From: Mesorhizobium sp. AR02
Lineage (GTDB): Bacteria > Pseudomonadota > Alphaproteobacteria > Rhizobiales > Rhizobiaceae
Direction: 5' to 3'
Assembly: GCF_024746835.1 (NCBI RefSeq)
Contig: NZ_CP080531.1
Span: 3,864,001-3,928,000, forward strand
DNA: 64,000 bases
Positions 1 through 64,000 of this stretch are shown here, one piece after another. Under the pieces are notes generated by a model that had not been told where the DNA came from, did not search any database, and saw only the letters and a program-made list of their open reading frames with translations. The translations under genes were made by a program, and so were the position numbers. Each line of letters starts with the position of its first letter. Position 1 is the first letter of the stretch.

Positions 1-827
1 TTCAGTCACCGCCCGTCGAACTTCTCGCAGTGATCGAGAGTGATGCCAACCTCGCACTCGAAGCTATTCTGAATCCGATGGGCGTAGACTACATCATGCG
101 CATGAACTGTCTGCAGAAGCCATTCGACAACGTGAAAGCGCGTCAGGCGATGCTTTACCTTGTCGATCAGGAGGCGATGATGCAAATCGCTGTCGGCAAC
201 GCAAAATACACCCACTCCGTGACTTCGCTGTTTGGATTTCGGACGCTCGTTACGAACGACGAAAATACGGGATGGTTCAAGAAGGGCGGCGACCCGGAAA
301 AAGCAAAGCAACTCTTCAAGGAGGCCGGATATGCCGGCGAGAAGGTCGTCATTCTTCAAGCCACCAATGTACCAGAGTACAGCAACGCGTCGCAGCTTCT
401 GGCGGCGACGCTCCGGAAGATCGGGGTCAATGCCGAGCTCGCGCCGAGCGACTGGGGCGGGATCGCCACGCGTCGCGCGAACAAGGGCCCCGTTGAGAAC
501 GGCGGCTGGAGCATGTTCATGACAAGCAATAACGATTACGATTTCGGCAATCCGCTCGGCACACCATTCCTCCTCGCGAATGGCGACAAGGGCTGGTACG
601 GTTGGCCAAAGAACGATGAATATGAGACTCTCCGGGCCAAGTGGGCAGATGTCGCAACGCTCGAAGAGCGCAAGGCCCTGGCCCGTAAGATGCAAGGAAT
701 CTGGTGGGACTTCGTCGGCGACATTAGGCTGGGTCAGTCCACTACGCTCAACGCGCGCCGCAAGACGCTGACCGGCCTCATCTGCATGCCGCAGATTCTC
801 CCGATGTGGAACATGCGGAAGATCTGA
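1..827 (+). CDS. Peptide ABC transporter substrate-binding protein (family 5), C-terminal part, 5' end outside window
   Basis: The reading frame is open at the left edge and ends with TGA at 827, giving about 275 residues of the C-terminal lobe of an oligopeptide-binding protein. It aligns almost residue for residue with the C-terminal half of the intact protein at 5760-7367. Shared stretches include IESDANL, QKPFDNVKARQA, NDENTGWFK, AELAPSDWGGI and the terminal MWNMRK. It is therefore the older or sister copy of the same gene. The gene is followed by a permease fragment in the same arrangement as the intact operon, so the SBP-permease pair was duplicated. Whether the 5' half is intact cannot be seen here. 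With no permease or ATPase of its own, any product would have to work with the other importer. Confidence 0.85.
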   Translation, partial: QSPPVELLAVIESDANLALEAILNPMGVDYIMRMNCLQKPFDNVKARQAMLYLVDQEAMMQIAVGNAKYTHSVTSLFGFRTLVTNDENTGWFKKGGDPEKAKQLFKEAGYAGEKVVILQATNVPEYSNASQLLAATLRKIGVNAELAPSDWGGIATRRANKGPVENGGWSMFMTSNNDYDFGNPLGTPFLLANGDKGWYGWPKNDEYETLRAKWADVATLEERKALARKMQGIWWDFVGDIRLGQSTTLNARRKTLTGLICMPQILPMWNMRKI

Positions 828-829
828 CG

Positions 830-957
830 TTGATTAGCTATATCCTTCGCAGGATGGTCGGGGCATTCATCTTCCTGCTTGTTAGATTGGCGCCGGGCGA
901 TCCAGCCGCCATCATCGCTGGCCCAACTGCCACAGAAGCAACGATTGCTGGAATTCG
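830..957 (+). pseudogene. Truncated DppB-type permease remnant (duplicate of 7370-8311)
   Basis: The fragment begins just after the SBP stop in the same configuration as the intact operon (TTG after TGACG). It encodes the first membrane segment plus LLVRLAPGDPAAIIAG. Relative to the intact copy it lacks 27 bp (nine residues of the first membrane helix) in frame. All similarity stops after GGAATTCG near 957, where the intact gene continues into EQMGLNDP. It cannot make a permease. Confidence 0.8.
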
Positions 958-1416
958 AAGACCTGGGGCGGGTAGAAAGGCGACGTGTCCCAGGCTTGAC
1001 CAGGGACCCAACCCGCCAGCTCTACTAGGCCCCTGATCAAGCCCGGGGCCACGGCAGGGACTAAATCACCCCAACATGCCGCGGCCTACGGCCCGCGTGC
1101 CGTCCATTGGCGTTGCGCGACGGGTTCTGCCGGGCACCTTCGTGGCCATGGGCCGGCCGGTTGTCGCCGGCGGCGTTGCCCAATGGCTCGACGTCTTCTT
1201 TCCGTGCCAATGGCCAATGGCGGGAGCGACCGTCTGTTCGGCGGTGCTCGCCACCATAGTTGCCCTGCCTGCGGATTCCAGGAATTAGCCGGACAGGCTT
1301 TCCGGTAATCTCCGGACGTGTCCGGCTTCAGCTCGTCCGGCATCACCTGAATACGCACCAGAAAAGACTCGATCTTATCATCGGGTATCGAATATTCGAC
1401 TTTAGCAACGATGGGA
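958..1416. other. Unassigned stretch between permease remnant and MITE
   Basis: No convincing gene was found. On the minus strand about 1260-1400 reads like protein (SIPDDKIESFLVRI then QVMPDELKPDTSGDY), but no start, RBS or family could be recognised. It may be a remnant of whatever once followed the D-Ala-D-Ala-ligase-like gene, before the MITE and IS630 separated them. Confidence 0.4.
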
Positions 1417-1599
1417 CTAGAGGGGGTAACGGGCCTCTGGCGCCGCCGCCAGACTTTCGGTTGAGGCGGTCGTCCCTCACAATGATGGTGTGACGTGGTT
1501 GATGGGGAGGGCAAGACCGTGCGGGAAGCGAAGGTGGCGAGCGAGCCGGAGGCGCTGATCGACTGGTTTGCGGCGCCAGAGGCCCGTTACCCCATCTAG
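1417..1599. repeat. MITE-like element with 29-bp terminal inverted repeats and TA target duplication
   Basis: The arms at 1417-1445 and 1571-1599 are inverted repeats matching at 28 of 29 positions; 1423-1445 and 1571-1593 match perfectly over 23 bp. Each end carries CTAG, so the element itself is about 1420-1596 (177 bp) between duplicated TA dinucleotides. The size, the lack of coding capacity and the TA duplication fit a non-autonomous element of the Tc1/mariner-IS630 type. The neighbouring IS630 has different terminal sequences, so it is not the parent element. Confidence 0.75.
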
Positions 1600-2745
1600 T
1601 GGATTGATCGAGACAAAAGAGTCCGATGTTGGATTCCCATCGGTTTTCGCATGTGCGACGATCGGGCATGCGCACCGGTATTACATTTGACGTCACTGCC
1701 GCCGACAGGATCCGGCTCGAAGCCATCGTGGCAAAGCACGGTTCGCCGCAGAAGCATGCGTGGCGGGCGAAGATCATTCTGATGAGCGATGACGGCTTGG
1801 GAACTGTGGCCATTATGGAGGCTACCGGCAAATCGAAGACCTGCGTGTGGCGATGGCAGGAGCGTTTTATGGCCGAAGGCGTGGATGGGCTTTTGCGCGA
1901 CAAGAGCCGCCCGCCAGGCATTGCGCCACTCGATCCCGAACTGGTCGATCAGGTGATCACGCTGACGCTGGAAACGCCCAAGCAAGAGGCCACACACTGG
2001 ACCGTTCGCGCGATGGCAAAGGCGGTGGGGATCGCGGCCTCTTCGGTCGTCAAGATATGGCACGAGCATGGTCTTGCACCGCACCGCTGGCGCAGCTTCA
2101 AACTGTCGAATGACAAGGCCTTTGCCGAGAAACTGCACGATGTCGTTGGGCTCTACGTCTCGCCGCCGGCCCATGCCATTGTTCTTTCCGTCGATGAAAA
2201 GAGCCAGATCCAGGCGCTGGACCGCACCCAGCCGGGACTTCCTTTAAAGAAGGGGCGGGGTGGCACGATGACCCATGATTACAAGCGCCACGGGACCACC
2301 ACCCTGTTTGCTGCCCTCAATGTTCTCGACGGCTCGGTGATCGGCCGCAACATGCAGCGACACCGGCATCAGGAGTTCATCCGTTTCCTCAACGTGATTG
2401 AGGCGCAACTGCCGAAGGATAAGGCCGTCCACGTCATTCTCGACAACTACGCGACCCATAAGCAGCCGAAGGTCCGCGCCTGGCTGGCAAGACATCCGCG
2501 ATGGACCTTCCACTTCGTTCCAACATCATGTTCATGGCTCAACGCTGTCGAGGGCTTCTTCGCCAAACTGACACGACGGAGACTGAAACACGGCGTCTTC
2601 CACTCCGTCGTCGACCTGCAGGCGGCAATCAACCGCTTCATGACTGAGCACATCACGAACCGCGGCCATTCGTCTGGAAAGCAGACCCCGATGAGATCAT
2701 TGCAGCAGTCAAACGCGGGCACCAAGCGTTGGAATCAATCCACTA
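1597..2745 (+). mobile_element. IS630-family insertion sequence
   Basis: Terminal repeats GTGGATTGAT (1599-1608) and ATCAATCCAC (2734-2743) are perfect and flanked by TA on both sides (1597-1598, 2744-2745), as expected for IS630. The left TA is also the right-hand target TA of the MITE. The right TA lies in the TAG stop codon of the convergent ligase gene. One transposase gene fills the element. Confidence 0.88.
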
Positions 2746-2798
2746 GTGGATGCCGATTCCGAAATACCGCGTATAGGCGACATCGAGGATGCGATTGA
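1668..2798 (+). CDS. IS630 family transposase
   Basis: This DDE transposase cuts and pastes the surrounding IS630. An N-terminal helix-turn-helix region (IMEATGKSKTCVWRW) is followed by the catalytic acidic residues in VDEKSQ, ILDNYATH and NAVEGFF, in the usual IS630 order and spacing. ATG 1668 is chosen because the family usually starts with MRTGI-like sequence; an ATG at 1626 is in frame upstream. The frame has no stop before the right terminal repeat, so the last 17 or so residues are read from flanking DNA into the antisense strand of the next gene. There is no obvious frameshift, so the element may still be active. Confidence 0.85.
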   Translation: MRTGITFDVTAADRIRLEAIVAKHGSPQKHAWRAKIILMSDDGLGTVAIMEATGKSKTCVWRWQERFMAEGVDGLLRDKSRPPGIAPLDPELVDQVITLTLETPKQEATHWTVRAMAKAVGIAASSVVKIWHEHGLAPHRWRSFKLSNDKAFAEKLHDVVGLYVSPPAHAIVLSVDEKSQIQALDRTQPGLPLKKGRGGTMTHDYKRHGTTTLFAALNVLDGSVIGRNMQRHRHQEFIRFLNVIEAQLPKDKAVHVILDNYATHKQPKVRAWLARHPRWTFHFVPTSCSWLNAVEGFFAKLTRRRLKHGVFHSVVDLQAAINRFMTEHITNRGHSSGKQTPMRSLQQSNAGTKRWNQSTSGCRFRNTAYRRHRGCD

Positions 2799-3726
2799 CC
2801 AAGCTCGAGAAGCTGTGTCCGGCGTTCGTCGCGGCCAGGACATAAGGGCTGCGCATACCGAGCCCCGGCATGGAATTGATCTCCAGGACAAAGGGCTGGC
2901 CGGAGCGGTCGATCCGGAGATCGATACGGGCGTAATCCCGGCAGTGGCAGGCACGGAATGTCGCAACCGAAATATCCCGAAGCCCCGCCGCAAGCTTACT
3001 CCCGATGTGCGCCGGGCAAATACTCTTCACCGCCGCAAGCGCATCCCCAGTCAGAAGACGCGTTTCGTGGTCGCCGAAGGCATGCTCCACCACAGGCAAC
3101 ACCTCGAGTTCCCTGTTTCCCAGCAGCGCGATGGTGATTTCTCGCCCCTCGATATATTCTTCCACCAGCGCATCTTGCGCATACTGCGTGACGACCACCT
3201 CTACGGCCTGCCTCAACTGAGCAGGCTCATGTACAAGCTGCACTCCGCAACTGTCGGATTCGTGACGCGGCTTTACCACCATCGGGAATCGCAGGTCGCC
3301 GGTACTCTCGGTGCCGCGCCGCATTATGCGAAAGTCCGGCGTCGGCACGCCGAGATCGCAGATGAGCCTCTTGGCGATAACCTTGTCGAGCGCCAATGCA
3401 TGCCCGAGCGGGCCAGATCCGATGTACGGAACACCCGCCATCTCGAGCATGGCCGGAACGTGGGTGAGACGGCACTCTCCCTGAATTCCGTATGCCAAGT
3501 TGAAAACGATTCCCGAGGGGCGCGCTTCGGGCTCGGGTGGCATGAACCGCTCGAGCGTAGCGAGCAGACTTTTATCTCCTTCGCACAGCAGCGTCTCGTG
3601 GCCGCCCTCTTGCAGTGCCGCCACTACGCTTTTGACCCTCTCGCGGCTGTATTCCCCCGGACAAGGCCGACCAAATCGGTTGATCACGCCCGTATGATCA
3701 TCGTTCCACACGACAGCTATTCGCAT
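2743..3726 (-). CDS. D-alanine-D-alanine ligase family ATP-grasp protein
   Basis: The 327-residue protein has the Ddl-type ATP-grasp fold: a central VPAMLEMAGVPYIGSG and ALALDKVIAKRL, the ATP-grasp lysine region FPMVVKPRHESDSCGV, EEYIEGREITIALLGN, and the metal-binding VLEINSMPGL near the end. Family members join two amino acids, or an amino acid and a related acid, with ATP. This copy diverges from housekeeping Ddl (for example NLAYGIQGE replaces the usual GxxGEDG), so its substrate is open. It lies in an accessory region, not in a cell-wall cluster. The TAG stop lies in the IS630/MITE target, and the last T and A of the codon are the duplicated TA. The stop survives removal of either element, so the gene appears full length. 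Confidence 0.85.
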   Translation of the reverse strand: MRIAVVWNDDHTGVINRFGRPCPGEYSRERVKSVVAALQEGGHETLLCEGDKSLLATLERFMPPEPEARPSGIVFNLAYGIQGECRLTHVPAMLEMAGVPYIGSGPLGHALALDKVIAKRLICDLGVPTPDFRIMRRGTESTGDLRFPMVVKPRHESDSCGVQLVHEPAQLRQAVEVVVTQYAQDALVEEYIEGREITIALLGNRELEVLPVVEHAFGDHETRLLTGDALAAVKSICPAHIGSKLAAGLRDISVATFRACHCRDYARIDLRIDRSGQPFVLEINSMPGLGMRSPYVLAATNAGHSFSSLVNRILDVAYTRYFGIGIH

Positions 3727-3907
3727 GAGCTACTCCCTCATTCTTTCGGATAGATTAATTGGAGACAACAGTTCGTCTGGGTTCCGCAAGCTCGTCAAAG
3801 TACAACGACGGGAGCCGCCAACCATGGTGAACGCGAGCCAGACCGTTTCGCGAACCCCATCTCGATCGAGTACATTTGCGAAGCTCTCGCAGGTCGAGTA
3901 CAAGGCG
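3727..3907. other. Upstream region of the ligase gene
   Basis: Short non-coding stretch that should hold the promoter of the minus-strand ligase gene. Just upstream of its ATG the minus strand has a purine-rich run (AGGGAG, 3730-3735), a possible ribosome-binding site. No operator repeat or sigma-54 element was recognised. Confidence 0.4.
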
Positions 3908-4273
3908 TTAACCGGAAAGAATGCGATCTCGCGAAGCTAACGGCGCCAAAAATATCGCAACCGCAATGCTCAACCGGATGGTACCCGTGCATAACTGTGG
4001 TCCTCCTTGCCAGCGGAAGGAAGACGACAGTGGTACCAACAGCAGGATTGCAGGGCTGATGGGGATTCCGACGATTTCAACGCCACCACCGTCAAGAAGC
4101 CAAGGCCCCATATTGATTTGATCGGCCTTACGGCCGCCCTGCAAACGTGGCAGGATATGAAGCCGCCGCTGGGATAGCGTCACCCGCGATGGATGCGGCA
4201 AAGCTTCAATTGGCGGGGCCGCACTCAACAGTGCAGCGTCTGTCGTATTGGTTTGGAGTTCAAGCAAGCTCAT
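3908..4273 (-). CDS. Small hypothetical protein (121 aa) with a strong ribosome-binding site
   Basis: The family is not recognised. The ATG at 4273 is preceded on the minus strand by GAGGAGG with a five-base spacer, a near-ideal Shine-Dalgarno sequence and the main reason to list it. The protein begins MSLLELQTNTTDAALLSAAP, has a basic middle part, and a C-terminal half with two hydrophobic runs (IVGIPISPAILLLVPL and IRLSIAVAIFLAPL) that could be membrane segments. It lies upstream of, and points the same way as, the ligase gene. The surroundings are full of remnants, so it may be a leftover leader fused to degenerate sequence. Confidence 0.3.
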   Translation of the reverse strand: MSLLELQTNTTDAALLSAAPPIEALPHPSRVTLSQRRLHILPRLQGGRKADQINMGPWLLDGGGVEIVGIPISPAILLLVPLSSSFRWQGGPQLCTGTIRLSIAVAIFLAPLASRDRILSG

Positions 4274-4631
4274 ATAGACCTCCTCGGTCGGAGACTGAAA
4301 GACCGCTAGGGTCTCTTAACGGATCCCATGCAATCGGCGTGCCGCCGAAGAGGTCGTGAGAGCAAGAGGCACAAAACCATGTATTTCGCGCCGCGACGGC
4401 GGAATACTTGCGCCTCAGTGTGTCGGGTTCCGCACAGGGATGTCTTCAACCGGATACGGCTGAACACGGCAACACGGACGTCGAATGACGGACTCGACGA
4501 TCATGAGGTACGCGGAGGGGCGGATCTTCAAGGTCATCGACTGCGGAGTTGAACTGCCCCTACTTTCGACCGAACATTGAGCATAACCAGAACGGCTCAA
4601 GCACATGCTTCACGATAGGCATAAGTTTAAT
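4274..4631. other. Non-coding or degenerate stretch with one 31-codon ORF
   Basis: No family was recognised. A short plus-strand ORF at 4485-4580 begins MTDSTIMRYAEGRIFKVIDC; it has no clear ribosome-binding site and could be a gene fragment. The rest is unassigned. Confidence 0.3.
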
Positions 4632-4731
4632 GAGTATCGACAGGTCGAACTGATGGTTGGCGATGTCCGGCGTCGGCGCTGGACATCCGAACGCAAACTG
4701 CAGATCTTCGAAGAGACTGAAATATCTTAGG
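4632..4731 (+). pseudogene. IS66-type OrfA (TnpA) N-terminal remnant
   Basis: The frame reads EYRQVELMVGDVRRRRWTSE followed by RKLQIFEE and a stop. The pattern V-x-V-(M)-x-G-x-x-RRRRW-(S/T)-x-x-x-K-x-x-I-x-E-E is typical of the first residues of IS66 TnpA and related helix-turn-helix transposon proteins. Only about 30 codons remain, with no trace of TnpB or TnpC beside it. Confidence 0.5.
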
Positions 4732-4793
4732 CTATTATGTATTATATGTTTCTAATCAGTTCGCGATCTCGATAAACCTGTTTCAGCCATCAT

Positions 4794-5378
4794 TCACGCC
4801 GATGCCACTGTCACTTGGCAGTTAATGAGTGCTGCACTGATTGTTTCCTGTGGTTGGCCGAACCTCATTGAGGAGACGGGCGATCGAACGATCGAGATCG
4901 TCGGCGTTTTGAAGGGGCAGCCATGCGAGGATTTCGGCGATGGCGCTTTGTGACCGACGCGACTTTTTGCAAGTCCGCCCGCTGCGGCTCGATTGATGCC
5001 GATAGTGCGGGTGAAAAGTTGCAAGCGGTCTTTCGCCTCGGCGAAGAAAAGCACGACGTCGGCCGGGATCGTGACTTTGCGCTGGCGACTGTCTTGGACG
5101 CCGCATTCAAAGCATGCTTGGGAACAATCGCCGTGACGGACGTCCTTTGCCGTGAGGACCAATAATTTCTCATTTATCGGAATATATTGCACAAATAGAT
5201 AAGAATGAATTAGACAAATCTGTGCCTGCGTGCCAACTTCCTTTACTTCAATAGCGAACGCCATCAGCGCCTTGGTGTACCGCTTGGCGTTGGGGAGGAT
5301 CGATGTCGAACCATGAGAGCATTCAACTGATGAAGAACGCTTCGGCGAGCGCATTGAGATGCGAAACGTAGCCGGCAA
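4794..5378 (-). pseudogene. Degenerate IS5-type transposase remnant
   Basis: Within this frame about 4990-5055 reads FFAEAKDRLQLFTRTIGINR. This matches the family motif around the catalytic glutamate and Y-2 helix; compare FAQQKSRMGLFVRTIGIAR in the intact IS5 at 13603. The rest of the frame shows no transposase similarity, so only a C-terminal fragment survives in scrambled DNA. Confidence 0.4.
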
Positions 5379-5580
5379 GTGCCGTATCGTCGCTGGCCAG
5401 GGGCAGCCGATACGAGCGCATCGAAACCTTGGATTGTCCTTCTAGACTTCGATTAATGGGCGTATTACGCCGGCCTCAAAAGAGGCTGTTGAGGCACTCA
5501 CGTGTATTTTTAAGGAGCCTGCTCACGGGACGATCCGGTGAGTGGAAGCCTTGCTCAATGAGGTTGGCTGCACGACAAAA

Positions 5581-5694
5581 GTGATAGCCGTCCAGCCCGC
5601 GCGTGCCCACGGATTAACCGAAGATGGATAGCTGGTGGGTGTTCAGATCGTCGGCAAAGCTTTGGCCTGCGGTCTTAGCCATGGGCGAATAAGC
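5581..5694 (+). pseudogene. Amidase (amidase-signature family) C-terminal remnant
   Basis: The frame reads VIAVQPARAHGLTEDG, an in-frame TAG at 5629-5631, then LVGVQIVGKAL. This is the hallmark GLTEDGLPVGVQIVG of amidase C-termini with the P codon lost in a stop. No upstream catalytic region is left. Either a small-molecule amide hydrolase gene once preceded the importer operon, or the fragment arrived with it. Confidence 0.55.
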
Positions 5695-5759
5695 AGCCGC
5701 AACTAGCCCACGGATGAAATAACTTCAACATTACACTAACAAAAAAAGGGGAATGAATT

Positions 5760-7367
5760 ATGACAATTTCTCGACGTAGCGCGCTAAAATTGGGGGTGGC
5801 GGCCGGAGCGGCGCTATCGATCCCATCCATCGTGCGGGCTCAGACCGGGTCGGTCGATCCGCAAGTCGTGCGCATGGCGATGCACGATCCCCTCACCGCC
5901 TTTGATCCGATCTTTGCCGGTACTGACGTAACTGTCGATCACGCTATGGCAATTTACGATACTCTGTTTGCCCTCGACTCAAAGTTAACTCCACAGCCTC
6001 AAATGGTGGGTAAGTGGAGTGTTTCCGAGGATAAGAAGACCTACACATTCGAGCTCCGGGACGGCCTCCTCTGGCACGACGGCAGTCCCGTCAGGGCGCA
6101 GGATTGTGTGACTTCGATCCGCAGATGGGCTCAAGTCGATCCTGGCGGGCAATTAATCATGGGGCGAGCCGAGGGCATCTCAAAGAAGGACGATAAGACG
6201 TTCACGATCGTGCTTAAGGAGCCGCTGGCAATTTTGATCGACATCCTCGCTTCATTGAACGGTTATTACCCGGCTATTATGCGTGAGAAGGATGCAGATC
6301 GTCCGGCGACTGAACAGGTTACCGCGAATATCGGGTCGGGGCCGTTCAAGTTCAATCAGGAACTTGCTAGGCCGGGCGCGAGCTTTACCTACGATCGCAA
6401 CGAGGCTTATCTCCCACGCAAGGAAGCGTCCGACGGATATGCCGGCGCCAAGGTTGCGAATGTCGATCGTGTCGTGTGGAACCAAATTTCCGATTCGCAG
6501 ACTGCCTTGGCAGCCCTGCAGGCCGGTGAAATTGATTTCATTGAATATCCGCCCGCGGATCTATATTCGGCGATCGAGAGTGATGCTAATCTTGAGCTTC
6601 AGATTTTGAATAAATCTGGCCAAGATTACTGTCTCAGAATGAATCACCTGCAAAAGCCATTCGACAACGTCAAGGCGCGCCAGGCGGTTCTACATCTGAT
6701 TGACCAGGAAGCGTTCATGCGTGTTATCGCTCCAGATCAAAAATACGCCAGCACCGTGAAGTCGATATTTGGAAATTCAACATTGTATTCCAATGACGAG
6801 AATACAGGGTGGTTTAAGCAAGGCGGCAATCCGGAGAAGGCGAAGCAACTGTTTCAAGAAGCAGGGTATGCTGGCGAGAAGGTCATAATTCTTCAGGATG
6901 CGACCACGCCGTCATATAGGGACGCCTCGCAGCTTCTTGCGACGCAGTTGCGCAACATTGGGGTCAATGCGGAGCTTGCACCGAGCGATTGGGGCGGGAT
7001 TGTCGCGCGCCGGGTGAACAAAGGGCCTGTTGAGAGCGGTGGTTGGAGCATGTTCATGACAAGCGACCCCGATACCGCCATGGGTGATCCGACCTCCGAA
7101 GTCTTCATGAATGCGAGTGGCGATAAAGCCTGGTACGGCTGGCCAAAAAATGACGAGTATGAGGCCCTCCGCGCCAAATGGGTGCAGGTCGAAACGCTTG
7201 ACGAGCGCAAAGAGTTGGCCCGTCAAATGCAGAAAATTTGGTGGGACTTCGGGGGCGACGTCCGGCTCTGCCAAGAAATTAGGCCAACCGCACGACGCAA
7301 GGCGCTCACCGGCCTTATTGGAATGCCTATCAACGTTGTTGCAATGTGGAACATGCGGAAGGTCTGA
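5760..7367 (+). CDS. Oligopeptide/dipeptide ABC transporter substrate-binding protein (SBP family 5)
   Basis: This periplasmic receptor captures a peptide-like ligand and hands it to the permeases encoded next. Residues 1-28 form a signal peptide with a Tat-like twin-arginine motif (ISRRSALKLG), a hydrophobic stretch and VRAQ as the likely cleavage region. The mature part has the family-5 features YDTLF, FELRDGLLWHDGSPV and the PPADLYSAIES region. At 535 residues it has the usual length. AAGGGGA at 5746-5752 is the ribosome-binding site for ATG 5760. The gene opens a five-gene operon (SBP, two permeases, two ATPases). A C-terminal paralogue sits at 1-827. The ligand is unknown; the CapA, MlrC and ligase genes nearby make an unusual or D-amino-acid peptide an attractive guess. 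Confidence 0.93.
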   Translation: MTISRRSALKLGVAAGAALSIPSIVRAQTGSVDPQVVRMAMHDPLTAFDPIFAGTDVTVDHAMAIYDTLFALDSKLTPQPQMVGKWSVSEDKKTYTFELRDGLLWHDGSPVRAQDCVTSIRRWAQVDPGGQLIMGRAEGISKKDDKTFTIVLKEPLAILIDILASLNGYYPAIMREKDADRPATEQVTANIGSGPFKFNQELARPGASFTYDRNEAYLPRKEASDGYAGAKVANVDRVVWNQISDSQTALAALQAGEIDFIEYPPADLYSAIESDANLELQILNKSGQDYCLRMNHLQKPFDNVKARQAVLHLIDQEAFMRVIAPDQKYASTVKSIFGNSTLYSNDENTGWFKQGGNPEKAKQLFQEAGYAGEKVIILQDATTPSYRDASQLLATQLRNIGVNAELAPSDWGGIVARRVNKGPVESGGWSMFMTSDPDTAMGDPTSEVFMNASGDKAWYGWPKNDEYEALRAKWVQVETLDERKELARQMQKIWWDFGGDVRLCQEIRPTARRKALTGLIGMPINVVAMWNMRKV

Positions 7368-7369
7368 CG

Positions 7370-8311
7370 TTGGTTAACTACATTTTTCGCAGGATTGTCG
7401 CGGCCATCGCCGTCATGGCGATGGTCGGGGCATTCATCTTCCTCCTCGTTAGATTGGCGCCGGGCGATCCCGCCGCCATCATCGCTGGCCCAAATGCCAC
7501 ACAAGCGATTGTCGCCGGAATTCGCGAGCAGATGGGATTGAACGATCCCATAGCAGTTCAGTTCGTTCATTGGCTGCTGGACATACTTAGCGGGAATCTC
7601 GGCACCTCTGTTTTTTCGGGACGGGCTGTTAGTGAACTCATCTCGCAACGGCTGCAGCCGACGATTTCGCTATCGCTACTGACAATGATGTTTTCGGTGA
7701 CGACGGGGGTTTCCGTTGGCGTCGTAGCGGCATGGCGAACTGGCGGTCTCGTCGACCGCCTCCTTGCCGTCTTTTCGTCACTTGGTTATTCTGTCCCGGT
7801 CTTTGTAGTCGGCTATTTTCTGATCTATTTCTTCGCCATGAGGACCCATTGGCTGCCGGTCCAGGGATATGTGCCGATAGACGGGGGCCTGGGACCATGG
7901 TTCGTTCACTTGGTCCTGCCCACCGTGACGTTAAGTCTTACCTATATTGCATTCATCGCCCGGATTACGCGGGCGAGCATGCTCGAGGTCCTGTCGGAAG
8001 ACTATATGCGAACGGCCGCGGCCAAGGGCGCTTCGTCCTATGCCATGCTTTTTCACCATGCGTTGAAAAATGCCGGCGTTCCGATTCTGACCGTGATCGG
8101 CTTAAGTTTCGCAGGTCTGATCGGTGGGGTTGTTCTCACGGAAACGGTATTCAACATACCTGGCGTTGGTCGTTTGGTTGTCGATGCGATAAACGGCCGC
8201 GATTATCCCATCATCCAAGGCGTGCTCATCCTGGTTTCGGGGCTATACGTCGTAATCAATCTGGCGGTCGATCTTTCCTACACCCTGGTCGATCCCCGCA
8301 TCCGGTACTGA
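7370..8311 (+). CDS. Peptide ABC transporter permease, DppB type
   Basis: First inner-membrane permease subunit of the importer. The N-terminal helix is followed by the DppB signature LVRLAPGDPAAIIAGP, then five further hydrophobic segments and the EAA-loop region DYMRTAAAKGASSYAMLFHH that contacts the ATPases. It ends YTLVDPRIRY, as is normal for the family. TTG 7370 is preferred because GGAAGG lies seven bases upstream and the protein then starts VNYIFRR as in relatives. A GTG at 7346 would overlap the SBP gene and lacks a ribosome-binding site. A broken copy lies at 830-957. Confidence 0.9.
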   Translation: MVNYIFRRIVAAIAVMAMVGAFIFLLVRLAPGDPAAIIAGPNATQAIVAGIREQMGLNDPIAVQFVHWLLDILSGNLGTSVFSGRAVSELISQRLQPTISLSLLTMMFSVTTGVSVGVVAAWRTGGLVDRLLAVFSSLGYSVPVFVVGYFLIYFFAMRTHWLPVQGYVPIDGGLGPWFVHLVLPTVTLSLTYIAFIARITRASMLEVLSEDYMRTAAAKGASSYAMLFHHALKNAGVPILTVIGLSFAGLIGGVVLTETVFNIPGVGRLVVDAINGRDYPIIQGVLILVSGLYVVINLAVDLSYTLVDPRIRY

Positions 8312-8313
8312 TC

Positions 8314-9195
8314 ATGACGCTCCTCTCCGCACCAGTTGAATACGTTCCGACGGGTCGCCTGCGACTCTCTGACCTTCCCCGTCTGGCAAGGCGGCATCCT
8401 TTGGTCTTTGTAGGCGGCGGCCTATTGGCGGTGTTGATCATTCTGGCGATCGCTGCCCCGCTTCTCGCCGGCGATCCGGTGAACATGGATCCGTTCAAGC
8501 GCCTCCAGCCGCCGTCGGCTGACCTGTGGTTCGGAAGCGATAATCTTGGCCGCGACGTGTTTGCACGAACGGTGTTCGGCGCACGGATCTCACTAACAGT
8601 CGGATTGACGGCGGCAGCGGGCGCAGCTCTAGGCGGGCTTCTTATCGGCGTCATTGCCGGCTATGTCCGCAGCTTTGATAACATCGTAATGCGGGTCATG
8701 GATGGCCTGATGTCGATCCCGACAATTCTGCTGGCCATCGCCCTTATTTCTCTGACGGGTCCCGGGATTGGCATTCTCATCGTCGCCATCACGATCCCCC
8801 AGCTGCCAGGCGTCACCCGGCTAGTCCGTTCGGCGGTTCTGAGTGTCCGGGAACGTCCTTATGTGGAGGCCGCCCTCTGCGGCGGTGCGCGCCTTCCGAA
8901 AGTGCTATGGCGGCATATTCTGCCGAGCACCATTCCACCGCTTATGGTGCAGGGCGCCATAGTCTGCGCAGATGCGATTCTGACAGAGGCGGGGCTGAGC
9001 TTCCTGGGCGTGGGCGTGCCGCCTGAGATCCCGAGCTGGGGGAACATGATTGCAAGCTCCCGACTCTATCTCGCTATCGCCCCAATGACGATTTTCGCCC
9101 CCGGCATCTTCCTTGCCGTCACCGTCCTTGCCGTGAACCTGCTCGGGGACGGGCTGCGGGACCTCTTCGACCCCCGCTCAAAGCGGAGGCGCTAA
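8314..9195 (+). CDS. Peptide ABC transporter permease, DppC type
   Basis: Second permease subunit, 293 residues. After a cytoplasmic N-terminus ([16 protein letters not shown]) comes the first membrane helix. Then follow the DppC hallmarks [20 protein letters not shown], the EAA loop [20 protein letters not shown], and the C-terminal [22 protein letters not shown] 8314 follows the previous stop by two bases, indicating translational coupling. A longer frame upstream is a shadow of dppB. It should dimerise with the preceding permease in the inner membrane. Confidence 0.93.
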
Positions 9196-9196
9196 C

Positions 9197-10204
9197 ATGC
9201 AGATGCATCAAACTGCAGGGAACGACGTGCTTCTAGATGTCCGAAATCTGGAGACGCATTTTTACGGCGAGGAAAGCGTCACCCGCGCCCTGGGTGGCAT
9301 CAGCCTTCAGGTCAAGAAAGGCGAGACGCTCGGCGTCGTCGGCGAATCTGGATGCGGGAAGAGCGTCACCGCTCTCTCCATTCTTCGTCTGCTGCCGAAG
9401 CTGTCCGCCAGGACGGTCGGCGGCGAGGTCCGCTTCCACGGACGCGACCTCCTTCAGCTGTCCGATCGCGAGATGCGACATATCCGCGGCGACCAGATCG
9501 CCATGATCTTCCAGGAGCCGATGACGAGCCTGAACCCAGTCTATACTGTCGGCCACCAGATAGCCGAAGCGGTGCAAATCCACACCAAGGCCTCTAGGTC
9601 CGTTGCCATGTCGAAGGCCGAGGAGATGCTTCGTCTCGTCCGCATCGCTGACCCCGAGCGTCGCGTCAACAACTATCCCCACGAAATGTCGGGCGGTATG
9701 CGTCAGCGCGCCATGATCGCCATGGCTCTTGCCTGCTCGCCGGAATTATTGATCGCGGACGAGCCGACGACCGCGCTAGACGTCACCATCCAGGCACAAA
9801 TCTTGCGGCTCATCGTCGATCTGAAAGAGCGCACGGGAACGGCTGTCATGTTTATCACGCATGATCTGGGTGTTGTGGCCGAGACATGCCAACGCGTGAT
9901 TGTTATGTACGCTGGCCGGATCGTTGAGCAGGCGACCGTAATCGATCTGTTCGCGCGTCCGGCGCATCCCTACACCCAGGGCCTGATGCGATCGGTGCCG
10001 GATCCGCGGCGCGGCCGTCAGCGCCGCCTTCCAGAAATTCCCGGGATCGTGCCAAACCTGCGCGAGCCCATTGTCGGGTGCAGCTTTGCGCCTCGCTGCC
10101 CGTTCGCTATCGACATTTGCCGCGAGAAGACCCCCATCCTGCGTGATGTCGGGTCGAGCCACGCCGCGGCTTGCTGGCGCGCCGAAGAGGTGATGGGCGC
10201 ATGA
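9197..10204 (+). CDS. Peptide ABC transporter ATP-binding protein, DppD type
   Basis: First of two cytoplasmic ATPases. Walker A is GESGCGKS, the ABC signature MSGGMRQRA, Walker [13 protein letters not shown], and the switch histidine lies in FITHDLGV. The C-terminal oligopeptide-transporter extension ([16 protein letters not shown], then a Cys-containing [14 protein letters not shown]) is present; in this family such cysteines can bind an Fe-S cluster. It starts one base after the dppC stop and its own stop overlaps the next start (ATGA). Confidence 0.94.
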
Positions 10205-11238
10205 GTGGTCCTTTGCTGAAAGTCGAGAATCTGACCAAGCATTATCCGCTCGGTGCGGGAATCTTCAAGAAAACCATTCCGGTGATCCGGGCAGTGGAGG
10301 ATGTATCCTTTTCCGTTGAGGCGGGCGAGACACTCTGTATCGTCGGCGAATCTGGCTGCGGCAAGTCTACCGTCGCTCGGCTCTTAATGCGGCTCGTGGA
10401 ACCGACGGGCGGGCGCGTGCTGATCGACGGGACCGATATTGCAGGCCTCAAGAAGGACGCGCTTCACGCCTGGCGCCGTCGCATGCAGATGGTCTTTCAG
10501 GATCCTTACTCGTCGCTGAACCCGCGCCTTACCGCCGGGCAGATCATCACCGAACCCGTCGAGAATTTTGAGCGCCTCAGCCGGAAGCAGCGTCAGGCAC
10601 TCGCCGCGGACCTTCTGCGAAAGGTCGGAATGTCGCCTGAGATGATGCACAGGCTGCCATCCGAGTTGTCGGGCGGTCAGCGCCAGCGGCTCGGCATTGC
10701 ACGCGCCCTGTCGCTCAACCCCTCTCTCATCATCGCCGACGAAGCGGTGTCAGCCCTTGACGTCTCCGTGCAGGCGCAGATCTTGAATCTGCTTCTGGAT
10801 CTCCAGCAGCAGATGGGCATCGCCTGCGTCTTCATCTCGCATGACCTCGGCGTCGTGGAGCATATCGCGCATCGCGTTGCCGTCATGTACCTGGGGCGGA
10901 TCGTGGAGCTCGCCCCGAGCGAGGCGCTCTTCGCGAAACCGGTCCATCCCTACACCGAGGCGCTGATTGCGGCAGCTCCGGTGCCGGATCCGACGCGCGT
11001 TCGGTTGGAGGCGCCCGTCGAGGGCGAGGTGCCGAGCCCCATCAACCCGCCGAATGGGTGCGCGTTCCACCCGCGCTGCCCACTAGCCGTCGAGCGTTGC
11101 CGCATCGACGTGCCGCCTTTGGTGCCAATGGCAGAAGGGCGCGTTGTGGCCTGCCATGTGCGCGCTCCAGCGACGCACGCTCTGAGCCCGCCAGCTGCGG
11201 CGGCGAATTCCTCGCTTGCTCATGTGGCTCAGCCATAG
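10201..11238 (+). CDS. Peptide ABC transporter ATP-binding protein, DppF type
   Basis: Second ATPase, 345 residues. Walker A is GESGCGKS, the signature [12 protein letters not shown], Walker [13 protein letters not shown], and the H-loop FISHDLGV. The family C-terminus [19 protein letters not shown] and a Cys-containing [12 protein letters not shown] follow. ATG 10201 overlaps the dppD stop (ATGA); the frame extends upstream only as a shadow. The last 20 or so residues are an alanine-rich tail. The next gene (CapA) starts 73 bases later on the same strand, so it could be co-transcribed. Confidence 0.93.
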
Positions 11239-11311
11239 CTGCTTTCCCGAGGCATCGGGAAGCGCAAATACATGACAGTTAAATCCTCAATCAGGAAAAG
11301 TAGGAGAGCAC

Positions 11312-12706
11312 ATGGCGAAAGATACGCACGATAATGGACGCCACCCGATCCAGCACGAGGGTGGCTTTGATACGGTCGGCTCGATTGCAACCAACATTGA
11401 AGACGGCTTCACGATGGCGGCCGTTGGCGATCTTCTCTTGGCGCGACCCGTGACTAAGGGCCGACATCCTGGGTTTAGCGAACTCATCAAGATCCTGCAC
11501 GGTGCTGATGTCGCTTTCGGCAACATGGAAACCAATATCTTAGATCGCTCGTTCACAGGAAGCCCGCAGGCTGAGTACGGTGGTGCATATTGCATCAGCG
11601 TCCCGGAATTGGGCCCTGATTTAAAAGCAATGGGCTTCAACATGGTGAGTCGCGCCAACAACCACACACTCGACTGGGGCCTTGAAGGTATGCGCGAGAC
11701 GAGCCGAGTGCTCGATGAGAACGGGATCATCCATGCAGGTGCGGGCGAGAACCTTGCACAGGCCGGCGCCCCTCGCTTCATGGAGACCGCTCGCGGGCGC
11801 GTTGCACTAGTGTCCTTTGCCACATCGTTCAGTCCGATGGCTCGTGCGTGCGATCCCGCTGGCGAGGCGCCAGGCAGACCTGGACTCAATGCTCTTCGTC
11901 TGGCGAAAAGCATCGTGGTTCCGCCGGAAATGCTCGAAAGCCTGAGACGGGTACGCGAGATCTTACCACACTATGATCGGGCTGGAAAAGATCCAAGCCG
12001 GGTTGCAATTGAGGAGACGATATTCAAAGCGGGCGAGAAAGCAGGCTATAACTTTGAAGCTGACGCGCGCGATGTCGCCGAGATTCTACGAAACGTTCGT
12101 CAGGGCAAGCAGTTCTCCGACTTCTGCATTGCTACAAACCATGGACACCAACAGGAATGGAGCGACGAACCGCCTGATTACGAACAAACGCTTGCTCGCA
12201 GGCTTATTGATGCTGGAGCAGACACATACGTTGGGCACGGGCGGCATGCTCTGCGAGGCATCGAGATCTACAAAGGGCGGCCAATATTTTATAGCTTGGC
12301 GAACTTCTTCTGTGAGGATCTCCGGACGCCGGTCGGCGCTGACATGTTCGCCGTTTACGGTAAGGATCCAAAACTTGACACGGATGCTGAGGTGACGATC
12401 GACGAGGTGGCGAAAGGATACCCGAAAGCAGAGGGGCTTGTGGGAGCGCTCACTGACTTGATCTACTATGAAAGTGTTATTTCCGTCAGCCGTTATGAGG
12501 ATAACCAGCTTGCTGAATTGCGGCTCTATCCAATCGAGCTTGGCCACTCGAAGAGGTTAGCCAACCGAGGCGTTCCGCGTCTCGCTCTCGAATCGCAAGC
12601 AAAATCCATTCTGGAGCGGCTACAGAAGCTATCGAAGCCGTTTGGGACCCAAATCCAGATTGAAAACGGCGTTGGATTCATTCGACTGCAGCCAATGTCG
12701 GCTTAA
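11312..12706 (+). CDS. CapA/PgsA-family metallophosphatase-like protein (poly-gamma-glutamate synthesis type)
   Basis: The 464-residue protein has the CapA motifs in order: GDLLL (about residue 40), GNMETNI, SRANNHTLDWG, CIATNHGHQQ, and VGHGRHALRGIEIYKGRP with IFYSLANFF. These residues build a calcineurin-like metal site. Relatives take part in poly-gamma-glutamate capsule export, but many soluble members have unknown roles. It has no signal peptide or membrane segment, so it is probably cytoplasmic and more likely acts on an imported or intracellular peptide than on a capsule. TAGGAGAG precedes ATG 11312. It follows the peptide importer on the same strand, which links the two. The substrate is not known. 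Confidence 0.85.
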   Translation: MAKDTHDNGRHPIQHEGGFDTVGSIATNIEDGFTMAAVGDLLLARPVTKGRHPGFSELIKILHGADVAFGNMETNILDRSFTGSPQAEYGGAYCISVPELGPDLKAMGFNMVSRANNHTLDWGLEGMRETSRVLDENGIIHAGAGENLAQAGAPRFMETARGRVALVSFATSFSPMARACDPAGEAPGRPGLNALRLAKSIVVPPEMLESLRRVREILPHYDRAGKDPSRVAIEETIFKAGEKAGYNFEADARDVAEILRNVRQGKQFSDFCIATNHGHQQEWSDEPPDYEQTLARRLIDAGADTYVGHGRHALRGIEIYKGRPIFYSLANFFCEDLRTPVGADMFAVYGKDPKLDTDAEVTIDEVAKGYPKAEGLVGALTDLIYYESVISVSRYEDNQLAELRLYPIELGHSKRLANRGVPRLALESQAKSILERLQKLSKPFGTQIQIENGVGFIRLQPMSA

Positions 12707-12778
12707 CGCGGCATGTAACAGCTCGCCGAACTCTGCGCCGGACGGCGCTATGTTTGATCCTAGGCTTTGATTACGTCC

Positions 12779-12865
12779 CCGTTCATCGTCGCGCTGCACG
12801 AGATCGATGCGACCGTGGAGCGACTTGGTGAGGCGTTCGATGCCGCTCCTGCGATCTGGCGTTGA
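12779..12865 (+). pseudogene. Possible C-terminal remnant of a class-III aminotransferase
   Basis: The frame reads PFIVALHEIDATVERLGEAF and ends DAAPAIWR. It resembles the last 25 residues of glutamate-1-semialdehyde-aminomutase-like aminotransferases (HTEADIDATVERLGEAL). It is short and therefore uncertain. Confidence 0.3.
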
Positions 12866-12910
12866 TACGACGTGAGCATGCTGATTTACGCCACCTCCCA
12901 AGGCGTGCCG

Positions 12911-12940
12911 GCCCGGCAGGAGCTTAGGCTCCTGCCGGGC
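12911..12940. terminator. Strong GC-rich hairpin, probable transcription terminator
   Basis: Perfect 13-bp arms GCCCGGCAGGAGC and GCTCCTGCCGGGC are separated by TTAG, followed by GTTTAC. It lies about 200 bases after the CapA stop and could end the importer-CapA transcript. The T run is short, so termination efficiency is uncertain. Confidence 0.55.
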
Positions 12941-13522
12941 GTTTACTTACGCGTGCGCCTTGGGCGCACCAAAGTAGGAGTCGGCTTTGTGCTTTATTAG
13001 CGGACGCAGTTTCTGATCGAGCGGAGATGCCCTTTCAACAACAACGGCCAAATATTTCCAAACTTTGAGGGTCATCTCGCCCATAAACTATTCGTTCACT
13101 CCGACGTCTTGAACCGGTGCCTTTTTGCCGTTGGAAGGCGAGCCGGGGCTTTATTGTTTGAGCGCTGAAGTGGCGTTCTGCGGCTAACGGCGGTCGGAGC
13201 GGAGAGCGTGCCCACGTCCCGGCTCCTAGTCGAGAACATCGATCATGTAGGGACAACGCCCGCCAGATGGGCACCTGTCATGGCAGTCTGCTGGCGTCGC
13301 TCTCCGTTACAAATTGCAACGCGCGTTGACCAAATATGCTTGGCCAGTTCCCGAAGGGTGGCGATCCTGAGGGAACAAGGGACAACGCTTCCAAGTTTTC
13401 CGCGCTGATGTACGCGAGCATCGATATCGCGATCGTCACCGGCCGCCCGACTCCTGGCGAGGAAGATAGACTGGGAACAAGCCGCGCATACCGAGCCTTC
13501 GCACGCTCAAAGGGCGGCATGG
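12941..13522. other. Non-coding or degenerate stretch before IS5
   Basis: Nearly 600 bases with only short frames that show no family motifs or ribosome-binding sites. No gene is supported. Confidence 0.4.
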
Positions 13523-14841
13523 CAGTTGGACAGTTCGAAATACCTCGCCTTTGGAACCGGATTTTGATTCACTCGACGCGTTGATTTGCACGGAGGCAGT
13601 GGATGCGGGGACAGGCTGGTTTCTGGGACATTGACGAGCGATATGTCCGGCTGAGCGAGGCCGGCGATCCGCTGGAGAAGCTGAATGCGGTGGTGCCGTG
13701 GGAGGTTTTCCGCAAGCCGCTGGGCAAGGCGCTGAAGCGCTCCGATGGCGCGAAGGGTGGCCGGCCGCCTTACGATCCGGTGATGATGTTCAAGATCATG
13801 GTTCTGCAGGCGCTCTACGGCCTGTCTGACGACCAGGCCGAGTTTCAGATCCAGGACCGGCTATCCTTCATGCGCTTCCTGGGGCTGGGTCTCGGAGACA
13901 GGGTGCCGGACGCCAAGACGATCTGGCTGTTCCGGGAGCATCTCACACAGGCCGGCGCGGTGGACAACCTGTTCGCCCGTTTCGACAAGCACCTCGGCAA
14001 GGCCGGCTACCTGGCGATGGGCGGGCAGATCGTCGATGCCACCATCGTGGCGGCGCCCAAGCAGCGCAATACCGACGCCGAGAAGACTGACATCAAGGCG
14101 AGCACGGTTCCGGACGAGTGGAAGAAGAAGCCCACGAAGCTGCGCCAGAAGGACCGCGATGCACGCTGGACGGTGAAGTTCTCGAAAGCCAAGGTCGCCG
14201 AAGAGGGAAAGGCGCAGCAACGCGACATCGCCATTCCCGCCTTCGGCTATAAGAACCATGCCTCGATTGATCGCCGGCACGGCTTCATCCGGGGATGGAA
14301 CGTGACGAGCGCGTCAGCCTATGACGGCGCGCAGCTTCGCAATGTGCTCAACCGCGGCAACACCGGCTCGACGGTGTGGGCCGACACGGCCTATCGCTCG
14401 AAAAAGAACGAGGAGTGGCTGGAGAAGAACGGCTACGTCTCTGACATCCACCAGAAGAAACCGAAGGGTCGGCAGATGAGCGAGGCGACGTCGCGGGCCA
14501 ATGGGCGGAGATCGAAAACCCGCGCATTCGTCGAACACGTCTTCGCGCAGCAGAAATCCAGGATGGGCCTGTTCGTGCGCACCATCGGCATCGCCCGCGC
14601 CAGGACGAAGATCGGCATGGCCAACCTTGCCTACAATCTCACCCGCTTCGTGTGGCACGAGGGGCGAACTGCGTCCGCATAACGGGCGAATGCGGCGAAA
14701 ACCGCCGACGCAACGCCGAAATCAATCAGCCATCTACCCAGGCAAGGGGCGAAAACCTTGTCATAGTGTCAGATTCGGCCAACCGCACCCGTTTGTCCGC
14801 CTTGCCGTTCAAAAACCGCGGTAAATCGATCTGTCCAGCTG
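13523..14841 (+). mobile_element. IS5-family insertion sequence
   Basis: Imperfect terminal inverted repeats are visible: CAGTTGGACAGTTCGAAA at the left (from 13523) against the reverse complement of the right end, CAGCTGGACAGATCGATT (to 14841). About 1.3 kb with one intact transposase gene is the usual IS5 size. No clear target duplication was found, so the ends are accurate to only a few bases. Confidence 0.65.
13603..14682 (+). CDS. IS5 family transposase
   Basis: The 359-residue DDE transposase looks complete. It has an N-terminal DUF772-type region (PPYDPVMMFKIMVLQALYG), then the catalytic residues in QIVDATIVAAP, VWADTAYRS and HVFAQQKSRMGLF, and ends LAYNLTRFVWHE as usual. No frameshift is visible. 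A degenerate relative of its C-terminus is found near 5000 on the other strand. Confidence 0.92.
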   Translation: MRGQAGFWDIDERYVRLSEAGDPLEKLNAVVPWEVFRKPLGKALKRSDGAKGGRPPYDPVMMFKIMVLQALYGLSDDQAEFQIQDRLSFMRFLGLGLGDRVPDAKTIWLFREHLTQAGAVDNLFARFDKHLGKAGYLAMGGQIVDATIVAAPKQRNTDAEKTDIKASTVPDEWKKKPTKLRQKDRDARWTVKFSKAKVAEEGKAQQRDIAIPAFGYKNHASIDRRHGFIRGWNVTSASAYDGAQLRNVLNRGNTGSTVWADTAYRSKKNEEWLEKNGYVSDIHQKKPKGRQMSEATSRANGRRSKTRAFVEHVFAQQKSRMGLFVRTIGIARARTKIGMANLAYNLTRFVWHEGRTASA

Positions 14842-15167
14842 GATACTCAGCGGCACTGGGCCGCCTCCTTGAAGAAGTCCATAGGGTCTGCATTTTTGCA
14901 AGCGCTTCCTCCGTCAGCATCGGCTTTAACATGAATTTATTTTGTTTCAAACTACGCCATTTTGCGCGGCCTTTATTGCAGCGGCCAACGATTTTTGGTT
15001 CAAACGTTCCTCTCCTAGGTGTTATCAATCGATAGTTGTTACACTTGGTGGTCTATAGTTGTTGCGACTCGTGTCGGAACTGATCAAAAGGACGATAATA
15101 CGGTTGTCTAGCACAAGAGCATCCGTTGTCCTGAACCTATGGCCTAGCCATTCTTCGAAGAGCTTCC
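14842..15167. other. Upstream region of the M81 metallopeptidase gene
   Basis: Short non-coding region. The 9-mer ATAGTTGTT occurs twice, at 15031-15039 and 15055-15063, 24 bases apart. This could be a regulator site, but no family can be named. The ribosome-binding site before ATG 15168 (GAAGAGC) is weak. Confidence 0.35.
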
Positions 15168-16652
15168 ATGACCTATCGCATCCTCACTGGCGAGATCGAA
15201 CATGAGGCCAACACCTTCAGCATGGTGCCGACGACGCTCGAGAATTTCCGGTCCGGCGCCTTGCTGCTGGGCGAGGAGATTCCACCAGCGCGCCGGGGCA
15301 CTCGCACGGCCCTGGGCGCGACATTTGAGGCCGCAGAGAAATTCGGCTGGACGCTCTCTCATCCGCTCGTCGCTAGCGCCAATCCTGGGGGCACGGTAAC
15401 TAAGGAAACATTCGACCAGCTCTGCGCCTGGTTCCTTGGAGGCGGCCAGGGCTGTGATGGCGCACTCATCAACCTCCATGGTGCAATGGTTGCCGAGGGA
15501 TGCGAGGACCCGGAAGGCGAGGTTCTCGCCCGGTTACGGGCCATGCTCGGGCCCGACGCGCCGATCGTCGCCACGCTCGACCTGCACGCCAACGTCACGG
15601 CAAAGATGGCGACAAACGCCTCCGCGCTGATCGCCGTTCGCACGTATCCTCATATAGACTACTATGAACGCACCTGGCAGGGGGCAGAACTACTCGATCG
15701 CGCGCTACGCGGCGAGATTCGTCCCCGCACCGTTATGGCGAAGCGTCCAATGCTTCGCGGTCTCGATTACGGGCGGACTCAAGTGGGCCCGATGCGTGAA
15801 CTGATTGACCGCGGCGAGTTGCTGGAGGGCTCCGGAACGGTGCTCGTGGTCAGCGTCTGCGCAGGTTTCGCCCGGAGCGACATTTACGATGTCGGGCCGA
15901 GCGTTACCGTTACTGCCGACGGCGACACCACCGACGCGCAGCGTATCGCCGAGGAATTCATGGACTACGCGTGGGAGACACGTGAGTTTATCTCTTCCCC
16001 CTGGACAACCGCCAGCGTCGCCCAGGCCGCGGAACGCGCCAAGTCCGGAGAGTTGCATGCCAGACAACCCGTGGTGCTCGCTGATGACAGCGATAATCCG
16101 GGCGGCGGTGCTTATGGCGACGCGACAAACCTGCTGCGCGCCATGATTGCGGCCGGCCTTCAGAATGCTGCCTTCTATGCGATCTTCGACCCGGAGGCCG
16201 TGCAGGCGGGCATCGCCATCGGCATCGGCAATAAAGGGCGAATCCTGCTCGGCGGCAAGCACGCCCCCGAGATGGGCGGGGCGCCGCTCGAGGTCGAGGC
16301 GCAGATAGTCTCCATCACCGATGGCCATTTCCGCTGCCACGGTCCTATGGGCGGAGGCGCATGGCGCAGTTACGGGCCGAGTCTGATGCTGCGCGCGGGC
16401 GGCATCGAAGTTGCGGTGATCTCAGGGAACGATCAAGCGACCGACCTCGCCCAGCTCACTTCTTTAGGTATCGACCCGCTTCACTGCATGACAATAGCAC
16501 TGAAGTCGTCTCATCATTTCCGTGCGGCGTTCGAACCTATCGCTCGCGAGGTGATTATGGTCGATGGGGGCGGGATGTTGGGATCGGCGCTCCTGTCAAG
16601 TTATCGCAATGTTCGCCGTCCGATCTGGCCACTTGACGACATCAAACTCTAG
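15168..16652 (+). CDS. M81 family metallopeptidase (microcystinase C / MlrC-like)
   Basis: A 494-residue zinc metallopeptidase of the MlrC family, whose founding member cleaves linearised microcystin peptides containing D-amino acids and Adda. The N-terminal domain has GEIEHEANTFS and NLHGAM. The likely zinc ligands are the Asp and His in TLDLHANVT and the His in RTYPHIDYYE. The C-terminal MlrC_C domain includes ADDSDNPGGGAYGDAT and the conserved end MVDGGGM with RRPIWPLD. There is no signal peptide, so it is cytoplasmic. In other proteobacteria such genes often sit next to dipeptide ABC importers, which fits the importer 4 kb upstream (an IS5 now separates them). The true substrate is unknown. 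Confidence 0.9.
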   Translation: MTYRILTGEIEHEANTFSMVPTTLENFRSGALLLGEEIPPARRGTRTALGATFEAAEKFGWTLSHPLVASANPGGTVTKETFDQLCAWFLGGGQGCDGALINLHGAMVAEGCEDPEGEVLARLRAMLGPDAPIVATLDLHANVTAKMATNASALIAVRTYPHIDYYERTWQGAELLDRALRGEIRPRTVMAKRPMLRGLDYGRTQVGPMRELIDRGELLEGSGTVLVVSVCAGFARSDIYDVGPSVTVTADGDTTDAQRIAEEFMDYAWETREFISSPWTTASVAQAAERAKSGELHARQPVVLADDSDNPGGGAYGDATNLLRAMIAAGLQNAAFYAIFDPEAVQAGIAIGIGNKGRILLGGKHAPEMGGAPLEVEAQIVSITDGHFRCHGPMGGGAWRSYGPSLMLRAGGIEVAVISGNDQATDLAQLTSLGIDPLHCMTIALKSSHHFRAAFEPIAREVIMVDGGGMLGSALLSSYRNVRRPIWPLDDIKL

Positions 16653-17040
16653 GATGCGTGCCAATTAGCTGGCCGGGCCAGAAGAAATGCTGTCAGAAAC
16701 CTGCTCTACGTGCGCCGTTTACAACGAGCGAGAGAAAATATCGATTGGCATGGTCCAATTCACTGGGCGGCTCTATATTGACGGTCGCTTTCGATCCAAA
16801 CGAATTTCGCTGGATGCGCGACGTGCCGCCACCGACGGTGTGTGCCGGCAGCGTGGTCTGATCGCGTTGTCTGTGGCGCTGTTCATGTGTCCACAAGAAG
16901 CTCTGTCTGCGCCAGTAGGGGGTGACTATTAGCTGGCCATTCCATCGGGCCAAGGAGTTTACATAGCCTCTTCGCCACCGCATGAGCGAGGATGCGAGGA
17001 CATGAAGATGCGGAACCTCGCCATCAAACCCCCGGCGCTC
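16653..17040. other. No gene recognised
   Basis: Roughly 390 bases after the metallopeptidase gene. The longest plus-strand frame (16687-16932) has no recognisable motif. It may hold the end of the metallopeptidase transcript, though no clear terminator was seen. Confidence 0.35.
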
Positions 17041-17858
17041 CTACCTTCGGCGGGTCTCGCTGCTTCGAGTCGCCGGACTTGCTCGGGCGAGAGGATTTCC
17101 GGACCTAGTGGCAGCTGCCCCGCAGGACAGCCCAGCCTCCCGCTCCGCTCCCGCAGCCAAATCGGCATCCGGGGTCTTCTCCACGAGCGTGCGCAGGTTC
17201 ATCAATGGCGTCGGACATCGGTGGTCCTTCCGAAATGGGTTGGCGTAACAACCGGGTCCAGAACCACCGAGAGCTGTCGCAACCGCTCCTGCTCGATCTC
17301 GTGGACCGAGATTACGGGGCAACTCGGCTTGGCTTCGTTCCGGTTGGGGCATACCTTCCGCCGTATGGAGAGCTCCAATTTCTCGGCAGCTTTGCGCAGA
17401 TTGGGGTTGAAGGTGCGAATGCCGAAGCGAGCGAGGATTGCCTTGATGTGTTTACGATCCGTGTACGTTCGCGGACGAGATTGTCTCGTTCACGGTTCGG
17501 ACGGCGGGCCCCCTCCTCATTGATGGTTGGGATGGCTGCCATGCTGCAGTGGCCCTTCTCGCCCCGCAGCCAGCCAAGAAAGGCGCGCATCAGCAGTTCG
17601 GTATCGGCGTCCAGCCTCATAGGCGACAACGATGCGCCGGACTTCACGCCCAGCTTGGATGGCTTCTTTGCGCCAGCGACGCAACAGGCTGAACACCGAA
17701 TCCGGGTCGGCATCGAGCTTCTTGAGAGGGTTACGTTCAAAGCCAGGCACCGTCGCAGCAATGAGCCACTTTGTCTGGCTCATCTCAATCACTGCGACCA
17801 ATGTGCTGTCCTGATCAAGGGCGGTAAGGGATGGGCTTGCATCTAAGGATGGTGACAT
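17041..17858 (-). pseudogene. IS110-family transposase, frameshifted remnant
   Basis: Starting at 17858 on the minus strand the protein reads TALDQDSTLVAVIEMSQTKW and GFERNPLKKLDADPDSVFSL, with VVAYEAGR: the N-terminal DEDD-type domain of an IS110-type transposase. It then needs a frame change to continue as LLMRAFLGWLRGEKGHCSMA and RRPNRERDNLV (near 17500-17600). Another change leads to LPRNLGPRDRAG-like sequence near 17300. At least two frameshifts and missing parts make it inactive. Confidence 0.75.
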
Positions 17859-17875
17859 GGGGCGCTCCTTAGACG

Positions 17876-18090
17876 TTATGACAGTGGTCTGAGCGGCGGC
17901 CCGCCCTTAGTCTTTGCAGCTGTAAGCAAACGGGGATTGCTCGGGAGTGTCGAGCCGAGCCCCAGGCAGGGAAAGGACGGGCCACGACAGAAGACAGCGT
18001 TTTCTACGTCCGTGTCGATGTGGCGAAAACCAAACACGCGATCGCAATTGCCGTGGCGGACGGAATGGACCAACCATCACCCGTTCTGAC
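17876..18090 (+). pseudogene. Second IS110-type transposase, 5' end remnant
   Basis: The frame from 17990 reads EDSVFYVRVDVAKTKHAIAI, the start of another IS110 transposase. The DNA from about 17870, including GGCGGCCCG and TTAGTCTTTGCAGCTGTA, recurs on the opposite strand around 28150-28210 and 29934-29965. This is therefore the left end of an IS110-type element found twice in the window. Similarity ends near 18070. Confidence 0.65.
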
Positions 18091-18721
18091 GCAAACATGC
18101 GGCGATTCTTGCGATCGACCACAGACACAGAAGAACCTTGAGCTCGGCAAGCCCCGCAAGCGACGCGAAAGGAGCTCGTTGAGAGAAGCGATCAGAGAAC
18201 CTGATGGGACACGACCGCAACTCTGTATTCGAACGATTCAGCTGCCTGGGGCAGAACAGACACGACCGTCTGGTTGTCAGGTCTGCAACACACGCATGTT
18301 GAACCAATCTCCTGTTTGGCCTCAGGCAGTATAGTTGAAAAGCAAGATAGAGTGCCGCCTTCAGCTAGGTCAGCAAATTGGCACGAGCTTTGCGCGCTTT
18401 AATTGCGAGCGGCGGAAGCCGCTAACTGGCTTCATGGGTGAAATCGCGATCGATCGAGGAAACGAAAATGTCAAGTCCTCGTCAAAATGTTCTACGATGC
18501 TTGGACAGGGGATGATGGAACGGTGGCGTTCGAGGTTTGCGAGGGCTCGCCCTCGCGGTAACGCCCTAAACAATCTTGAACTAGCCTTTTGTTGTAGCTT
18601 ACGGGGGCAGACTAGGCGCGTAGAACACCAACCGGAGAACCATCCCGCTTAGTCCACATGGTCTTCGTGTTCCACACCCAACGATAAGCTGACCCGCACT
18701 CATTCTGAAAGGTCCTTTACG
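18091..18721. other. No gene recognised; contains promoter region of the second ligase gene
   Basis: About 630 bases without a supported gene. GAAAGG at 18708-18713 is the ribosome-binding site of the following gene. No TGT-N10-ACA (NifA) or nod-box motif was found. Confidence 0.4.
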
Positions 18722-19801
18722 ATGCAATTGGCGCTCATATATGGCGGCCGCTCAGTGGAGCATGACGTATCGATCGCGATGTACAATCATATCGCCGACG
18801 TCTTCAACAATGCTTCCGACGCCAATATTTCTCCAGCACGCATATACTACATCTCCCGATCCGGGGACCTGCTCAGGCTCGCACTTGACTGGGATCGACT
18901 TCCCAAGCACGACGAGTTCGCAACTCGCGCTGAAACGCATCCGCTCGCTTCTCTCGCACACCTACTCAAGAGCGAAGGCCTGTTCGTCTTTTCACTTCTT
19001 GTGGGCCAGGACGGGGAGGATGGCCAAATCCAGGCTCTTGCCCAATTTCACGATATTCCGGGTAGCTTCGGCGACAAGACTGCGGCCATGCTCTCAGCAG
19101 ATAAGTATCTACAGGGCGTAGTTGCTAATCGACTTTGCCCCGAGTTAACTCCTATTCCGACGGTCCACGTCTCCCAAGGCAATCTCGACGCCGGCATTAC
19201 AGAAGCCCTTCGGCATCTTGCTGGGCCGTGTGTCCTCAAACCGAACACGCTCGGTGGATCCTTCCTCACCGAGTGGACAGACAAACTCTCAGAGGAGAGC
19301 CTCCGTACCTATTCCGAACGGATCGCTGCGTATGACGCTTCGTTTTTGGTCCAGCAGCGAATTGTTGGAACGGAGTACACGTGCGGCGTCTTAATAAACC
19401 ACCATGAGATTATGCCGCTTCCGATTGCGCGGATCAACAATCCCTCCGGCTTCCTCGGGTATGATCAGAAGAAGCGAGAGGTTTCTGTTACCTTCCACGA
19501 CGTAGAGGAGATGCTTCACACTCGTATCGGCTCGATTTGCACGAAGATTTCTCGGGAGTTCAGGCTTCACACATTCGGGCGCCTTGATTTTATCGTTGAT
19601 GAGCGGCAATGTATCCACTTCTTCGAAGTCAACGTGGTCCCAGGGCTGACGGCAACAAGCATTTTTACCAAGATGCTCGCACAAGCCGGCTTTGACTTGT
19701 GCCGCCTCATTCGGCTAGCTGCCTCCAACGAGGTATATCAACGGCACCTAGAGAACATTCGCAAGATCGAAACCAGCCGTATATGCACTACTACAGTCTA
19801 G
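18722..19801 (+). CDS. D-alanine-D-alanine ligase family protein, second copy
   Basis: A 359-residue ATP-grasp ligase closer to canonical Ddl than the copy at 2743-3726. It has the N-terminal YGGRSVEHDVSI, the GQDGEDGQIQ loop, CVLKPNTLGGSF, FGRLDFIVDE and the metal/ATP-binding FEVNVVPGLTATS. Enzymes of this type form a dipeptide from two amino acids (often D-Ala) with ATP. Non-housekeeping paralogues act in D-cycloserine or vancomycin-type resistance and in small-peptide synthesis. It stands alone in IS-rich DNA, not beside mur or fts genes. Its TAG stop lies exactly in the CTAG target of the IS701 that follows. The stop would exist without the IS, so the protein is full length. Confidence 0.88.
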   Translation: MQLALIYGGRSVEHDVSIAMYNHIADVFNNASDANISPARIYYISRSGDLLRLALDWDRLPKHDEFATRAETHPLASLAHLLKSEGLFVFSLLVGQDGEDGQIQALAQFHDIPGSFGDKTAAMLSADKYLQGVVANRLCPELTPIPTVHVSQGNLDAGITEALRHLAGPCVLKPNTLGGSFLTEWTDKLSEESLRTYSERIAAYDASFLVQQRIVGTEYTCGVLINHHEIMPLPIARINNPSGFLGYDQKKREVSVTFHDVEEMLHTRIGSICTKISREFRLHTFGRLDFIVDERQCIHFFEVNVVPGLTATSIFTKMLAQAGFDLCRLIRLAASNEVYQRHLENIRKIETSRICTTTV

Positions 19802-21227
19802 CATTACAGTTGCATATTTATCTACGGTCTGAATCTATGGGTCTCCATGATTCGGAGGTCATGGATGACAGGTGCATCAATCGAGACGACGCTTGAGCTT
19901 TGGGCATCATCGCTGCGTGACGTGAAGGCTCGCATGCGCGGACTGTTTACGCAGGAGCGAGTTTCAGCCTCTGCGAACCTCTTCCTGGACGGCCTGCTGG
20001 GTGACGAGCGGCGTAAGACAGGTTGGATGCGCGCTGAGGCGGCCGGTGACCCCGGCCCGTGGCGGCAACAAGCCGTTCTGGGTCGCGGGCGTTGGGACGC
20101 GGACGCACTTCGCGACATCGTGCGAGAGTATGTTGTAGGAAACCTCGCCACGGATGATGCGGTCCTGGTCATCGACGAGACGGGCTTCCTCAAGCAGGGC
20201 AAGACATCGTGCGGTGTTGCGCGTCAATATACAGGTTCGGCAGGCAAGATAACGAACTGCCAGATCGGTGTGTTCGCCGCCTATGTGTCCGCTCGCGGTC
20301 ATGCCTTTATCGACCGGGCCTTGTACTTGCCCAAAAGCTGGACCGGAGATCGGGCAAGGCTTGCAGCAACCCATGTTCCTGAGGCTATAGCCTTCGCTAC
20401 CAAGCCAGGCTTGGCTGTCGATATGATACGGCGTGCGCTAGCAGCCGATGTGCCGTTTTCATGGGTGGCCGCAGATGCGGTGTATGGCGTCGGGGACGTC
20501 GAAGGGACCCTGCGCCGAGCCTGCAAAGGCTACGTTCTTGGGGTCAAATCGGACAATCGGACCACCATTTCGCCTCCTGGTCAGGTAAGCCTCCGGTCGC
20601 CGGCACAGCTCAGGAGATCGCCCGTGATCTTGATCCAACTGCATGGCAGCGTCTTTCCGCCGGTGAGGGCACCAAAGGCGCGCGGCTTCATGACTGGGCC
20701 TACTGCGAACTCGCCGATCTCGATGCCGACGAATATAACGAGACGAAATCGGGGCTTTGGACCCGTGGCCTCCTAATCCGGCGCAATATCAGCGACGGTG
20801 ATCTCGCATTCTTCACCACATGGTGCCCGGCCGGGACGGGCATCCAGACGCTCGTTTCCGTTGAAGGCCATCGCTGGGCGATCGAAGACAGCTTCGAGAC
20901 CGCCAAGAACGAGCTCGGACTCGATCACAACGAAACCCGGTCATGGCATGGCTGGCATCGCCACGTCTCCCTCGTCATGCTGGCCTTCGCCATGATGGCG
21001 GTGATCCGATACCGCGCCAATGACGTGACGCCCCAAAAAAGACCGCGGATGCCGACCATCAGGATTTGATCCGCTGGTCTATCCAGGAAGTCCGGCGCAT
21101 CGCCATCAGACTCGCCCAGCGTCGCATAAACCCCGCCTACGTCATCGCATGGTCATGCTGGAGGCGCGCCCATCAGGCGGCCGCTCGACGAGCTCATCTG
21201 AAATCTAAAACGCAACTGTAATGCTAG
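19798..21227 (+). mobile_element. IS701-family insertion sequence with CTAG target duplication
   Basis: CTAG flanks the element at 19798-19801 and 21224-21227, the four-base target duplication typical of IS701. Terminal repeats CATTACAGTTGC (19802-19813) and GCAACTGTAATG (21212-21223) are perfect. The element is 1.4 kb and carries one broken transposase gene. Confidence 0.88.
19865..21221 (+). pseudogene. IS701-family transposase, two frameshifts
   Basis: Reading starts at ATG 19865 (GGAGG upstream) with TGASIETTLELWASSLRDVK and includes LVIDETGFLKQGKTSCGVAR and WVAADAVYG. An 8-bp tandem duplication (AATCGGAC twice, 20547-20562) shifts the frame. The protein resumes as HHFASWSGKPPVAGTAQEIA and SVEGHRWAIEDSFETAKNEL. 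A one-base change in an A run near 21036 shifts again before the C-terminus KTADADHQDLIRWSIQEVRR. Otherwise it is a complete DDE transposase, so inactivation looks recent. Confidence 0.88.
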
Positions 21228-21239
21228 GCTCAGGACCTA

Positions 21240-21557
21240 TTAATTTGGTCTGAGATGTGATTCGCGGGTCTCCAATGAAGGAGACGGTGATGGGTGATTT
21301 GTTTCTGCTGAGCGAGCGCCAGATGGCGCGGATTTCTCCGCATTTTCCACCATCGCATGGCGTTCCACGTGTCGGTGGTGCGTAGGCGCATGGGACTTTA
21401 CGGCTTCGGCTCGAGGGATGCACGGCTCGATGCCCCTGGCTGCGAGTTGCTCGCGGAACCAGGCACTGTCGTAGCCGCGATCGGCGATCAGATGAGAGGC
21501 TGGGGGCAAGGCGTCGAGGACGAGGCGGGCATCCGAGACGGTGACGCTCGACATCAA
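21240..21557 (-). pseudogene. IS5-type (IS427-like) transposase remnant with inverted halves
   Basis: The minus strand encodes DALPPASHLIADRGYDSAWF and REQLAARGIEPCIP, the second catalytic Asp region of an IS427-type transposase. The plus strand at 21289-21384 encodes its N-terminus, MGDLFLLSERQMARISPHFP then PSHGVPRVGG. The two parts face opposite ways and overlap in location, so the copy was rearranged as well as deleted. Confidence 0.65.
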
Positions 21558-21640
21558 CGATACGCTGGATTTCGTGCACGGCCATTAGCAGCTGTAGCTC
21601 TTCAAAGCGACAGGTCTTAGCGTAAGGGCAGCGCAACGGA

Positions 21641-21822
21641 ACGATCATCTGCGATCTGGAGCGCAACCGCGTCCTCGATGTGTTGCCGGATCGAAATGCC
21701 GACACGGCCTGGAACGCTATCCTGGTTCGAGATTATCGCTCGCGATCGTGCCGGCGTTTATGCTGAGGGCGCCCGTCGCGGTGCTCTCGATGCAACGCAG
21801 GTCGCCGACAGGGGGGCCATGG
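21641..21822 (+). pseudogene. ISL3-family transposase fragment
   Basis: The frame reads TIICDLERNRVLDVLPDRNA, then after a frameshift FEIIARDRAGVYAEGARRGA and TQVADR. These are the central DDE motifs of ISL3 transposases. About 60 codons survive. Confidence 0.7.
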
Positions 21823-22773
21823 CGTCCGAGATCGCCGGAAACGCGACGCCGAAAGGCCTGGCGCATGGAAATGGCTGGGCTGATCATCCTCGATGGCGGT
21901 TGGATGAAGAACCGCTGTCTCCCTCCGCCGCGACGGAGGGAGATAGCGGCCATGTCGGCCCCATCGCGCTCGGTAACATTCCTCGGTGAGGCAATATGCG
22001 GATCCCGACGATTTACCGGACGGCACTCCTTCACTGTCCGGAATCATTGGAATACGCAGCAATATGAGGGATCAATTCCTCGTGTCGCTTGACACCGTCC
22101 TAATGGGCCCTTTTCGAGACTATCTCGAAATCCGCCGGGAGGAAGGCCAGCGCAACGGGTCGCGGCTGCGGACCGTCTACAGGTGGGCCGCCATCCGCAA
22201 GGAGCGGTCATCGACTGCTCCGCCAAACTCGCGATGGCGGCCGCCATCGCGTCGCCACAGCTTTGCTATCCCGCGCGAAACTTGCCCGCCGTTTTGCTGC
22301 CTCAGACAAAACTTACGACAAGGCCTGTCGGATTTGTTTCGCCTACGACATAGTGGTGTGTGGCCCAATTTCGTCCCGCACTCGGGCTTAAATATATGAT
22401 ATTAATATCAAAATCTTTTTTCGGCGCCTTCTGCGAAGTTGGCATGACTTTTGGAGCTTTCATTGCGCGTCGCCAAGCATAGCAAATCTAGGTGGATACG
22501 CATCGTTGTAGATTCAGGGATGCCGGCCTGCGACGACGGAACGACCAAGGATGACTGCAACCGAACAGATTCGAAGGCCGGCGGCAACCGAAGATTGCGC
22601 CCGATTTTCTTTGGCTCCGTCAATGCTTTTTCTGAATGCAATCCAGCCGATTTGTCGACCAAGACGGACGTTGTCGCACAATCCGAGCAGTTGTCAGACC
22701 TGATGAGTTAGCAGTGTTCTCGTCTGAAGGTTATCTGTTTTGGCGTAAAATATTGAAAAATAGGATTTTTCGA
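21823..22773. other. Remnant-rich stretch before the biosynthetic block
   Basis: No intact gene. Near 21968-21995 is GGTAACATTCCTCGGTGAGGCAAT (written here in two parts: GGTAACATTCC and TCGGTGAGGCAAT), which resembles the terminal repeat of the 2.1-kb IS at 33651-35776, so an end of a related element may remain. An open frame at 22451-22711 (TTG start) ends 60 bases before the racemase gene but has no recognisable features. Confidence 0.4.
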
Positions 22774-23532
22774 ATGATCGACGTCATACCGACACACTAC
22801 CCCCCGCCTTTCGAACTATTTGGGCAACAGAAACCACTTGGAGTGGTAGGCGGAATGGGAAGCTTGGCAACTGCTAATTTCTTGCAGGTTCTGGCTCGAA
22901 AAAGCCGAGCTGACAGAGATCAGGATCACATCCCATTTATCGCTCTCTCACTTCCAAATATCTTTGATCGTTCGCAAGCAATCTCAATCGGCAGCGCCGC
23001 GCCTTTGCGGCAAATTGTGGAACGCGCATATTGGTTAGAGAAAGCTGGATGTGGAGCAATTGCCATCCCCTGCAATACTGCACATTTCTGGGACTCGCAG
23101 ATTAAGCAAGCCCTATCGATCGAGTTGATCAATCTCAAGGCAATCACCAGAAAAGCGATATATGAGGCGCGTCATAACGAAAACAATGATCTACGCATAA
23201 TAACCTTAGGGACGAGTGCCACTATGCAACACTCCCTGTATCCTCCCACAACTGTCAACCGTTTCGGGGACGAGTTTTTGCACGGTTTTAAGGGATTGCA
23301 GGACGCAACCGTCAAAATTATTGGGGATGTCAAGTCCGGAAATATCACACGAGCAGAAGCAAATCTCACACGACTTATTCAGAAAATCCGATCCTATAAA
23401 CCGGATATAATTATCTTGGGTTGCAGTGAATTGTCCGCAATCTCTGCCAGCCTGGCAAATGACGATGACGTTATTGACCCAATCAATATTCTTGCAGATG
23501 CGTGCATTAAATGGTGGCAAAACGACGGATAA
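22774..23532 (+). CDS. Aspartate/glutamate racemase family protein
   Basis: A 252-residue cofactor-independent racemase-fold enzyme. It has the N-terminal GVVGGMGSLATANF, the first catalytic Cys in AIPCNTAHFW, and the second in ILGCSELSAI; both cysteines are present, so racemisation (for example L- to D-Asp) is plausible. ATG 22774 is chosen over the upstream frame because AGGA precedes it and the family begins here. It heads a three-gene run with the ATP-grasp ligase (46-base gap) and the SHMT-like gene. By eye, GC content is lower than in the flanks, suggesting separate ancestry. It could supply a D-amino acid to the ligase. A decarboxylase or isomerase of the same fold cannot be ruled out. 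Confidence 0.85.
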   Translation: MIDVIPTHYPPPFELFGQQKPLGVVGGMGSLATANFLQVLARKSRADRDQDHIPFIALSLPNIFDRSQAISIGSAAPLRQIVERAYWLEKAGCGAIAIPCNTAHFWDSQIKQALSIELINLKAITRKAIYEARHNENNDLRIITLGTSATMQHSLYPPTTVNRFGDEFLHGFKGLQDATVKIIGDVKSGNITRAEANLTRLIQKIRSYKPDIIILGCSELSAISASLANDDDVIDPINILADACIKWWQNDG

Positions 23533-23578
23533 ATGCCACTGCCACTCATCTGACATCTGAGTACGACGGAGATAAAAA

Positions 23579-24919
23579 ATGGCCCGAATTATACTTGGAA
23601 ATGTCGGTACAGATGCGATGGCTCCGCCAGCTCCATTGCTTTCCGACGAATTTCTGAGGACAAATGCAGCGTCGGCAAAACGAATGATTTGGCTTGCTAA
23701 GAACGACGACGTATTTATCAACCCGACACCGGTAACGCAACTATTTTTAGACTATGTCAACTCCCTAAAGGGTGGCAGTAATATCGTGTCGCTATCGACT
23801 TCCTCAGTATACACCACGCGCCCTCATCCCATCTCGAAAAGTGACTTTGCCGCTAGTAGTCGTTTGTCCAAATCTCTGCGTCTGTTGGCTTCAGATACCC
23901 ACGTTTCGTGTCTGGAACCGTATATCGCAGACGAAGTCTCCATGGCCATTGCACACGTTCTCGGGGATATTCCCGTAATGTTTTCAAATCAAAATGTTCG
24001 GGCAAGTCCTAACGCAACTCGTCTTCTTAACGACAAGGCAAAATTTCGCGAGTTTGCGCCCAAGCTCGGCGTGCCGATTGCCAGTGGCAGTATCTGTGTA
24101 AGCATGCAAGAATTGGTTGATGCTGCATGTAGAGCCATAGCAGTTTCCGATATCATTATTCTGAAGATGGTATGTCATTCAGGTGGCGATGGCAACAGCG
24201 TGATCTCAAAGGGTATTGAAAGATCGTTCCAAGGCGCCATGCGCTCGGTTTCTGTTCTAGAAGGTGATGCCAATTCCATACGAGCAGCGGTTCGCGAAAT
24301 TGGATTGGTTGCGACGGAAAACGAACCAGTGATAGTCGAGGTGTATAATGAAAATGAGTCGTCCATAGGCGTGCATTTCGACATTGGCGTGGACAGAGTT
24401 GAACTTGTCGGCGTCGCTTCAATCCTGTTGAATCCAGGTTATGGAGGAGCATATTGGGGTAAATCGCTCGTTGATGACTTGCCAAGCGAGGTGCTGGCCT
24501 GGTGTTACAATCTCGGTTATTATGCAAAAGAGATTGGGTATTTCGGGCCCCTCAGCGTCGATATCGTCAAAGCCAAGGAGATTGGCTTCTTTGCGTGTGA
24601 AGTAAACGGGCGGCATGGAGGCTTTTCTTCAGTCAGGGCGGTATCGAATTCCTTGGGATTAGAAACCGATATCAAAAACGGTGAGCGTGTCGTCTTATCG
24701 CGAAATTTCGTCCCGATCGACATTCGGTTCCCTTATCTCGTTGATCTTCTGAAGCAGAAACAACTTCACTATAAATCATCTGATAGAAGCGGAGCAATTG
24801 TGATGGTGGAAGGCCATGACGATAAGGGGCCGTTTGATTTCGCCATTTTCGGAGGAGACCTCGCACAACTTCGGCGTATAGAGGCTAGTATCATGCGGTT
24901 GGCCGACGGATCATATTGA
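23579..24919 (+). CDS. PreATP-grasp / ATP-grasp domain peptide ligase-like protein
   Basis: A 446-residue ATP-dependent carboxylate-amine ligase. The N-terminus (MARIILGNVGTDAM, then RMIWLAKNDDVFINPTPV with FLDYV) matches the PreATP-grasp domain that precedes the catalytic domain in PGM1-type ligases of pheganomycin biosynthesis. The ATP-grasp part includes NDKAKFREFAPKLGVPIA, DIIILKMVCHSGGDGNSV (lysine and glycine loop), VIVEVYNENESSIGVHFDIG and the metal-site residues in FACEVNGRHGG. Such enzymes attach an amino acid to another amine. Substrates here are probably the products of its two neighbours. GGAGATAAAAA precedes ATG 23579. The GC content is low, like the rest of the block. Confidence 0.85.
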   Translation: MARIILGNVGTDAMAPPAPLLSDEFLRTNAASAKRMIWLAKNDDVFINPTPVTQLFLDYVNSLKGGSNIVSLSTSSVYTTRPHPISKSDFAASSRLSKSLRLLASDTHVSCLEPYIADEVSMAIAHVLGDIPVMFSNQNVRASPNATRLLNDKAKFREFAPKLGVPIASGSICVSMQELVDAACRAIAVSDIIILKMVCHSGGDGNSVISKGIERSFQGAMRSVSVLEGDANSIRAAVREIGLVATENEPVIVEVYNENESSIGVHFDIGVDRVELVGVASILLNPGYGGAYWGKSLVDDLPSEVLAWCYNLGYYAKEIGYFGPLSVDIVKAKEIGFFACEVNGRHGGFSSVRAVSNSLGLETDIKNGERVVLSRNFVPIDIRFPYLVDLLKQKQLHYKSSDRSGAIVMVEGHDDKGPFDFAIFGGDLAQLRRIEASIMRLADGSY

Positions 24920-24966
24920 GTGATCCCATATTAAGATATATTGGCGAGTAGAAAGGATGTGGTATA

Positions 24967-26226
24967 GTGGTCGGTATGTTGGAGACGGTCGATGTAGAAA
25001 TTAGGAAGCTTGTGTTATTGGAGGAGCAACGGCAATTGTCTCAGCTAAGCCTGGTCGCCTCTGAAAATTATTCCTCCCCGACGATCAGAGGATTCGAAGG
25101 AAGTATATTTGCGGACAAGAATGCGGAGGGTTACCCGGGGAGGCGGTGTGTCTCAGGTTGCGAATATGCTGACCAACTAGAGAATTTGGCGATCGAGAGG
25201 GCAAAATCTGCTTTTGGCTGCGAACACGCGAATGTTCAGGCCATGAGCGCTACCATAGCCAATTTCGCGATAATGAATGAGCTTTTTCAGCCACGCGACG
25301 GACTAATGGCAATGCGGCTTCAAGACGGCGGTCATTTAAGCCACGGCGCCTCTTTTCATGCGAGCGGCCGAAGTTTTCGATGGTGTTTCTATGGAGTTTC
25401 AGAGATCGATGAGCAACTGGATTATGATGAGGTGCGGTCAATCGCGCTCGAAAATCGACCCGCGGCAATCATCTGTGGAGGTTCATCATATCCACGATTG
25501 ATTGATTATGAAAAGATGTATGAGATCGCACAGGAGATTGGTGCACTTCTTTGGGTGGATCTAGCACATACCGCAGGCCTTGTAGCGGGACGCGCAATCC
25601 CGTCTCCTTTCCCTTACGCAGACATAGTTACGACTTCCACACACAAAACCCTTCGAGGACCACGTGGCGGTGGAGTCATTTTATGTAAACAGAAGTTAGC
25701 TAGAAAGATTGACAGAGCAATATTCCCGGGTTTGCAAGGCGCGCCAAAAATGGACTTAATTGCGGCGCGGGGGGCATTGCTGGCCGAAGTACAAACGCCT
25801 CGTTTTCGCGAATATGCTAAGGATGTGTTAAGCAATGCGAAGGCGTTGGAGCGTGGCTTGCTTGATGCGGGGGCCTCGCTTGTTTCCGGTGGCACATCGT
25901 CTCATCTAATACTTCTTAACTTGTTGAAATGCAATACAACGGGCCTTGAGATTGAAGGGTATTTGTCAGAGGGTCGGGTTATCACGAATAAAAATCCGGT
26001 CCCGTTTGACACACTTCCATCATCTAAGGCGGGTGGGCTAAGAATTGGTAGTGCTGCACTGACAACGCGAGGATTTGATGAAGCGCGATTTTTTGAACTT
26101 GGTGTTTTGATTGGAAAAGTCGTTACGTCTACCCATAAGCGCGATAGAATTGTGGACCTGAGGTCCTTTGTTGATCGAAACACGCAGGGGCTTCCTTTAT
26201 TTAATCAGAAGTGGCTGGCGCAATGA
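24967..26226 (+). CDS. Divergent serine hydroxymethyltransferase-like PLP enzyme
   Basis: A 419-residue fold-type I PLP enzyme of the SHMT family. It has VASENYSSP, GHLSHGA, WVDLAHTAGLVAG, the PLP-lysine motif TTSTHKTLRGPRGG, and the carboxylate-binding Arg in LRIGSAALTTRGF. In the first conserved block KYAEGYPGKRYYGG is replaced by KNAEGYPGRRCVSG, so residues matching Tyr55, Tyr64 and Tyr65 of E. coli GlyA are Asn, Cys and Val. The phosphate loop SGSQAN is SATIAN. Those tyrosines matter for glycine/folate chemistry, so this is probably a specialised aldolase or alpha-substituted-serine-forming enzyme, not housekeeping GlyA. GTG 24967 follows GAAAGG by 10 bases; ATG 24976 is an alternative start. 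Confidence 0.85.
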   Translation: MVGMLETVDVEIRKLVLLEEQRQLSQLSLVASENYSSPTIRGFEGSIFADKNAEGYPGRRCVSGCEYADQLENLAIERAKSAFGCEHANVQAMSATIANFAIMNELFQPRDGLMAMRLQDGGHLSHGASFHASGRSFRWCFYGVSEIDEQLDYDEVRSIALENRPAAIICGGSSYPRLIDYEKMYEIAQEIGALLWVDLAHTAGLVAGRAIPSPFPYADIVTTSTHKTLRGPRGGGVILCKQKLARKIDRAIFPGLQGAPKMDLIAARGALLAEVQTPRFREYAKDVLSNAKALERGLLDAGASLVSGGTSSHLILLNLLKCNTTGLEIEGYLSEGRVITNKNPVPFDTLPSSKAGGLRIGSAALTTRGFDEARFFELGVLIGKVVTSTHKRDRIVDLRSFVDRNTQGLPLFNQKWLAQ

Positions 26227-26339
26227 GCGTAAAATCGTCGAAGCAGGGAGTCAAATAAAAATAGCGTTGATACCAATAGATATAATTGTAGCGTCTTCGG
26301 TCGGTGTGATGATACTTCCTCTGCAAAAGGCAGCCCTCG

Positions 26340-26442
26340 AATCCTTCTCGATGCGATAGGCCGTGGCCGTGCTGATCGACGCCTTCGCCGCTGCGACAGC
26401 CGTCGTATTGGTCTGACGGAACTTCGCAGCGTGAATGCCCAT
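26340..26442 (-). pseudogene. IS21 IstA N-terminal remnant
   Basis: The minus strand reads KFRQTNTTAVAAAKASISTA followed by TAYRIEKDSR. This corresponds to the helix-turn-helix (TxxVAAAKAGxSxxxAYRIE) at the start of IS21-type IstA transposases. Only about 35 codons survive. Confidence 0.55.
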
Positions 26443-26947
26443 ACGCCGGCCGAAAACGGGTTTTAGGGCATTTTCAATTGGTTACGAGCGTGAGTAATTT
26501 GCCGTGCGGTTGCGCTAAGCATGCGCCCAGGGTGTCCACTCATTTAGCGTTGATCGCGCTGGCTCGGTTAAGCCGACAGCGGCGAGGCTCCCAACGAACG
26601 TCGCTGAAATTGTGATGGAAAGATAGTAAGCCCTCCCGCAGCTGCGCTCCGCAGATATTGCCCTCCGGTTCGAGGGCGTAGGGAACGTTCTCTCCGCCAT
26701 GCCATGCTATGCCTAGCGATGTGGCGGCAGTCGGCGATCCTTTGCGAATCGGAATGGAGAGAGATGACGGAGTACTTTGCGGGTGTATATTTGCTTCGAG
26801 ACGACGAACATTCCCCGATCTCAACAGGGTTGCCCGCTGGAACAAAACGCGGCACCCCCGGACCCAACTGGCCAGTGCCATACGGGTTCCGTCATGCCGA
26901 CATATTTCTGCCGGACGAGGATGTTACCGTTCCGCATCATCTTAGGA
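26443..26947. other. No gene recognised
   Basis: About 500 bases between the IS21 remnant and the acetyltransferase gene. Frames exist on both strands (for example 26704-26997 plus), but none has family motifs. This is possibly degraded coding sequence. Confidence 0.35.
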
Positions 26948-27457
26948 TCACTGAGGCGGACGGCGCATTTCATAGAACTGATACTTTGTTCCATTAAAGA
27001 CAATTGGCTCCAGGCAGGAAAGGCCCAGTGCATTTGCCATTCTGAGTGACCGTGTATTCGTCGGGCGTATGACAGAGACCAACCGATCGATAGGTTGGGT
27101 TGCGAAGGCGAGTTCGAACACTGGCTTAAGACTTTCCGGTCCAATCCTTTGACCGGATCGGGATCCGAACAAGGCGCACCCGAATTGAATATCGCTACCG
27201 AAGCGGCTCACCCCGGACCGTCCCACGAAACGCAAGTCACCACTCTCTTCTCGTTCATAGACTATCCAAATCCCAATCCCGTAGGTCTCCCACTCGTGAA
27301 GATAGAGGGACAGTCGCGCATCAGACATTTCTCGCGTTGGCGGAATTCCCCGCATTGTTGATTCGACTACTAGCGGATCACATTGAAGGCGATGCAGAGC
27401 ACCAGCGTCCCAAGCACGTATTGGGCGCATGAATAAGCGTTGTGTTTCTAGATTCAT
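26948..27457 (-). CDS. GNAT family N-acetyltransferase (RimJ/RimL-like)
   Basis: The 169-residue protein starts MNLETQRLFMRPIRAWDAGA, typical of RimJ/RimL-type GNAT enzymes that acetylate an amine with acetyl-CoA. The middle part is FVGRSGVSRFGSDIQFGCAL, and the C-terminal PTNTRSLRMANALGLSCL is the acetyl-CoA-binding and dimer region. The pyrophosphate-binding R/Q-x-x-G-x-G/A loop is present only in altered form (GSRSGQRIGPES). ATG 27457 is chosen because the family begins there; the frame upstream has no family similarity. It is convergent with the SHMT-like gene. It could modify the product of the block, or simply be a resistance or island gene. Confidence 0.75.
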   Translation of the reverse strand: MNLETQRLFMRPIRAWDAGALHRLQCDPLVVESTMRGIPPTREMSDARLSLYLHEWETYGIGIWIVYEREESGDLRFVGRSGVSRFGSDIQFGCALFGSRSGQRIGPESLKPVFELAFATQPIDRLVSVIRPTNTRSLRMANALGLSCLEPIVFNGTKYQFYEMRRPPQ

Positions 27458-27837
27458 GTAAATCTCATCTAATTTTAGACAAGCAGCAGCGGCAATGCAA
27501 ACAAGGCGGTGGGTAAGAACGGGTGGGTGCGAACTAAGGTCGTAACTCCGAAACGGCACATGATGGGGGCGTAAGCCTTCCGTGAATCTCTAACGCGCGC
27601 TCGCCGGGTTGCGATCAGGGACAGGGTCGGCGGTATCACCAAATGGACGCGTTGACGACGCAGTTCGTAAGGCGACGAGCGCTCGTGCCGAATGGGCGTT
27701 GCCAATTAGTTTGCGATCTTCCTTCTCCTTGGTCCGTGAGGTTTTGCGGATAGGCGTGCATATGTCGTGCCAAGCAAAAAGTTATTACAAAATAGTATGA
27801 TAGCTCCTATACTTGCTATGTCGTATGTCCGACATCG
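27458..27837. other. No gene recognised
   Basis: About 380 bases. The acetyltransferase promoter should lie just after 27457. The remainder has only short frames without known motifs. Confidence 0.35.
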
Positions 27838-28210
27838 TCGGACATCTGCCGGTGCGCTTCGGGATCAGCGACGGCGCAACGACATCGCAGCGGTGGCCGA
27901 GCTCAAAGAGCTGGCGGCTAAAGCCCCGTAGCCGGTTGGACCGGCCTCGTAGCAGAAATGCAGGCGCGGATATTTGCGCTCCAGCTCACGCACGAAGCGT
28001 TCCACGCCGCCGGTGTCACCTCGAACTCGCCGAAATAGCGGACCTCCCCCTCCCGGCCACCCTCCGCAATCGCAATCGCGTGCTTGGCTTTCGAAACGTC
28101 GACACCGACGTAGAAATCGTTATCTTCTGCCATGGCGTGTCCTTCCTTTGCTGGGGGCTCGGCTCGCATTCCCGAGCAATACAGCTGCAAAGACTTAGGA
28201 CGGGCCGCCG
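27838..28210 (-). pseudogene. IS110-family element remnant, 5' part
   Basis: The minus strand begins AEDNDFYVGVDVSKAKHAIA and EGGREGEVRYFGE, then after a frameshift VERFVRELERKYPRLHFCYE and AGPTGYG. These are the first 100 or so residues of an IS110 transposase. Sequence stops matching near 27838. The upstream DNA (TTAGTC-type motif and CTTTGCAGCTGTA) equals that at 17876-17990 and continues beyond the IS66 at 29934, so the IS66 split this element. Confidence 0.75.
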
Positions 28211-29933
28211 GTAACCGGGGCAGATTACCGGGCGGTGGGGGTTTGCAGGCGCGTGCGTTCGTGATTCACCCTTTGCGTGATGTTACCACCGACTGATTCG
28301 CTTGAAGGCTTGTCGCTCGCGGAACTCCGCGGGCTGGTTTCTGCGCTGATCGGCGAAGTGCGCGGTCTTCAAGGCCGGGTCGAGAGCCTTGAGATCGAGA
28401 ACCAGGCGCTACGCGCCGAGAACCAGACCCTAAAGGATGAGATCGCCCGGCTGAAGGACCTGCCGCCGCGTCCCCCGGTCAAGCCGACCAAGCCATCGGG
28501 CATGGAGAAGGCGACGCAGCCGACATCTGGCAAGGGCAAGCGCCGCCGGCGCGGCGCCAAGCGCGACGGCGGTCGCGTGAGCCGCGAGGTGACGGTTGCG
28601 GTGAGCGCTCCTGCGGGCTCTCGCTTCAAGGGGTATGAGACGATCCTGGTGCGCGATCTGGCGTTGTCGGCCGAGGTGGTGCGCTATCGCCGCGAGCGCT
28701 GGGTGACACCGACCGGCGAAACGATGGTGGCGCCCTTGCCGGCGGGGATCATCGGCGGCTGGGGCGCGAACCTGCGCCGCTTCATTCTGGCCTGTCACAT
28801 TCAAGGCCAGGTGACGACGGAGCGGTTGACGGCGTTGTTGACCGGGATCGGGGTCGACATTTCGAAGCGCCAGGTGGTGCGGCTGATTTCGGAGGGCCTG
28901 GAGGCCTTCGCGGCGGAGGACCGTGACGTGCTGCGCGCCGGGCTGGCTACGGCGCCCTGGATCACCGTCGATGATACGTCGGCGCGCCACGCCCACCAGG
29001 ACGGCTACACCACCCAGATCGGCGATCGCCGCTTCACCGCGTTCCGCACCGGGCGATCGAAGTCACGGGAGGCGTTCCTGGCGACGCTGCGTGCCGGGCA
29101 CAGCGATTACTTCATCAATGAAGAGGCCCTGGCCTATATGCGCGGCCGCAACCTCGCCGGTCCGGTGATCGCGCGGCTGGCGGCTGCGCCGCACAAGGCA
29201 TTTGCCGACAGCGCCGCATGGCAGGCGCATCTGGCGGCGCTCGGCCTCGACCAGCTCGCGGTTGAGCCCAACCCAGTCAGGATCGCCACCGAAGGGGCGA
29301 TGTGGGGAGCGATCCGCCACCACGGCTTTCTTGGCGATACCGTGGTCGTGTCCGATGATGCCGGCCAGTTCCGCATCGGCGACCATGCTCTGTGCTGGGT
29401 CCACGCCGAGCGGCTCGTCCACAAATTGATACCCGTGACCCCGGATCAACGTCAGGCCGTCGACATCATGCGCCAGTTGATCTGGTGGTTCTATCGCGAC
29501 CTCCAGAGCTACCAGCGTGCTCCTTGTCCGCGCCGCGCGGCGGCCCTGCGCGCCCGCTTCGAGCGCCTGTTCAAACGACGAACCGGCTACGTCATGCTCG
29601 ACCGGCTTCTTGCCAGGCTGCATCGCCGCAAGCATGAACTCCTGCGCGTTCTCGATCGTCCCGAGATCCCGCTCCACACCAATGGTTCGGAAAACGACAT
29701 CCGCACCTTCGTCACCAAGCGCAAGATCTCCGGCGGAACCGTCAGCGAGGCAGGCAAGAACGCCCGCGACGTCCTGCTCGGCCTGATGAAGACCTGCATC
29801 AAGCTCGACGTCTCATTCTTCCGCTATCTCGGCGACCGCCTCGCCATACCAACACAAGAGTCGATTCCGCCGCTCCCGGATCTCGTTAGGCAAGCCGCTC
29901 AAGCCTGACTGCCCGGTAATCTGCCCCGGTTAC
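28211..29933 (+). mobile_element. IS66-family (single-ORF, ISBst12-type) insertion sequence inside an IS110 remnant
   Basis: Perfect 23-bp terminal repeats at 28211-28233 and 29911-29933 (GTAACCGGGGCAGATTACCG and its complement) enclose one gene. GGGCCGCCG flanks both sides (28202-28210 and 29934-29942), a target duplication of 8-9 bp as expected for IS66. The element lacks tnpA and tnpB, like the ISBst12 subgroup. Confidence 0.9.
28280..29908 (+). CDS. IS66 family transposase TnpC
   Basis: The transposase is about 540 residues and intact. An N-terminal leucine-zipper coiled coil (LQGRVESLEIENQALRAENQ) is followed by a lysine/proline-rich linker, a zinc-finger-like and helix-turn-helix region, and the catalytic motifs WITVDDTSARH, VVVSDDAGQF and NGSENDIRTFVTKRKISGG. 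ATG 28280 is used; a GTG at 28277 is adjacent. It ends shortly before the right terminal repeat. Confidence 0.93.
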   Translation: MLPPTDSLEGLSLAELRGLVSALIGEVRGLQGRVESLEIENQALRAENQTLKDEIARLKDLPPRPPVKPTKPSGMEKATQPTSGKGKRRRRGAKRDGGRVSREVTVAVSAPAGSRFKGYETILVRDLALSAEVVRYRRERWVTPTGETMVAPLPAGIIGGWGANLRRFILACHIQGQVTTERLTALLTGIGVDISKRQVVRLISEGLEAFAAEDRDVLRAGLATAPWITVDDTSARHAHQDGYTTQIGDRRFTAFRTGRSKSREAFLATLRAGHSDYFINEEALAYMRGRNLAGPVIARLAAAPHKAFADSAAWQAHLAALGLDQLAVEPNPVRIATEGAMWGAIRHHGFLGDTVVVSDDAGQFRIGDHALCWVHAERLVHKLIPVTPDQRQAVDIMRQLIWWFYRDLQSYQRAPCPRRAAALRARFERLFKRRTGYVMLDRLLARLHRRKHELLRVLDRPEIPLHTNGSENDIRTFVTKRKISGGTVSEAGKNARDVLLGLMKTCIKLDVSFFRYLGDRLAIPTQESIPPLPDLVRQAAQA

Positions 29934-30537
29934 GGGCCGCCGCTCAGGCCACGGTCATAACGTCTAGCGGTACGATGCCTCTGTGGGACGAGGCAGCAGC
30001 CATCACGTGGGCTTTGTTGCCGCCTGAGGGCCTAAGACCTAATTCTCAGGGGAGCAGATTGACCGCGTATGCAACAGGGCGAGGCTGAGGTGCTTCCCAA
30101 TCGATGGTCATATTGTTGCAAGCCCGACAAAATTTTGCTGGCCGCGGACAGGCAGAATCGGGGCGAGAAGACAAGGTACTGAGCCAAAATGACTTTTTTG
30201 CGTGGCATGACATTTGCTTGGGGAAGACAACGATCAACCCGCAACGGGGCCGCTCGATGTTTATACCAAAGATTCCGCGTGAGGGCACTGGAACGACGGG
30301 TTTCGAAAATTTGCTGGTGACCGCAGAATCCGGTGGCTGCGCATCACCGTCCTGCGGCTCGTACACAACACCGGACGTCATGCATTCTACTGCGTTTTTA
30401 TGCGTGCTGCCCACACCTTGCGCGGTGTCTCCTTCTAGCCCTGGGCGTCGCGCAGCGAGCGCCGATGCCGCTATAACCGCCCATTCGGTCGCGGTGCGAT
30501 CTATGAAAGTGGACCTGCTCGCTCTGAGGTTACTCCA
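29934..30537. other. IS110 flank and upstream region of arginine deiminase gene
   Basis: The first 30 or so bases (GGCCGCCGCTCAGGCCACGG and ATAACGTCTAG) match the reverse complement of 17868-17900 and belong to the split IS110 element. The rest shows no gene; an open frame at 30104-30541 has no recognisable motifs. The promoter of the arginine deiminase gene should lie here, but no strong ribosome-binding site precedes its ATG (GAGGTTACTCC). Confidence 0.45.
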
Positions 30538-31755
30538 ATGACGAGCTTAGGTGTTCATTCCGAGGTTGCCCCGTTGCGAGAAGTTCTGGTGCACCGGCCA
30601 AGCTTTGGCCTCGATCGCCTCACTCCACAGAACTGCAAGAGCCTTCTTTTTGACGATGTGCCTTGGGTGAAACGCGCGGCAGAGGAGCATGACATCTTCG
30701 TGGAGGGATTGCGTGACCTTGGCGTGTTAGTTCACTCATTCGACGAAATGCTTTCGGAAACGATGGCATCATCGGAAGCCCGCCGTTGGCTCCTACACCG
30801 TCGTATTGACCCCTCCTCGGTGGGGCAAGATAAAGTCGATGAGTTGAGCGGCTGGCTTGAAGAGATACGGCCTGATCAGCTCGCCGCCTATCTGGTTAGG
30901 GGGGTTCTGGCTGCGGAAATCCCGTTCCAGCAGCGCGGCCTGACGGGGCAAACGCTGATGCCGGAAGATTTCGTCCTGCCGCCATTGCCGAACCAGCTTT
31001 TCACACGAGACAGCTCCTCTTGGTTATATGGTAGCGTCTCGATCAACACAATGTATTGGCCGGCGAGACAGCCTGAAGCTGCGAATGTCGAGGCGGTCTA
31101 CCGCTTCCATCCGCGGTTTCGCGAGGTCAGCTTCACTTACTTGTTGCCTGATGGAATAGACCCCGCTTTCAGTCTCGAGGGCGGAGACGTGATGCCGATC
31201 GGCGGCGGTGTTGTGCTGATCGGAATGGGCGAACGAACCACACCCCGCGCAGTCGAGGCTCTGGCGCGCCGCTTGTTCAGGACGGATGAAGTGACGCACG
31301 TTATCGCAGCACTGATGCCGCGGAATCGCCGCTTCATGCATCTCGACACAGTCTTCACGTTCTGCGACCGTGACCTCGTGACGACATACCCGCAAGTCAT
31401 TGAGCGATTGCAGACGTTTTCCCTGAGACCGAGCAATCCTGAAGGGGCGCTTGACGTCACCAAGGAGACAAGACCTTTCTTATCGGTGGTGGCCGATGCG
31501 CTGGGGCTGAAAGCTCTCCGTAACATCCCAACTGGCGGCAATAGCTTCGCGGCGGAGCGGGAGCAATGGGATGGCGCCAATAATGTGCTCGCCGTTGAGC
31601 CGGGCGTAGTGATTGCTTACGACCGTAACGCACACACGAACACGCTGCTGAGGGGCGCCGGTGTGAAGGTAATCACTATCGGCGGCTCAGAACTCAGCCG
31701 TGGCCGTGGCGGGGTGCATTGCATGACTTGTCCACTGGTGCGCTACCCGATCTAA
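30538..31755 (+). CDS. arcA: Arginine deiminase
   Basis: Hydrolyses L-arginine to citrulline and ammonia. The 405-residue protein has the complete active site: [17 protein letters not shown] near the N-terminus, the substrate Asp in [35 protein letters not shown] with catalytic His and Asp, and the nucleophilic Cys in [14 protein letters not shown] near the end. Length and motif spacing are normal. It is not followed by arcB or arcC as in an energy-yielding ADI operon. Instead a CtlX-like amidinohydrolase gene lies 390 bases downstream on the same strand, so a role in processing a guanidino compound or feeding citrulline to another pathway is plausible. Confidence 0.92.
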
Positions 31756-32146
31756 CAAACAAGAAACTGCTTGCTGGCCACGAAGGCGGACTCGCCATTA
31801 TCCGCATGAGATCTTCGCCATCGACCGGCGAGCAACAGCAAGGACCAAACACGTTCGGCGTCAACATTGGTCTGCGGAAGCAGAGCCGGTAAGCGATTGA
31901 GGGCGATTTGCACGACGATGTTTTGACGTGCGGTGATACGCTCAGACTGGATCGAGGGTGGGATCCCATAAATGCTTGCTACGCATCCGGCAACTGAACT
32001 GGAGAGTGATCACTGGTCACCAGGCCGAACAGCGATCTGCGGAACTGAGTTTCGGCCATCGCCTCATTCTTGGCAACCGAGGATGACCAGAGAAATCTTT
32101 TCGGCATGCCTACAACGCGCTCGCCAACCCGAAAGGAGTCTTCCCC
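31756..32146. other. Intergenic stretch between arginine deiminase and CtlX-like genes
   Basis: No gene is supported. The minus strand at 31760-31960 has a protein-like frame (ERITARQNIVVQIALNRLPA) without a recognised family, probably a remnant. AAGGAG at 32130-32135 serves the next gene. Confidence 0.35.
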
Positions 32147-33079
32147 GTGCCACGACGTTCAGAATTCTCGGTTCAGTCTCCTTCCGCTGTGGTTATGATC
32201 CGTCCACATCATTTCACGATCAATGCCGAGACTGCGACCGACAACAGATTTCAGGTAGCGGAACGTGATACGAGTGACCTGTCGCCGCTCGCATACGCGG
32301 AAATCACTCGCGCCGCTGCGCTGCTTCAAGAGAAGGGTGTTGCGGTGCATTTGTTCGAGGACGAGGGCAGCGACACCCCGGATTCGGTATTTCCGAACAA
32401 CTGGTTTTCAACCCACCCCGAAGGACACGTAGCGATCTATCCGATGAAGGCTCTAAGTCGCCGGCGTGAGCGCCGAAGTGACATTATCCAGTTGCTGAAG
32501 CAGTGTTATAGAGTGCAAGTGGTAATTGACTATTCTGGCCTTGAACCGGACGGTCTCTTCTTGGAAGGTACAGGTGCGATGGTGCTCGATCATATCCATC
32601 GCGTCGCATATGCGGTAAGATCCGAGCGGACGAATCCGATCGTGCTTGAGAGATTCTGCAGCCAATTTAGCTTTGAGCCCATGCTCTTTTCGGCGAAAGA
32701 CCCCAGGGGGGCGGATATTTACCATACGAACGTGTTGATGTGCGTCGCGACCGATTTCGCCATGATCGGGCTCGACATGATCACTGACACAGTGAGACGG
32801 CGCGAAATCGTCAATCGTTTGGAGCGGACCGGCCGCCGGGTAGTCGGGCTTACGGCGGGCCAGATTGAGAATTTCGCAGGCAATGCGATTGAGCTAAAAG
32901 GAAAAAACGGGCGCGTCCTGGCCTTGTCGACCACCGCATTCTTGGCATTGAGGCCGGAGCAGGTCGCCATCATCGGCGAGAGCGCGCAACTGCTGCCGCT
33001 GGCAATTCCTACCATCGAGCGGGCGGGCGGTTCTGTACGATGCACGATCGCGGGCGTGCATCTCACGCCACGGAGCTAG
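32147..33079 (+). CDS. CtlX-like amidinohydrolase (arginine deiminase-related superfamily)
   Basis: A 310-residue protein of the guanidino-group-modifying superfamily, like CtlX (citrulline utilisation hydrolase) and arginine N-succinyl/DDAH-type enzymes. It has RPHHFTINAETATDNRFQ, the conserved DTPDSVFPNNWFSTH, LEGTGAMVLDH (catalytic acid and loop), DIYHTNVLMCV with the catalytic His, and the nucleophile Cys near the end in GGSVRCTIAGVHL. It acts in the cytosol on a guanidino or ureido group. Start is GTG 32147 with AAGGAG upstream. Same strand as arcA, so the pair may work in sequence. The exact substrate is not known. Confidence 0.82.
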   Translation: MPRRSEFSVQSPSAVVMIRPHHFTINAETATDNRFQVAERDTSDLSPLAYAEITRAAALLQEKGVAVHLFEDEGSDTPDSVFPNNWFSTHPEGHVAIYPMKALSRRRERRSDIIQLLKQCYRVQVVIDYSGLEPDGLFLEGTGAMVLDHIHRVAYAVRSERTNPIVLERFCSQFSFEPMLFSAKDPRGADIYHTNVLMCVATDFAMIGLDMITDTVRRREIVNRLERTGRRVVGLTAGQIENFAGNAIELKGKNGRVLALSTTAFLALRPEQVAIIGESAQLLPLAIPTIERAGGSVRCTIAGVHLTPRS

Positions 33080-33650
33080 CTTGTGCGCGTCCATAAACGG
33101 CAAGCTGCTGATATTATTGAATGAATCCTGATTTTGGGGCGGGCAAAGCCCGGCGGTTTCAGATACACTTCGAGATCAAGCCACTGATTCCAAAGCGTTT
33201 CTGCCACCGCCGGAGCCGACAATGCGCCAAGAACGCACCGTCCAATCCAGTGTATTTGATCTTTCGCCGGACACGAGATCGGCTGTGAATTGAAAAGCCA
33301 TGTCGCAATGGCCGGACGAGCATCGCGAGCTTTTGAGCATGGTGACGCGGGACCTGCGTCGGTACGGCCTCAAGGAGACCGGCCGCGAGGGCCTGCCGGC
33401 GGAGGCTGTGCTGCGCTGCGCGCTGCTCAAGCAGCACCGCCAACTAAGCTATCAGGAACTGGCCTTTCACTTGGAGGATTCCGCCTCGTTCAGGGCTTTT
33501 GCCCGGCTGCCATGGGGGTGGCGCCCAAAGAAATCAGTCCTGCACAAGACGATCAGAGCGATCCGAGCGCCGACCTGGGAAGAAATCAACAAAGTACTGC
33601 TGGCAAGCGCCAGGCGAGAGAAGCTGGAAAGCGGCAAGGTCGTGCGCGTG

Positions 33651-35776
33651 TGTCGCATTGCCTCACGTAATTTTGTTACCGGCTGCCTCACCAAGAATGT
33701 TACCCGCTCGCCAGACGGGTGGAATCTGAAGCGAGGTATGGCGCTAGGCTGCTGACCTCGCCGATGAGCCGCTGCACGGCTTGTTGTCGCCACGCCCTTA
33801 CTCGCTTCTGCAACGTGTGAAGCTGGCGCAAGCTGTATCGCCCGGGATAACGGACCTGGAACTCGACGAGAAGTTCAAGTGCGGTCTGATCCGGACGCTC
33901 TTCAAGGCACCGTGCCATCTCTTCCCAATGGTCCTTAAAGATCTCGGGACGTCGACCGCGCGGTTTGTCGTTGAGCCGGCGATACGTTGTAACGCGACAA
34001 TCTGGAAGAGACGCGCTCTCACGTTGATTGCCGCGCCGCAGATACGTCTTCGGCCCAACGACAACACCGCGCGCGCGAGCCGCTCGGCGCCACAGACTGA
34101 CCCGTCGGACGAGCGTTTTGTACTGCTTGCGGGTAAATCGACCTGGAAACTGGACGCACAGCTCCTCGAAGAGCTGCGTGGCGTTGATGTTGGGGAATTC
34201 CTCCAATCGGCGGCAAACGATCGGCCACACCATGCGGAGCGCCTGGACGCGGGCTTGGCCAGGCTCGGCGTAGACCGGCTTCGGCTTCTCCTGCATCTTC
34301 GCGGCTGTCGCGGCAGGAGTGGGTGGGATCACCGGTTTGAGCGCCGGCGAGGGACTCGCAATAAGGGTTTGTGTCGAGACCTTTTGTAGACTGCGCAGGT
34401 AACGCGGTTTGGCTTCGATAGAGAAGGTCGGACGGATCTCGCCCGCATGCCAGGCGCTCGATAGGCTTGCTACGAACGCGGCCAGGTTGGGCGGCTCCGA
34501 TGTCGCCGGTGGCGGTGTTTCGCCGTCAGCCAGGGCTGCCAGATAAGCCTGTACAGCTCGCATCTCCTCCAAAAGCTTCAGCGGATCGAGGTCGGCGGCG
34601 ATCTCGCGCAGCTTGCTCTTGGCGGCCATCGGGATACCCTCCGCCTGCAGGAGACGCTCGCAGGGAGTCTGCGGTGGATGATAGCGCTTGGCCACCTTCG
34701 CTCCGTCGCGCTGCTTGGCAGCCAGCTTGAACGAGGGCTGGAAGAAGTTCACAAACAGCCGGGATGCCCCGTAAAGGCGCGTGATCGCTCTGGCCGCCGC
34801 CAAGCCCTCGAAGCGCCGATAACCCAGGAGCTTCCGAACAACCGCGCCATTTTTCTGCTCTATCCACGCTTGGTCGTTCTTACGGTAAGGCCGCGAGCGA
34901 GTGAGTTCGATGCCGTGACCAAGGCAATATTCGATCAGCCTGTTGTTGACGAACTCGCTGCCATTATCCACATCCAGCGCTCTCAGCGCAAAGGGCAAGC
35001 CCATGCGGATGCGCTCGAGTGTCTCGACCACGAGGGTGCCTTCTCGGACCACGATGGGCGCGGCCTCCGTCCATCCGCTCGCGATATCGGTCAGAACCAG
35101 GCTGTGAACGTAGCTACCGCGGTTGGCCTCTCCGCAATGAGCAACCAGGTCCATTTCCATACTGCCGGGAAGCGGCTCGTTCCAGTCAGCAAAGGTGCGC
35201 ATTTTGATGCGCCGCCGGGGCTCCGGCACAACCCTTGGCTTCTTTTTCGTACGCATGGTGCGCCTCGGCATTTGGAGCAAGCGGTCGATCGTCGCGGCGC
35301 TCATCGACAGGATCTTGTGGCGTATCTCCTCCTCGAGCTTCAAATGATCGTTGCGTTCCAGCGCCGGCAATAGAATGGGCAGCAGTGCCTTAAGGCGCTT
35401 ACCGCAGACTCGATCGGAAGCTTCCCACAGCACAATCAACGCGCCCCGAGCGGCCTCGTCATAGAGCGACGGGCGTTGACGGATCTGGCGATGCTTCGGC
35501 TTCGGTTGGCTGTTCAGGACACGGATTGCGGACTTTTCGTGATACCCCGTCGCGGCGATGAACTCCTGCAAGATACGGCGCTTGTCCTTGGTCGTCGCGG
35601 CCGCATAGCGATCCCTGACCGCATTGGCCAGTTCCATGCGCATGGCATGTGTCATCTTCGTCTTCATGATGCCTCCCTGATGGTGAAGGCATCATGGCGA
35701 CATGCGCCTTCACGAGTAACATTTTAGGTGAGGCAACGAACCCGCTCGGTAACATTTTCCTTGAGGCAATGCGACA
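33651..35776 (-). mobile_element. 2.1-kb IS with integrase-type transposase, 5-bp target duplication
   Basis: Terminal inverted repeats begin TGTCGCATTGCCTCA at 33651 and end with its complement TGAGGCAATGCGACA-like sequence at 35776. Internal repeats of the form GGTAACATT plus GAGGCAA occur again near both ends (33680-33715 and 35700-35770). GCGTG is duplicated at 33646-33650 and 35777-35781. One large minus-strand gene fills it. Long terminal regions with subrepeats and a large rve transposase fit an IS481-like or unclassified (ISNCY) group. Confidence 0.82.
33700..35667 (-). CDS. Integrase-core (rve) transposase, 655 aa
   Basis: The DDE domain of the retroviral-integrase type reads MEMDLVAHCGEANRGSYVHS, then RALDVDNGSEFVNNRLIEYC and the Glu in AWIEQKNGAVVRKLLGY, with D-D-E spacing as in IS481/IS21/Mu-like enzymes. 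An N-terminal helix-turn-helix-type region (DKRRILQEFIAATGYHEKSA) precedes it. A long, proline-rich C-terminal part with two related Cys-free repeats (QFPGRFTRKQYKTLVRRV and RYPGRYSLRQLHTLQKRV) probably binds the subterminal repeats. No frameshift is visible. The stop lies close to the left terminal repeat. Confidence 0.85.
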   Translation of the reverse strand: MKTKMTHAMRMELANAVRDRYAAATTKDKRRILQEFIAATGYHEKSAIRVLNSQPKPKHRQIRQRPSLYDEAARGALIVLWEASDRVCGKRLKALLPILLPALERNDHLKLEEEIRHKILSMSAATIDRLLQMPRRTMRTKKKPRVVPEPRRRIKMRTFADWNEPLPGSMEMDLVAHCGEANRGSYVHSLVLTDIASGWTEAAPIVVREGTLVVETLERIRMGLPFALRALDVDNGSEFVNNRLIEYCLGHGIELTRSRPYRKNDQAWIEQKNGAVVRKLLGYRRFEGLAAARAITRLYGASRLFVNFFQPSFKLAAKQRDGAKVAKRYHPPQTPCERLLQAEGIPMAAKSKLREIAADLDPLKLLEEMRAVQAYLAALADGETPPPATSEPPNLAAFVASLSSAWHAGEIRPTFSIEAKPRYLRSLQKVSTQTLIASPSPALKPVIPPTPAATAAKMQEKPKPVYAEPGQARVQALRMVWPIVCRRLEEFPNINATQLFEELCVQFPGRFTRKQYKTLVRRVSLWRRAARARGVVVGPKTYLRRGNQRESASLPDCRVTTYRRLNDKPRGRRPEIFKDHWEEMARCLEERPDQTALELLVEFQVRYPGRYSLRQLHTLQKRVRAWRQQAVQRLIGEVSSLAPYLASDSTRLASG

Positions 35777-36854
35777 GCGTGGACAGCACCGTCACCGCCG
35801 CACTCATCCATGCGCCGAGCGACAGCAGCCTGTTATGGGACGCCGTGCGGGTGATGGTGCGGCTGTTGCAGCACGCGGATGCACTGGGCAGCGCCATCCC
35901 ATGGCACGATCACTGCCGCGCGGCGAAGAAGCGGTCCCGGGCGATCGAATATACCCGCGGCCGCCCGAAACGGGTGAAGCACTACCGCGAGCTGCTCAGG
36001 ATCACACGCACCACCTTGGGCTATCTCCAGCAGGCGGCTGAGCAACCGACCCTCACGGCGAGCCCGGCCGTTGAACTGTGGCAGGCCCAAGTCCGCCATT
36101 ACCGGCCGCTGATCGAGCGGATCATCGTCCAGACCGAACGGCGGGTCCTGGCAGGCGCCCCCGTCCCGGCCGGCGAGAAGCTGGTGAGCCTGTTCGAGCC
36201 GCATGCCGATATCATCGTCAAGGGCAGCCGCGACGTCGATTATGGTCACAAGATCAATCTGACCACCGGTCGCAGCGGACTGATCCTCGATCTCGTCATC
36301 GAAGCGGGCTACCCAGCCGACAGCGAGCGTCTGCTGCTAATGCTGGAGCGCCACATCGCGTTTTACGGCGAGCCGCCACGTCAGGCGGCGGCCGACGGCG
36401 GCTATGCCAGCCGCGCCAATCTGCGCCAGGCCAAGGCTTGGGGCGTGCGCGATATGGCGTTCCACAAGAAGAGCGCCCTCAGGATCGAAGACATGGTCAG
36501 CCGCCGCTGGGTCTATCGCAAGCTACGCAACTTTCGCGCCGGTATCGAGGCCAGCATCTCCTGCCTGAAACGCGCCTATGGCTTGGTCCGCTGCACCTGG
36601 CGCGGGCTCAACCACTTCAAGGCTTACGTCTGGTCCTCGGTGGTCGCTTACAATCTCACCCTCTTCGTCCGCCTCAGGCCGACCTGACCCCAGTCATCGG
36701 GCTGCGTTCAGGAGCATGCCGGCGAGCGCCGGACGATAGCCCTATGACCCCGTTGCCGCCAGATCGACCCTCGGCCGCACCTCGATGCCCTTGTACCATC
36801 ACGCGTCCCCAAAACATCGCTTCAGCAGGGCCAAAGACCCCTGAAACCTCCGGG

Positions 36855-37402
36855 AAAACAGCCGTTTATGGACACGCACTAGCCAGTTGTGTGCCAGGAG
36901 ACGGCATGGCGTCCTGGCGCTTCAGCGCAAGCTTCGTCGGCTAAAGCGAGCCATTGGGCTGTTGTGGGGAGCGAGGGCCTTTGCGGCGCCTACCGCTTGG
37001 GTCACTTCGATGGCGTCGTAACAGCCGTTACCAAACTGTCCCCGGAGCAGGCGCAAAGCTGCATCAACTGATTTCAGCCAATATTCCAAAGATGTCTATC
37101 ATCGCCCTGCCACGAGTCGGTCGCGGTATAGAATCTTATGGGCGCATCAAAATTTTAATATAGTTCATAAAAATGAAACATTTATAAAAACATTTCAGAC
37201 AAATGTTAATGAAAATGTTACATTCGGCGGCTCAAGTATGTGCTATTACATATATAAATAACGGATTCTAATATCTCGCCGTAAGCACTAAAACTGGAAA
37301 CACAAAAAGATTATACGTCTTTACAAGTATAAATGGTGTCTATCGAATTAAATTTCCCAGAAACCAAAAGTTGGTACCATTCATCACTAGGAGCTAGGCA
37401 AC
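36855..37402. other. AT-rich upstream region of the carbamoyltransferase gene
   Basis: No gene. From about 37130 to 37400 the sequence is strikingly AT-rich with short repeats of AAATG and CATTT, for example TGAAACATTTATAAAA then ACATTTCA. That fits a regulated promoter region or a target of xenogeneic silencers. No nod box (ATC-N9-GAT type) and no sigma-54 -24/-12 element was found. AGGAGC at 37389-37394 is the ribosome-binding site. Confidence 0.45.
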
Positions 37403-38977
37403 ATGAGAATAATTTCGCTGAAGCCGGGCCATGATGGCGCAATTGCAGCACTAGATACATCGGCAGCCGAGCTCATCTATTCATACGAGGCCGAGAAAGA
37501 CAGCTTTCCCAGATATTCGGCTATCAACCCGACCTCGGCCCTTGACGCAGCTGGCCGTCTGGACGCCATTCCGGATGTGATTGCTGTCGGTGGGTGGTCG
37601 AAGACGGGAATCGCGGGCGATAGCCCGGTCGCGGCAGGCTACTACGGCATAGCTCAGGGGTCCGAGGTTGTCGGCGAGAAGACGATCTTCGGCAAGAGGG
37701 TGCATTTCTATTCCTCGACGCACGAGCGCTCCCACCTCTGGGGCTCCTACGGCATGTCACCGTTCCCCGCCGGAATGCCTTGTTACGCGCTGATCTGGGA
37801 AGGGGCGCTCGGCGACTTCTATGAAATTGATCAGTACCTGCAAGTTGTGCACTTGGGACAAGTGATGGCGTGCCCAGGCAACAAATTTGCTTTTCTCTAT
37901 GCGCTGGCCGATCCGAAATTCACCCTGCCAAATGGGTTGCGCAATGAGGACGCCGGCAAGCTGATGGCGCTTTGCGCTTTTGGAAAGGACGGATTACCCG
38001 ACCGGGACGAGCAGGCGCTGTTCGATTTCCTGCTCCCACGAGACAGTATTGTGCGCTCACTGAGCAAGGAGGATTTGCGGAATTCGCCTTACTACAACAT
38101 CGGGGTAACCCATCAAAATTTCACCAACCTCGCTCGGCGTTTTTCGGACGCCATCTTCGATTCGTTCCACACCTTTGCGAAAAAGAACCTAACAAAAGGA
38201 TTTCCTCTGCTGATTTCCGGCGGGTGCGGGCTGAATTGCGAGTGGAACCGCCGATGGGTCGAAACAAACCTTTTTTCGGATGTTTTCATTCCTCCGTGCA
38301 CAAACGATACAGGCTCAGCAATCGGGACCGCAGTCGACGCGATGCGGCATTTCACCGGCCATGCTAAGATCAAATGGAGCGTCTATTCGGGCCAGCCTTT
38401 CGTATTTGACGAGTTCGATAGGACCGGACTCGAGGTCCACTCACTCGACTACGGACAAATTGCATCGGCGTTGCTCGACGACAAGGTCATTGGCTGGGTA
38501 CAGGGGAATTGCGAAATCGGACCACGGGCGCTCGGCAACCGGTCAATTCTCGCGGCGCCTTTCTCAAAGGCAAGCCATGAGCGGTTAAACCGCATCAAGA
38601 AGCGGGAGGGTTTCCGCCCGATCGCGCCGGTTTGCCTGGAAGGGGACGTCGCACTCCACTTCGACTTGGCACGCCCGTCGCCCTATATGCTTCTTTTCCA
38701 GAAGGTTCTCGATAGCCGGTTGGAGGCCGTCACGCATGTTGACGGCACAGCGCGGGCCCAGACCGTTTCGCAGGAGCAGAACCCGCACCTCTTTCAACTG
38801 CTTACCTCTTTCAAGGCGAAAAGCGGGGTCGGCGTTCTTTGCAACACATCGCTGAACTTCAATGGCACTGGCTTCATCAATCGCGCAAGCGACTTGCTGA
38901 CCTATGCCCAAGCCGTAGGCCTCGATGGATTCGTGATCAACGATGCCTTTTATCTCCTCAAGGAGGCCATTGCTTAG
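37403..38977 (+). CDS. NodU/TobZ-family carbamoyltransferase
   Basis: A 524-residue O-carbamoyltransferase-type protein. The N-terminal Kae1-like domain begins MRIISLKPGHDGAIAALDTS and contains the metal-binding THERSHLWGSYGMSPF histidines and LISGGCGLNCEWN. The C-terminal YrdC-like domain has GNCEIGPRALGNRSILA, FRPIAPVC, LLCNTSLN-type VLCNTSLNFNGTGF and PxDLL-type SDLLTYAQ. Family members transfer the carbamoyl group of carbamoyl phosphate to a hydroxyl (Nod factor, tobramycin, cephamycin). Low similarity to NodU in the first residues and the absence of a nod box argue against simple nodU. With arcA and the CtlX-like gene nearby, a carbamoylated metabolite is possible. Confidence 0.82.
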   Translation: MRIISLKPGHDGAIAALDTSAAELIYSYEAEKDSFPRYSAINPTSALDAAGRLDAIPDVIAVGGWSKTGIAGDSPVAAGYYGIAQGSEVVGEKTIFGKRVHFYSSTHERSHLWGSYGMSPFPAGMPCYALIWEGALGDFYEIDQYLQVVHLGQVMACPGNKFAFLYALADPKFTLPNGLRNEDAGKLMALCAFGKDGLPDRDEQALFDFLLPRDSIVRSLSKEDLRNSPYYNIGVTHQNFTNLARRFSDAIFDSFHTFAKKNLTKGFPLLISGGCGLNCEWNRRWVETNLFSDVFIPPCTNDTGSAIGTAVDAMRHFTGHAKIKWSVYSGQPFVFDEFDRTGLEVHSLDYGQIASALLDDKVIGWVQGNCEIGPRALGNRSILAAPFSKASHERLNRIKKREGFRPIAPVCLEGDVALHFDLARPSPYMLLFQKVLDSRLEAVTHVDGTARAQTVSQEQNPHLFQLLTSFKAKSGVGVLCNTSLNFNGTGFINRASDLLTYAQAVGLDGFVINDAFYLLKEAIA

Positions 38978-39532
38978 TTCGCTGTTTGCAATTCTCTGAT
39001 TAGGGTCGTTGAGGTCAAGATGCCCCTGCACTTTTTCTGGACCGTTCCGTGGGTCACTCGCTTCTTTTCGCGGTCAGCAGCGCTTGAGCCGCCGCATGAT
39101 GGGGGCAGGAGGGCGAGGCGTCTCAATCTGTTTCACGACCTTGCCGTGCTTGGGCCGGTTCGGGATTCTCAACGAGATCGCCTCGCCCATCGTCCCGAGG
39201 GAACGATCCGGGCATCGCCCTTTCGGGCGAAGGCTTTGTTCGTGTTGCTCCTCGATCTGTCTCTGTTCACGCGGCCAGTGAGCAGGCTCCTTTCCAAAGC
39301 GGAACTCGGTCGCGTCGGCCCACATGCGATGGAGAATGACGCCACTTTGCAGGCCACCGCCACTCGCGCCCGCGCCATGCCCCGGCGCCTGGAAATGTTC
39401 ATTCGAGATCGCTTTGGTATTGGTGTCGAGGTGCGGGCGGAAGCAGATCGGCTGATCGTCGTCACCCGAGACCATCGAATCCTCTGACTCTCGCGGAACT
39501 GGGCCACCCTTTCGGGTCGCGATGAGTGAAAC
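38978..39532. other. Degenerate stretch at the island/core junction, possible transposase remnant
   Basis: No intact gene. On the minus strand around 39270-39370 the frame reads GGGLQSGVILHRMWADATEF and RFGKE, which resembles the C-terminal tail of IS110-like transposases, but family assignment is uncertain. The next gene begins a better-preserved, core-like region. Confidence 0.35.
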
Positions 39533-40666
39533 TCATGCCTTGATCGTCTCGACTGAAGAGGAAACGGTGTCCAGAAAATCCCAGTCCATCGTCACGCCGA
39601 TCCCTGCGCCGTTCGCCGGGATGGGCATGAGGCCATTGGAGGTTTCCAGCCGCTCGACGACGATGTCGCGTTCGAAGTAGCGAGACGAGGACGAGGTGTC
39701 TCCCGGACGCGAGAACTGTTCCAGCGTGCAGAGATGGATGTTGTGGGCACGGCCGATCCCGGTTTCCGTCATGCCGCCGCACCAGACCGGAACGTCATGG
39801 GCGAGGCAGAGGTCATGCACCTGCTTGGCCACCGTATGGCCGCCCAGACGGCCGACCTTGATGTTGATGACCCGCCCGGCATCCGACTGCAGCGCCTTGC
39901 GGCAATCTGCCAGCGTGCGGATAGATTCATCCAGGCAGATCGGCGTGCGCAGTATGGATTGCAGGCGCACATGGTCGTGCAGGTCGTTCCAGGCCAGCGG
40001 CTGCTCGATATAGTCCAGCCTGTAATCGTCCATGTTTCGCAGCACGGGCAGATCGGCCAGCGTGTAACAGCAGTTCGCATCCACGGTCAGATGGATGTCG
40101 GGGAACTCGGCGCGCACGGCATCGAGAAGCTTCAGGTCATGGCCGGCCTTCACCTTCAGCTTGATTCGGCGATAGCCTTGCTGAACATGGTGGGCCACTT
40201 CCTGCAGGGTCCGCGGGATCTCCTTGATCCCCAGCGAAACGCCAACCTCGATCTGGGAGCGAGTGCCGCCCAGCACCTGCCAGAGCGGCAGACCCTGCAC
40301 CTTGGCCCATAGATCCCAGAAGGCCATCTCGACCGCGGCCTTCGCCATCTGGTGATCGCGCCACGGCCGGAACAGCCGCTCGATTTCTTGCGGATTGGCA
40401 AAATTCTTGCCGACGACCGTAGGCAGCAGTACATCACGCATCATCATCATCGAAGAGACGACAGTTTCGGGCAGATAGTCGGGCAGAACATCTGCTACGC
40501 CTTCGGCGTAACCCTCGCAGCCCCCCCCCCGCAGCACGACAATTGGCGCCACCCTCGTCACCATGGTCCCCGAGGAGATGGTGAACGGGTTCAGCAGCGG
40601 AAGCTCGATCAACCGCAGTTCGGCGGATTCGATGACCAGGGGGTCCTTCAGAGGCGGATTCGACAT
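39533..40666 (-). CDS. Enolase-superfamily enzyme (muconate-cycloisomerase/OSBS/N-acylamino acid racemase type)
   Basis: The 377-residue protein shows the barrel-domain signatures of this subgroup: the acid/base pair in RRIKLKVKAG, metal ligands in LTVDANCCY, DYIEQPL and CLDESIRT, and the second lysine in INIKVGRLGG. OSBS and N-succinylamino-acid-racemase members share all of these; the substrate cannot be fixed from sequence. The ribosome-binding site AGAAGGAA precedes ATG 40666. The coding strand has a run of ten G (40521-40530) early in the gene, encoding LRGGGCEG, a potential slippage site. The downstream neighbour is the island junction. Confidence 0.85.
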   Translation of the reverse strand: MSNPPLKDPLVIESAELRLIELPLLNPFTISSGTMVTRVAPIVVLRGGGCEGYAEGVADVLPDYLPETVVSSMMMMRDVLLPTVVGKNFANPQEIERLFRPWRDHQMAKAAVEMAFWDLWAKVQGLPLWQVLGGTRSQIEVGVSLGIKEIPRTLQEVAHHVQQGYRRIKLKVKAGHDLKLLDAVRAEFPDIHLTVDANCCYTLADLPVLRNMDDYRLDYIEQPLAWNDLHDHVRLQSILRTPICLDESIRTLADCRKALQSDAGRVINIKVGRLGGHTVAKQVHDLCLAHDVPVWCGGMTETGIGRAHNIHLCTLEQFSRPGDTSSSSRYFERDIVVERLETSNGLMPIPANGAGIGVTMDWDFLDTVSSSVETIKA

Positions 40667-40774
40667 GATATTCCTTCTGTACGAAAAGTCGGATAGCGGC
40701 CATCATTCACGGGCGACTCACGCAGTCTACAAGAAAGTCAAATTGTGGCAGTATTCATTCCGATTTTCGATATT

Positions 40775-41520
40775 TTATAGAATCTGGCTGTCCCGGTGCC
40801 AGCGCGGCGACATGCAGGAGAGCCCGGCCTCGATCTCGTCGATCACGGCGGTTTTGAGAAGAACCTCCTTTTCGAGCCTCTCGATCGTGCGCGGATAGTC
40901 CGTGCTGACCATGACGATGTCGTTGACGCGCAGCACGTTCGCCGCAGGCTCCTCGCCTTCCGGGACGATGATCTGGCGGAATTCCTTGAACAAGGCAGCG
41001 TTCGCGAGTGCGGCGATCGAAATCACGGTTTCATCGTCGAGCAGCGAGGATGCCGTCTTGAAATGCAGAATCCCTTTCGGGGTCCCGGCAATCTGGGCCT
41101 TTCCATCGAGTTGCTCGATGCAGGAGACAAGAGCCTCCGCCCCGGCCTTGTCGGCGCCAGCGGATAGGCCCACCAGGACGCCCTTTGGGGTGTACATCAG
41201 AACCCCGCCGTGGGCTTGCCCCGGGGCAGGGAGTTCGAGCACGGTGTCGAACATCTGGATCGGCCCGATCTCCGCGGTATCGTCGACCCGGCTTGGCGTG
41301 CCGGGACGGAGCAAGATAGCGCCCCGGTGAAAACGAGCGCCGGGTCTTCGACAAACATGGAGTCGGAAAAGGCCTCAAGAGGCGGAAGGACGGTTACCTC
41401 GACACCAGCGTGCCGCCTGGCGGCAACGTATGCGTCGTGCTCGCTCTTTGCGCCTTTATAGGTCGACTGCCCGATCATCGGCGCGTAGGCCGTTGACGAC
41501 CGAGATGGAGGGTTCGCGAA
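40775..41520 (-). pseudogene. Dimethylarginine dimethylaminohydrolase (DDAH)-like gene, frameshifted and 5'-truncated
   Basis: Three frames must be joined: IVREPSISVVNGLRADD (about 41455-41520), then STYKGAKSEHDAYVAARRHA with DSMFVEDPALVFT, then LLRPGTPSRVDDTAEIGPIQ to the C-terminal Cys region AGLSCMS. One shift is near 41455-41460, the other is a lost base near 41320 (FT-GAL instead of FTEGAILLRPG). The true N-terminus is missing. The enzyme would hydrolyse methylated arginines to citrulline. Confidence 0.8.
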
Positions 41521-41701
41521 CGATCCACCCCCGGACGCTGGACAATAGATGCGGTTGGCGGTGAGGCAGTCCTGTCCGACGTGGCGAATTTGGCGTCGAT
41601 GGCAACGCTCGCCGCTCTGTCTAGATCGGCGTCGGCAACGTAGCACGGCGAACCCCATCGATTTCAGTCGTAGGGCAAGTTAAATTACTCTCACCGCAAA
41701 C

Positions 41702-41848
41702 TACCTTCAACCCGCTCTCGAGCGATGCGTCACTTTCGATTTCGGATGGATCGCCCAGATCTATCTGCGCAACTTCGTGCTGATCACGATCATCGCCGGC
41801 GGACTGCACCTTTATCTTCACACCGGGGAACTCGTTGGTATAGGAGGC
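41702..41848 (+). pseudogene. Sterol desaturase / fatty acid hydroxylase family remnant
   Basis: The frame reads FDFGWIAQIYLRNFVLITII and AGGLHLYLHTGE, the N-terminal membrane segment typical of this family. It is cut off before any histidine box and has no start. Confidence 0.55.
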
Positions 41849-41871
41849 CAAGAGTGCGGACGGGCAAGTGC

Positions 41872-42080
41872 GTTGATGGAATAGAGCTTCGCCATCTGTG
41901 CTACTTCGTTGTAGTGTCGGAGCGCGGAAGCTTCCGCTAAGCGGCCGCAGCGCTTGGTAGGCAGGAATCCCCGATCAGCCGCCGCGTGCACGGTCTCAAG
42001 GACCGAAATCGTGGTGCGCGCTGTTCTCCGGAGGTTCGGCGGTGATATACTTGGCGCTTCAGGCCGCTGTCGCGCCACGG
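41872..42080 (+). pseudogene. LysR-family regulator N-terminal remnant
   Basis: The frame reads DGIELRHLCYFVVVSERGSF, R, an in-frame TAA, then AAAALGRQESPISRRVHGLK, the winged helix of a LysR regulator with a stop codon where an AAA residue is expected. Sequence fades after RHGARRF. Confidence 0.65.
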
Positions 42081-42299
42081 GGCGCGACGGTTCCCCAATG
42101 TTCATTTTCTGGTGAAAATCCACCGCTCGCATATACGGCAAACGGCGACCATGGCGGATGAAGTCGCAGAATCGCCGAGGTCTGCGGGGCAGGAGAGATT
42201 CGAAGTCGTCTTACATCGAGCGCTTATGCTGCTAGCTTTGGTATGGCCCTCTCGACCAATCGCAAGAATCGGGTGTTGCGAGTCCCCGCAACCAGATAC

Positions 42300-42381
42300 A
42301 AAAATGGCCCGCCTCGTGCGGGCCATTTTTGTATTCGGCTGTGGTGGCCGGCTGATTTTAACCCTCATCAGCAGCCCGCAA
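42300..42381 (-). ncRNA. Candidate small RNA / repeat unit 1 (shared 34-nt motif plus terminator hairpin)
   Basis: On the minus strand the unit starts with TTGCGGGCTGCTGATGAGG and TTAAAATCAGCCGG (42381-42348), which can fold through GGCTG and CAGCC. It ends with a stem of 13-bp arms (42300-42312 and 42318-42330) and TTTTTGT, a good intrinsic terminator. The 82-nt size fits a bacterial small RNA. The hairpin also has T runs on the plus strand, so it could simply be a bidirectional terminator. Confidence 0.4.
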
Positions 42382-42442
42382 GGAGGCGAAGCCGACGCTG
42401 TGGGACAGAAAAGCCAAATCCTCTCCCCAAAACCAAAATCTC

Positions 42443-42531
42443 AAACGGCCCGCCAGGCGCAAACCCGGCGGGCCGTTTTGCTGTGCAACGACGCTCGCCG
42501 GCTGATCTTAACCCTCATCAGCAGCCCGCAA
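42443..42531 (-). ncRNA. Candidate small RNA / repeat unit 2 (tandem copy)
   Basis: It repeats the 34-nt motif with one change (TTAAGATCAGCC for TTAAAATCAGCC) at 42531-42498, exactly 150 bases from unit 1. It is followed by a different GC-rich hairpin (AAACGGCCCGCC at 42443-42454 with GGCGGGCCGTTT at 42467-42478). The motif is kept while the spacer and hairpin loop differ, which points to selection on motif and structure. Confidence 0.4.
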
Positions 42532-42720
42532 GCAGCCAAAGCCAAAGCCGCAGGGCAAAACTCAACATCAGAACACCAAATCCAAACAGCACAAACACCC
42601 CGCATCGCGCAAAACCAGCAGGCCGTTCCCGTTCGAGGGGCGATTGAAGCGCATCCAGCGCAAGCAGAGCCAAAGCACATTAATGTAAGCTCCTACTAAC
42701 ATTCTGCGCAGCGTGTCGTG

Positions 42721-43689
42721 TTACTCCCTGGCGACGCCGCGCGCCCGCTTTCTCTCGGCAGCCGCGAGCAATTCAACGAAGGCGCGCACCTTAGCGGGCC
42801 GGAAGCGGGCCGGTGGGAAGACGGCATGGATGCCCCCGGTGGGCAGGGTCCACTCGGCGAATATCCGCACAAGCCGCCCCATGGAGATATCCTCATCGAC
42901 CGCATAGTCGGGAAATATGCCCAGACCGATGCCGGCGAGCACGCAAGCATAGGCCGCCGGGCTTTTGTCGCAGACGACGACGGGATTGAGTTCAGTCAGC
43001 ACCGTCTCGCCGTCCTTGGAAAAGAGCCATTGGCCGACGCCGCGCAGCTGGGCATTGCCGACCCAGGCCAGCGATCGCGCCTGGTTCGGGTTCGCGTCCA
43101 CGGGCAGGCTTGCCACGAAGGCCGGGCTCGCAACGACGATCTGCCGAATCGTGCCCAGGCGCCGCGCCTGGTTGGAGGAATCGGTAAGCCAGCCGACGCG
43201 GATGCCGAGATCGATCTGCTCATCGACCAGATTGCTCACCGCGTCGTCGAAGATCGCTTCGATGCGCATCTGTGGATAGGCCTTCAGATACGCCGCCACG
43301 ATCGGCGCCACCATCCTGGTGCCATAGTCGAGCGGTGCGGTCAGTCTCAGCGTTCCGCTCGGCTCGACCGCGCTGTGCGAGATCTCACCATAAGCCGACT
43401 CCGCCTCGCGCAGGATGATCACCGCCCTGTCATAGAAGAGCCGGCCCTCTTCCGTCGGCGTGACACGCCGCGTCGTGCGCTGCAGCAGCGTCGCGCCCAA
43501 TTCCTCTTCGAGCCTGCCGATCTGATGGCTGACGACGGCTTTGGCGACGCCGAGTCTGTCCGCAGCTGATGTGAACGAACCGGTCTCCATCACCGTGGTG
43601 AAGTAGACGAGCCGATTGAGGTTCAGAAGGTCGGCCAAGGCGATTGCTTTGTCTGATTTGATCAGACAGTTTGTATTATTGGGTACCAT
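42721..43689 (-). CDS. LysR family transcriptional regulator
   Basis: The N-terminal winged helix reads LNRLVYFTTVMETGSFTSAA and LGVAKAVVSHQIGRLEEELG, followed by a substrate-binding domain (GTLRLTAPLDYGTRMV, GIRVGWL, CVLAGIGLGIFPDY). The frame is open from 43689 (ATG), but a near-perfect palindrome at 43650-43668 would then lie inside the coding region. TTG 43638, just before LADLLNLNRL, is a credible alternative start. It is divergent from the DsbA-fold gene, which LysR proteins of this subgroup often control. It probably responds to an aromatic or redox signal. Confidence 0.88.
   Translation of the reverse strand: MVPNNTNCLIKSDKAIALADLLNLNRLVYFTTVMETGSFTSAADRLGVAKAVVSHQIGRLEEELGATLLQRTTRRVTPTEEGRLFYDRAVIILREAESAYGEISHSAVEPSGTLRLTAPLDYGTRMVAPIVAAYLKAYPQMRIEAIFDDAVSNLVDEQIDLGIRVGWLTDSSNQARRLGTIRQIVVASPAFVASLPVDANPNQARSLAWVGNAQLRGVGQWLFSKDGETVLTELNPVVVCDKSPAAYACVLAGIGLGIFPDYAVDEDISMGRLVRIFAEWTLPTGGIHAVFPPARFRPAKVRAFVELLAAAERKRARGVARE
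43650..43668. promoter_or_regulatory. LysR-type operator palindrome
   Basis: TGTCTGA-TTTGA-TCAGACA has perfect 7-bp arms with a T-N11-A core, in the divergent promoter region between the LysR gene and the DsbA-fold gene. It is a natural binding site for the adjacent LysR protein. Confidence 0.6.
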
Positions 43690-43763
43690 TTATCGCAAGA
43701 CCCCCGCCTGCCACATATGGCCAAGACATTTGGCGGCCCGTCAGCCGACAGTCCGTACCAAGG

Positions 43764-44414
43764 ATGGCAGCGATCGTGAGCAATTCAGACGTAACTTACC
43801 TTTTCGACCCGCTCTGCGGTTGGTGCTACGGCGCCACGCCGATGCTGGACAGGCTGTCGGCCAGCGGCGTGCGCCTCGCGCTGCTGCCGACCGGACTGTT
43901 CTCCGGCGCCGGTGCTCGGCCGATGGATGAGGGTTTTGCCGCTCATGCCTGGGCGAACGACCAGCGTATCGAGCGTTTGACCGGACAGACGTTCACGCAG
44001 GCCTATCAGCATAATGTCCTCAATATCCGCGGCACCTTGCTGGACTCGCATGCCGCGACCCTCGGCATCAGCGCCGCCGGCCTGGAAGACCCCAGCCGCC
44101 GGCTCACCGCGCTTAAAGCGATCCAGCGTGCGCGCTATGTCGACGGCCGCGATATCGTGACTGTGGAAGGCGTGGCTGGCGTGCTCGCCGATGCCGGCAT
44201 GGCGGATGCCGCGGCAACGCTGAAGAAGCCGACCGAAATCTTGCTGACGGCTCACGGCGAGCTGGTCGGCCGTGGCCGCGCGCTGTTCCAGCGCCTTCGT
44301 GCCGACGGGGTACCGTCACTCGCCGTCGTCCGCAACGATACGCCTCAACTCATCGGCTCCAACGCGCTGTTCGGCAGCTTCGACAATCTCCTCGCCCATA
44401 TCGCGGCGGCGTGA
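43764..44414 (+). CDS. DsbA-family (thioredoxin-fold) oxidoreductase
   Basis: About 216 residues with the catalytic CxxC in FDPLCGWCYGATPML right at the start of the fold, then the helical insertion (QAYQHNVLNIRGTLLDSHAA) and the cis-Pro region VPSLAVVR. It lacks a signal peptide, so it is a cytoplasmic member like FrnE/2-hydroxychromene-isomerase-type proteins. ATG 43764 is used; GTG 43776 has better spacing from AAGGA. It is followed after 38 bases by an NAD(P)-binding protein gene and is divergent from LysR: a small redox operon. Confidence 0.87.
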   Translation: MAAIVSNSDVTYLFDPLCGWCYGATPMLDRLSASGVRLALLPTGLFSGAGARPMDEGFAAHAWANDQRIERLTGQTFTQAYQHNVLNIRGTLLDSHAATLGISAAGLEDPSRRLTALKAIQRARYVDGRDIVTVEGVAGVLADAGMADAAATLKKPTEILLTAHGELVGRGRALFQRLRADGVPSLAVVRNDTPQLIGSNALFGSFDNLLAHIAAA

Positions 44415-44452
44415 TCCCTCCCAACTGACCTCCAACAAGGACTGTAAAAGAC

Positions 44453-45064
44453 ATGGCAAAAGTCGCTCTCATCGGCGCATCGGGCGCTGTCGGTTCGCGC
44501 CTGCTCAAGGAACTTTCTGACCGTGGCCACACGGTCACCGGTATCGCCCGCAACCCCGAAAAAATCGCTGCGCTGCCCGGTGTGACGGCCAGGAAGGGCG
44601 ATGTCTTCGACAAGGAAGGTCTCGCTGATCTGATCCGAGGTCATGATGTGGTGATCAGCGCCGTGCACTTTCTGGACAGCGACCCCGACACGCTGATCGC
44701 CGCCGTGCGTGCTTCCGGTGTGAAGCGCTATCTCATTGTCGGCGGCGCCGGCAGCCTTGAAGTCGCGCCCGGCAAAAGGCTGGTCGATACCCCCGAATTC
44801 CCTGCAATCTACAAGGCCGAAGCACAGAAGGGCGCCGACTTTCTCGACACGTTGAAGACGGTGGGCGACCTCGATTGGACCTTCCTGTCGCCCTCCGCCA
44901 TGTTCGTCCCGGGCGAGCGCACCGGCAAATACCGCCTCGGCAAGGACACGCTTCTTGCCTCGGACAAGGGCAGCAGCATCTCCTTCGAGGACTACGCCAT
45001 CGTCATGGTCGACGAGATCGAGAAGCTGGCCCACATCAGGCAGCGTTTTACCGTCGGCTATTGA
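44453..45064 (+). CDS. NAD(P)-binding oxidoreductase (atypical SDR, YwnB-like)
   Basis: The 203-residue Rossmann protein begins with the dinucleotide-binding loop VALIGASGAVGSRLLKEL. It continues with VVISAVHFLDSD, YLIVGGAGSLEVAPGKRLVD and WTFLSPSAMFVPGERTG, the pattern of NAD(P)H-binding YwnB/YeaE-type proteins. AAGGA precedes ATG 44453. It is in an operon with the DsbA-fold gene. Its stop abuts the stop of the convergent next gene without any spacer. Probable role is reduction of a quinone- or aldehyde-type compound under LysR control. Confidence 0.87.
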   Translation: MAKVALIGASGAVGSRLLKELSDRGHTVTGIARNPEKIAALPGVTARKGDVFDKEGLADLIRGHDVVISAVHFLDSDPDTLIAAVRASGVKRYLIVGGAGSLEVAPGKRLVDTPEFPAIYKAEAQKGADFLDTLKTVGDLDWTFLSPSAMFVPGERTGKYRLGKDTLLASDKGSSISFEDYAIVMVDEIEKLAHIRQRFTVGY

Positions 45065-45868
45065 TCAAACGGCGGCGGCCGTGTCTCGATCGAGGCCGGC
45101 CGACGCCAGCCGCATCAGCGCTTCGCGGACGCCGACACGCCGATAGGTTTCGGTGACAAGGCCGTCCTGTCTCAGGTCCTGGCGGCGACGTTCGACAAAG
45201 GCGCGTTCCTCGCTGGTCAAGTCATGCTCACGCTTGCGTAGCCAGTCCTGGTAGGACGAATCGAGTTCCTTGACCGGCTTGGCCGCGGTCGAAACCGAAG
45301 CCGGCCGGCTGTCGTTGTAGCGCGGCCGCAAGGCACTGCTGGGATTGTATTCGGTCCGCTTGTCGTTGCCTGAAATGACGAGGTCGGGATCCGAAACCCG
45401 GCCCGACGGATCGTAGACGAAGGCCGATGCGATGCGGTCGAGCGCCGCATCGACTTCCTTCGGCCGATGCACCACCTCGCGCGGCGCGCGATCAGGAACG
45501 GCCAGCCTTGTGATGCCGCGATCATTGATGGCGTCGAGCATCTCACGATGATCGCGCGAAGTGATGACCTCGCGCCGGGCTGGCCAGAAATCATAGGGCG
45601 CATGCGCGCCATAACCCTTGCCGATGTGGAAGGCATAGATTTCGGGATAGACCGTCAGCTCCGTGCGGCGGCTCGGCTTGATGTCGTAGAAGGAGGTGAT
45701 GGCGATCTGCAGCAGATGGGTGGCGCCGATGCCGCCAAGCGCATCGTCGATCACCAGGCCGAAGCGATCATGCGGGTTCCAGCCCGGCAAGGCCTGCGCG
45801 ATCGAGGCGGGCTTGCCGTCGATCTCGACGTCGAACATATCAGCCTTCAACAATGTCACGACATGCAT
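45065..45868 (-). CDS. Conserved hypothetical protein (267 aa)
   Basis: No family could be named. It has a globular N-terminal half (MHVVTLLKADMFDVEIDGKP, YPEIYAFHIGKGYGAHAPYD) and a charged C-terminal half rich in Arg and Glu (HDLTSEERAFVERRRQDLRQ), probably helical. No signal peptide or membrane segment was seen. Codon use resembles that of the core neighbours. It is convergent with, and directly abuts, the oxidoreductase gene. Confidence 0.75.
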   Translation of the reverse strand: MHVVTLLKADMFDVEIDGKPASIAQALPGWNPHDRFGLVIDDALGGIGATHLLQIAITSFYDIKPSRRTELTVYPEIYAFHIGKGYGAHAPYDFWPARREVITSRDHREMLDAINDRGITRLAVPDRAPREVVHRPKEVDAALDRIASAFVYDPSGRVSDPDLVISGNDKRTEYNPSSALRPRYNDSRPASVSTAAKPVKELDSSYQDWLRKREHDLTSEERAFVERRRQDLRQDGLVTETYRRVGVREALMRLASAGLDRDTAAAV

Positions 45869-46047
45869 TGCGGTCTCCGTCGTCTTCCGCCGATTCGTCA
45901 GAACGTCATCAGATCAGCAGCGCTTGCGCTTGTCAGCCGGCATCCGGCTTAACCGTTCGGATCGAGGCAGGCCAGCTGGGCCTTGCGAGACTCCTTCCCC
46001 ATCAGCGTCGGCATGGTTAATACTGTCGACTTCGCGGAGAATCGATC

Positions 46048-46830
46048 ATGGAGCAGAGCCGGCTATCGAAGAAGGAGCGGCATGCGCTTATTCTGTCGGA
46101 AGTGCGCCGCTCGGCCTCGATCCGTATCTCCAGGCTCGCCCTGCGCCTGGGTGTCGCCGGCGAGACGATCCGGCGCGATCTGATCGAGCTTGGCGATGCG
46201 GGGTTGCTCAACCGAACCTATGGCGGCGCGACGATCTCGCTGGTGACATCCGAGCCGGTCATTGCCGAGCGCAGCCAGACCATGATCGAGGAGCGTGCCC
46301 GGATCGGGCGTGGCGCGGCCGGACTGGTCGAGAAAGGCCAGATCGTGATGATCGATGGCGGCTCGACGACCTACGAGGTGGCGCGCAGTCTCTCGCAGCT
46401 GAAGCGCGACCTCACCGTCATCACCAACTCCATCGGCGTGGCTTCGGTGACCGGCGCCAATCCGACCTTTCGTGTTATCCTGTGCCCCGGCACCTATGAC
46501 AGCCGCGAAGCCAGCGTGGTCGGTGAGGATACGGTGGAATTCGTCAGGCGCTACAATGCCGACATTGCCATCATCGGGGCGTCGAGCCTGTCCGCGGATG
46601 GGCCCAGCGACATGATCTCGGGGGCGGCGGCGGTCAAGCGGGCGATGATTGCGCGCGCGCTGTCGACGGCGCTTGTTGTGACCAACGACAAGTTCGGCCG
46701 CAACAGCCTCGAACGCGTCTGCGCGCTCGGCGAGCTTTCCGACATCGTCACCGATCGTGAGCCGCAACCGGCGCTGCGCGCTGTCATTGAAGCGGCTGGA
46801 ACGGAACTTCATGTCTTCAACGGCGACTGA
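46048..46830 (+). CDS. DeoR family transcriptional regulator
   Basis: A 260-residue regulator. The N-terminal DeoR helix-turn-helix is RHALILSEVRRSASIRISRL with VAGETIRRDLIELGDAGLLN. The sugar-phosphate-sensing domain contains VMIDGGSTTYEVA and TVITNSIGVASV. It is convergent with the PotA-type ATPase gene of the transporter operon (57-base gap). It may regulate that operon or respond to a phosphorylated intermediate; no operator was recognised. Confidence 0.9.
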   Translation: MEQSRLSKKERHALILSEVRRSASIRISRLALRLGVAGETIRRDLIELGDAGLLNRTYGGATISLVTSEPVIAERSQTMIEERARIGRGAAGLVEKGQIVMIDGGSTTYEVARSLSQLKRDLTVITNSIGVASVTGANPTFRVILCPGTYDSREASVVGEDTVEFVRRYNADIAIIGASSLSADGPSDMISGAAAVKRAMIARALSTALVVTNDKFGRNSLERVCALGELSDIVTDREPQPALRAVIEAAGTELHVFNGD

Positions 46831-46887
46831 GCGACCGCTGCGGGAGGATCAGTCGAAATCCGACCCCAGCAGGAAGATTTGCGGCCA

Positions 46888-47964
46888 TCAGGCCGGGAAC
46901 AGGAACGCCGAAGCGGGATCGAAAAAGATGCGCCGGCCTGATGCGATGGTGCTATCCGACCCCTCTGCGTCAGAGGTTGGCCTGACATCGATTTCGTCGC
47001 CGCCGGCCGTGCGCGCCACGACGCGCCGGCGGTCGCCGAAGAAGGCGGTATCGACGATCTCGACGGCAAGTGCCGCGCTCGCCGGCCCGGGCGTCAGGCG
47101 GAAGGCTTCCGGGCGCACCATCAGCCGAACCTTCTGGCCTTGGCCGAAGGACGTTGTCGTCTTGACGCCGGTCACGATCGAGCCGTCGGCCAGGCGGATC
47201 GTTGAAGCACCACCCGCGGTTTGCAAATGCTCTGCCGGCAGGAAATTCGAGTTGCCGATGAAGCCGGCGACAAACTCGCTCGCCGGCCTGAGATAAAGAT
47301 CCTCACCGGTGCCGATCTGTTCGATGCGGCCTTCCCTGAACAGGGCGATGCGATCCGAAAGATGCAGCGCCTCTTCCTGATCATGCGTGACATAGAGGAT
47401 GGTGACGCCGGTCTCGCGGTGGATGCGGCGGATCTCGGCCTGGATTTCCTGGCGCAGCTTCTTGTCGAGCGCCGACAGCGGCTCGTCCATCAACAGGATC
47501 GGCGGGTCGTAGGCGAGCGCGCGGGCAAGCGCCACGCGCTGCTGCTGGCCGCCAGACAGTGCGCCCGGATGGCGGTCGGCGAAGTTTTCCAGGCGCACCA
47601 GCGCCAGCATGTCGGCGACCTTGCGCTTGATCTCGCCGTCGGGCCGGCGGCGCACGCGCAGCGGAAAGGCGACATTCTCGGCGACGGTCAGATGCGGAAA
47701 CAGCGTGTAGCGCTGGAAGACCATGCCGATGTTGCGCTTGTGCGATGGCACCGAGAGCAGCGACTTGTCCTCCAGGAGCACATCGCCCGAGCTCGGATCC
47801 TGGAAACCGGCGATGGCGTAGAGCGTCGTCGACTTGCCGGAGCCTGATGGGCCGAGGAACGTCAGGAACTCGCCCTTGGGCACATCGATGGTGACGTCAT
47901 GGACGGCGACGAAGGCGCCGAACGTCTTTCTCACCGCGCGTATGGACAGGAAGGACCGGGTCAT
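46888..47964 (-). CDS. ABC transporter ATP-binding protein, PotA type
   Basis: The 358-residue ATPase has Walker A GPSGSGKST, signature LSGGQQQRVALA, Walker B ILLMDEPLSALD and H-loop YVTHDQEEALHLSD, plus a C-terminal TOBE domain (FIGNSNFLPAEHL, VRPEAFRL). ATG 47964 overlaps the stop of the upstream permease gene (ATGA); the longer frame upstream is a shadow. It powers the spermidine/putrescine-type importer formed with the next three genes. Confidence 0.93.
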   Translation of the reverse strand: MTRSFLSIRAVRKTFGAFVAVHDVTIDVPKGEFLTFLGPSGSGKSTTLYAIAGFQDPSSGDVLLEDKSLLSVPSHKRNIGMVFQRYTLFPHLTVAENVAFPLRVRRRPDGEIKRKVADMLALVRLENFADRHPGALSGGQQQRVALARALAYDPPILLMDEPLSALDKKLRQEIQAEIRRIHRETGVTILYVTHDQEEALHLSDRIALFREGRIEQIGTGEDLYLRPASEFVAGFIGNSNFLPAEHLQTAGGASTIRLADGSIVTGVKTTTSFGQGQKVRLMVRPEAFRLTPGPASAALAVEIVDTAFFGDRRRVVARTAGGDEIDVRPTSDAEGSDSTIASGRRIFFDPASAFLFPA

Positions 47965-48761
47965 CTGGACATTTTTCTGCGAAGGAGTGCGGTCACGATC
48001 ATCAGACAAAGGGTCAGGCCGACAAGCAGGCTGGAGGCGGCGGCGACGACCGGGCTGAGGTCGGCGCGCAGGCTGCCCCAGATCTTCACCGGCAAGGTCT
48101 GCAAGGTTGGGCTTGCCATGAAGATCGCCACCACGACCTCGTCCCACGAAGCCAGGAAGGAGAAGATCACCGCCGAGAAGATACCGATCCTGATCGACGG
48201 CAAGGTGATCCTTAGCCGCGCCTGCAGCGGGCTGGCGCCGCAGACGATGGCCGCGTCCTCGATGGATTTGTCGAAGCCCTCGAGCGCCGCGGTGATCGGG
48301 ATGATGGCGAAAGGCAGCGCCAGGATGGTGTGAGCGATGACGAAGCCGACCGTGGTGCCGGCGAGGCCGATGCGCAGGAAGAAGGCGTAGATGGCGATGG
48401 CGAACACGACGACCGGCAGCACCATCGGCGTCAACAGCAGCCCGCGCAGGAACTGACGTCCGCGAAACTCACCCCTGACCAGGCTGAAGGAGGCAAACAG
48501 GCCGATGACGACGGCGAGGATGGCGGCCATGGCGGCAATCCGGGCGCTGGTCAGCGCGGCATCGATCCAGGTCGGGTCGGCCAGCAATTGCTGGTACCAT
48601 TTCAGTGTCCAGCCGGGCGGCGGGAAGGCCAGCCAGCGCGACGAGCCGAATGACAGGAGCACGATGAAGACCACCGGCAGCAACAGGAAAGCCGCGACAG
48701 CCGCGGTGAAGCCGACAAGCGCCACACGCAGCCATCCGAGCCGGTCATAGTCGAGCAGCAT
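47961..48761 (-). CDS. ABC transporter permease, PotC type
   Basis: 266 residues, six hydrophobic segments starting with LVGFTAAVAAFLLLPVVFIV. The EAA loop is EDAAIVCGASPLQARLRITL with PSIRIGI, as in the PotC family. ATG 48761 lies two bases after the stop of the PotB-type gene. Inner-membrane channel partner of the next permease. Confidence 0.92.
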   Translation of the reverse strand: MLLDYDRLGWLRVALVGFTAAVAAFLLLPVVFIVLLSFGSSRWLAFPPPGWTLKWYQQLLADPTWIDAALTSARIAAMAAILAVVIGLFASFSLVRGEFRGRQFLRGLLLTPMVLPVVVFAIAIYAFFLRIGLAGTTVGFVIAHTILALPFAIIPITAALEGFDKSIEDAAIVCGASPLQARLRITLPSIRIGIFSAVIFSFLASWDEVVVAIFMASPTLQTLPVKIWGSLRADLSPVVAAASSLLVGLTLCLMIVTALLRRKMSR

Positions 48762-48763
48762 CC

Positions 48764-49624
48764 TCAGATCCCTCCGCCGGCGCGCCTGGCGCCGACCAGG
48801 CGAAGCTGGATCGCGTAGAGCGCCATGGTGACGACGAGCAGGACGAAGGCGGCCGCACTTCCGAGCCCCCAGTTGAGCAATGACTGCACCGTCTGTGCGA
48901 TCATTTCGGCCAGCATCATGTTGGATGTACCGCCGAGCAGGGCTGGGGTGACGAAGTAGCCGAGCGACATGACGAAGACCATCAGGCCGCCAGCGGCGAC
49001 GCCGGGAAGCGACAGCGGCAAGAGGATGCGGCGGAAGGCCTCGAACGGGCTTGCGCCGCAAAGGGCTGCGGCGCGCAGCGTCATCGGGTCGATGGCGCGC
49101 AGCGTGCCGACCAGCGGCAGGATCATGAAGGGCAGCATGATGTAGACCATGCCGATGGTGACGCCGGCCAGATTGTTGATGAGCGGCAGCGGCTCATGGA
49201 TGATGCCCAGGCCCATCAGCGCCCGGTTGATGACGCCGGTGCGCTGCAGCAGCACCATCCACGCATAGGTGCGGGTGAGAAGGTTCGTCCACATCGACAG
49301 GATGATGATGCCGAAGACGATCGAGCCCAGGGCTGGCGGCATGATCGCCAGCATCCAGGCAACGGGGAAAGCCACCAGGATGGTGACGGCGGTGACGACC
49401 GATGCGACCAGGAAGGTGTTGAGGAACACCCGTACATAGGTGCCGCTGCCGAACAGCGCCGCGTAGTTCTGCAAGCCGGGTTCGGGATCGGTGACGCTAC
49501 GCAGCAGCAGGGCGACCACCGGCACGATGAAGAACAGGCCAACCAGGAGCAGGGCCGGCAAGGCGCTGCCGCTGCCGGCCGGCAGGCCGGCAGTCGAGCT
49601 GCGTCTAAGAGAATTTCCCTGCAT
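48764..49624 (-). CDS. ABC transporter permease, PotB type
   Basis: 286 residues with six membrane segments, the first ALPALLLVGLFFIVPVVALL. It has the loop LRAAALCGASPFEAFRRILL with PLSLPGV contacting the ATPase. ATG 49624 is chosen because the upstream extension of the frame would need a TTG start and reads through a hairpin. It is separated from the SBP gene by 59 bases containing that hairpin. Confidence 0.92.
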   Translation of the reverse strand: MQGNSLRRSSTAGLPAGSGSALPALLLVGLFFIVPVVALLLRSVTDPEPGLQNYAALFGSGTYVRVFLNTFLVASVVTAVTILVAFPVAWMLAIMPPALGSIVFGIIILSMWTNLLTRTYAWMVLLQRTGVINRALMGLGIIHEPLPLINNLAGVTIGMVYIMLPFMILPLVGTLRAIDPMTLRAAALCGASPFEAFRRILLPLSLPGVAAGGLMVFVMSLGYFVTPALLGGTSNMMLAEMIAQTVQSLLNWGLGSAAAFVLLVVTMALYAIQLRLVGARRAGGGI

Positions 49625-49643
49625 CGAGCGGTCCTGTCTCGAA

Positions 49644-49668
49644 ACGGGGCGCGCAAGTCGCGCCCCGT
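49644..49668. terminator. Intra-operon hairpin between SBP and permease genes
   Basis: Ten-base arms ACGGGGCGCG and CGCGCCCCGT with loop CAAGT lie just after the SBP stop (49684). There is no T run. Hairpins at this place commonly protect SBP mRNA and let the receptor be made in excess over the permeases. Confidence 0.5.
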
Positions 49669-49683
49669 CGATCTGCAACGGTG

Positions 49684-50688
49684 TTACTTGGTCTGCCAGG
49701 CATACCAGCGCGTGGCGATCTCGTCGCGATGCTCGGCCCAGTAGTTCATGTCGAGGTTGATCTGGCCATCGACATGGGCATCAGGCAGGGCCTTGACGGC
49801 ATCGGCGGGCATCTCGGCCTTAGCCTTGGTGTTGATGGGCGCATAGCCGCTTGCCTCGGCGAATTTCGCCTGGCCGGTCGGGCTGGTGGCGGCAGCGAGG
49901 AACTTCATCGCGCTCCCCTTGTTCTTCGCGCCCTTCGGCACGACGAGCACGTCGGCGGCGGTGAGGTTCTGGTTCCAGGCGACGCCGACATCGGTGCCAT
50001 CCTGCTGGAGGGCGAAGACACGGCCGTTCCACAACTGGCCGAAGGCGGCCTCGCCGGAGGCGATCAACTGCTGCGACTCGGCACCGCCGCCCCACCAGAC
50101 GATATCGGACTTGATGGTGTCGAGTTTCTTGAAGGCACGGTCGAGATCGAGCGGATAGAGCTTGTCCGCCGGCACGCCGTCAGCCAAAAGCGCGATTTCG
50201 ATGACGCCCGGCGCCGACCATTTGTAGAAGGTCCGCTTGCCGGGAAATTTCTTGGTGTCGAACATGTCGGCCCAGCCGGCCGGTTCGCCCGGGACGGCGC
50301 CCTTGTTCCAGGCCAGCACGAAGGAATAGTAGAAGCTGCCGACGGCATGCTCATTGCTGAAGCGCGGGTCGAGATCGGCCTTGGGCACGACCGCATAGTC
50401 GATCGGTTCCAACAGACCGTCCTTGGCAGCCTTGATGGCGAAATCCATCTCCACGTCGACGACATCCCAGGTGACGTTGCCGGCGTCGACCATGGCCTTG
50501 AGCTTGCCGTAGTCGGTCGGCCCATCCTGCAGCACCTTGATGCCGGAGCTGGCTTCGAAGGGGGCTGCCCAGGATTTGGTCTGCGCTTCCTGCGTGGTGC
50601 CGCCCCAGCTGGTGAACGCCATCTCGTCGGCCTTGGCGGCGGTCGCCGCGAGCAGTCCGGCCAGCAGGCCGGTCAAAATCAGTTTCAT
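49684..50688 (-). CDS. Extracellular solute-binding protein, PotD/spermidine-putrescine type
   Basis: A 334-residue periplasmic receptor. Residues 1-20 are a Sec signal peptide (MKLILTGLLAGLLAATAAKA). The mature part begins DEMAFTSWGGTTQEAQ and carries the family pattern VVDVEMDFAIKAAKDGLLEP, WADMFDTKKFPGKRTFYKW and FLAAATSPTGQAKFAE. AGAGGAGAAT precedes ATG 50688; the very long frame beyond it is a shadow of the aldehyde dehydrogenase gene. The ligand is unknown; polyamines or a nitrogenous catabolic substrate fit the operon. Confidence 0.92.
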   Translation of the reverse strand: MKLILTGLLAGLLAATAAKADEMAFTSWGGTTQEAQTKSWAAPFEASSGIKVLQDGPTDYGKLKAMVDAGNVTWDVVDVEMDFAIKAAKDGLLEPIDYAVVPKADLDPRFSNEHAVGSFYYSFVLAWNKGAVPGEPAGWADMFDTKKFPGKRTFYKWSAPGVIEIALLADGVPADKLYPLDLDRAFKKLDTIKSDIVWWGGGAESQQLIASGEAAFGQLWNGRVFALQQDGTDVGVAWNQNLTAADVLVVPKGAKNKGSAMKFLAAATSPTGQAKFAEASGYAPINTKAKAEMPADAVKALPDAHVDGQINLDMNYWAEHRDEIATRWYAWQTK

Positions 50689-50747
50689 GTCATTCTCCTC
50701 TGTTGGTCTGTTCTTGTTTTTCTCAGTGCACCTGCGTCCCGCGGTTC

Positions 50748-52217
50748 TCAGCGCATGACGAAGGGATCGGGGATCGGCTCGTCCGAGGTCTTGATCCAGA
50801 CGGATTTCGAGCGCGTGTAATCTCTGATGGCGTCGAGCCCGCCTTCGCGGCCGAGGCCTGACAGGCCGTAGCCGCCGAAGGGAACGAGCGGCGATACGGC
50901 GCGATAGGTGTTGACCCAGACGACGCCGGCATGGATGTCGCGCGCCATGCGGTGCGCCTTGCCGAGATTGCTGGTGAAGACGCCGGAAGCCAGGCCGAAG
51001 GGCGTGTCGTTGGCGAGTGCCAGCGCCTGCGCCTCGGTGTCGAAGGCGAGCACGCTGAGCACCGGTCCGAACAATTCCTCGCGCACGCAAGGCAGGTCGC
51101 TGCCGCCGGCGTCGATGATGGTCGGCGCGTAATAGAAGCCGCTGCCGGCTGGTCGTGTTCCGCCGGTGACCAGCATGCCGCCCGCGGCAAGGCTCTCCGC
51201 GACGATCTTCTCGATCCAGTCGCGCTGACGCAGCGTGGCGAGCGGACCCATTTCGGTCGCCGGATCCTGCGGATCGCCGATGCGGATCGCTTCGGCCTTG
51301 CGTTTCAGGCGAGCGAGGAATTCGTCCTTGACCGAACGCTCGACCAGCAGCCGCGAGCCGGCGACGCAGCTCTGGCCGGTCGCGGCGAAAATGCCGGCGA
51401 CCACCGCGTTGGCGGCGCTGTCGAGATCGGCGTCGGCAAAGACGACGATCGGGCTTTTGCCGCCGAGTTCGAGCGTGGTGTAGGCAAGGTTCTCCGCGGT
51501 GTTCCTGACGATGGCGCGCGCCGTCGACGGACCGCCGGTGAAGGCGACGCGCGAGATCAGTCTGTGGCTGGTCAGGCGCTGGCCGCAATCATGGCCGAAG
51601 CCAGTGAGGATGTTGACGACGCCTGAGGGAAAACCGGCCTCCCGGACGAGTTCGGCAAAAGCGAGCAACGGCGCCGGGCCGTCCTCGGAGGCCTTGAGCA
51701 CGATGGTGCAGCCGGCGGCGAGCGCCGGGCCGAGCTTGACGGCCGACAGGAAGAGCTGCGAGTTCCACGGCACCACCGCGGCTACGACGCCGATCGGTTC
51801 GCGGCGGATGGTGACATCGAGATCCGGCTTGTCGATCGGCACGTGTGCGCCTTCGTGCTTGTCGGCGAGCCCGCCATAGTAGCGGTAGTAGTCGCCGACA
51901 TAGGCGATCTGGGCGCGGGTCTCGCGGATGATCTTGCCGGTGTCGCGTGTCTCGAGTTCGGCCAGGCGCCCGGCATTGGCGGTGACGAGGTCGCCGAGCT
52001 TGACCAGCAGCTTTCCACGCGCTGTCGCGGTCATCCTTCGCCATGGGTCTGAGCGCAATGCGCGGTGCGCCGCCTCGACGGCACGGTCGACATCGGCTTC
52101 ACTCGCCGCCGGCATCCTGCCCCAGGCCGCCCCCGTCGATGGGTCGACGCTGTCGAAAGTGGCGGACGGCTCGTCGAAGCGGCCGTCGATGAAGTTCCTG
52201 AAGAGGGCGTCGGTCAT
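50748..52217 (-). CDS. Aldehyde dehydrogenase family protein
   Basis: 489 residues, complete. It has NAD-binding VVPWNSQLF, VLKASEDGP and FTGGPSTARAIV, the general-base Glu in LELGGKSP, and the catalytic Cys in GQSCVAGSR. The C-terminal EELFGPVLSVLAFD and PFGGYGLSGLGREGG follow. It oxidises an aldehyde to the acid. It sits between the monooxygenase and transporter genes of the same operon, probably acting on an aldehyde released by the monooxygenase. Confidence 0.93.
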   Translation of the reverse strand: MTDALFRNFIDGRFDEPSATFDSVDPSTGAAWGRMPAASEADVDRAVEAAHRALRSDPWRRMTATARGKLLVKLGDLVTANAGRLAELETRDTGKIIRETRAQIAYVGDYYRYYGGLADKHEGAHVPIDKPDLDVTIRREPIGVVAAVVPWNSQLFLSAVKLGPALAAGCTIVLKASEDGPAPLLAFAELVREAGFPSGVVNILTGFGHDCGQRLTSHRLISRVAFTGGPSTARAIVRNTAENLAYTTLELGGKSPIVVFADADLDSAANAVVAGIFAATGQSCVAGSRLLVERSVKDEFLARLKRKAEAIRIGDPQDPATEMGPLATLRQRDWIEKIVAESLAAGGMLVTGGTRPAGSGFYYAPTIIDAGGSDLPCVREELFGPVLSVLAFDTEAQALALANDTPFGLASGVFTSNLGKAHRMARDIHAGVVWVNTYRAVSPLVPFGGYGLSGLGREGGLDAIRDYTRSKSVWIKTSDEPIPDPFVMR

Positions 52218-52227
52218 GGGCTCGCGA

Positions 52228-53265
52228 TCAGAGGAAGGCCGGCATCACCCGGTCGATGAACAGTTGCAGCGATTTCGTCTTGCGCTCGTGCGAAAGGCCG
52301 CTGTCGATCCAGACCGAATACTGGTCGTAGCCGAGCGCTTCATAGGCTTTCAGCCGGGCGATGACATCATCGGCCTCGCCGATCACCAGATTCTGCCTGA
52401 TCTTGTCCGGCGCGTATTGCGGCATGGCCGCGATCTCGTCCGCCGTCAGCGGCTCCAATATGCCCTGATGCACGGGCTTCTTGTTCTGGAACCAGGCGCC
52501 GAACTGACAATAGAAATTTGACAGGTCCTGCGTGAGGCGATCGGCGTCGGCCGCGTCCTCGGCGACGAATGTGTGCATCAAAAGCATGATTTCCGGCCGC
52601 GCGATGTCCGGGTGCGCGGCGCAGGCGGCGTTGAAGCGCTGCATCAGGCTCGTCACCTCGTCGTCGCCGGACGCCAGCGGCGTCACCTGGACCTTGCAGC
52701 CGTTGGCGACGGCGAAATCGTGCGAGTTCGGGTCGCGCGCCGCCACCCAGATCGGCGGGTAGGGTTTCTGCAACGGCTTGGGCGAGGAGGTGGTGGCGGG
52801 GAATTGCCAGAACTCGCCGGAGAGTTCGAAGTCGCCGTCCCAGAGGCCGCGGATCGCCGGTATGATCTCGCGCATGCGTTGGCCGGCACCCCAGGCGTCG
52901 AGGCCGGGGAAAACGCGTTGATATTCGTAGCTATAGGCGCCGCGCGCGATGCCGATGTCGAGCCGGCCGCCACTGATGACGTCGGCCATCGCCGCTTCGC
53001 CGGCAAGCTTGATCGGGTGCCAGAAGGGCGCAATCACGGTTCCGGTGCCGAGGCGGATACGGCTGGTTTTGGCGGCGAGATAGGCGATGTTGATGAAGGG
53101 ATTGGGCGAGATGGTGAATTCCATGCCGTGATGCTCGCCGATCCAGGCGGTCTCGAAGCCTGCCTGTTCGGCCATCAGGACCAGCTCTTCGAGCTCGGTC
53201 ACAAGCTCGGAATGCGGCTTGGCCAGATCCGACCGTTCCATATGCACGAAGAGCGAGAATTTCAT
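52228..53265 (-). CDS. LLM-class (luciferase-like) flavin-dependent monooxygenase
   Basis: 345 residues of the bacterial-luciferase fold: MKFSLFVHMERSDL, WIGEHHGMEFTISPNPF, IRLGTGTVIAPFWHP, SGGRLDIGIARGAYSYEY and KPYPPIWVAARD. Such enzymes use reduced FMN from a separate reductase, and the next gene upstream encodes a flavin-reductase domain. Its ATG overlaps the stop of that gene (ATGA, 53262-53265), indicating tight coupling. The overall logic resembles the Rut pyrimidine pathway (luciferase-like enzyme, flavin reductase, alpha/beta hydrolase), but the protein is not RutA-like at its N-terminus. Confidence 0.92.
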   Translation of the reverse strand: MKFSLFVHMERSDLAKPHSELVTELEELVLMAEQAGFETAWIGEHHGMEFTISPNPFINIAYLAAKTSRIRLGTGTVIAPFWHPIKLAGEAAMADVISGGRLDIGIARGAYSYEYQRVFPGLDAWGAGQRMREIIPAIRGLWDGDFELSGEFWQFPATTSSPKPLQKPYPPIWVAARDPNSHDFAVANGCKVQVTPLASGDDEVTSLMQRFNAACAAHPDIARPEIMLLMHTFVAEDAADADRLTQDLSNFYCQFGAWFQNKKPVHQGILEPLTADEIAAMPQYAPDKIRQNLVIGEADDVIARLKAYEALGYDQYSVWIDSGLSHERKTKSLQLFIDRVMPAFL

Positions 53266-55061
53266 CCGTGGTCACCTGTATTGACGGCGGAAGCACCGGC
53301 CCTGGCGAGCGGCCGGACCTCGCCTTCGACATCGTTGCCGACGTAGACGCCGAAGGCATCCACCGAGCATTCCCTGATATAGCGCGCGAGCATCGAGCGG
53401 ATCGCCGGATCGGCGATCTTCAATCCTTCGATCGCGTCGATCTCGATCAGCCGGATGCCGCGATCGCTGGAAGCGGGCACGTCGAACGTGCCGCGATAGT
53501 AGACATGTGTGCGTGAAACAGTTCCGGCGTCGTCCCAGACGGCGAACAGGAAGCCGAGCTGAGCCTCGATGGCCTTCGCCGCAAGCAGCCCTCGGAGGCT
53601 TTTGCCATCGCCAGCCGAGCCCAATCCGCGGCCGCGCGGCAGTTCGAAACCGTCCGCCGTTTCCAGGAACAGGATCCGGCCGCCATTTTCGAGGATGGCG
53701 CCGACATCGGTGCCGGGCTGGGTGGCGGCCAGCGCGTCCTGGCTGAGGCCGGGTGTGATATAGGCGCCGCGGCAATAGCCGAGCGGCTGCGCGGAGTTGT
53801 GCTCGAAATCGCGGACGCGGCCGATGAGGATCGAATGATCGCCGGCCTCGACCAGCCGCTCCATGTCGCAGTCGAAGGACGCGACGGAACCGTCCAGCAC
53901 GGGGCTGCCGGTCCGTCCCGGTCGCCATGCCACCGAGGCGAACTTGTCGGCCGCTTTCGAAGCGAAGATGCCGGACGCTGTCTTCTGACCTTCATTGAGG
54001 ACGTTGATGGCGAAGCTCTTCGAGGTCGCGAAGACGGGATGGCCTGATGCCTTGTGGGCGATACAGACGAGCACCAGCGGCGGATCGAGCGACACCGAGG
54101 TGAAGGAGTTGGCGGTGAAGCCGCGCGGCTCGCCTTCGGGTCCGATCGTGGTGACGATGGTGACGCCGGTGAGGAAGGAGCCAAGCGCACGGCGGAATTC
54201 GCCGCTGTCGAACCCGGTATTCGCCTCCGCAGTGCTGTTTCGCTCGATAGCTTCGTCCTCTGCGAGGAAGTCAACGATATGGCGCGTTGTCAGATCGGGC
54301 GCCGCGACCGCCATCATGTGTTTCTCGCCCGGCAGCACCGTGCAGCGGCCATACGGCGCCAGGCGTGCCATCGCGGCCGACATTGCCGGCGAAGAGTTCC
54401 TGTCGTCGGAGCCGGTCATGAACAGGGCCGGCACGGCGAGCGTCGGCAGGCGGTCGGCATGATCGCCGTCGGCACGAGCGAACAGGCGATAGGTGCGGGC
54501 ATAGCCTTCCGGGTCGACCCTGCTCAGTGCGGATGCCGTCTTCTGCGCTGCCGCCTCCAGCTCGGCCGGCACCGGATCTCCGAACCAGCGGGCAATGGTC
54601 TGTGCCGTGCCGGCCGTATCGCTGCGGCCGTTGAGCGCCACCGCGCGCTGGCGAACGGCTTCGGCCAGTTCAGGTGGACGCCGGAACACGGCATTCAGGG
54701 AAACGATGCGGTGGACGCGCTCCGGTGCGCGCAGCGCGAGTTCCTGGGCAACGAGCGCACCCATCGAATGGCCGACGACGGACACCTTGTCGAGGCCGAG
54801 ATGATCGAGCAGGCGAACGGCCTGGTCGGCGTAGTCGGCCAGTTCCGGGTGCTGCGGCGGCAGCGGCGAAAGGCCATGGCCGAGCATGTCGATGGCGATC
54901 ACGTCAAAGCGGTCAGCCATGCGCTCGATCTGCGGCTGCCAGATCGCGGCGTTCATGCCGACGCCGTGGATGAACAGCACCGGCGTGCCCGCGCCGGCGC
55001 GGATGAAGCCGGTGGCGTCGGGCGCGGTGCCCTGTCGAGCCCATGCGGAAGCGTCAGCCAT
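53262..55061 (-). CDS. Fusion protein: alpha/beta hydrolase, flavin reductase and C-terminal domain
   Basis: 599 residues. Residues 1-270 are an alpha/beta hydrolase: VLFIHGVGMNAAIW oxyanion region, nucleophile VVGHSMGALVAQ, acid in MTGSDDRNSSP, His in LPGEKHMMAV. Residues about 285-450 are a flavin-reductase-like FMN-binding split barrel: FRRALGSFLTGVTIVTTIG, RGFTANSFTSVSLDPPLVLV, ASGHPVFATSKSFAINVLNE. Residues about 470-599 are an extra domain of unclear family. It can supply reduced flavin to the adjacent luciferase-like enzyme and hydrolyse the product. ATG 55061 is chosen because it precedes the hydrolase fold (MADASAWARQGT); it overlaps the previous gene by 8 bases. Confidence 0.88.
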   Translation of the reverse strand: MADASAWARQGTAPDATGFIRAGAGTPVLFIHGVGMNAAIWQPQIERMADRFDVIAIDMLGHGLSPLPPQHPELADYADQAVRLLDHLGLDKVSVVGHSMGALVAQELALRAPERVHRIVSLNAVFRRPPELAEAVRQRAVALNGRSDTAGTAQTIARWFGDPVPAELEAAAQKTASALSRVDPEGYARTYRLFARADGDHADRLPTLAVPALFMTGSDDRNSSPAMSAAMARLAPYGRCTVLPGEKHMMAVAAPDLTTRHIVDFLAEDEAIERNSTAEANTGFDSGEFRRALGSFLTGVTIVTTIGPEGEPRGFTANSFTSVSLDPPLVLVCIAHKASGHPVFATSKSFAINVLNEGQKTASGIFASKAADKFASVAWRPGRTGSPVLDGSVASFDCDMERLVEAGDHSILIGRVRDFEHNSAQPLGYCRGAYITPGLSQDALAATQPGTDVGAILENGGRILFLETADGFELPRGRGLGSAGDGKSLRGLLAAKAIEAQLGFLFAVWDDAGTVSRTHVYYRGTFDVPASSDRGIRLIEIDAIEGLKIADPAIRSMLARYIRECSVDAFGVYVGNDVEGEVRPLARAGASAVNTGDHG

Positions 55062-55641
55062 GCACGTCCCCAAGCTCCTTGAGGTCCTGATAGCGGTCGC
55101 CGATGCGGTGATGCGGGCGACCGCCGATCGACGCGCCAAGGGCGACCACCAGCTCGTCCGGCGCCGGCGCATCGCCGATCTGGAAATGCACGGTCAGGTA
55201 ATGCGAGCGCCGCCCTTCGTCATACTTGTCCATCAGCGGGATCATGATCGGCGTGTTCGGCCCGCCGCGCAGATTGGTGAAGGCAAGATAGGTCTTGGCG
55301 CCGACGGCGCGGCGATAATGGTTGCCGAAATGCAGCGTGTGGATCAGCGCCGAGGCATGCTCGATCTCGCCCGACGTACCGCAAATGGCGGCCTTGCCGT
55401 AGCCCTCGATCGCCTCGCCGGAACCGGCGACGGCAATGATCTCGCGGGTCAGGATCTCTCCCAGCACCGGCGCGCAGGCGCGGATTTCGGGCGAAAGGTC
55501 GTCGGTGAAGCCGCATCCTGCCCAGGGATTGGTCAGCACCGCGGCGACGCCGATCAGGCGCAGCGGTCGGGGTGCGGCCTTGCCGCCTTCGATCAGCGTG
55601 TTCTCGGTATAGGTCACGATCTTGCGAATGGCAGGCTGCAT
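55054..55641 (-). CDS. Amino acid synthesis family protein (DUF1185)
   Basis: 195 residues matching the AA_synth/DUF1185 family: MQPAIRKIVTYTENTLIEGG, VAAVLTNPWAGCGFTDDLSP, GKAAICGTSGEIEHASALIH and MIPLMDKYDEGRRSHY. The biochemical role is not established; members are frequent in operons with flavin monooxygenases or hydrolases for N-heterocycle or amide catabolism. ATG 55641 is used; it is the first gene of the long minus-strand operon and is transcribed from the promoter region holding the GntR palindrome. Confidence 0.85.
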   Translation of the reverse strand: MQPAIRKIVTYTENTLIEGGKAAPRPLRLIGVAAVLTNPWAGCGFTDDLSPEIRACAPVLGEILTREIIAVAGSGEAIEGYGKAAICGTSGEIEHASALIHTLHFGNHYRRAVGAKTYLAFTNLRGGPNTPIMIPLMDKYDEGRRSHYLTVHFQIGDAPAPDELVVALGASIGGRPHHRIGDRYQDLKELGDVHG

Positions 55642-55693
55642 GAAATCCTCGGGTCGGCGACGTCGCGGGACCATCCGATCCCTGTATCATCTT

Positions 55694-55705
55694 ATGGTAT
55701 ACCAT
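55694..55705. promoter_or_regulatory. GntR/FadR-type operator palindrome
   Basis: ATGGTATACCAT is a perfect 12-bp palindrome of the form TNGTNNNACNA bound by FadR-subfamily GntR proteins. It lies between the divergent DUF1185 operon (start 55641) and the gntR gene (start 55776), so it can control both. Confidence 0.7.
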
Positions 55706-55775
55706 GCTATGGAGCGCCAAGTACCTTGTCAACCGGGCATGGAATCTGTTTTCGTGGCGGCGCAGGAGGCAAGAC

Positions 55776-56450
55776 ATGCCAGACGACACGCTTCGCATCG
55801 ACCGCAGCGCCAAGACCTTGAGGACGCTGGCGCTGGAGCGCATGCGCGACGCGATCATGGATTTCCACTTCCAGCCTGGCGAAAGGCTGGTCGAGCGGCC
55901 GCTTTGCGACCAGCTTGGCGTCAGCCGTTCCGTCGTGCGCGAGGTTCTGCGGCAACTGGAGGCCGAGGGGCTCGTGCAGATGATCCCTGGGCATGGGCCG
56001 GCGGTGGCGAGGCCTGACCTCGGCCGCACCGACGAGATCTATGAGTTGAGGGCCCTGCTTGAAGGCATTGCGGCACGCGCCTGCGCCCTGTCGGCCACCG
56101 GCGAGCAGCTGGCGACGCTGGAGCGCGCCCTGGCCGACCTGTTCGAGGCGTGGGCGTCGGGGACGCCGCCGGCAGTGATGCGGGCGACGACGAAATTCTA
56201 CGAGGCGCTGTTCGAGGCCGCCGACAAGCGTGTCGCCTGGGAAATTGTCAGCGGGCTGAATGTCCGCATCAATCAGCTTCGTTCCATGACCATCGTCTCG
56301 ACCAATAGGCGCGAAGCGGCGATCGCCGAGATGAACGAGATCATGGATGCGATCCGGGCACGCAAGCCGGAAGAGGCGGAAGCCGCGGCGCGGCGCCATG
56401 TCGAATCCGCCTGGCAGATCGCCCGCACGGCGCTGCGGCCACCGGTGTGA
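55776..56450 (+). CDS. GntR family transcriptional regulator (FadR/FCD subfamily)
   Basis: 224 residues. The winged helix is RMRDAIMDFHFQPGERLVER with LGVSRSVVREVLRQLEAEGL. The FCD ligand domain reads YELRALLEGIAARACALSAT, with the C-terminal HVESAW as expected. AGGAGG precedes ATG 55776 at optimal distance. It is divergent from the monooxygenase-transporter operon with an operator palindrome between them, so it very likely controls that operon. Confidence 0.92.
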   Translation: MPDDTLRIDRSAKTLRTLALERMRDAIMDFHFQPGERLVERPLCDQLGVSRSVVREVLRQLEAEGLVQMIPGHGPAVARPDLGRTDEIYELRALLEGIAARACALSATGEQLATLERALADLFEAWASGTPPAVMRATTKFYEALFEAADKRVAWEIVSGLNVRINQLRSMTIVSTNRREAAIAEMNEIMDAIRARKPEEAEAAARRHVESAWQIARTALRPPV

Positions 56451-56466
56451 CCGATGGCCGGTCTTC

Positions 56467-57909
56467 CTAACTTCCGCCGGCCATCGTCGCTCGAAGCCAG
56501 GCCGTGATGGCATCGAAGTCGATCGGCTTTGTCGTGTCGACGTCGAAGAGCGGCCCGCGCCGCAGCGGCTCGGCGCGCTTGGCGAGTTCGATCAATTCGG
56601 GGATATAGGCCGCACCGGGATGGCCGGCGGGGCGCTGGTCGAGCCGGGCGCCATAGCGCTCGGCAAGCACTTCGCCGGGCGCGTGACACCAGATTTCCAC
56701 AGTCTGTCCGACACCGGCTTTTCTCAGATGATCCTCCAGAACCTCCCGCGGCTGGAAGCCAAACCAGGCGTCGACGATCACGGTGGTGCCGGCGGGGGCC
56801 TCGCCGACCACCGACCAGATCGCCTGATAGGCGGCGCGGCCGAGCGTGCGGTTGAACAGGCGGTCGCCGCCGCCGAGCACTTCGAGAAACGGATTCTTGA
56901 TCGTGTCGAGCGCGAGCAGCGGCCATCCCATGCGGTCGGCGATGCCGCGTGAGACGGTACTCTTGCCGCTGGCGGGGATGCCGTTGACGAGCACGGCGCG
57001 CCCCGCGCGATCCGACAGGGCCAAGGGCGAAACCGGAACCGCCTGCAGCTCCGCCAGTGCCTGGAGGCCAGCGCCGATCACGCCGGCGTCGTCGCCGAGC
57101 TGGGCGGGTTCGACGTGGCATTGGTACCAGGGCGCCAACGCCGGCGCGCGGGCGAGGGCTGCATGTGCCGCCCGACCAAGGCCGCCGCCAAGCAGCACCA
57201 GATCGGGAGCAAGCACGGCGACGGCGGTGTCGATGGCGGCACGTAACGGTCTCGCCCAGGCGTCCAGTATGGCACGTGCATGGACATCGCCGGCCGCATC
57301 GCGGGCAAAGAGCTGATCCACAGAGATGTCGGCGCCGAGACCGGCGCGTGCAATGTGACGGCCAAGTGCCGTGCCCGAACTGGTGGTTTCGACGCAGCCG
57401 CGGCGGCCGCAGGCGCAGACCTCGCCATTGACGTCGACGGTGATGTGGCCGAGCTGGCCCGCCGTTGCCGAGCCACGCGTGATCCGCCGATCTTGAGCGA
57501 CGGCGCCGCCAATGCCGGTGCCGATGGTGAACATGACGATGTTGCCATGGCTACGCCCGGCGCCGAGCGCCATCTCGGCGGCCAGTGCCATGTTGCAGTC
57601 ATTGTCGATGACAACGGGCTTGCCTGTCATGTCTTCCAGGCGCTGTGCAAGGGCAACCGAGGCGAGGTTGACATAGCCGCCCGACAGCACCGCGCCACGC
57701 CGCGCATCGACGCGGCCGGGGACGCCGACGCCGATGGCCTTCACGTCAGGCGTGTCGAGAAGGCGCACCATGTCGGCGATGCGGCCGAGCACGAGCTCCG
57801 GGTCGGGCGCGCTTTTTTCGGAAACGCGCTTGAGGATTTCACCGGTGCCGGAAATGCGGGCGGCCCGCAGATTGGTGCCGCCAATGTCGATTCCTATGCT
57901 GAGAGGCAT
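56467..57909 (-). CDS. ROK-family kinase fused to a P-loop kinase-like domain
   Basis: 480 residues. Residues 1-290 are a ROK sugar kinase: phosphate loop IGIDIGGTNLRAARI, GVGVPGRVDARRGAV, catalytic Asp in VIDNDCNMALAAE, IGTGIGGAV, and the zinc motif CACGRRGCVE. Residues about 310-480 form a second nucleotide-binding domain with Walker A VNGIPASGKSTVS, TVIVDAWFGFQP and RLDQRPAGHPG, like a gluconate/shikimate-kinase-type P-loop kinase. ATG 57909 has AGGA upstream; the TTG at 57930 is less likely. It may phosphorylate a sugar twice, consistent with the bisphosphate aldolase next to it. Confidence 0.88.
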   Translation of the reverse strand: MPLSIGIDIGGTNLRAARISGTGEILKRVSEKSAPDPELVLGRIADMVRLLDTPDVKAIGVGVPGRVDARRGAVLSGGYVNLASVALAQRLEDMTGKPVVIDNDCNMALAAEMALGAGRSHGNIVMFTIGTGIGGAVAQDRRITRGSATAGQLGHITVDVNGEVCACGRRGCVETTSSGTALGRHIARAGLGADISVDQLFARDAAGDVHARAILDAWARPLRAAIDTAVAVLAPDLVLLGGGLGRAAHAALARAPALAPWYQCHVEPAQLGDDAGVIGAGLQALAELQAVPVSPLALSDRAGRAVLVNGIPASGKSTVSRGIADRMGWPLLALDTIKNPFLEVLGGGDRLFNRTLGRAAYQAIWSVVGEAPAGTTVIVDAWFGFQPREVLEDHLRKAGVGQTVEIWCHAPGEVLAERYGARLDQRPAGHPGAAYIPELIELAKRAEPLRRGPLFDVDTTKPIDFDAITAWLRATMAGGS

Positions 57910-57939
57910 GGCGTCCTGCGCGTGATCCAAATTCGACTA

Positions 57940-58848
57940 TCAGGCAGCGGCCTTCTGCCGGTAGTGCCCGATCACGGCCTGAATCTCACGCAATCGCGGC
58001 ACTGCGATGGTCTTAAGCCTTTCGCGCTGGATGTCACGGTCGAGCGAGATGCAGTCCTTCCACAGCGAGCGGCCGGCGATGACGCCCGAGGCGCCATTCT
58101 GCATGGCGATCTCGACCTGGCCAAGGAAGGTCGCGTGGTTGACGCCGGCCGAAAGCACCGCCCACGGCACGTCGCCGGCCATTTTGGTGATGTTGGCGCA
58201 GGCTTGCGGCGTACCGGGGTAGGGAAGCTTCAGCACCTTGGCGCCGCACTCCAGCGAAATCCTGGTGCCTTCTTCGACAAGCCATGGCGTCTTGGCCGCA
58301 TAGTCCTCGGGGCTTTCCCCTTCGAGCTGATAGGTCAGGAACTCGACGACGAGCAGCAGGTCCTCCTGCCCGAAATCGGCGATGCACTGGCGCAGGATGG
58401 CGATGTTGTGGTCGTTGGCCTGCGGCTTGTCGGCCCGGAGATACACCATGATCTTGCCGCCGGTACCGCCCAAGGCGCGGACGCGGCGCGCGTCGATGTC
58501 GGGAACCAGGCGTGACAGGCGGTAGCCCTCGGGCGAGACGTCGAAACCGGAAGCGTCGAGACCGATGAGCAGTGCCGTATCGCGGTTCAAGACGCCTTCG
58601 TCGACAATGCGCGGCACCGCGCAGAGCGGGTCGAGCAGCACGCAGGACGCGGCACTGGCGAGGTAGCGGGTGATGTCAGCCTTGGTGTCGCCGAGCATGT
58701 CATTGGTGATCTTGGCCTGCTCGGCCGGATCCGACGCCAGCAAGGTCCGCATGCCGCCGCGCTGGTCGCAGGCGATGGCCACCATGGCTCCATCCTTGCC
58801 GCATATCTGCTGATAGCCGCGCAACTCCGCGGTGGTCATCTTGGTCAT
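57940..58848 (-). CDS. Class I aldolase of the LacD / YihT type (tagatose-bisphosphate or sulfofructose-phosphate aldolase-like)
   Basis: 302 residues. It has VAIACDQRGGMRTLL at the N-terminus, GKIMVYLRADKPQ, LVVEFLTYQ, and the Schiff-base lysine in CGAKVLKLPYPG, followed by PWAVLSAGVNHATFLGQVEI and ASGVIAGRSLWKD. It splits a ketose bisphosphate or a related sugar phosphate into two trioses. It is adjacent to the dual kinase on the same strand and divergent from the SorC-type regulator and sugar importer. Confidence 0.88.
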   Translation of the reverse strand: MTKMTTAELRGYQQICGKDGAMVAIACDQRGGMRTLLASDPAEQAKITNDMLGDTKADITRYLASAASCVLLDPLCAVPRIVDEGVLNRDTALLIGLDASGFDVSPEGYRLSRLVPDIDARRVRALGGTGGKIMVYLRADKPQANDHNIAILRQCIADFGQEDLLLVVEFLTYQLEGESPEDYAAKTPWLVEEGTRISLECGAKVLKLPYPGTPQACANITKMAGDVPWAVLSAGVNHATFLGQVEIAMQNGASGVIAGRSLWKDCISLDRDIQRERLKTIAVPRLREIQAVIGHYRQKAAA

Positions 58849-59060
58849 GGTCTCAATCCGATGTTGGCGCTCTCTTGCCGAGGGCGCGGATCCCGTGAAA
58901 ACAACAATGTTCAGTTCTGCCCGCCTTGTTGGCAGGGAGATTTTTGCCTCGGTGCCGCGTCATCCGTCCTCGTGAACAGTGCCTCGCCGGCCCTACGGCC
59001 TGGGATCGGCCGCAAAGTTGCGAGTTGGCTGGATTTGCGCGATAACTCCCGTCGGCGTAT

Positions 59061-59075
59061 ACGTGTGTAACACGT
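59061..59075. promoter_or_regulatory. Putative SorC-type operator (palindrome) in the divergent promoter
   Basis: ACGTGT-GTA-ACACGT has perfect 6-bp arms between the aldolase (58848) and the regulator (59137) starts. Extended on the minus strand it reads GCAACGTGTTACACACG; a near copy (12 of 13 bases) lies upstream of the sugar-binding protein gene at 60227-60239. Confidence 0.55.
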
Positions 59076-59136
59076 TGCTGAAAGGAATTGCAAGCTGCCT
59101 GTTTCCCCCATCCAGGATGCGACCGCATCGCGGACG

Positions 59137-60036
59137 ATGCTGCACACGGTTGCCAAGTTGCATTATGTGGAGGAGATGTCGCAGGTCGACATCGCCCGGC
59201 GGCTCGGTGTCTCCACCGCGACGATTTCGCGCCTGCTGCAGCGGGCGCGGGCGGAAGGGATCGTGCGGATCGAGGTTCTCGACCTGGCGACGCCGGAGGA
59301 TATCACCAGGCAACTGATCGATGGCTTGAAACTGCGGGATGCCGCGGTGGTGGAGACGCCGGCGGCAGGCACGCTGGCGGCGCTCGCGGCACCGCTTGGC
59401 GGGCTGCTCAGGCAGGCGCAACTGGTGGCCGGCTCTGTGGTTGCCATCGGCTGGGGCCGCGCCGTGCGCGAAGTGATCCGCGCCGGCCTGCCACGCATGC
59501 CCGGTGTGCTGACCGTGGCTGCCACCGGCGGCATGCAGCAGCAGGCGGCGCATTTTCAGGTCAACGAATTCGTGCGGCTTGCCGCTGAGGAGTTCGGCGG
59601 CACACCGCATTTCATTCATGCGCCCTATCTGCCCTCCACCGAATTGCGCGAGGTCTTCCTGCGCGACACCGCCATCCGCGATGCTGTCGCCTTGTGGGAG
59701 CGGACCGATATCGCGATCGTCGGTATCGGCCTGCCGCATGCCATCAATGCCCCCGAGGCAAGTGCCGCCACGCCGAGCGAGCAGGCACTGGTTCATGCGG
59801 CCGGCGACGTGCTTCGCCATTACTTCGATGCCGAGGGCACGCTGATCGCCTGGGAAGGCGAGAGCCGGATGATTGCCATGTCGCCGGCACAGCTGCGCGC
59901 CGTGCCGCTGGTCATCGGCCTTGCCGCGTCGCCGGAGAAGGCGACGGCAATCATCGCCGCCGTTCGCGCCGGGCTGATCAACACGCTGGTGACGGATACG
60001 AAGACGGCGCAGGCCATCCTCGCGGCGCTCGCGTAG
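59137..60036 (+). CDS. SorC/DeoR-type sugar-binding transcriptional regulator
   Basis: 299 residues. The short N-terminal helix-turn-helix is YVEEMSQVDIARRLGVSTAT with ISRLLQRARAEGIV. The SorC sugar-phosphate domain contains GSVVAIGWGRAVREV, LTVAATGGMQQQ, IAIVGIGLPHAI and the C-terminal VIGLAASPEKATAIIAAVRA. ATG 59137 is used; a few more in-frame codons upstream lack a usual start. It probably represses the sugar importer and kinase/aldolase genes until a sugar phosphate appears. Confidence 0.88.
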   Translation: MLHTVAKLHYVEEMSQVDIARRLGVSTATISRLLQRARAEGIVRIEVLDLATPEDITRQLIDGLKLRDAAVVETPAAGTLAALAAPLGGLLRQAQLVAGSVVAIGWGRAVREVIRAGLPRMPGVLTVAATGGMQQQAAHFQVNEFVRLAAEEFGGTPHFIHAPYLPSTELREVFLRDTAIRDAVALWERTDIAIVGIGLPHAINAPEASAATPSEQALVHAAGDVLRHYFDAEGTLIAWEGESRMIAMSPAQLRAVPLVIGLAASPEKATAIIAAVRAGLINTLVTDTKTAQAILAALA

Positions 60037-60484
60037 CGATAGAACGGGCAGGACGCTGCCGCGATTGGCGGCTCTGGGGAGGTCCAAGGCGCGGCCACGA
60101 AAACCAGTTGTGCCGCCGAATGCCCCGGGCGATAGTTGGCCGGGGCTCCGCGGAGCAGTCGGATGTTGTACGGTGTGAAAGACCCGGCGCTGTCAGCTCG
60201 GAAAAACCGAGTTGCAATTTATTTCTGCAAAGTGTTACAAGTTCGAAAGCCCGCCGGCAAGGCGTGGCGCGGGGCACAGTTTGCCGGACCTCGCGGAGGC
60301 GGAGGAACGGGGCTGTGGCCAGATGCGCCGGTCGGCTGACCGGCTGACATATCGACTGGAGGGCGCTTGGGAGGAGCTGCCCGCGAAAGGCAAACAGGCG
60401 TTCCCGGCCGTCGGCATCTGAAGAGATGACGGCCATTCCAATGTCACTTGCAACGGCAGATCTGCCAATAATGAGGAGGATGTC
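60037..60484. promoter_or_regulatory. Upstream region of the sugar-binding protein gene, with operator-like site at 60227-60239
   Basis: GCAAAGTGTTACA at 60227-60239 matches GCAACGTGTTACA in the regulator promoter at 12 of 13 positions. GAGGAGG at 60473-60479 is the ribosome-binding site of the next gene. No other gene is supported in these 450 bases. Confidence 0.5.
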
Positions 60485-61462
60485 ATGAAGAAGATTGTTG
60501 CCGCGCTCGCGGCGCTCGCCGTCAGTGCGACGGTGCTGATCGCGCCCGCACAGGCGCAGGACAAGAAATACACCATTGCGCTCATTCCGGGCCTGACCAC
60601 CGACGGCTTCTACATCACCATGCGCAAGGGCGCCCAGGCGGCAGCCGACGCGCTTGGCGTGAACCTGGTTTTCCAGGGCGCGCCGGACTTCAACCCAGTC
60701 ACCCAGGTGCCGGTGCTCGACGCCGTCATTGCCAAGAAGCCGGACGCGATCCTGATCGCGCCGACCGACAAGGTTCAGCTGGTCGAACCGCTGCGCAAGG
60801 CCAATGATGCCGGCATCCCGGTCATCACCGTCGACACGTTCATCGGCAGCGGCGTCTACCAGACCGGCGCCGGCGATGCCGATTTCCCGCTGGCCTACAT
60901 TGCCTCGGACAATGTGCTCGGCGGCGAGATCGCCGCGCGCGCGCTGGCCACCGCCATTGGCGACAAGGGCAAGGTCTATGTGTCGAACGTCAAGCCCGGC
61001 ATCTCGACCACCGACCAGCGTGAAGAGGGCTTCAAGAAGGAGATGGCCAAGCATACGGGCATCACCGTGCTGGAGACCCAGTTCAATGACGACGACGCCA
61101 ACAAGGCGGCCTCGCAGCTGCAGGCGGTGTTTGCGCGCAATCCCGACCTGGTCGGCGTGTTCGGCGCCAATCTGTTCTCGGCGCTGGGTGCGGCCAATGG
61201 CGTCAAGCAGGCTGGCCAGACCGGCACCGTCAAGGTCGTCGCCTTCGATGCCCCGACCAGCATCGTCGACAACATCAACACCGGCCTGGTCGACGTGGCG
61301 ATCGCCCAGCATCCCGCCGAGATCGGTTATTACGGCGTCGTCTCGGCCTATGCCCACCTGACCGGCCATTCGATCCCGGTCACGATCGGCACCGGCTTCA
61401 CGATCATGGACAAGTCCAACATCGCGGACCCGAACATCTCGAAGTATCTCTACTCCGAGTAA
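60485..61462 (+). CDS. Sugar ABC transporter substrate-binding protein (RbsB type)
   Basis: 325 residues. Signal peptide MKKIVAALAALAVSATVLIA then APAQAQ. The mature part begins YTIALIPGLTTDGFYITMRK and shows the type-I periplasmic fold (IAPTDKVQLVEPLRKANDAG, YVSNVKPGISTTDQREEGFK, VFGANLFSALGAANGVKQAG, VVAFDAPTSIVDNINTGL). It binds a sugar or polyol in the periplasm. It is the first gene of a three-gene transporter operon and is followed by a hairpin that probably raises its level over that of the permease. Confidence 0.93.
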   Translation: MKKIVAALAALAVSATVLIAPAQAQDKKYTIALIPGLTTDGFYITMRKGAQAAADALGVNLVFQGAPDFNPVTQVPVLDAVIAKKPDAILIAPTDKVQLVEPLRKANDAGIPVITVDTFIGSGVYQTGAGDADFPLAYIASDNVLGGEIAARALATAIGDKGKVYVSNVKPGISTTDQREEGFKKEMAKHTGITVLETQFNDDDANKAASQLQAVFARNPDLVGVFGANLFSALGAANGVKQAGQTGTVKVVAFDAPTSIVDNINTGLVDVAIAQHPAEIGYYGVVSAYAHLTGHSIPVTIGTGFTIMDKSNIADPNISKYLYSE

Positions 61463-61476
61463 GTCCAGACCAGCTT

Positions 61477-61505
61477 GGCGCCTCCCCGGTCCGCCGGGAG
61501 GCGCC
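61477..61505. terminator. Hairpin between sugar-binding protein and permease genes
   Basis: Arms GGCGCCTCCC (61477-61486) and GGGAGGCGCC (61496-61505) are perfect with a 9-base loop and no T run. This is the same arrangement as in the polyamine-type operon at 49644. Confidence 0.55.
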
Positions 61506-61560
61506 TGTGCCGGGTTCTCGCCGGAGGCGGGACCTGTTTGAAGGCAGCCGTGGAGTATCC

Positions 61561-62622
61561 ATGACCTCGACATCACCAGCCCAGCCAGCCGAGAAGCATG
61601 TCGCCCCTCAGGCCGATCACGGCGATCCGGCCAGGAGCCTGATCGCACGCATCGCCGAAGGGCGTGCCTGGCTGTTCCTTGCCGGCCTGATCATCTGTTT
61701 CGAGGTCTGGTCACGGCTCGCCTTCGGCGCCACCTTCGTGCTCAACCCGTTCAACCTGCAGTCCATCGCCATCTTCGCCGTGGCGCCGCTGCTGCTGGCG
61801 ACCGGCCAGACCTTCGTCATCATCTCCGGCGGCATCGACCTGTCGCTTGGCTTCATCATGGGCCTTGCCGCCGTCATCGCCGCGCATGCCACCAACCTGG
61901 CGGGCGCCGCCATTCCCCTGCCGCTGGCCATGCTGGCGGGCATCCTCGCCTCGGTGATCGTTGCCGGCGTACCCGGCGTCATCAATGGCCTGCTGATCTC
62001 GCGCCTCAAGGTGCCGCCCTTCATCGGCACGCTCGGCATGTTCGGCGTCGCGCGCGGCGCCGCCTTCCTGCTTGCCGGCGGCACGACGGTTCCGGTGCAG
62101 AATTCCTGGTTCGCGCTGCTCGGCAACGGCAAGTTCTATGGCGTGCCCTATCTGGTGATCATCACCGCGATCTTCGTCATCGTGATGCACTATCTGCTCA
62201 GCCAGACCCGGTTCGGCCAGCACAATTATGCCATCGGCGCCAATGTGCAGGCGGCGCGCCGGGCCGGCATCGACATCAGGGGCCACATCCTGCGGCTCTA
62301 CGTGCTGTCGGCGATGTGCGCCGGCCTTGGCGGCGCGCTCTATGCCGCGCGCTTCACCGCGGGTGCTGCACAGGCCGGCGAGCCCCTGCTGCTCGACAGC
62401 GTCGCGGCGGTGGTGATCGGCGGCGCCAGCCTGTTCGGCGGCTCCGGCACCATCTTCGGCACAGTCGCCGGCGCGCTGGTGATCGCGGTCATCCAGTACG
62501 GGCTGGTCTTCGTCAATGTCGAACCGTTCTGGCAGTTCATCGCCGTCGGCGTCGTCATCATCATTTCCGTCCTTATCGACCAGGCGCAGCGCCGGTTCAG
62601 TGGAGCCCGTCAGGATGAATAG
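61561..62622 (+). CDS. Sugar ABC transporter permease (RbsC type)
   Basis: 353 residues, eight or more hydrophobic segments. Family motifs are GQTFVIISGGIDLSLGFIMG, VPPFIGTLGMFGVARGAAF, GQHNYAIGANVQAARRAGI and VIGGASLFGGSGTIFGTVAG. GGAG is five bases before ATG 61561; upstream codons of the same frame are not expected to be translated. Its stop overlaps the start of the ATPase gene. Inner-membrane channel for the sugar bound by the preceding receptor. Confidence 0.93.
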   Translation: MTSTSPAQPAEKHVAPQADHGDPARSLIARIAEGRAWLFLAGLIICFEVWSRLAFGATFVLNPFNLQSIAIFAVAPLLLATGQTFVIISGGIDLSLGFIMGLAAVIAAHATNLAGAAIPLPLAMLAGILASVIVAGVPGVINGLLISRLKVPPFIGTLGMFGVARGAAFLLAGGTTVPVQNSWFALLGNGKFYGVPYLVIITAIFVIVMHYLLSQTRFGQHNYAIGANVQAARRAGIDIRGHILRLYVLSAMCAGLGGALYAARFTAGAAQAGEPLLLDSVAAVVIGGASLFGGSGTIFGTVAGALVIAVIQYGLVFVNVEPFWQFIAVGVVIIISVLIDQAQRRFSGARQDE

Positions 62623-63370
62623 CAGCAACCAGACCACGCCCCTGCTGGAAGTCCGCAACCTGTCCAAGCATTTTGGCGCTGTGCGCGCGCTCAACGACTT
62701 CTCCATGGCCGTGCGGCCGGGCGAAGTGGTGGCGCTGGCCGGCGACAATGGGGCCGGCAAGACGACGCTGATCAAGGCGATATCGGGCGTGTTCCAGCCG
62801 ACGGGCGGCGAAATCCTGCTTCGGGGTCAGCCGGTGACGTTCGCGACGCCGCAGGAGGCGCGCGAGAAGGGCATCGAGACGATCTACCAGGATCTCGCGC
62901 TCGCCGACAATCTGTCGATCGGCGCCAACATCTTCCTTGGCCGCGAACCGATGCGCAAGGCATTCGGCTTCCTGCCGGTGCTCGACCGCAAGGCCATGGC
63001 CGAGGCGGCCAAGGCGACGATGGGGCGGCTGGACTTCCATGTCAGCCGGCTCGAGGCTCCGGTCAGTAATTTCTCCGGTGGCCAGCGACAGGCGGTCGCC
63101 ATCGGCCGCGCCGTCTACTGGGATGCGCAGATACTGATCATGGACGAGCCGACCGCCGCCCTTGGCGTGCCCGAACAGCGCAAGGTGATTTCACTGATCC
63201 ATCAGCTCAAGGCGCAAGGCCGAGGGGTGATCTTCATCTCGCACAATCTGCAGGACATCTTTGCAGTCTCGGACCGCATCGTCGTGCTGCGGCGCGGCGT
63301 CCAGGCCGGCGAGCGCAAGATCTCCGAGACCAACCATGACGAAGTCGTCAAGCTGATGGTCGGCGGATAA
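62615..63370 (+). CDS. Sugar ABC transporter ATP-binding protein (single-domain RbsA type)
   Basis: 251 residues. Walker A GDNGAGKTT, Q-loop ETIYQDLALADNL, signature FSGGQRQAVAIG, Walker B ILIMDEPTAAL and H-loop IFISHNLQDIF. Unlike RbsA of enteric bacteria it has one ATPase domain, as in many rhizobial sugar importers (FrcA type). ATG 62615 overlaps the permease stop by 8 bases. Last gene of the importer operon. Confidence 0.93.
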   Translation: MNSSNQTTPLLEVRNLSKHFGAVRALNDFSMAVRPGEVVALAGDNGAGKTTLIKAISGVFQPTGGEILLRGQPVTFATPQEAREKGIETIYQDLALADNLSIGANIFLGREPMRKAFGFLPVLDRKAMAEAAKATMGRLDFHVSRLEAPVSNFSGGQRQAVAIGRAVYWDAQILIMDEPTAALGVPEQRKVISLIHQLKAQGRGVIFISHNLQDIFAVSDRIVVLRRGVQAGERKISETNHDEVVKLMVGG

Positions 63371-63445
63371 GGTGAGTTGATATTCAGCCGGTCTGCAAAT
63401 GCTCCGCCTGACCTGAATCTCAACACACCTTAGATCGTCAATTGC

Positions 63446-63952
63446 TTAGCCGGCATCGCGATTGGTCAATGCGATGTGGCAACAGCCGGAGCCGTGGCCT
63501 GGCGTCCAGGTGATGTTGTCGAAGCGCACGCCCGTCGCCTCGAACAGGCCACGGTCGAAGGCGCCGGCGATGCGGCAGAGCGTGGAGAGTTTTTCGTCGC
63601 CAACGCCGGCCTCGACCCAGGCATCCTTCAGCGGGCAGCGCTTCACCTTGAAGGCGATCCGGTCATCGCCCCGTTCGATATCGGTTGGATACATCAGGCC
63701 GCCATCCGGGCTGACGGCCAGGAAGGCCTCGCCGATGACGCGCGCATCGTTGGCGCCGAAGCTGGCGAAGGCCGCTGCCGCCACTTCCTTGCCGCGCTGC
63801 TCGATGGCGCGGACCATGATCGCCTCGGCTTTTTCGGCGCCCAGCTCTCCGGTCAGTTCGTCGAGGAACAGGCGGTAGAGATCGGCGCGGTTGCGGAACG
63901 CGGAATCGAGTTCGCGCGACAGCTTTTCGGCTCTGGCTTCGGGGTCGGTCAT
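63446..63952 (-). CDS. L-2-amino-thiazoline-4-carboxylic acid hydrolase family protein
   Basis: 168 residues matching the ATC-hydrolase family: an N-terminal helical part (DLYRLFLDELTGELGAEKAE) and the conserved C-terminus RCPLKDAWVEAGVGDEKLST with FDNITWTPGHGSGCCHIAL. The founding member opens the thiazoline ring on the way to L-cysteine, but most relatives have unknown substrates. It is convergent with the sugar importer operon; its promoter lies at the right edge of the window (after 63952). Confidence 0.82.
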   Translation of the reverse strand: MTDPEARAEKLSRELDSAFRNRADLYRLFLDELTGELGAEKAEAIMVRAIEQRGKEVAAAAFASFGANDARVIGEAFLAVSPDGGLMYPTDIERGDDRIAFKVKRCPLKDAWVEAGVGDEKLSTLCRIAGAFDRGLFEATGVRFDNITWTPGHGSGCCHIALTNRDAG

Positions 63953-64000
63953 GATGCGTCCTGCGTGGTTCTTTTGAGCTTTGGCGCTGATGCCACCAGT

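Follow-up and report, generated by a model that had tools for sequence, protein, structure and literature searches.

A patchy rhizobial racemase, ATP-grasp ligase and SHMT-like gene block behind a NifA-type promoter: candidate synthesis half of a rhizopine-like system

The window analysed here, a 64,000-nucleotide stretch of the Mesorhizobium sp. AR02 genome, carries three adjacent genes (22774-26226) which raise the question of what compound they could make together, and for which cells. A preliminary description of this DNA had reported a same-strand trio of racemase, PreATP-grasp ligase and SHMT-like genes, lower in GC than its neighbours and lying between IS remnants, and each of these observations was reproduced. 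The open reading frames are intact, all lie on the forward strand and are separated by gaps of 46 and 47 bp, and Pfam matches were obtained for all three products (Asp_Glu_race, 3e-25; PreAtp-grasp, 7.9e-11; SHMT, PF00464, 3.5e-118). The GC content per kb was 0.46-0.50 between 23 and 26 kb, against 0.52-0.68 in the remaining 1-kb steps of the window, with one exception (0.498 at 37-38 kb), and transposase ORFs flank the block on both sides (DDE_5, 19847-20776; IS66 family, 28277-29908). The features are collected in the table.

Table. Features of the block, its upstream region and associated units (window positions unless a contig is given)
Feature	Position	Strand	Details
D-Ala-D-Ala-ligase-like unit	18379..19801	+	gene 18722-19801; -24/-12 at 18379, UAS 104 bp upstream
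Upstream activator site (UAS), NifA-type	22335..22350	+	TGT-N10-ACA; 105 bp before the -24 box; five-locus upstream alignment
Sigma54-type -24/-12 box	22440..22455	+	TGGCATGACTTTTGGA; -12 base off consensus: G, matching neither the consensus (C) nor the nifH-like form (A)
Racemase gene	22774..23532	+	Asp/Glu-family amino acid racemase; C100 in PCNTAH, C217 in GCSEL
Ligase gene	23579..24919	+	predicted PreATP-grasp / PGM1-type ATP-grasp amide (peptide) ligase; E341-x-N343-x-R345
SHMT-like gene	24967..26226	+	PLP enzyme; THK motif, K227 kept; N52, C61, V62
Arginine deiminase-family unit	30203..31755	+	gene 30538-31755; -24/-12 at 30203, UAS 89 bp upstream
12-gene catabolic set	C2:3839291-3854913		35 kb from the block in the window genome

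Neither of the two outcomes named as refuting the preliminary interpretation was observed, in that the trio is also found in other rhizobial genera and the ligase is not most similar to a primary-metabolism enzyme (see below). The gene order is kept in all eight loci that encode a full-length ligase, from Mesorhizobium, Ensifer, Bradyrhizobium and Rhizobium. Comparison of the window genes with their relatives (NG86) gave dN/dS values of 0.21-0.28 for the racemase (three comparisons), 0.12-0.22 for the ligase (five comparisons) and 0.05-0.17 for the SHMT-like gene (the three finite values of four, dS being saturated in the fourth), and these values, together with the recurring order, place the block far from chance. 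The ligase family is patchy: it was present in 4/146 genomes (two of the four being truncated), in 3/265 Bradyrhizobium genomes and in 1/397 genomes, that one being the window's own genome. Among the papers outside subscription journals that literature searches returned, no title or opening of an abstract described the block.

For the racemase, a start at 22774 is preferred over the alternative at 22636, since the former aligns with its relatives. Residues C100 and C217, which we take to be the two catalytic cysteines of a PLP-independent Asp/Glu racemase, are invariant in 5/5 aligned sequences. As to aspartate or cysteate as a possible substrate, the protein passes the NCBIfam amino acid racemase subfamily (117.8, cut-off 93.1), its top-scoring model, CuyB, remains under threshold (161.7, cut-off 190), and the closest solved structure is aspartate racemase 1jfl.

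The AlphaFold2 model of the ligase (pLDDT 89.4) has a PreATP-grasp plus ATP-grasp fold spanning its whole length, and the top Foldseek matches were 3wvq/3wvr and 8ynd/8ynq (E 2e-32 to 2e-24). The nearest folds, at a TM of 0.76-0.81, are those of PGM1 and of an ATP-grasp peptide ligase from Streptomyces, whereas PurK-type structures reached a TM of only 0.51-0.56, and a primary-metabolism ligase was rejected on this ground. The likeness to the PGM1 (pheganomycin) ligase (PDB 3wvq) and to 8ynd lies in the whole-length fold and the PreATP-grasp domain; sequence identity in the structural alignments is 19-22%, and the block ligase differs in belonging to a rhizobial subfamily with other partner enzymes. 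Residues K196, D328, E341, N343 and R345, presumably binding ATP and Mg as in the roles known for the ATP-grasp family, are invariant in 32/32 aligned sequences, an alignment that excludes the short fusion P0033. The co-occurrence in several genera and the PGM1-type fold make it reasonable to propose a small peptide, or a conjugate of amino acids, as the product of the block. The earlier interpretation is supported in part; it had overlooked the promoter, the catabolic genes and the missing tyrosines treated below.

The SHMT-like enzyme carries the PLP-lysine motif THKTLRGPRGG and scores above the NCBIfam SHMT subfamily cut-off (NF000586, 445.9 against 335). It shares family and PLP lysine with GlyA and alpha-methylserine hydroxymethyltransferase, but differs from GlyA at three active-site tyrosines, Tyr51, Tyr60 and Tyr61 of the Bacillus stearothermophilus SHMT, which are replaced by N52, C61 and V62. 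The same N, C and V occupy these positions in 8/8 block loci, whilst all three tyrosines are kept in the GlyA of the window genome and in the solved SHMT (one alignment, with these two enzymes, excludes row L004). Amongst the 18 closest proteins (P0034-P0051), position 51 is N in 18/18, position 60 is C in 16 and Tyr in two, and position 61 is V in 17 and A in one. The active-site tyrosines of SHMT are required for normal catalysis; because they are absent from all eight loci, the annotation 'serine hydroxymethyltransferase' is doubtful, and hydroxymethyl transfer by this enzyme is likewise uncertain. Other genes labelled glyA on rhizobial symbiotic replicons may also be something other than SHMT. 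In favour of such a reaction, D-alanine can be hydroxymethylated by MSHMT or by alpha-methylserine aldolase (PMC7918591).

Upstream of the block lies a combination of UAS and -24/-12 box. This pattern was sought within 500 bp upstream at 10 loci, with 2000 shuffles per locus, and was found in full at 7/10 (the window and 6/9 others; at two of the seven the ligase is truncated) and in 0/2000 shuffled sequences at each locus, the patterns having been defined only after the sites had been seen. Five of the eight intact block loci thus carry the full pattern, and in a sixth (L005) it is one base off; both Rhizobium copies lack it within 500 bp upstream. The boxes of relatives read TGGCACGCTTTTTGAA, TGGCACAACTTTTGAA and TGGCATGCGCTTTGCT, and although the Bradyrhizobium upstream region has diverged, the UAS and -24/-12 box stand out in the upstream alignment. 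Scanning the whole genome with two variants of the pattern returned seven and six matches, 12 of them distinct, and none in the reversed control; eight of the 12 lie on the nifH contig and four fall in an 89-kb span of contig C2, which is 7.47 Mb long. The promoter predictor has misses, since around the genome's own nifH nothing was called out to a distance of 1.5 kb. The symbiotic-island setting first supposed for the block must be qualified, in that nifH sits on another contig (C1), whilst the C2 stretch does carry NifA-type promoters. The promoter sequences suggest that NifA and sigma54 would switch on the block in bacteroids of most lineages. The NifA-sigma54 regulon of Mesorhizobium loti R7A shares the nifH-type -24/-12 box (TTTTGAA in AR07 and Ensifer) and TGT-N10-ACA, and its listing in Table 1 of PMC3538637 contains no racemase, ligase or SHMT.

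Oligopeptide ABC/M81 genes upstream (5760-16652) had been considered as a catabolic partner and were set aside when a 12-gene set was found on C2. This set includes an amino-acid ABC importer, an asparaginase, an M20 peptidase, an amidohydrolase, an IclR regulator, a class V PLP enzyme, an aspartate ammonia-lyase and two formaldehyde-oxidation enzymes, and is complete in the window genome and in three block-bearing plasmids (AR07, T24 and Gr12/7), the four strains belonging to two genera. One class V gene is located on the same replicon or contig as the block at 8/8 intact loci, and a class V match at 1e-40 was present in 15/72,556 plasmid records, amongst them all three with an intact block. 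Linkage of the block with the catabolic genes is well supported. No full NifA-type site was detected around the catabolic genes in the 11 loci scanned. Scores above the curated cut-offs were obtained for the asparaginase and the two formaldehyde enzymes, and the aspartate ammonia-lyase lies over the subfamily and under the equivalog cut-off; the importer binding protein scores best with a Lys/Arg/Orn model, itself below cut-off, followed by Asp/Glu models. Class V genes also occur without the block, in Mesorhizobium G104, on Methylobacterium, Agrobacterium and Paracoccus plasmids, and in Bradyrhizobium (79/265 genomes, against 3/265 with the block), so that the catabolic core also serves something which this block does not make. 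Formaldehyde enzymes were not found beside the class V gene in the stretches examined of Ensifer L012, Bradyrhizobium L013, L042 and L051, Mesorhizobium 131-2-5, A. tumefaciens 1D1609 and Methylobacterium.

The classic example of a private nutrient that symbionts produce for their kin is provided by the rhizopines, and those known are inositol amines from few strains. The mos/moc systems of Sinorhizobium meliloti resemble the present arrangement in having synthesis and catabolism on one replicon, symbiosis-type regulation and a patchy distribution, but the known rhizopine is an inositol amine (PMC3538637), whereas the block product would belong to amino-acid or peptide chemistry made by unrelated enzymes. 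On balance we favour a rhizopine-like system in which the block is responsible for synthesis and the linked genes for catabolism. In such a system the racemase would provide a D-amino acid, judging by its family most likely D-aspartate; the SHMT-like enzyme may add a formaldehyde-derived hydroxymethyl group to the alpha carbon, giving for example 2-hydroxymethyl-aspartate; and the ligase, of which the fold and ATP-grasp residues are observed, would couple this to another amino acid or an amine. The product would exit the cell and be taken up through the amino-acid-type ABC transporter by free-living cells with the catabolic genes, where asparaginase, M20 peptidase and amidohydrolase could split its amide bonds. 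The class V PLP enzyme might then free formaldehyde, to be oxidised by the glutathione-dependent enzymes, leaving aspartate that the ammonia-lyase would convert to fumarate and ammonia for metabolism.

The compound would accordingly be an amide or dipeptide that contains aspartate and is perhaps hydroxymethylated. This particular chemistry is unlikely as specified, and has become slightly more so given an importer that is not specifically Asp/Glu-like and the formaldehyde-enzyme results. We put at somewhat short of an even chance the reading that the rhizopines include a second, chemically distinct class: a hydroxymethylated amide or dipeptide which derives from aspartate and releases formaldehyde, and whose synthesis in bacteroids from four genera, NifA-controlled in most lineages, feeds free-living kin through a conserved same-replicon set (12 genes in four strains).

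It appears quite unlikely that the block instead makes a peptide antimetabolite, or some other bioactive compound, aimed at competitors or at the host plant, with the catabolic operon as unrelated island cargo. Exporter-type genes do lie near it (EamA in Bradyrhizobium, MFS in AR07), and the ligase has PGM1 and BesA-like folds, of the kind found in pathways to antibiotics or to non-proteinogenic amino acids; class V linkage at every intact locus and the same 12 genes in four strains from two genera are, however, hard to account for as cargo. A role in the amino-acid metabolism of the nodule (chemistry of D-amino acids, one-carbon units or the cell wall), with no dedicated exported product, would have to accommodate a patchy ligase family whose fold is not that of a primary enzyme, and is very unlikely, even though all three families include primary-metabolism members and the genome has a second SHMT, on the nifH contig.

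Ectoine-type genes raise a further alternative, that of a metal chelator or osmolyte made in nodules with the aid of neighbouring EctB/EctC-type enzymes (Rhizobium, AR07). Both Rhizobium plasmids carry EctB and EctC genes in the block region, in AR07 an IS-interrupted EctB gene comes after the SHMT-like gene and the MFS gene shows a weak match of EntS type (87 bits against a cut-off of 324), and an EctB gene on C1 of the window genome lies behind a NifA-type promoter with an EctC-like stretch downstream. Its chances are slim, given that neither EctB nor EctC was found in the stretches examined at the Ensifer, Bradyrhizobium and window block loci. An ectoine-type partner was rejected as a requirement (EctB near only 3/8 intact loci and EctC near two, in the stretches examined), and the reading of a gene at C1:930264 as EctA was dropped, having no Pfam support.

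Should the rhizopine-like reading be true, simple deletions could once more put the kin-reward hypothesis to the test, in a peptide-type system whose synthesis genes are matched by catabolic genes in four genera, and hydroxymethyl-aspartate conjugates would be a chemical lead for nodules. Two further units with NifA-type promoters, encoding the D-Ala-D-Ala-ligase-like (Ddl-like) and arginine deiminase-family proteins, flank the block. Five relatives of these genes are located elsewhere, with no block in the stretches examined, and a single large cluster of all these genes was rejected on that account; they were therefore treated as separate modules, which they probably are. There may be several ATP-grasp conjugates driven by NifA, with the block product as one and that of the panD-Ddl-alr module as another.

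The run of three same-strand genes suggested in the preliminary description proved genuine, consisting of intact open reading frames spaced by 46 and 47 bp, and the low GC content claimed for this block was borne out, being below that of nearly all of the window. The window lies on contig C2 (7.47 Mb of a genome totalling 8.9 Mb), and nifH is located on a separate contig, C1 (988 kb). The block genes were found to be under purifying selection (dN/dS).

Features of the block, its upstream region and the linked class V PLP gene (window positions, except where prefixed by C2)
Feature	Position	Strand	Remarks
NifA-type site	22335-22350		Upstream of racemase; sequence pattern
Sigma54-type box	22440-22455		Upstream of racemase; sequence pattern
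Asp/Glu racemase	22774-23532	+	Intact; Pfam and NCBIfam
PreATP-grasp ligase	23579-24919	+	Intact; Pfam and NCBIfam
SHMT-like enzyme	24967-26226	+	Intact; Pfam and NCBIfam
Class V PLP gene	C2:3850229-3851392		35 kb from block; 94% identity to AR07 copy

Searches with the ligase retrieved 33 matching proteins, its own included, from 7997 scored candidates; some matches lacked an organism name, and all named hosts were Mesorhizobium, Bradyrhizobium, Ensifer or Rhizobium. Full-length ligases occurred at eight loci, namely the window, AR07 (L005), R. anhuiense T24 (L006), R. leguminosarum Gr12/7 (L007), Ensifer LCM 4579 (L012), Bradyrhizobium pachyrhizi (L013) and the Bradyrhizobium loci L041 and L042, and in all eight the racemase was immediately 5' and the SHMT-like gene immediately 3' of the ligase, such that the gene order is indeed kept elsewhere. 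The SHMT-like gene of L041 appears broken, as its match spans two frames near the 3' end. Truncated ligases preceded by the racemase were identified in M. amorphae (L008, the same locus as L014 and L017) and at L018. The ligase family is rare, being encoded by 4 of 146 Mesorhizobium genomes (two of the four truncated), 3 of 265 Bradyrhizobium genomes and, amongst 397 genomes sampled across the order, only that of AR02 itself. No description of the block was found in the non-subscription literature searched.

The best matches to the structure model of the ligase (pLDDT 89.4) were PGM1 (3wvq) and a peptide ligase from Streptomyces (8ynd), followed by BesA (TM 0.70), with the primary-metabolism enzyme PurK ranking lower (TM 0.51-0.56). 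The ATP-grasp residues were invariant across 32 aligned sequences, both cysteines of the racemase were retained, as was the PLP lysine of the SHMT-like protein. Tyr51, Tyr60 and Tyr61 have functional roles in SHMT; relative to the B. stearothermophilus enzyme, these are replaced by N, C and V at all eight block loci. The Mesorhizobium proteins P0049 and P0050, which are somewhat more distant, retain Tyr60, and further relatives carry KNAEGYPGKRFAGG or KNAEGYPGKRFVAG forms. A second SHMT of AR02 (C1:213464-214633, 572 aa), encoded 100 kb from nifH, has an N-terminal extension that by eye resembles a helix-turn-helix regulator.

A full NifA-type promoter pattern, comprising an upstream activator site (UAS; TGT-N10-ACA) and a -24/-12 box, was present within 500 bp of the racemase in 7 of 10 loci (the window, L008, L012, L013, L018, L041 and L042), and 2000 dinucleotide shuffles at each of the ten yielded no match. 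The AR07 UAS is one base off the pattern, which was not found in the 500 bp upstream of either Rhizobium copy; the eight intact blocks thus comprise five with a full promoter, one with a near match and two with none. Both elements were conspicuous within otherwise diverged Bradyrhizobium upstream sequence. The -12 base is A in the block promoters of AR07 and Ensifer, and also in M. loti and R. etli according to Sullivan et al. 2013 (PMC3538637).

Whole-genome scans with two pattern variants, drawn up only after the sites had been seen, gave seven and six matches (reversed control, none), none of them near nifH itself. Following merging there were 12 sites, eight on C1 and four on C2 (3,805,192-3,894,217), three of the latter lying within the window ahead of a Ddl-like gene, the block and an arginine deiminase gene. 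Others preceded genes for a redoxin (read as FixW-like), a PEP-mutase, a GNAT acetyltransferase and EctB; no downstream gene was identified for the remainder. An ATP-grasp relative (28% identity) is encoded approximately 4-5 kb away from the GNAT gene (C2:3805192).

At all eight block loci, the class V PLP gene shares a replicon or contig with the block, which it adjoins in AR07, Ensifer and Bradyrhizobium. In AR02 it belongs to a set of 12 genes encoding a family-3 solute-binding protein, two permeases, an ATPase, a type II asparaginase, an M20 peptidase, an amidohydrolase, a divergent IclR regulator, the class V enzyme, aspartate ammonia-lyase, glutathione-dependent formaldehyde dehydrogenase and S-(hydroxymethyl)glutathione synthase. 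The block plasmid of AR07 carries all 12, located to either side of the block. Those of T24 and Gr12/7 also carry all 12, in the AR02 order, and on these two plasmids 46-47 kb separate the class V gene from the block. Bradyrhizobium L013 and L042 harbour the M20, IclR, class V, ABC and aspartate ammonia-lyase genes near the block, and neither the formaldehyde enzymes nor asparaginase were found in the stretches examined around it. Ensifer encodes class V and IclR, with M20 and amidohydrolase as fragments only. In genome G640, one class V copy lies 39 kb away from the block; another is at 3.0 Mb. The class V gene occurred in 3 of 146 Mesorhizobium genomes (two with an intact block), and 79 of 265 Bradyrhizobium genomes (including the three block carriers); amongst 72,556 plasmid records, 15 had a match at 1e-40, all three with intact blocks being among them. 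These counts are not independent because the islands have common ancestry. The amidohydrolase matched 17 of the 72,556 plasmid records, the same three amongst them.

Gene order, promoter sequence, fold and linkage were shown by the analysis, and on balance we favour a reading in which the block synthesizes a compound that the linked set catabolizes. No full NifA-type promoter was found around the catabolic genes in 11 loci scanned, which fits their use by free-living cells. Since in four strains the final steps of the catabolic set would deal with aspartate and formaldehyde, the compound may contain an amide bond together with an aspartate and a one-carbon unit, a particular chemistry advanced tentatively and rather unlikely; the racemase and SHMT-like enzyme would supply the two units and the ligase would form the amide bond. 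Precedent for D-amino acid hydroxymethylation comes from PMC7918591, with MSHMT and alpha-methylserine aldolase acting on D-alanine. The pairing would resemble rhizopine systems in having synthesis and catabolic genes on one replicon, and the proposed product would differ from theirs in chemistry.

An EctB gene, interrupted by an IS701 element, lies immediately 3' of the SHMT-like gene in AR07 (L005 14710-15726). AR02 encodes another (within C1:918000-937900; 56% identity to the T24 copy) with a NifA-type promoter ahead, an EctC-like stretch behind (41% over 102 aa) and two additional NifA-type sites at 5-6 kb, each before a short ORF. Rhizolotine is a tetrahydropyrimidine compound of nodules, and these genes bring it to mind. 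A diaminobutyrate transaminase is active in pea bacteroids, and the paper that describes it (PMC10228743) reports no evident NifA site ahead of its gene.

At 1e-30, PRK02186-like ATP-grasp proteins (query L006:6221-7447) had matches in 110 plasmid records; Rhizobium or Sinorhizobium accounted for 91, and there were as many as five places per record among the matches listed. In S. americanum (L030 4922-7798), a KamA gene that has a -24/-12 box and a UAS with one mismatch is followed by an ATP-grasp gene whose C-terminal domain is of the L-amino acid ligase type. An oligopeptide-type ABC transporter, PGA_cap protein and M81-family metallopeptidase (window 5760-16652) possibly form a unit for peptide uptake and cleavage.

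The Ddl-like unit (window 18379-19801) has a NifA-type promoter. Amongst four relatives (L027-L030), panD (aspartate decarboxylase) precedes Ddl in three, a full or partial alanine racemase follows in two, a P1 (S58-family) peptidase is close by in three, and NifA-type sites precede panD or Ddl in all four (one UAS mismatch in two), an arrangement that points to a possible further conjugate made under NifA control, for instance beta-alanyl-D-alanine. The arginine deiminase gene is followed by a DDAH/CtlX-like gene in the window (30203-33079) and in M. mediterraneum (L031 7635-10308), with a NifA-type promoter in both.
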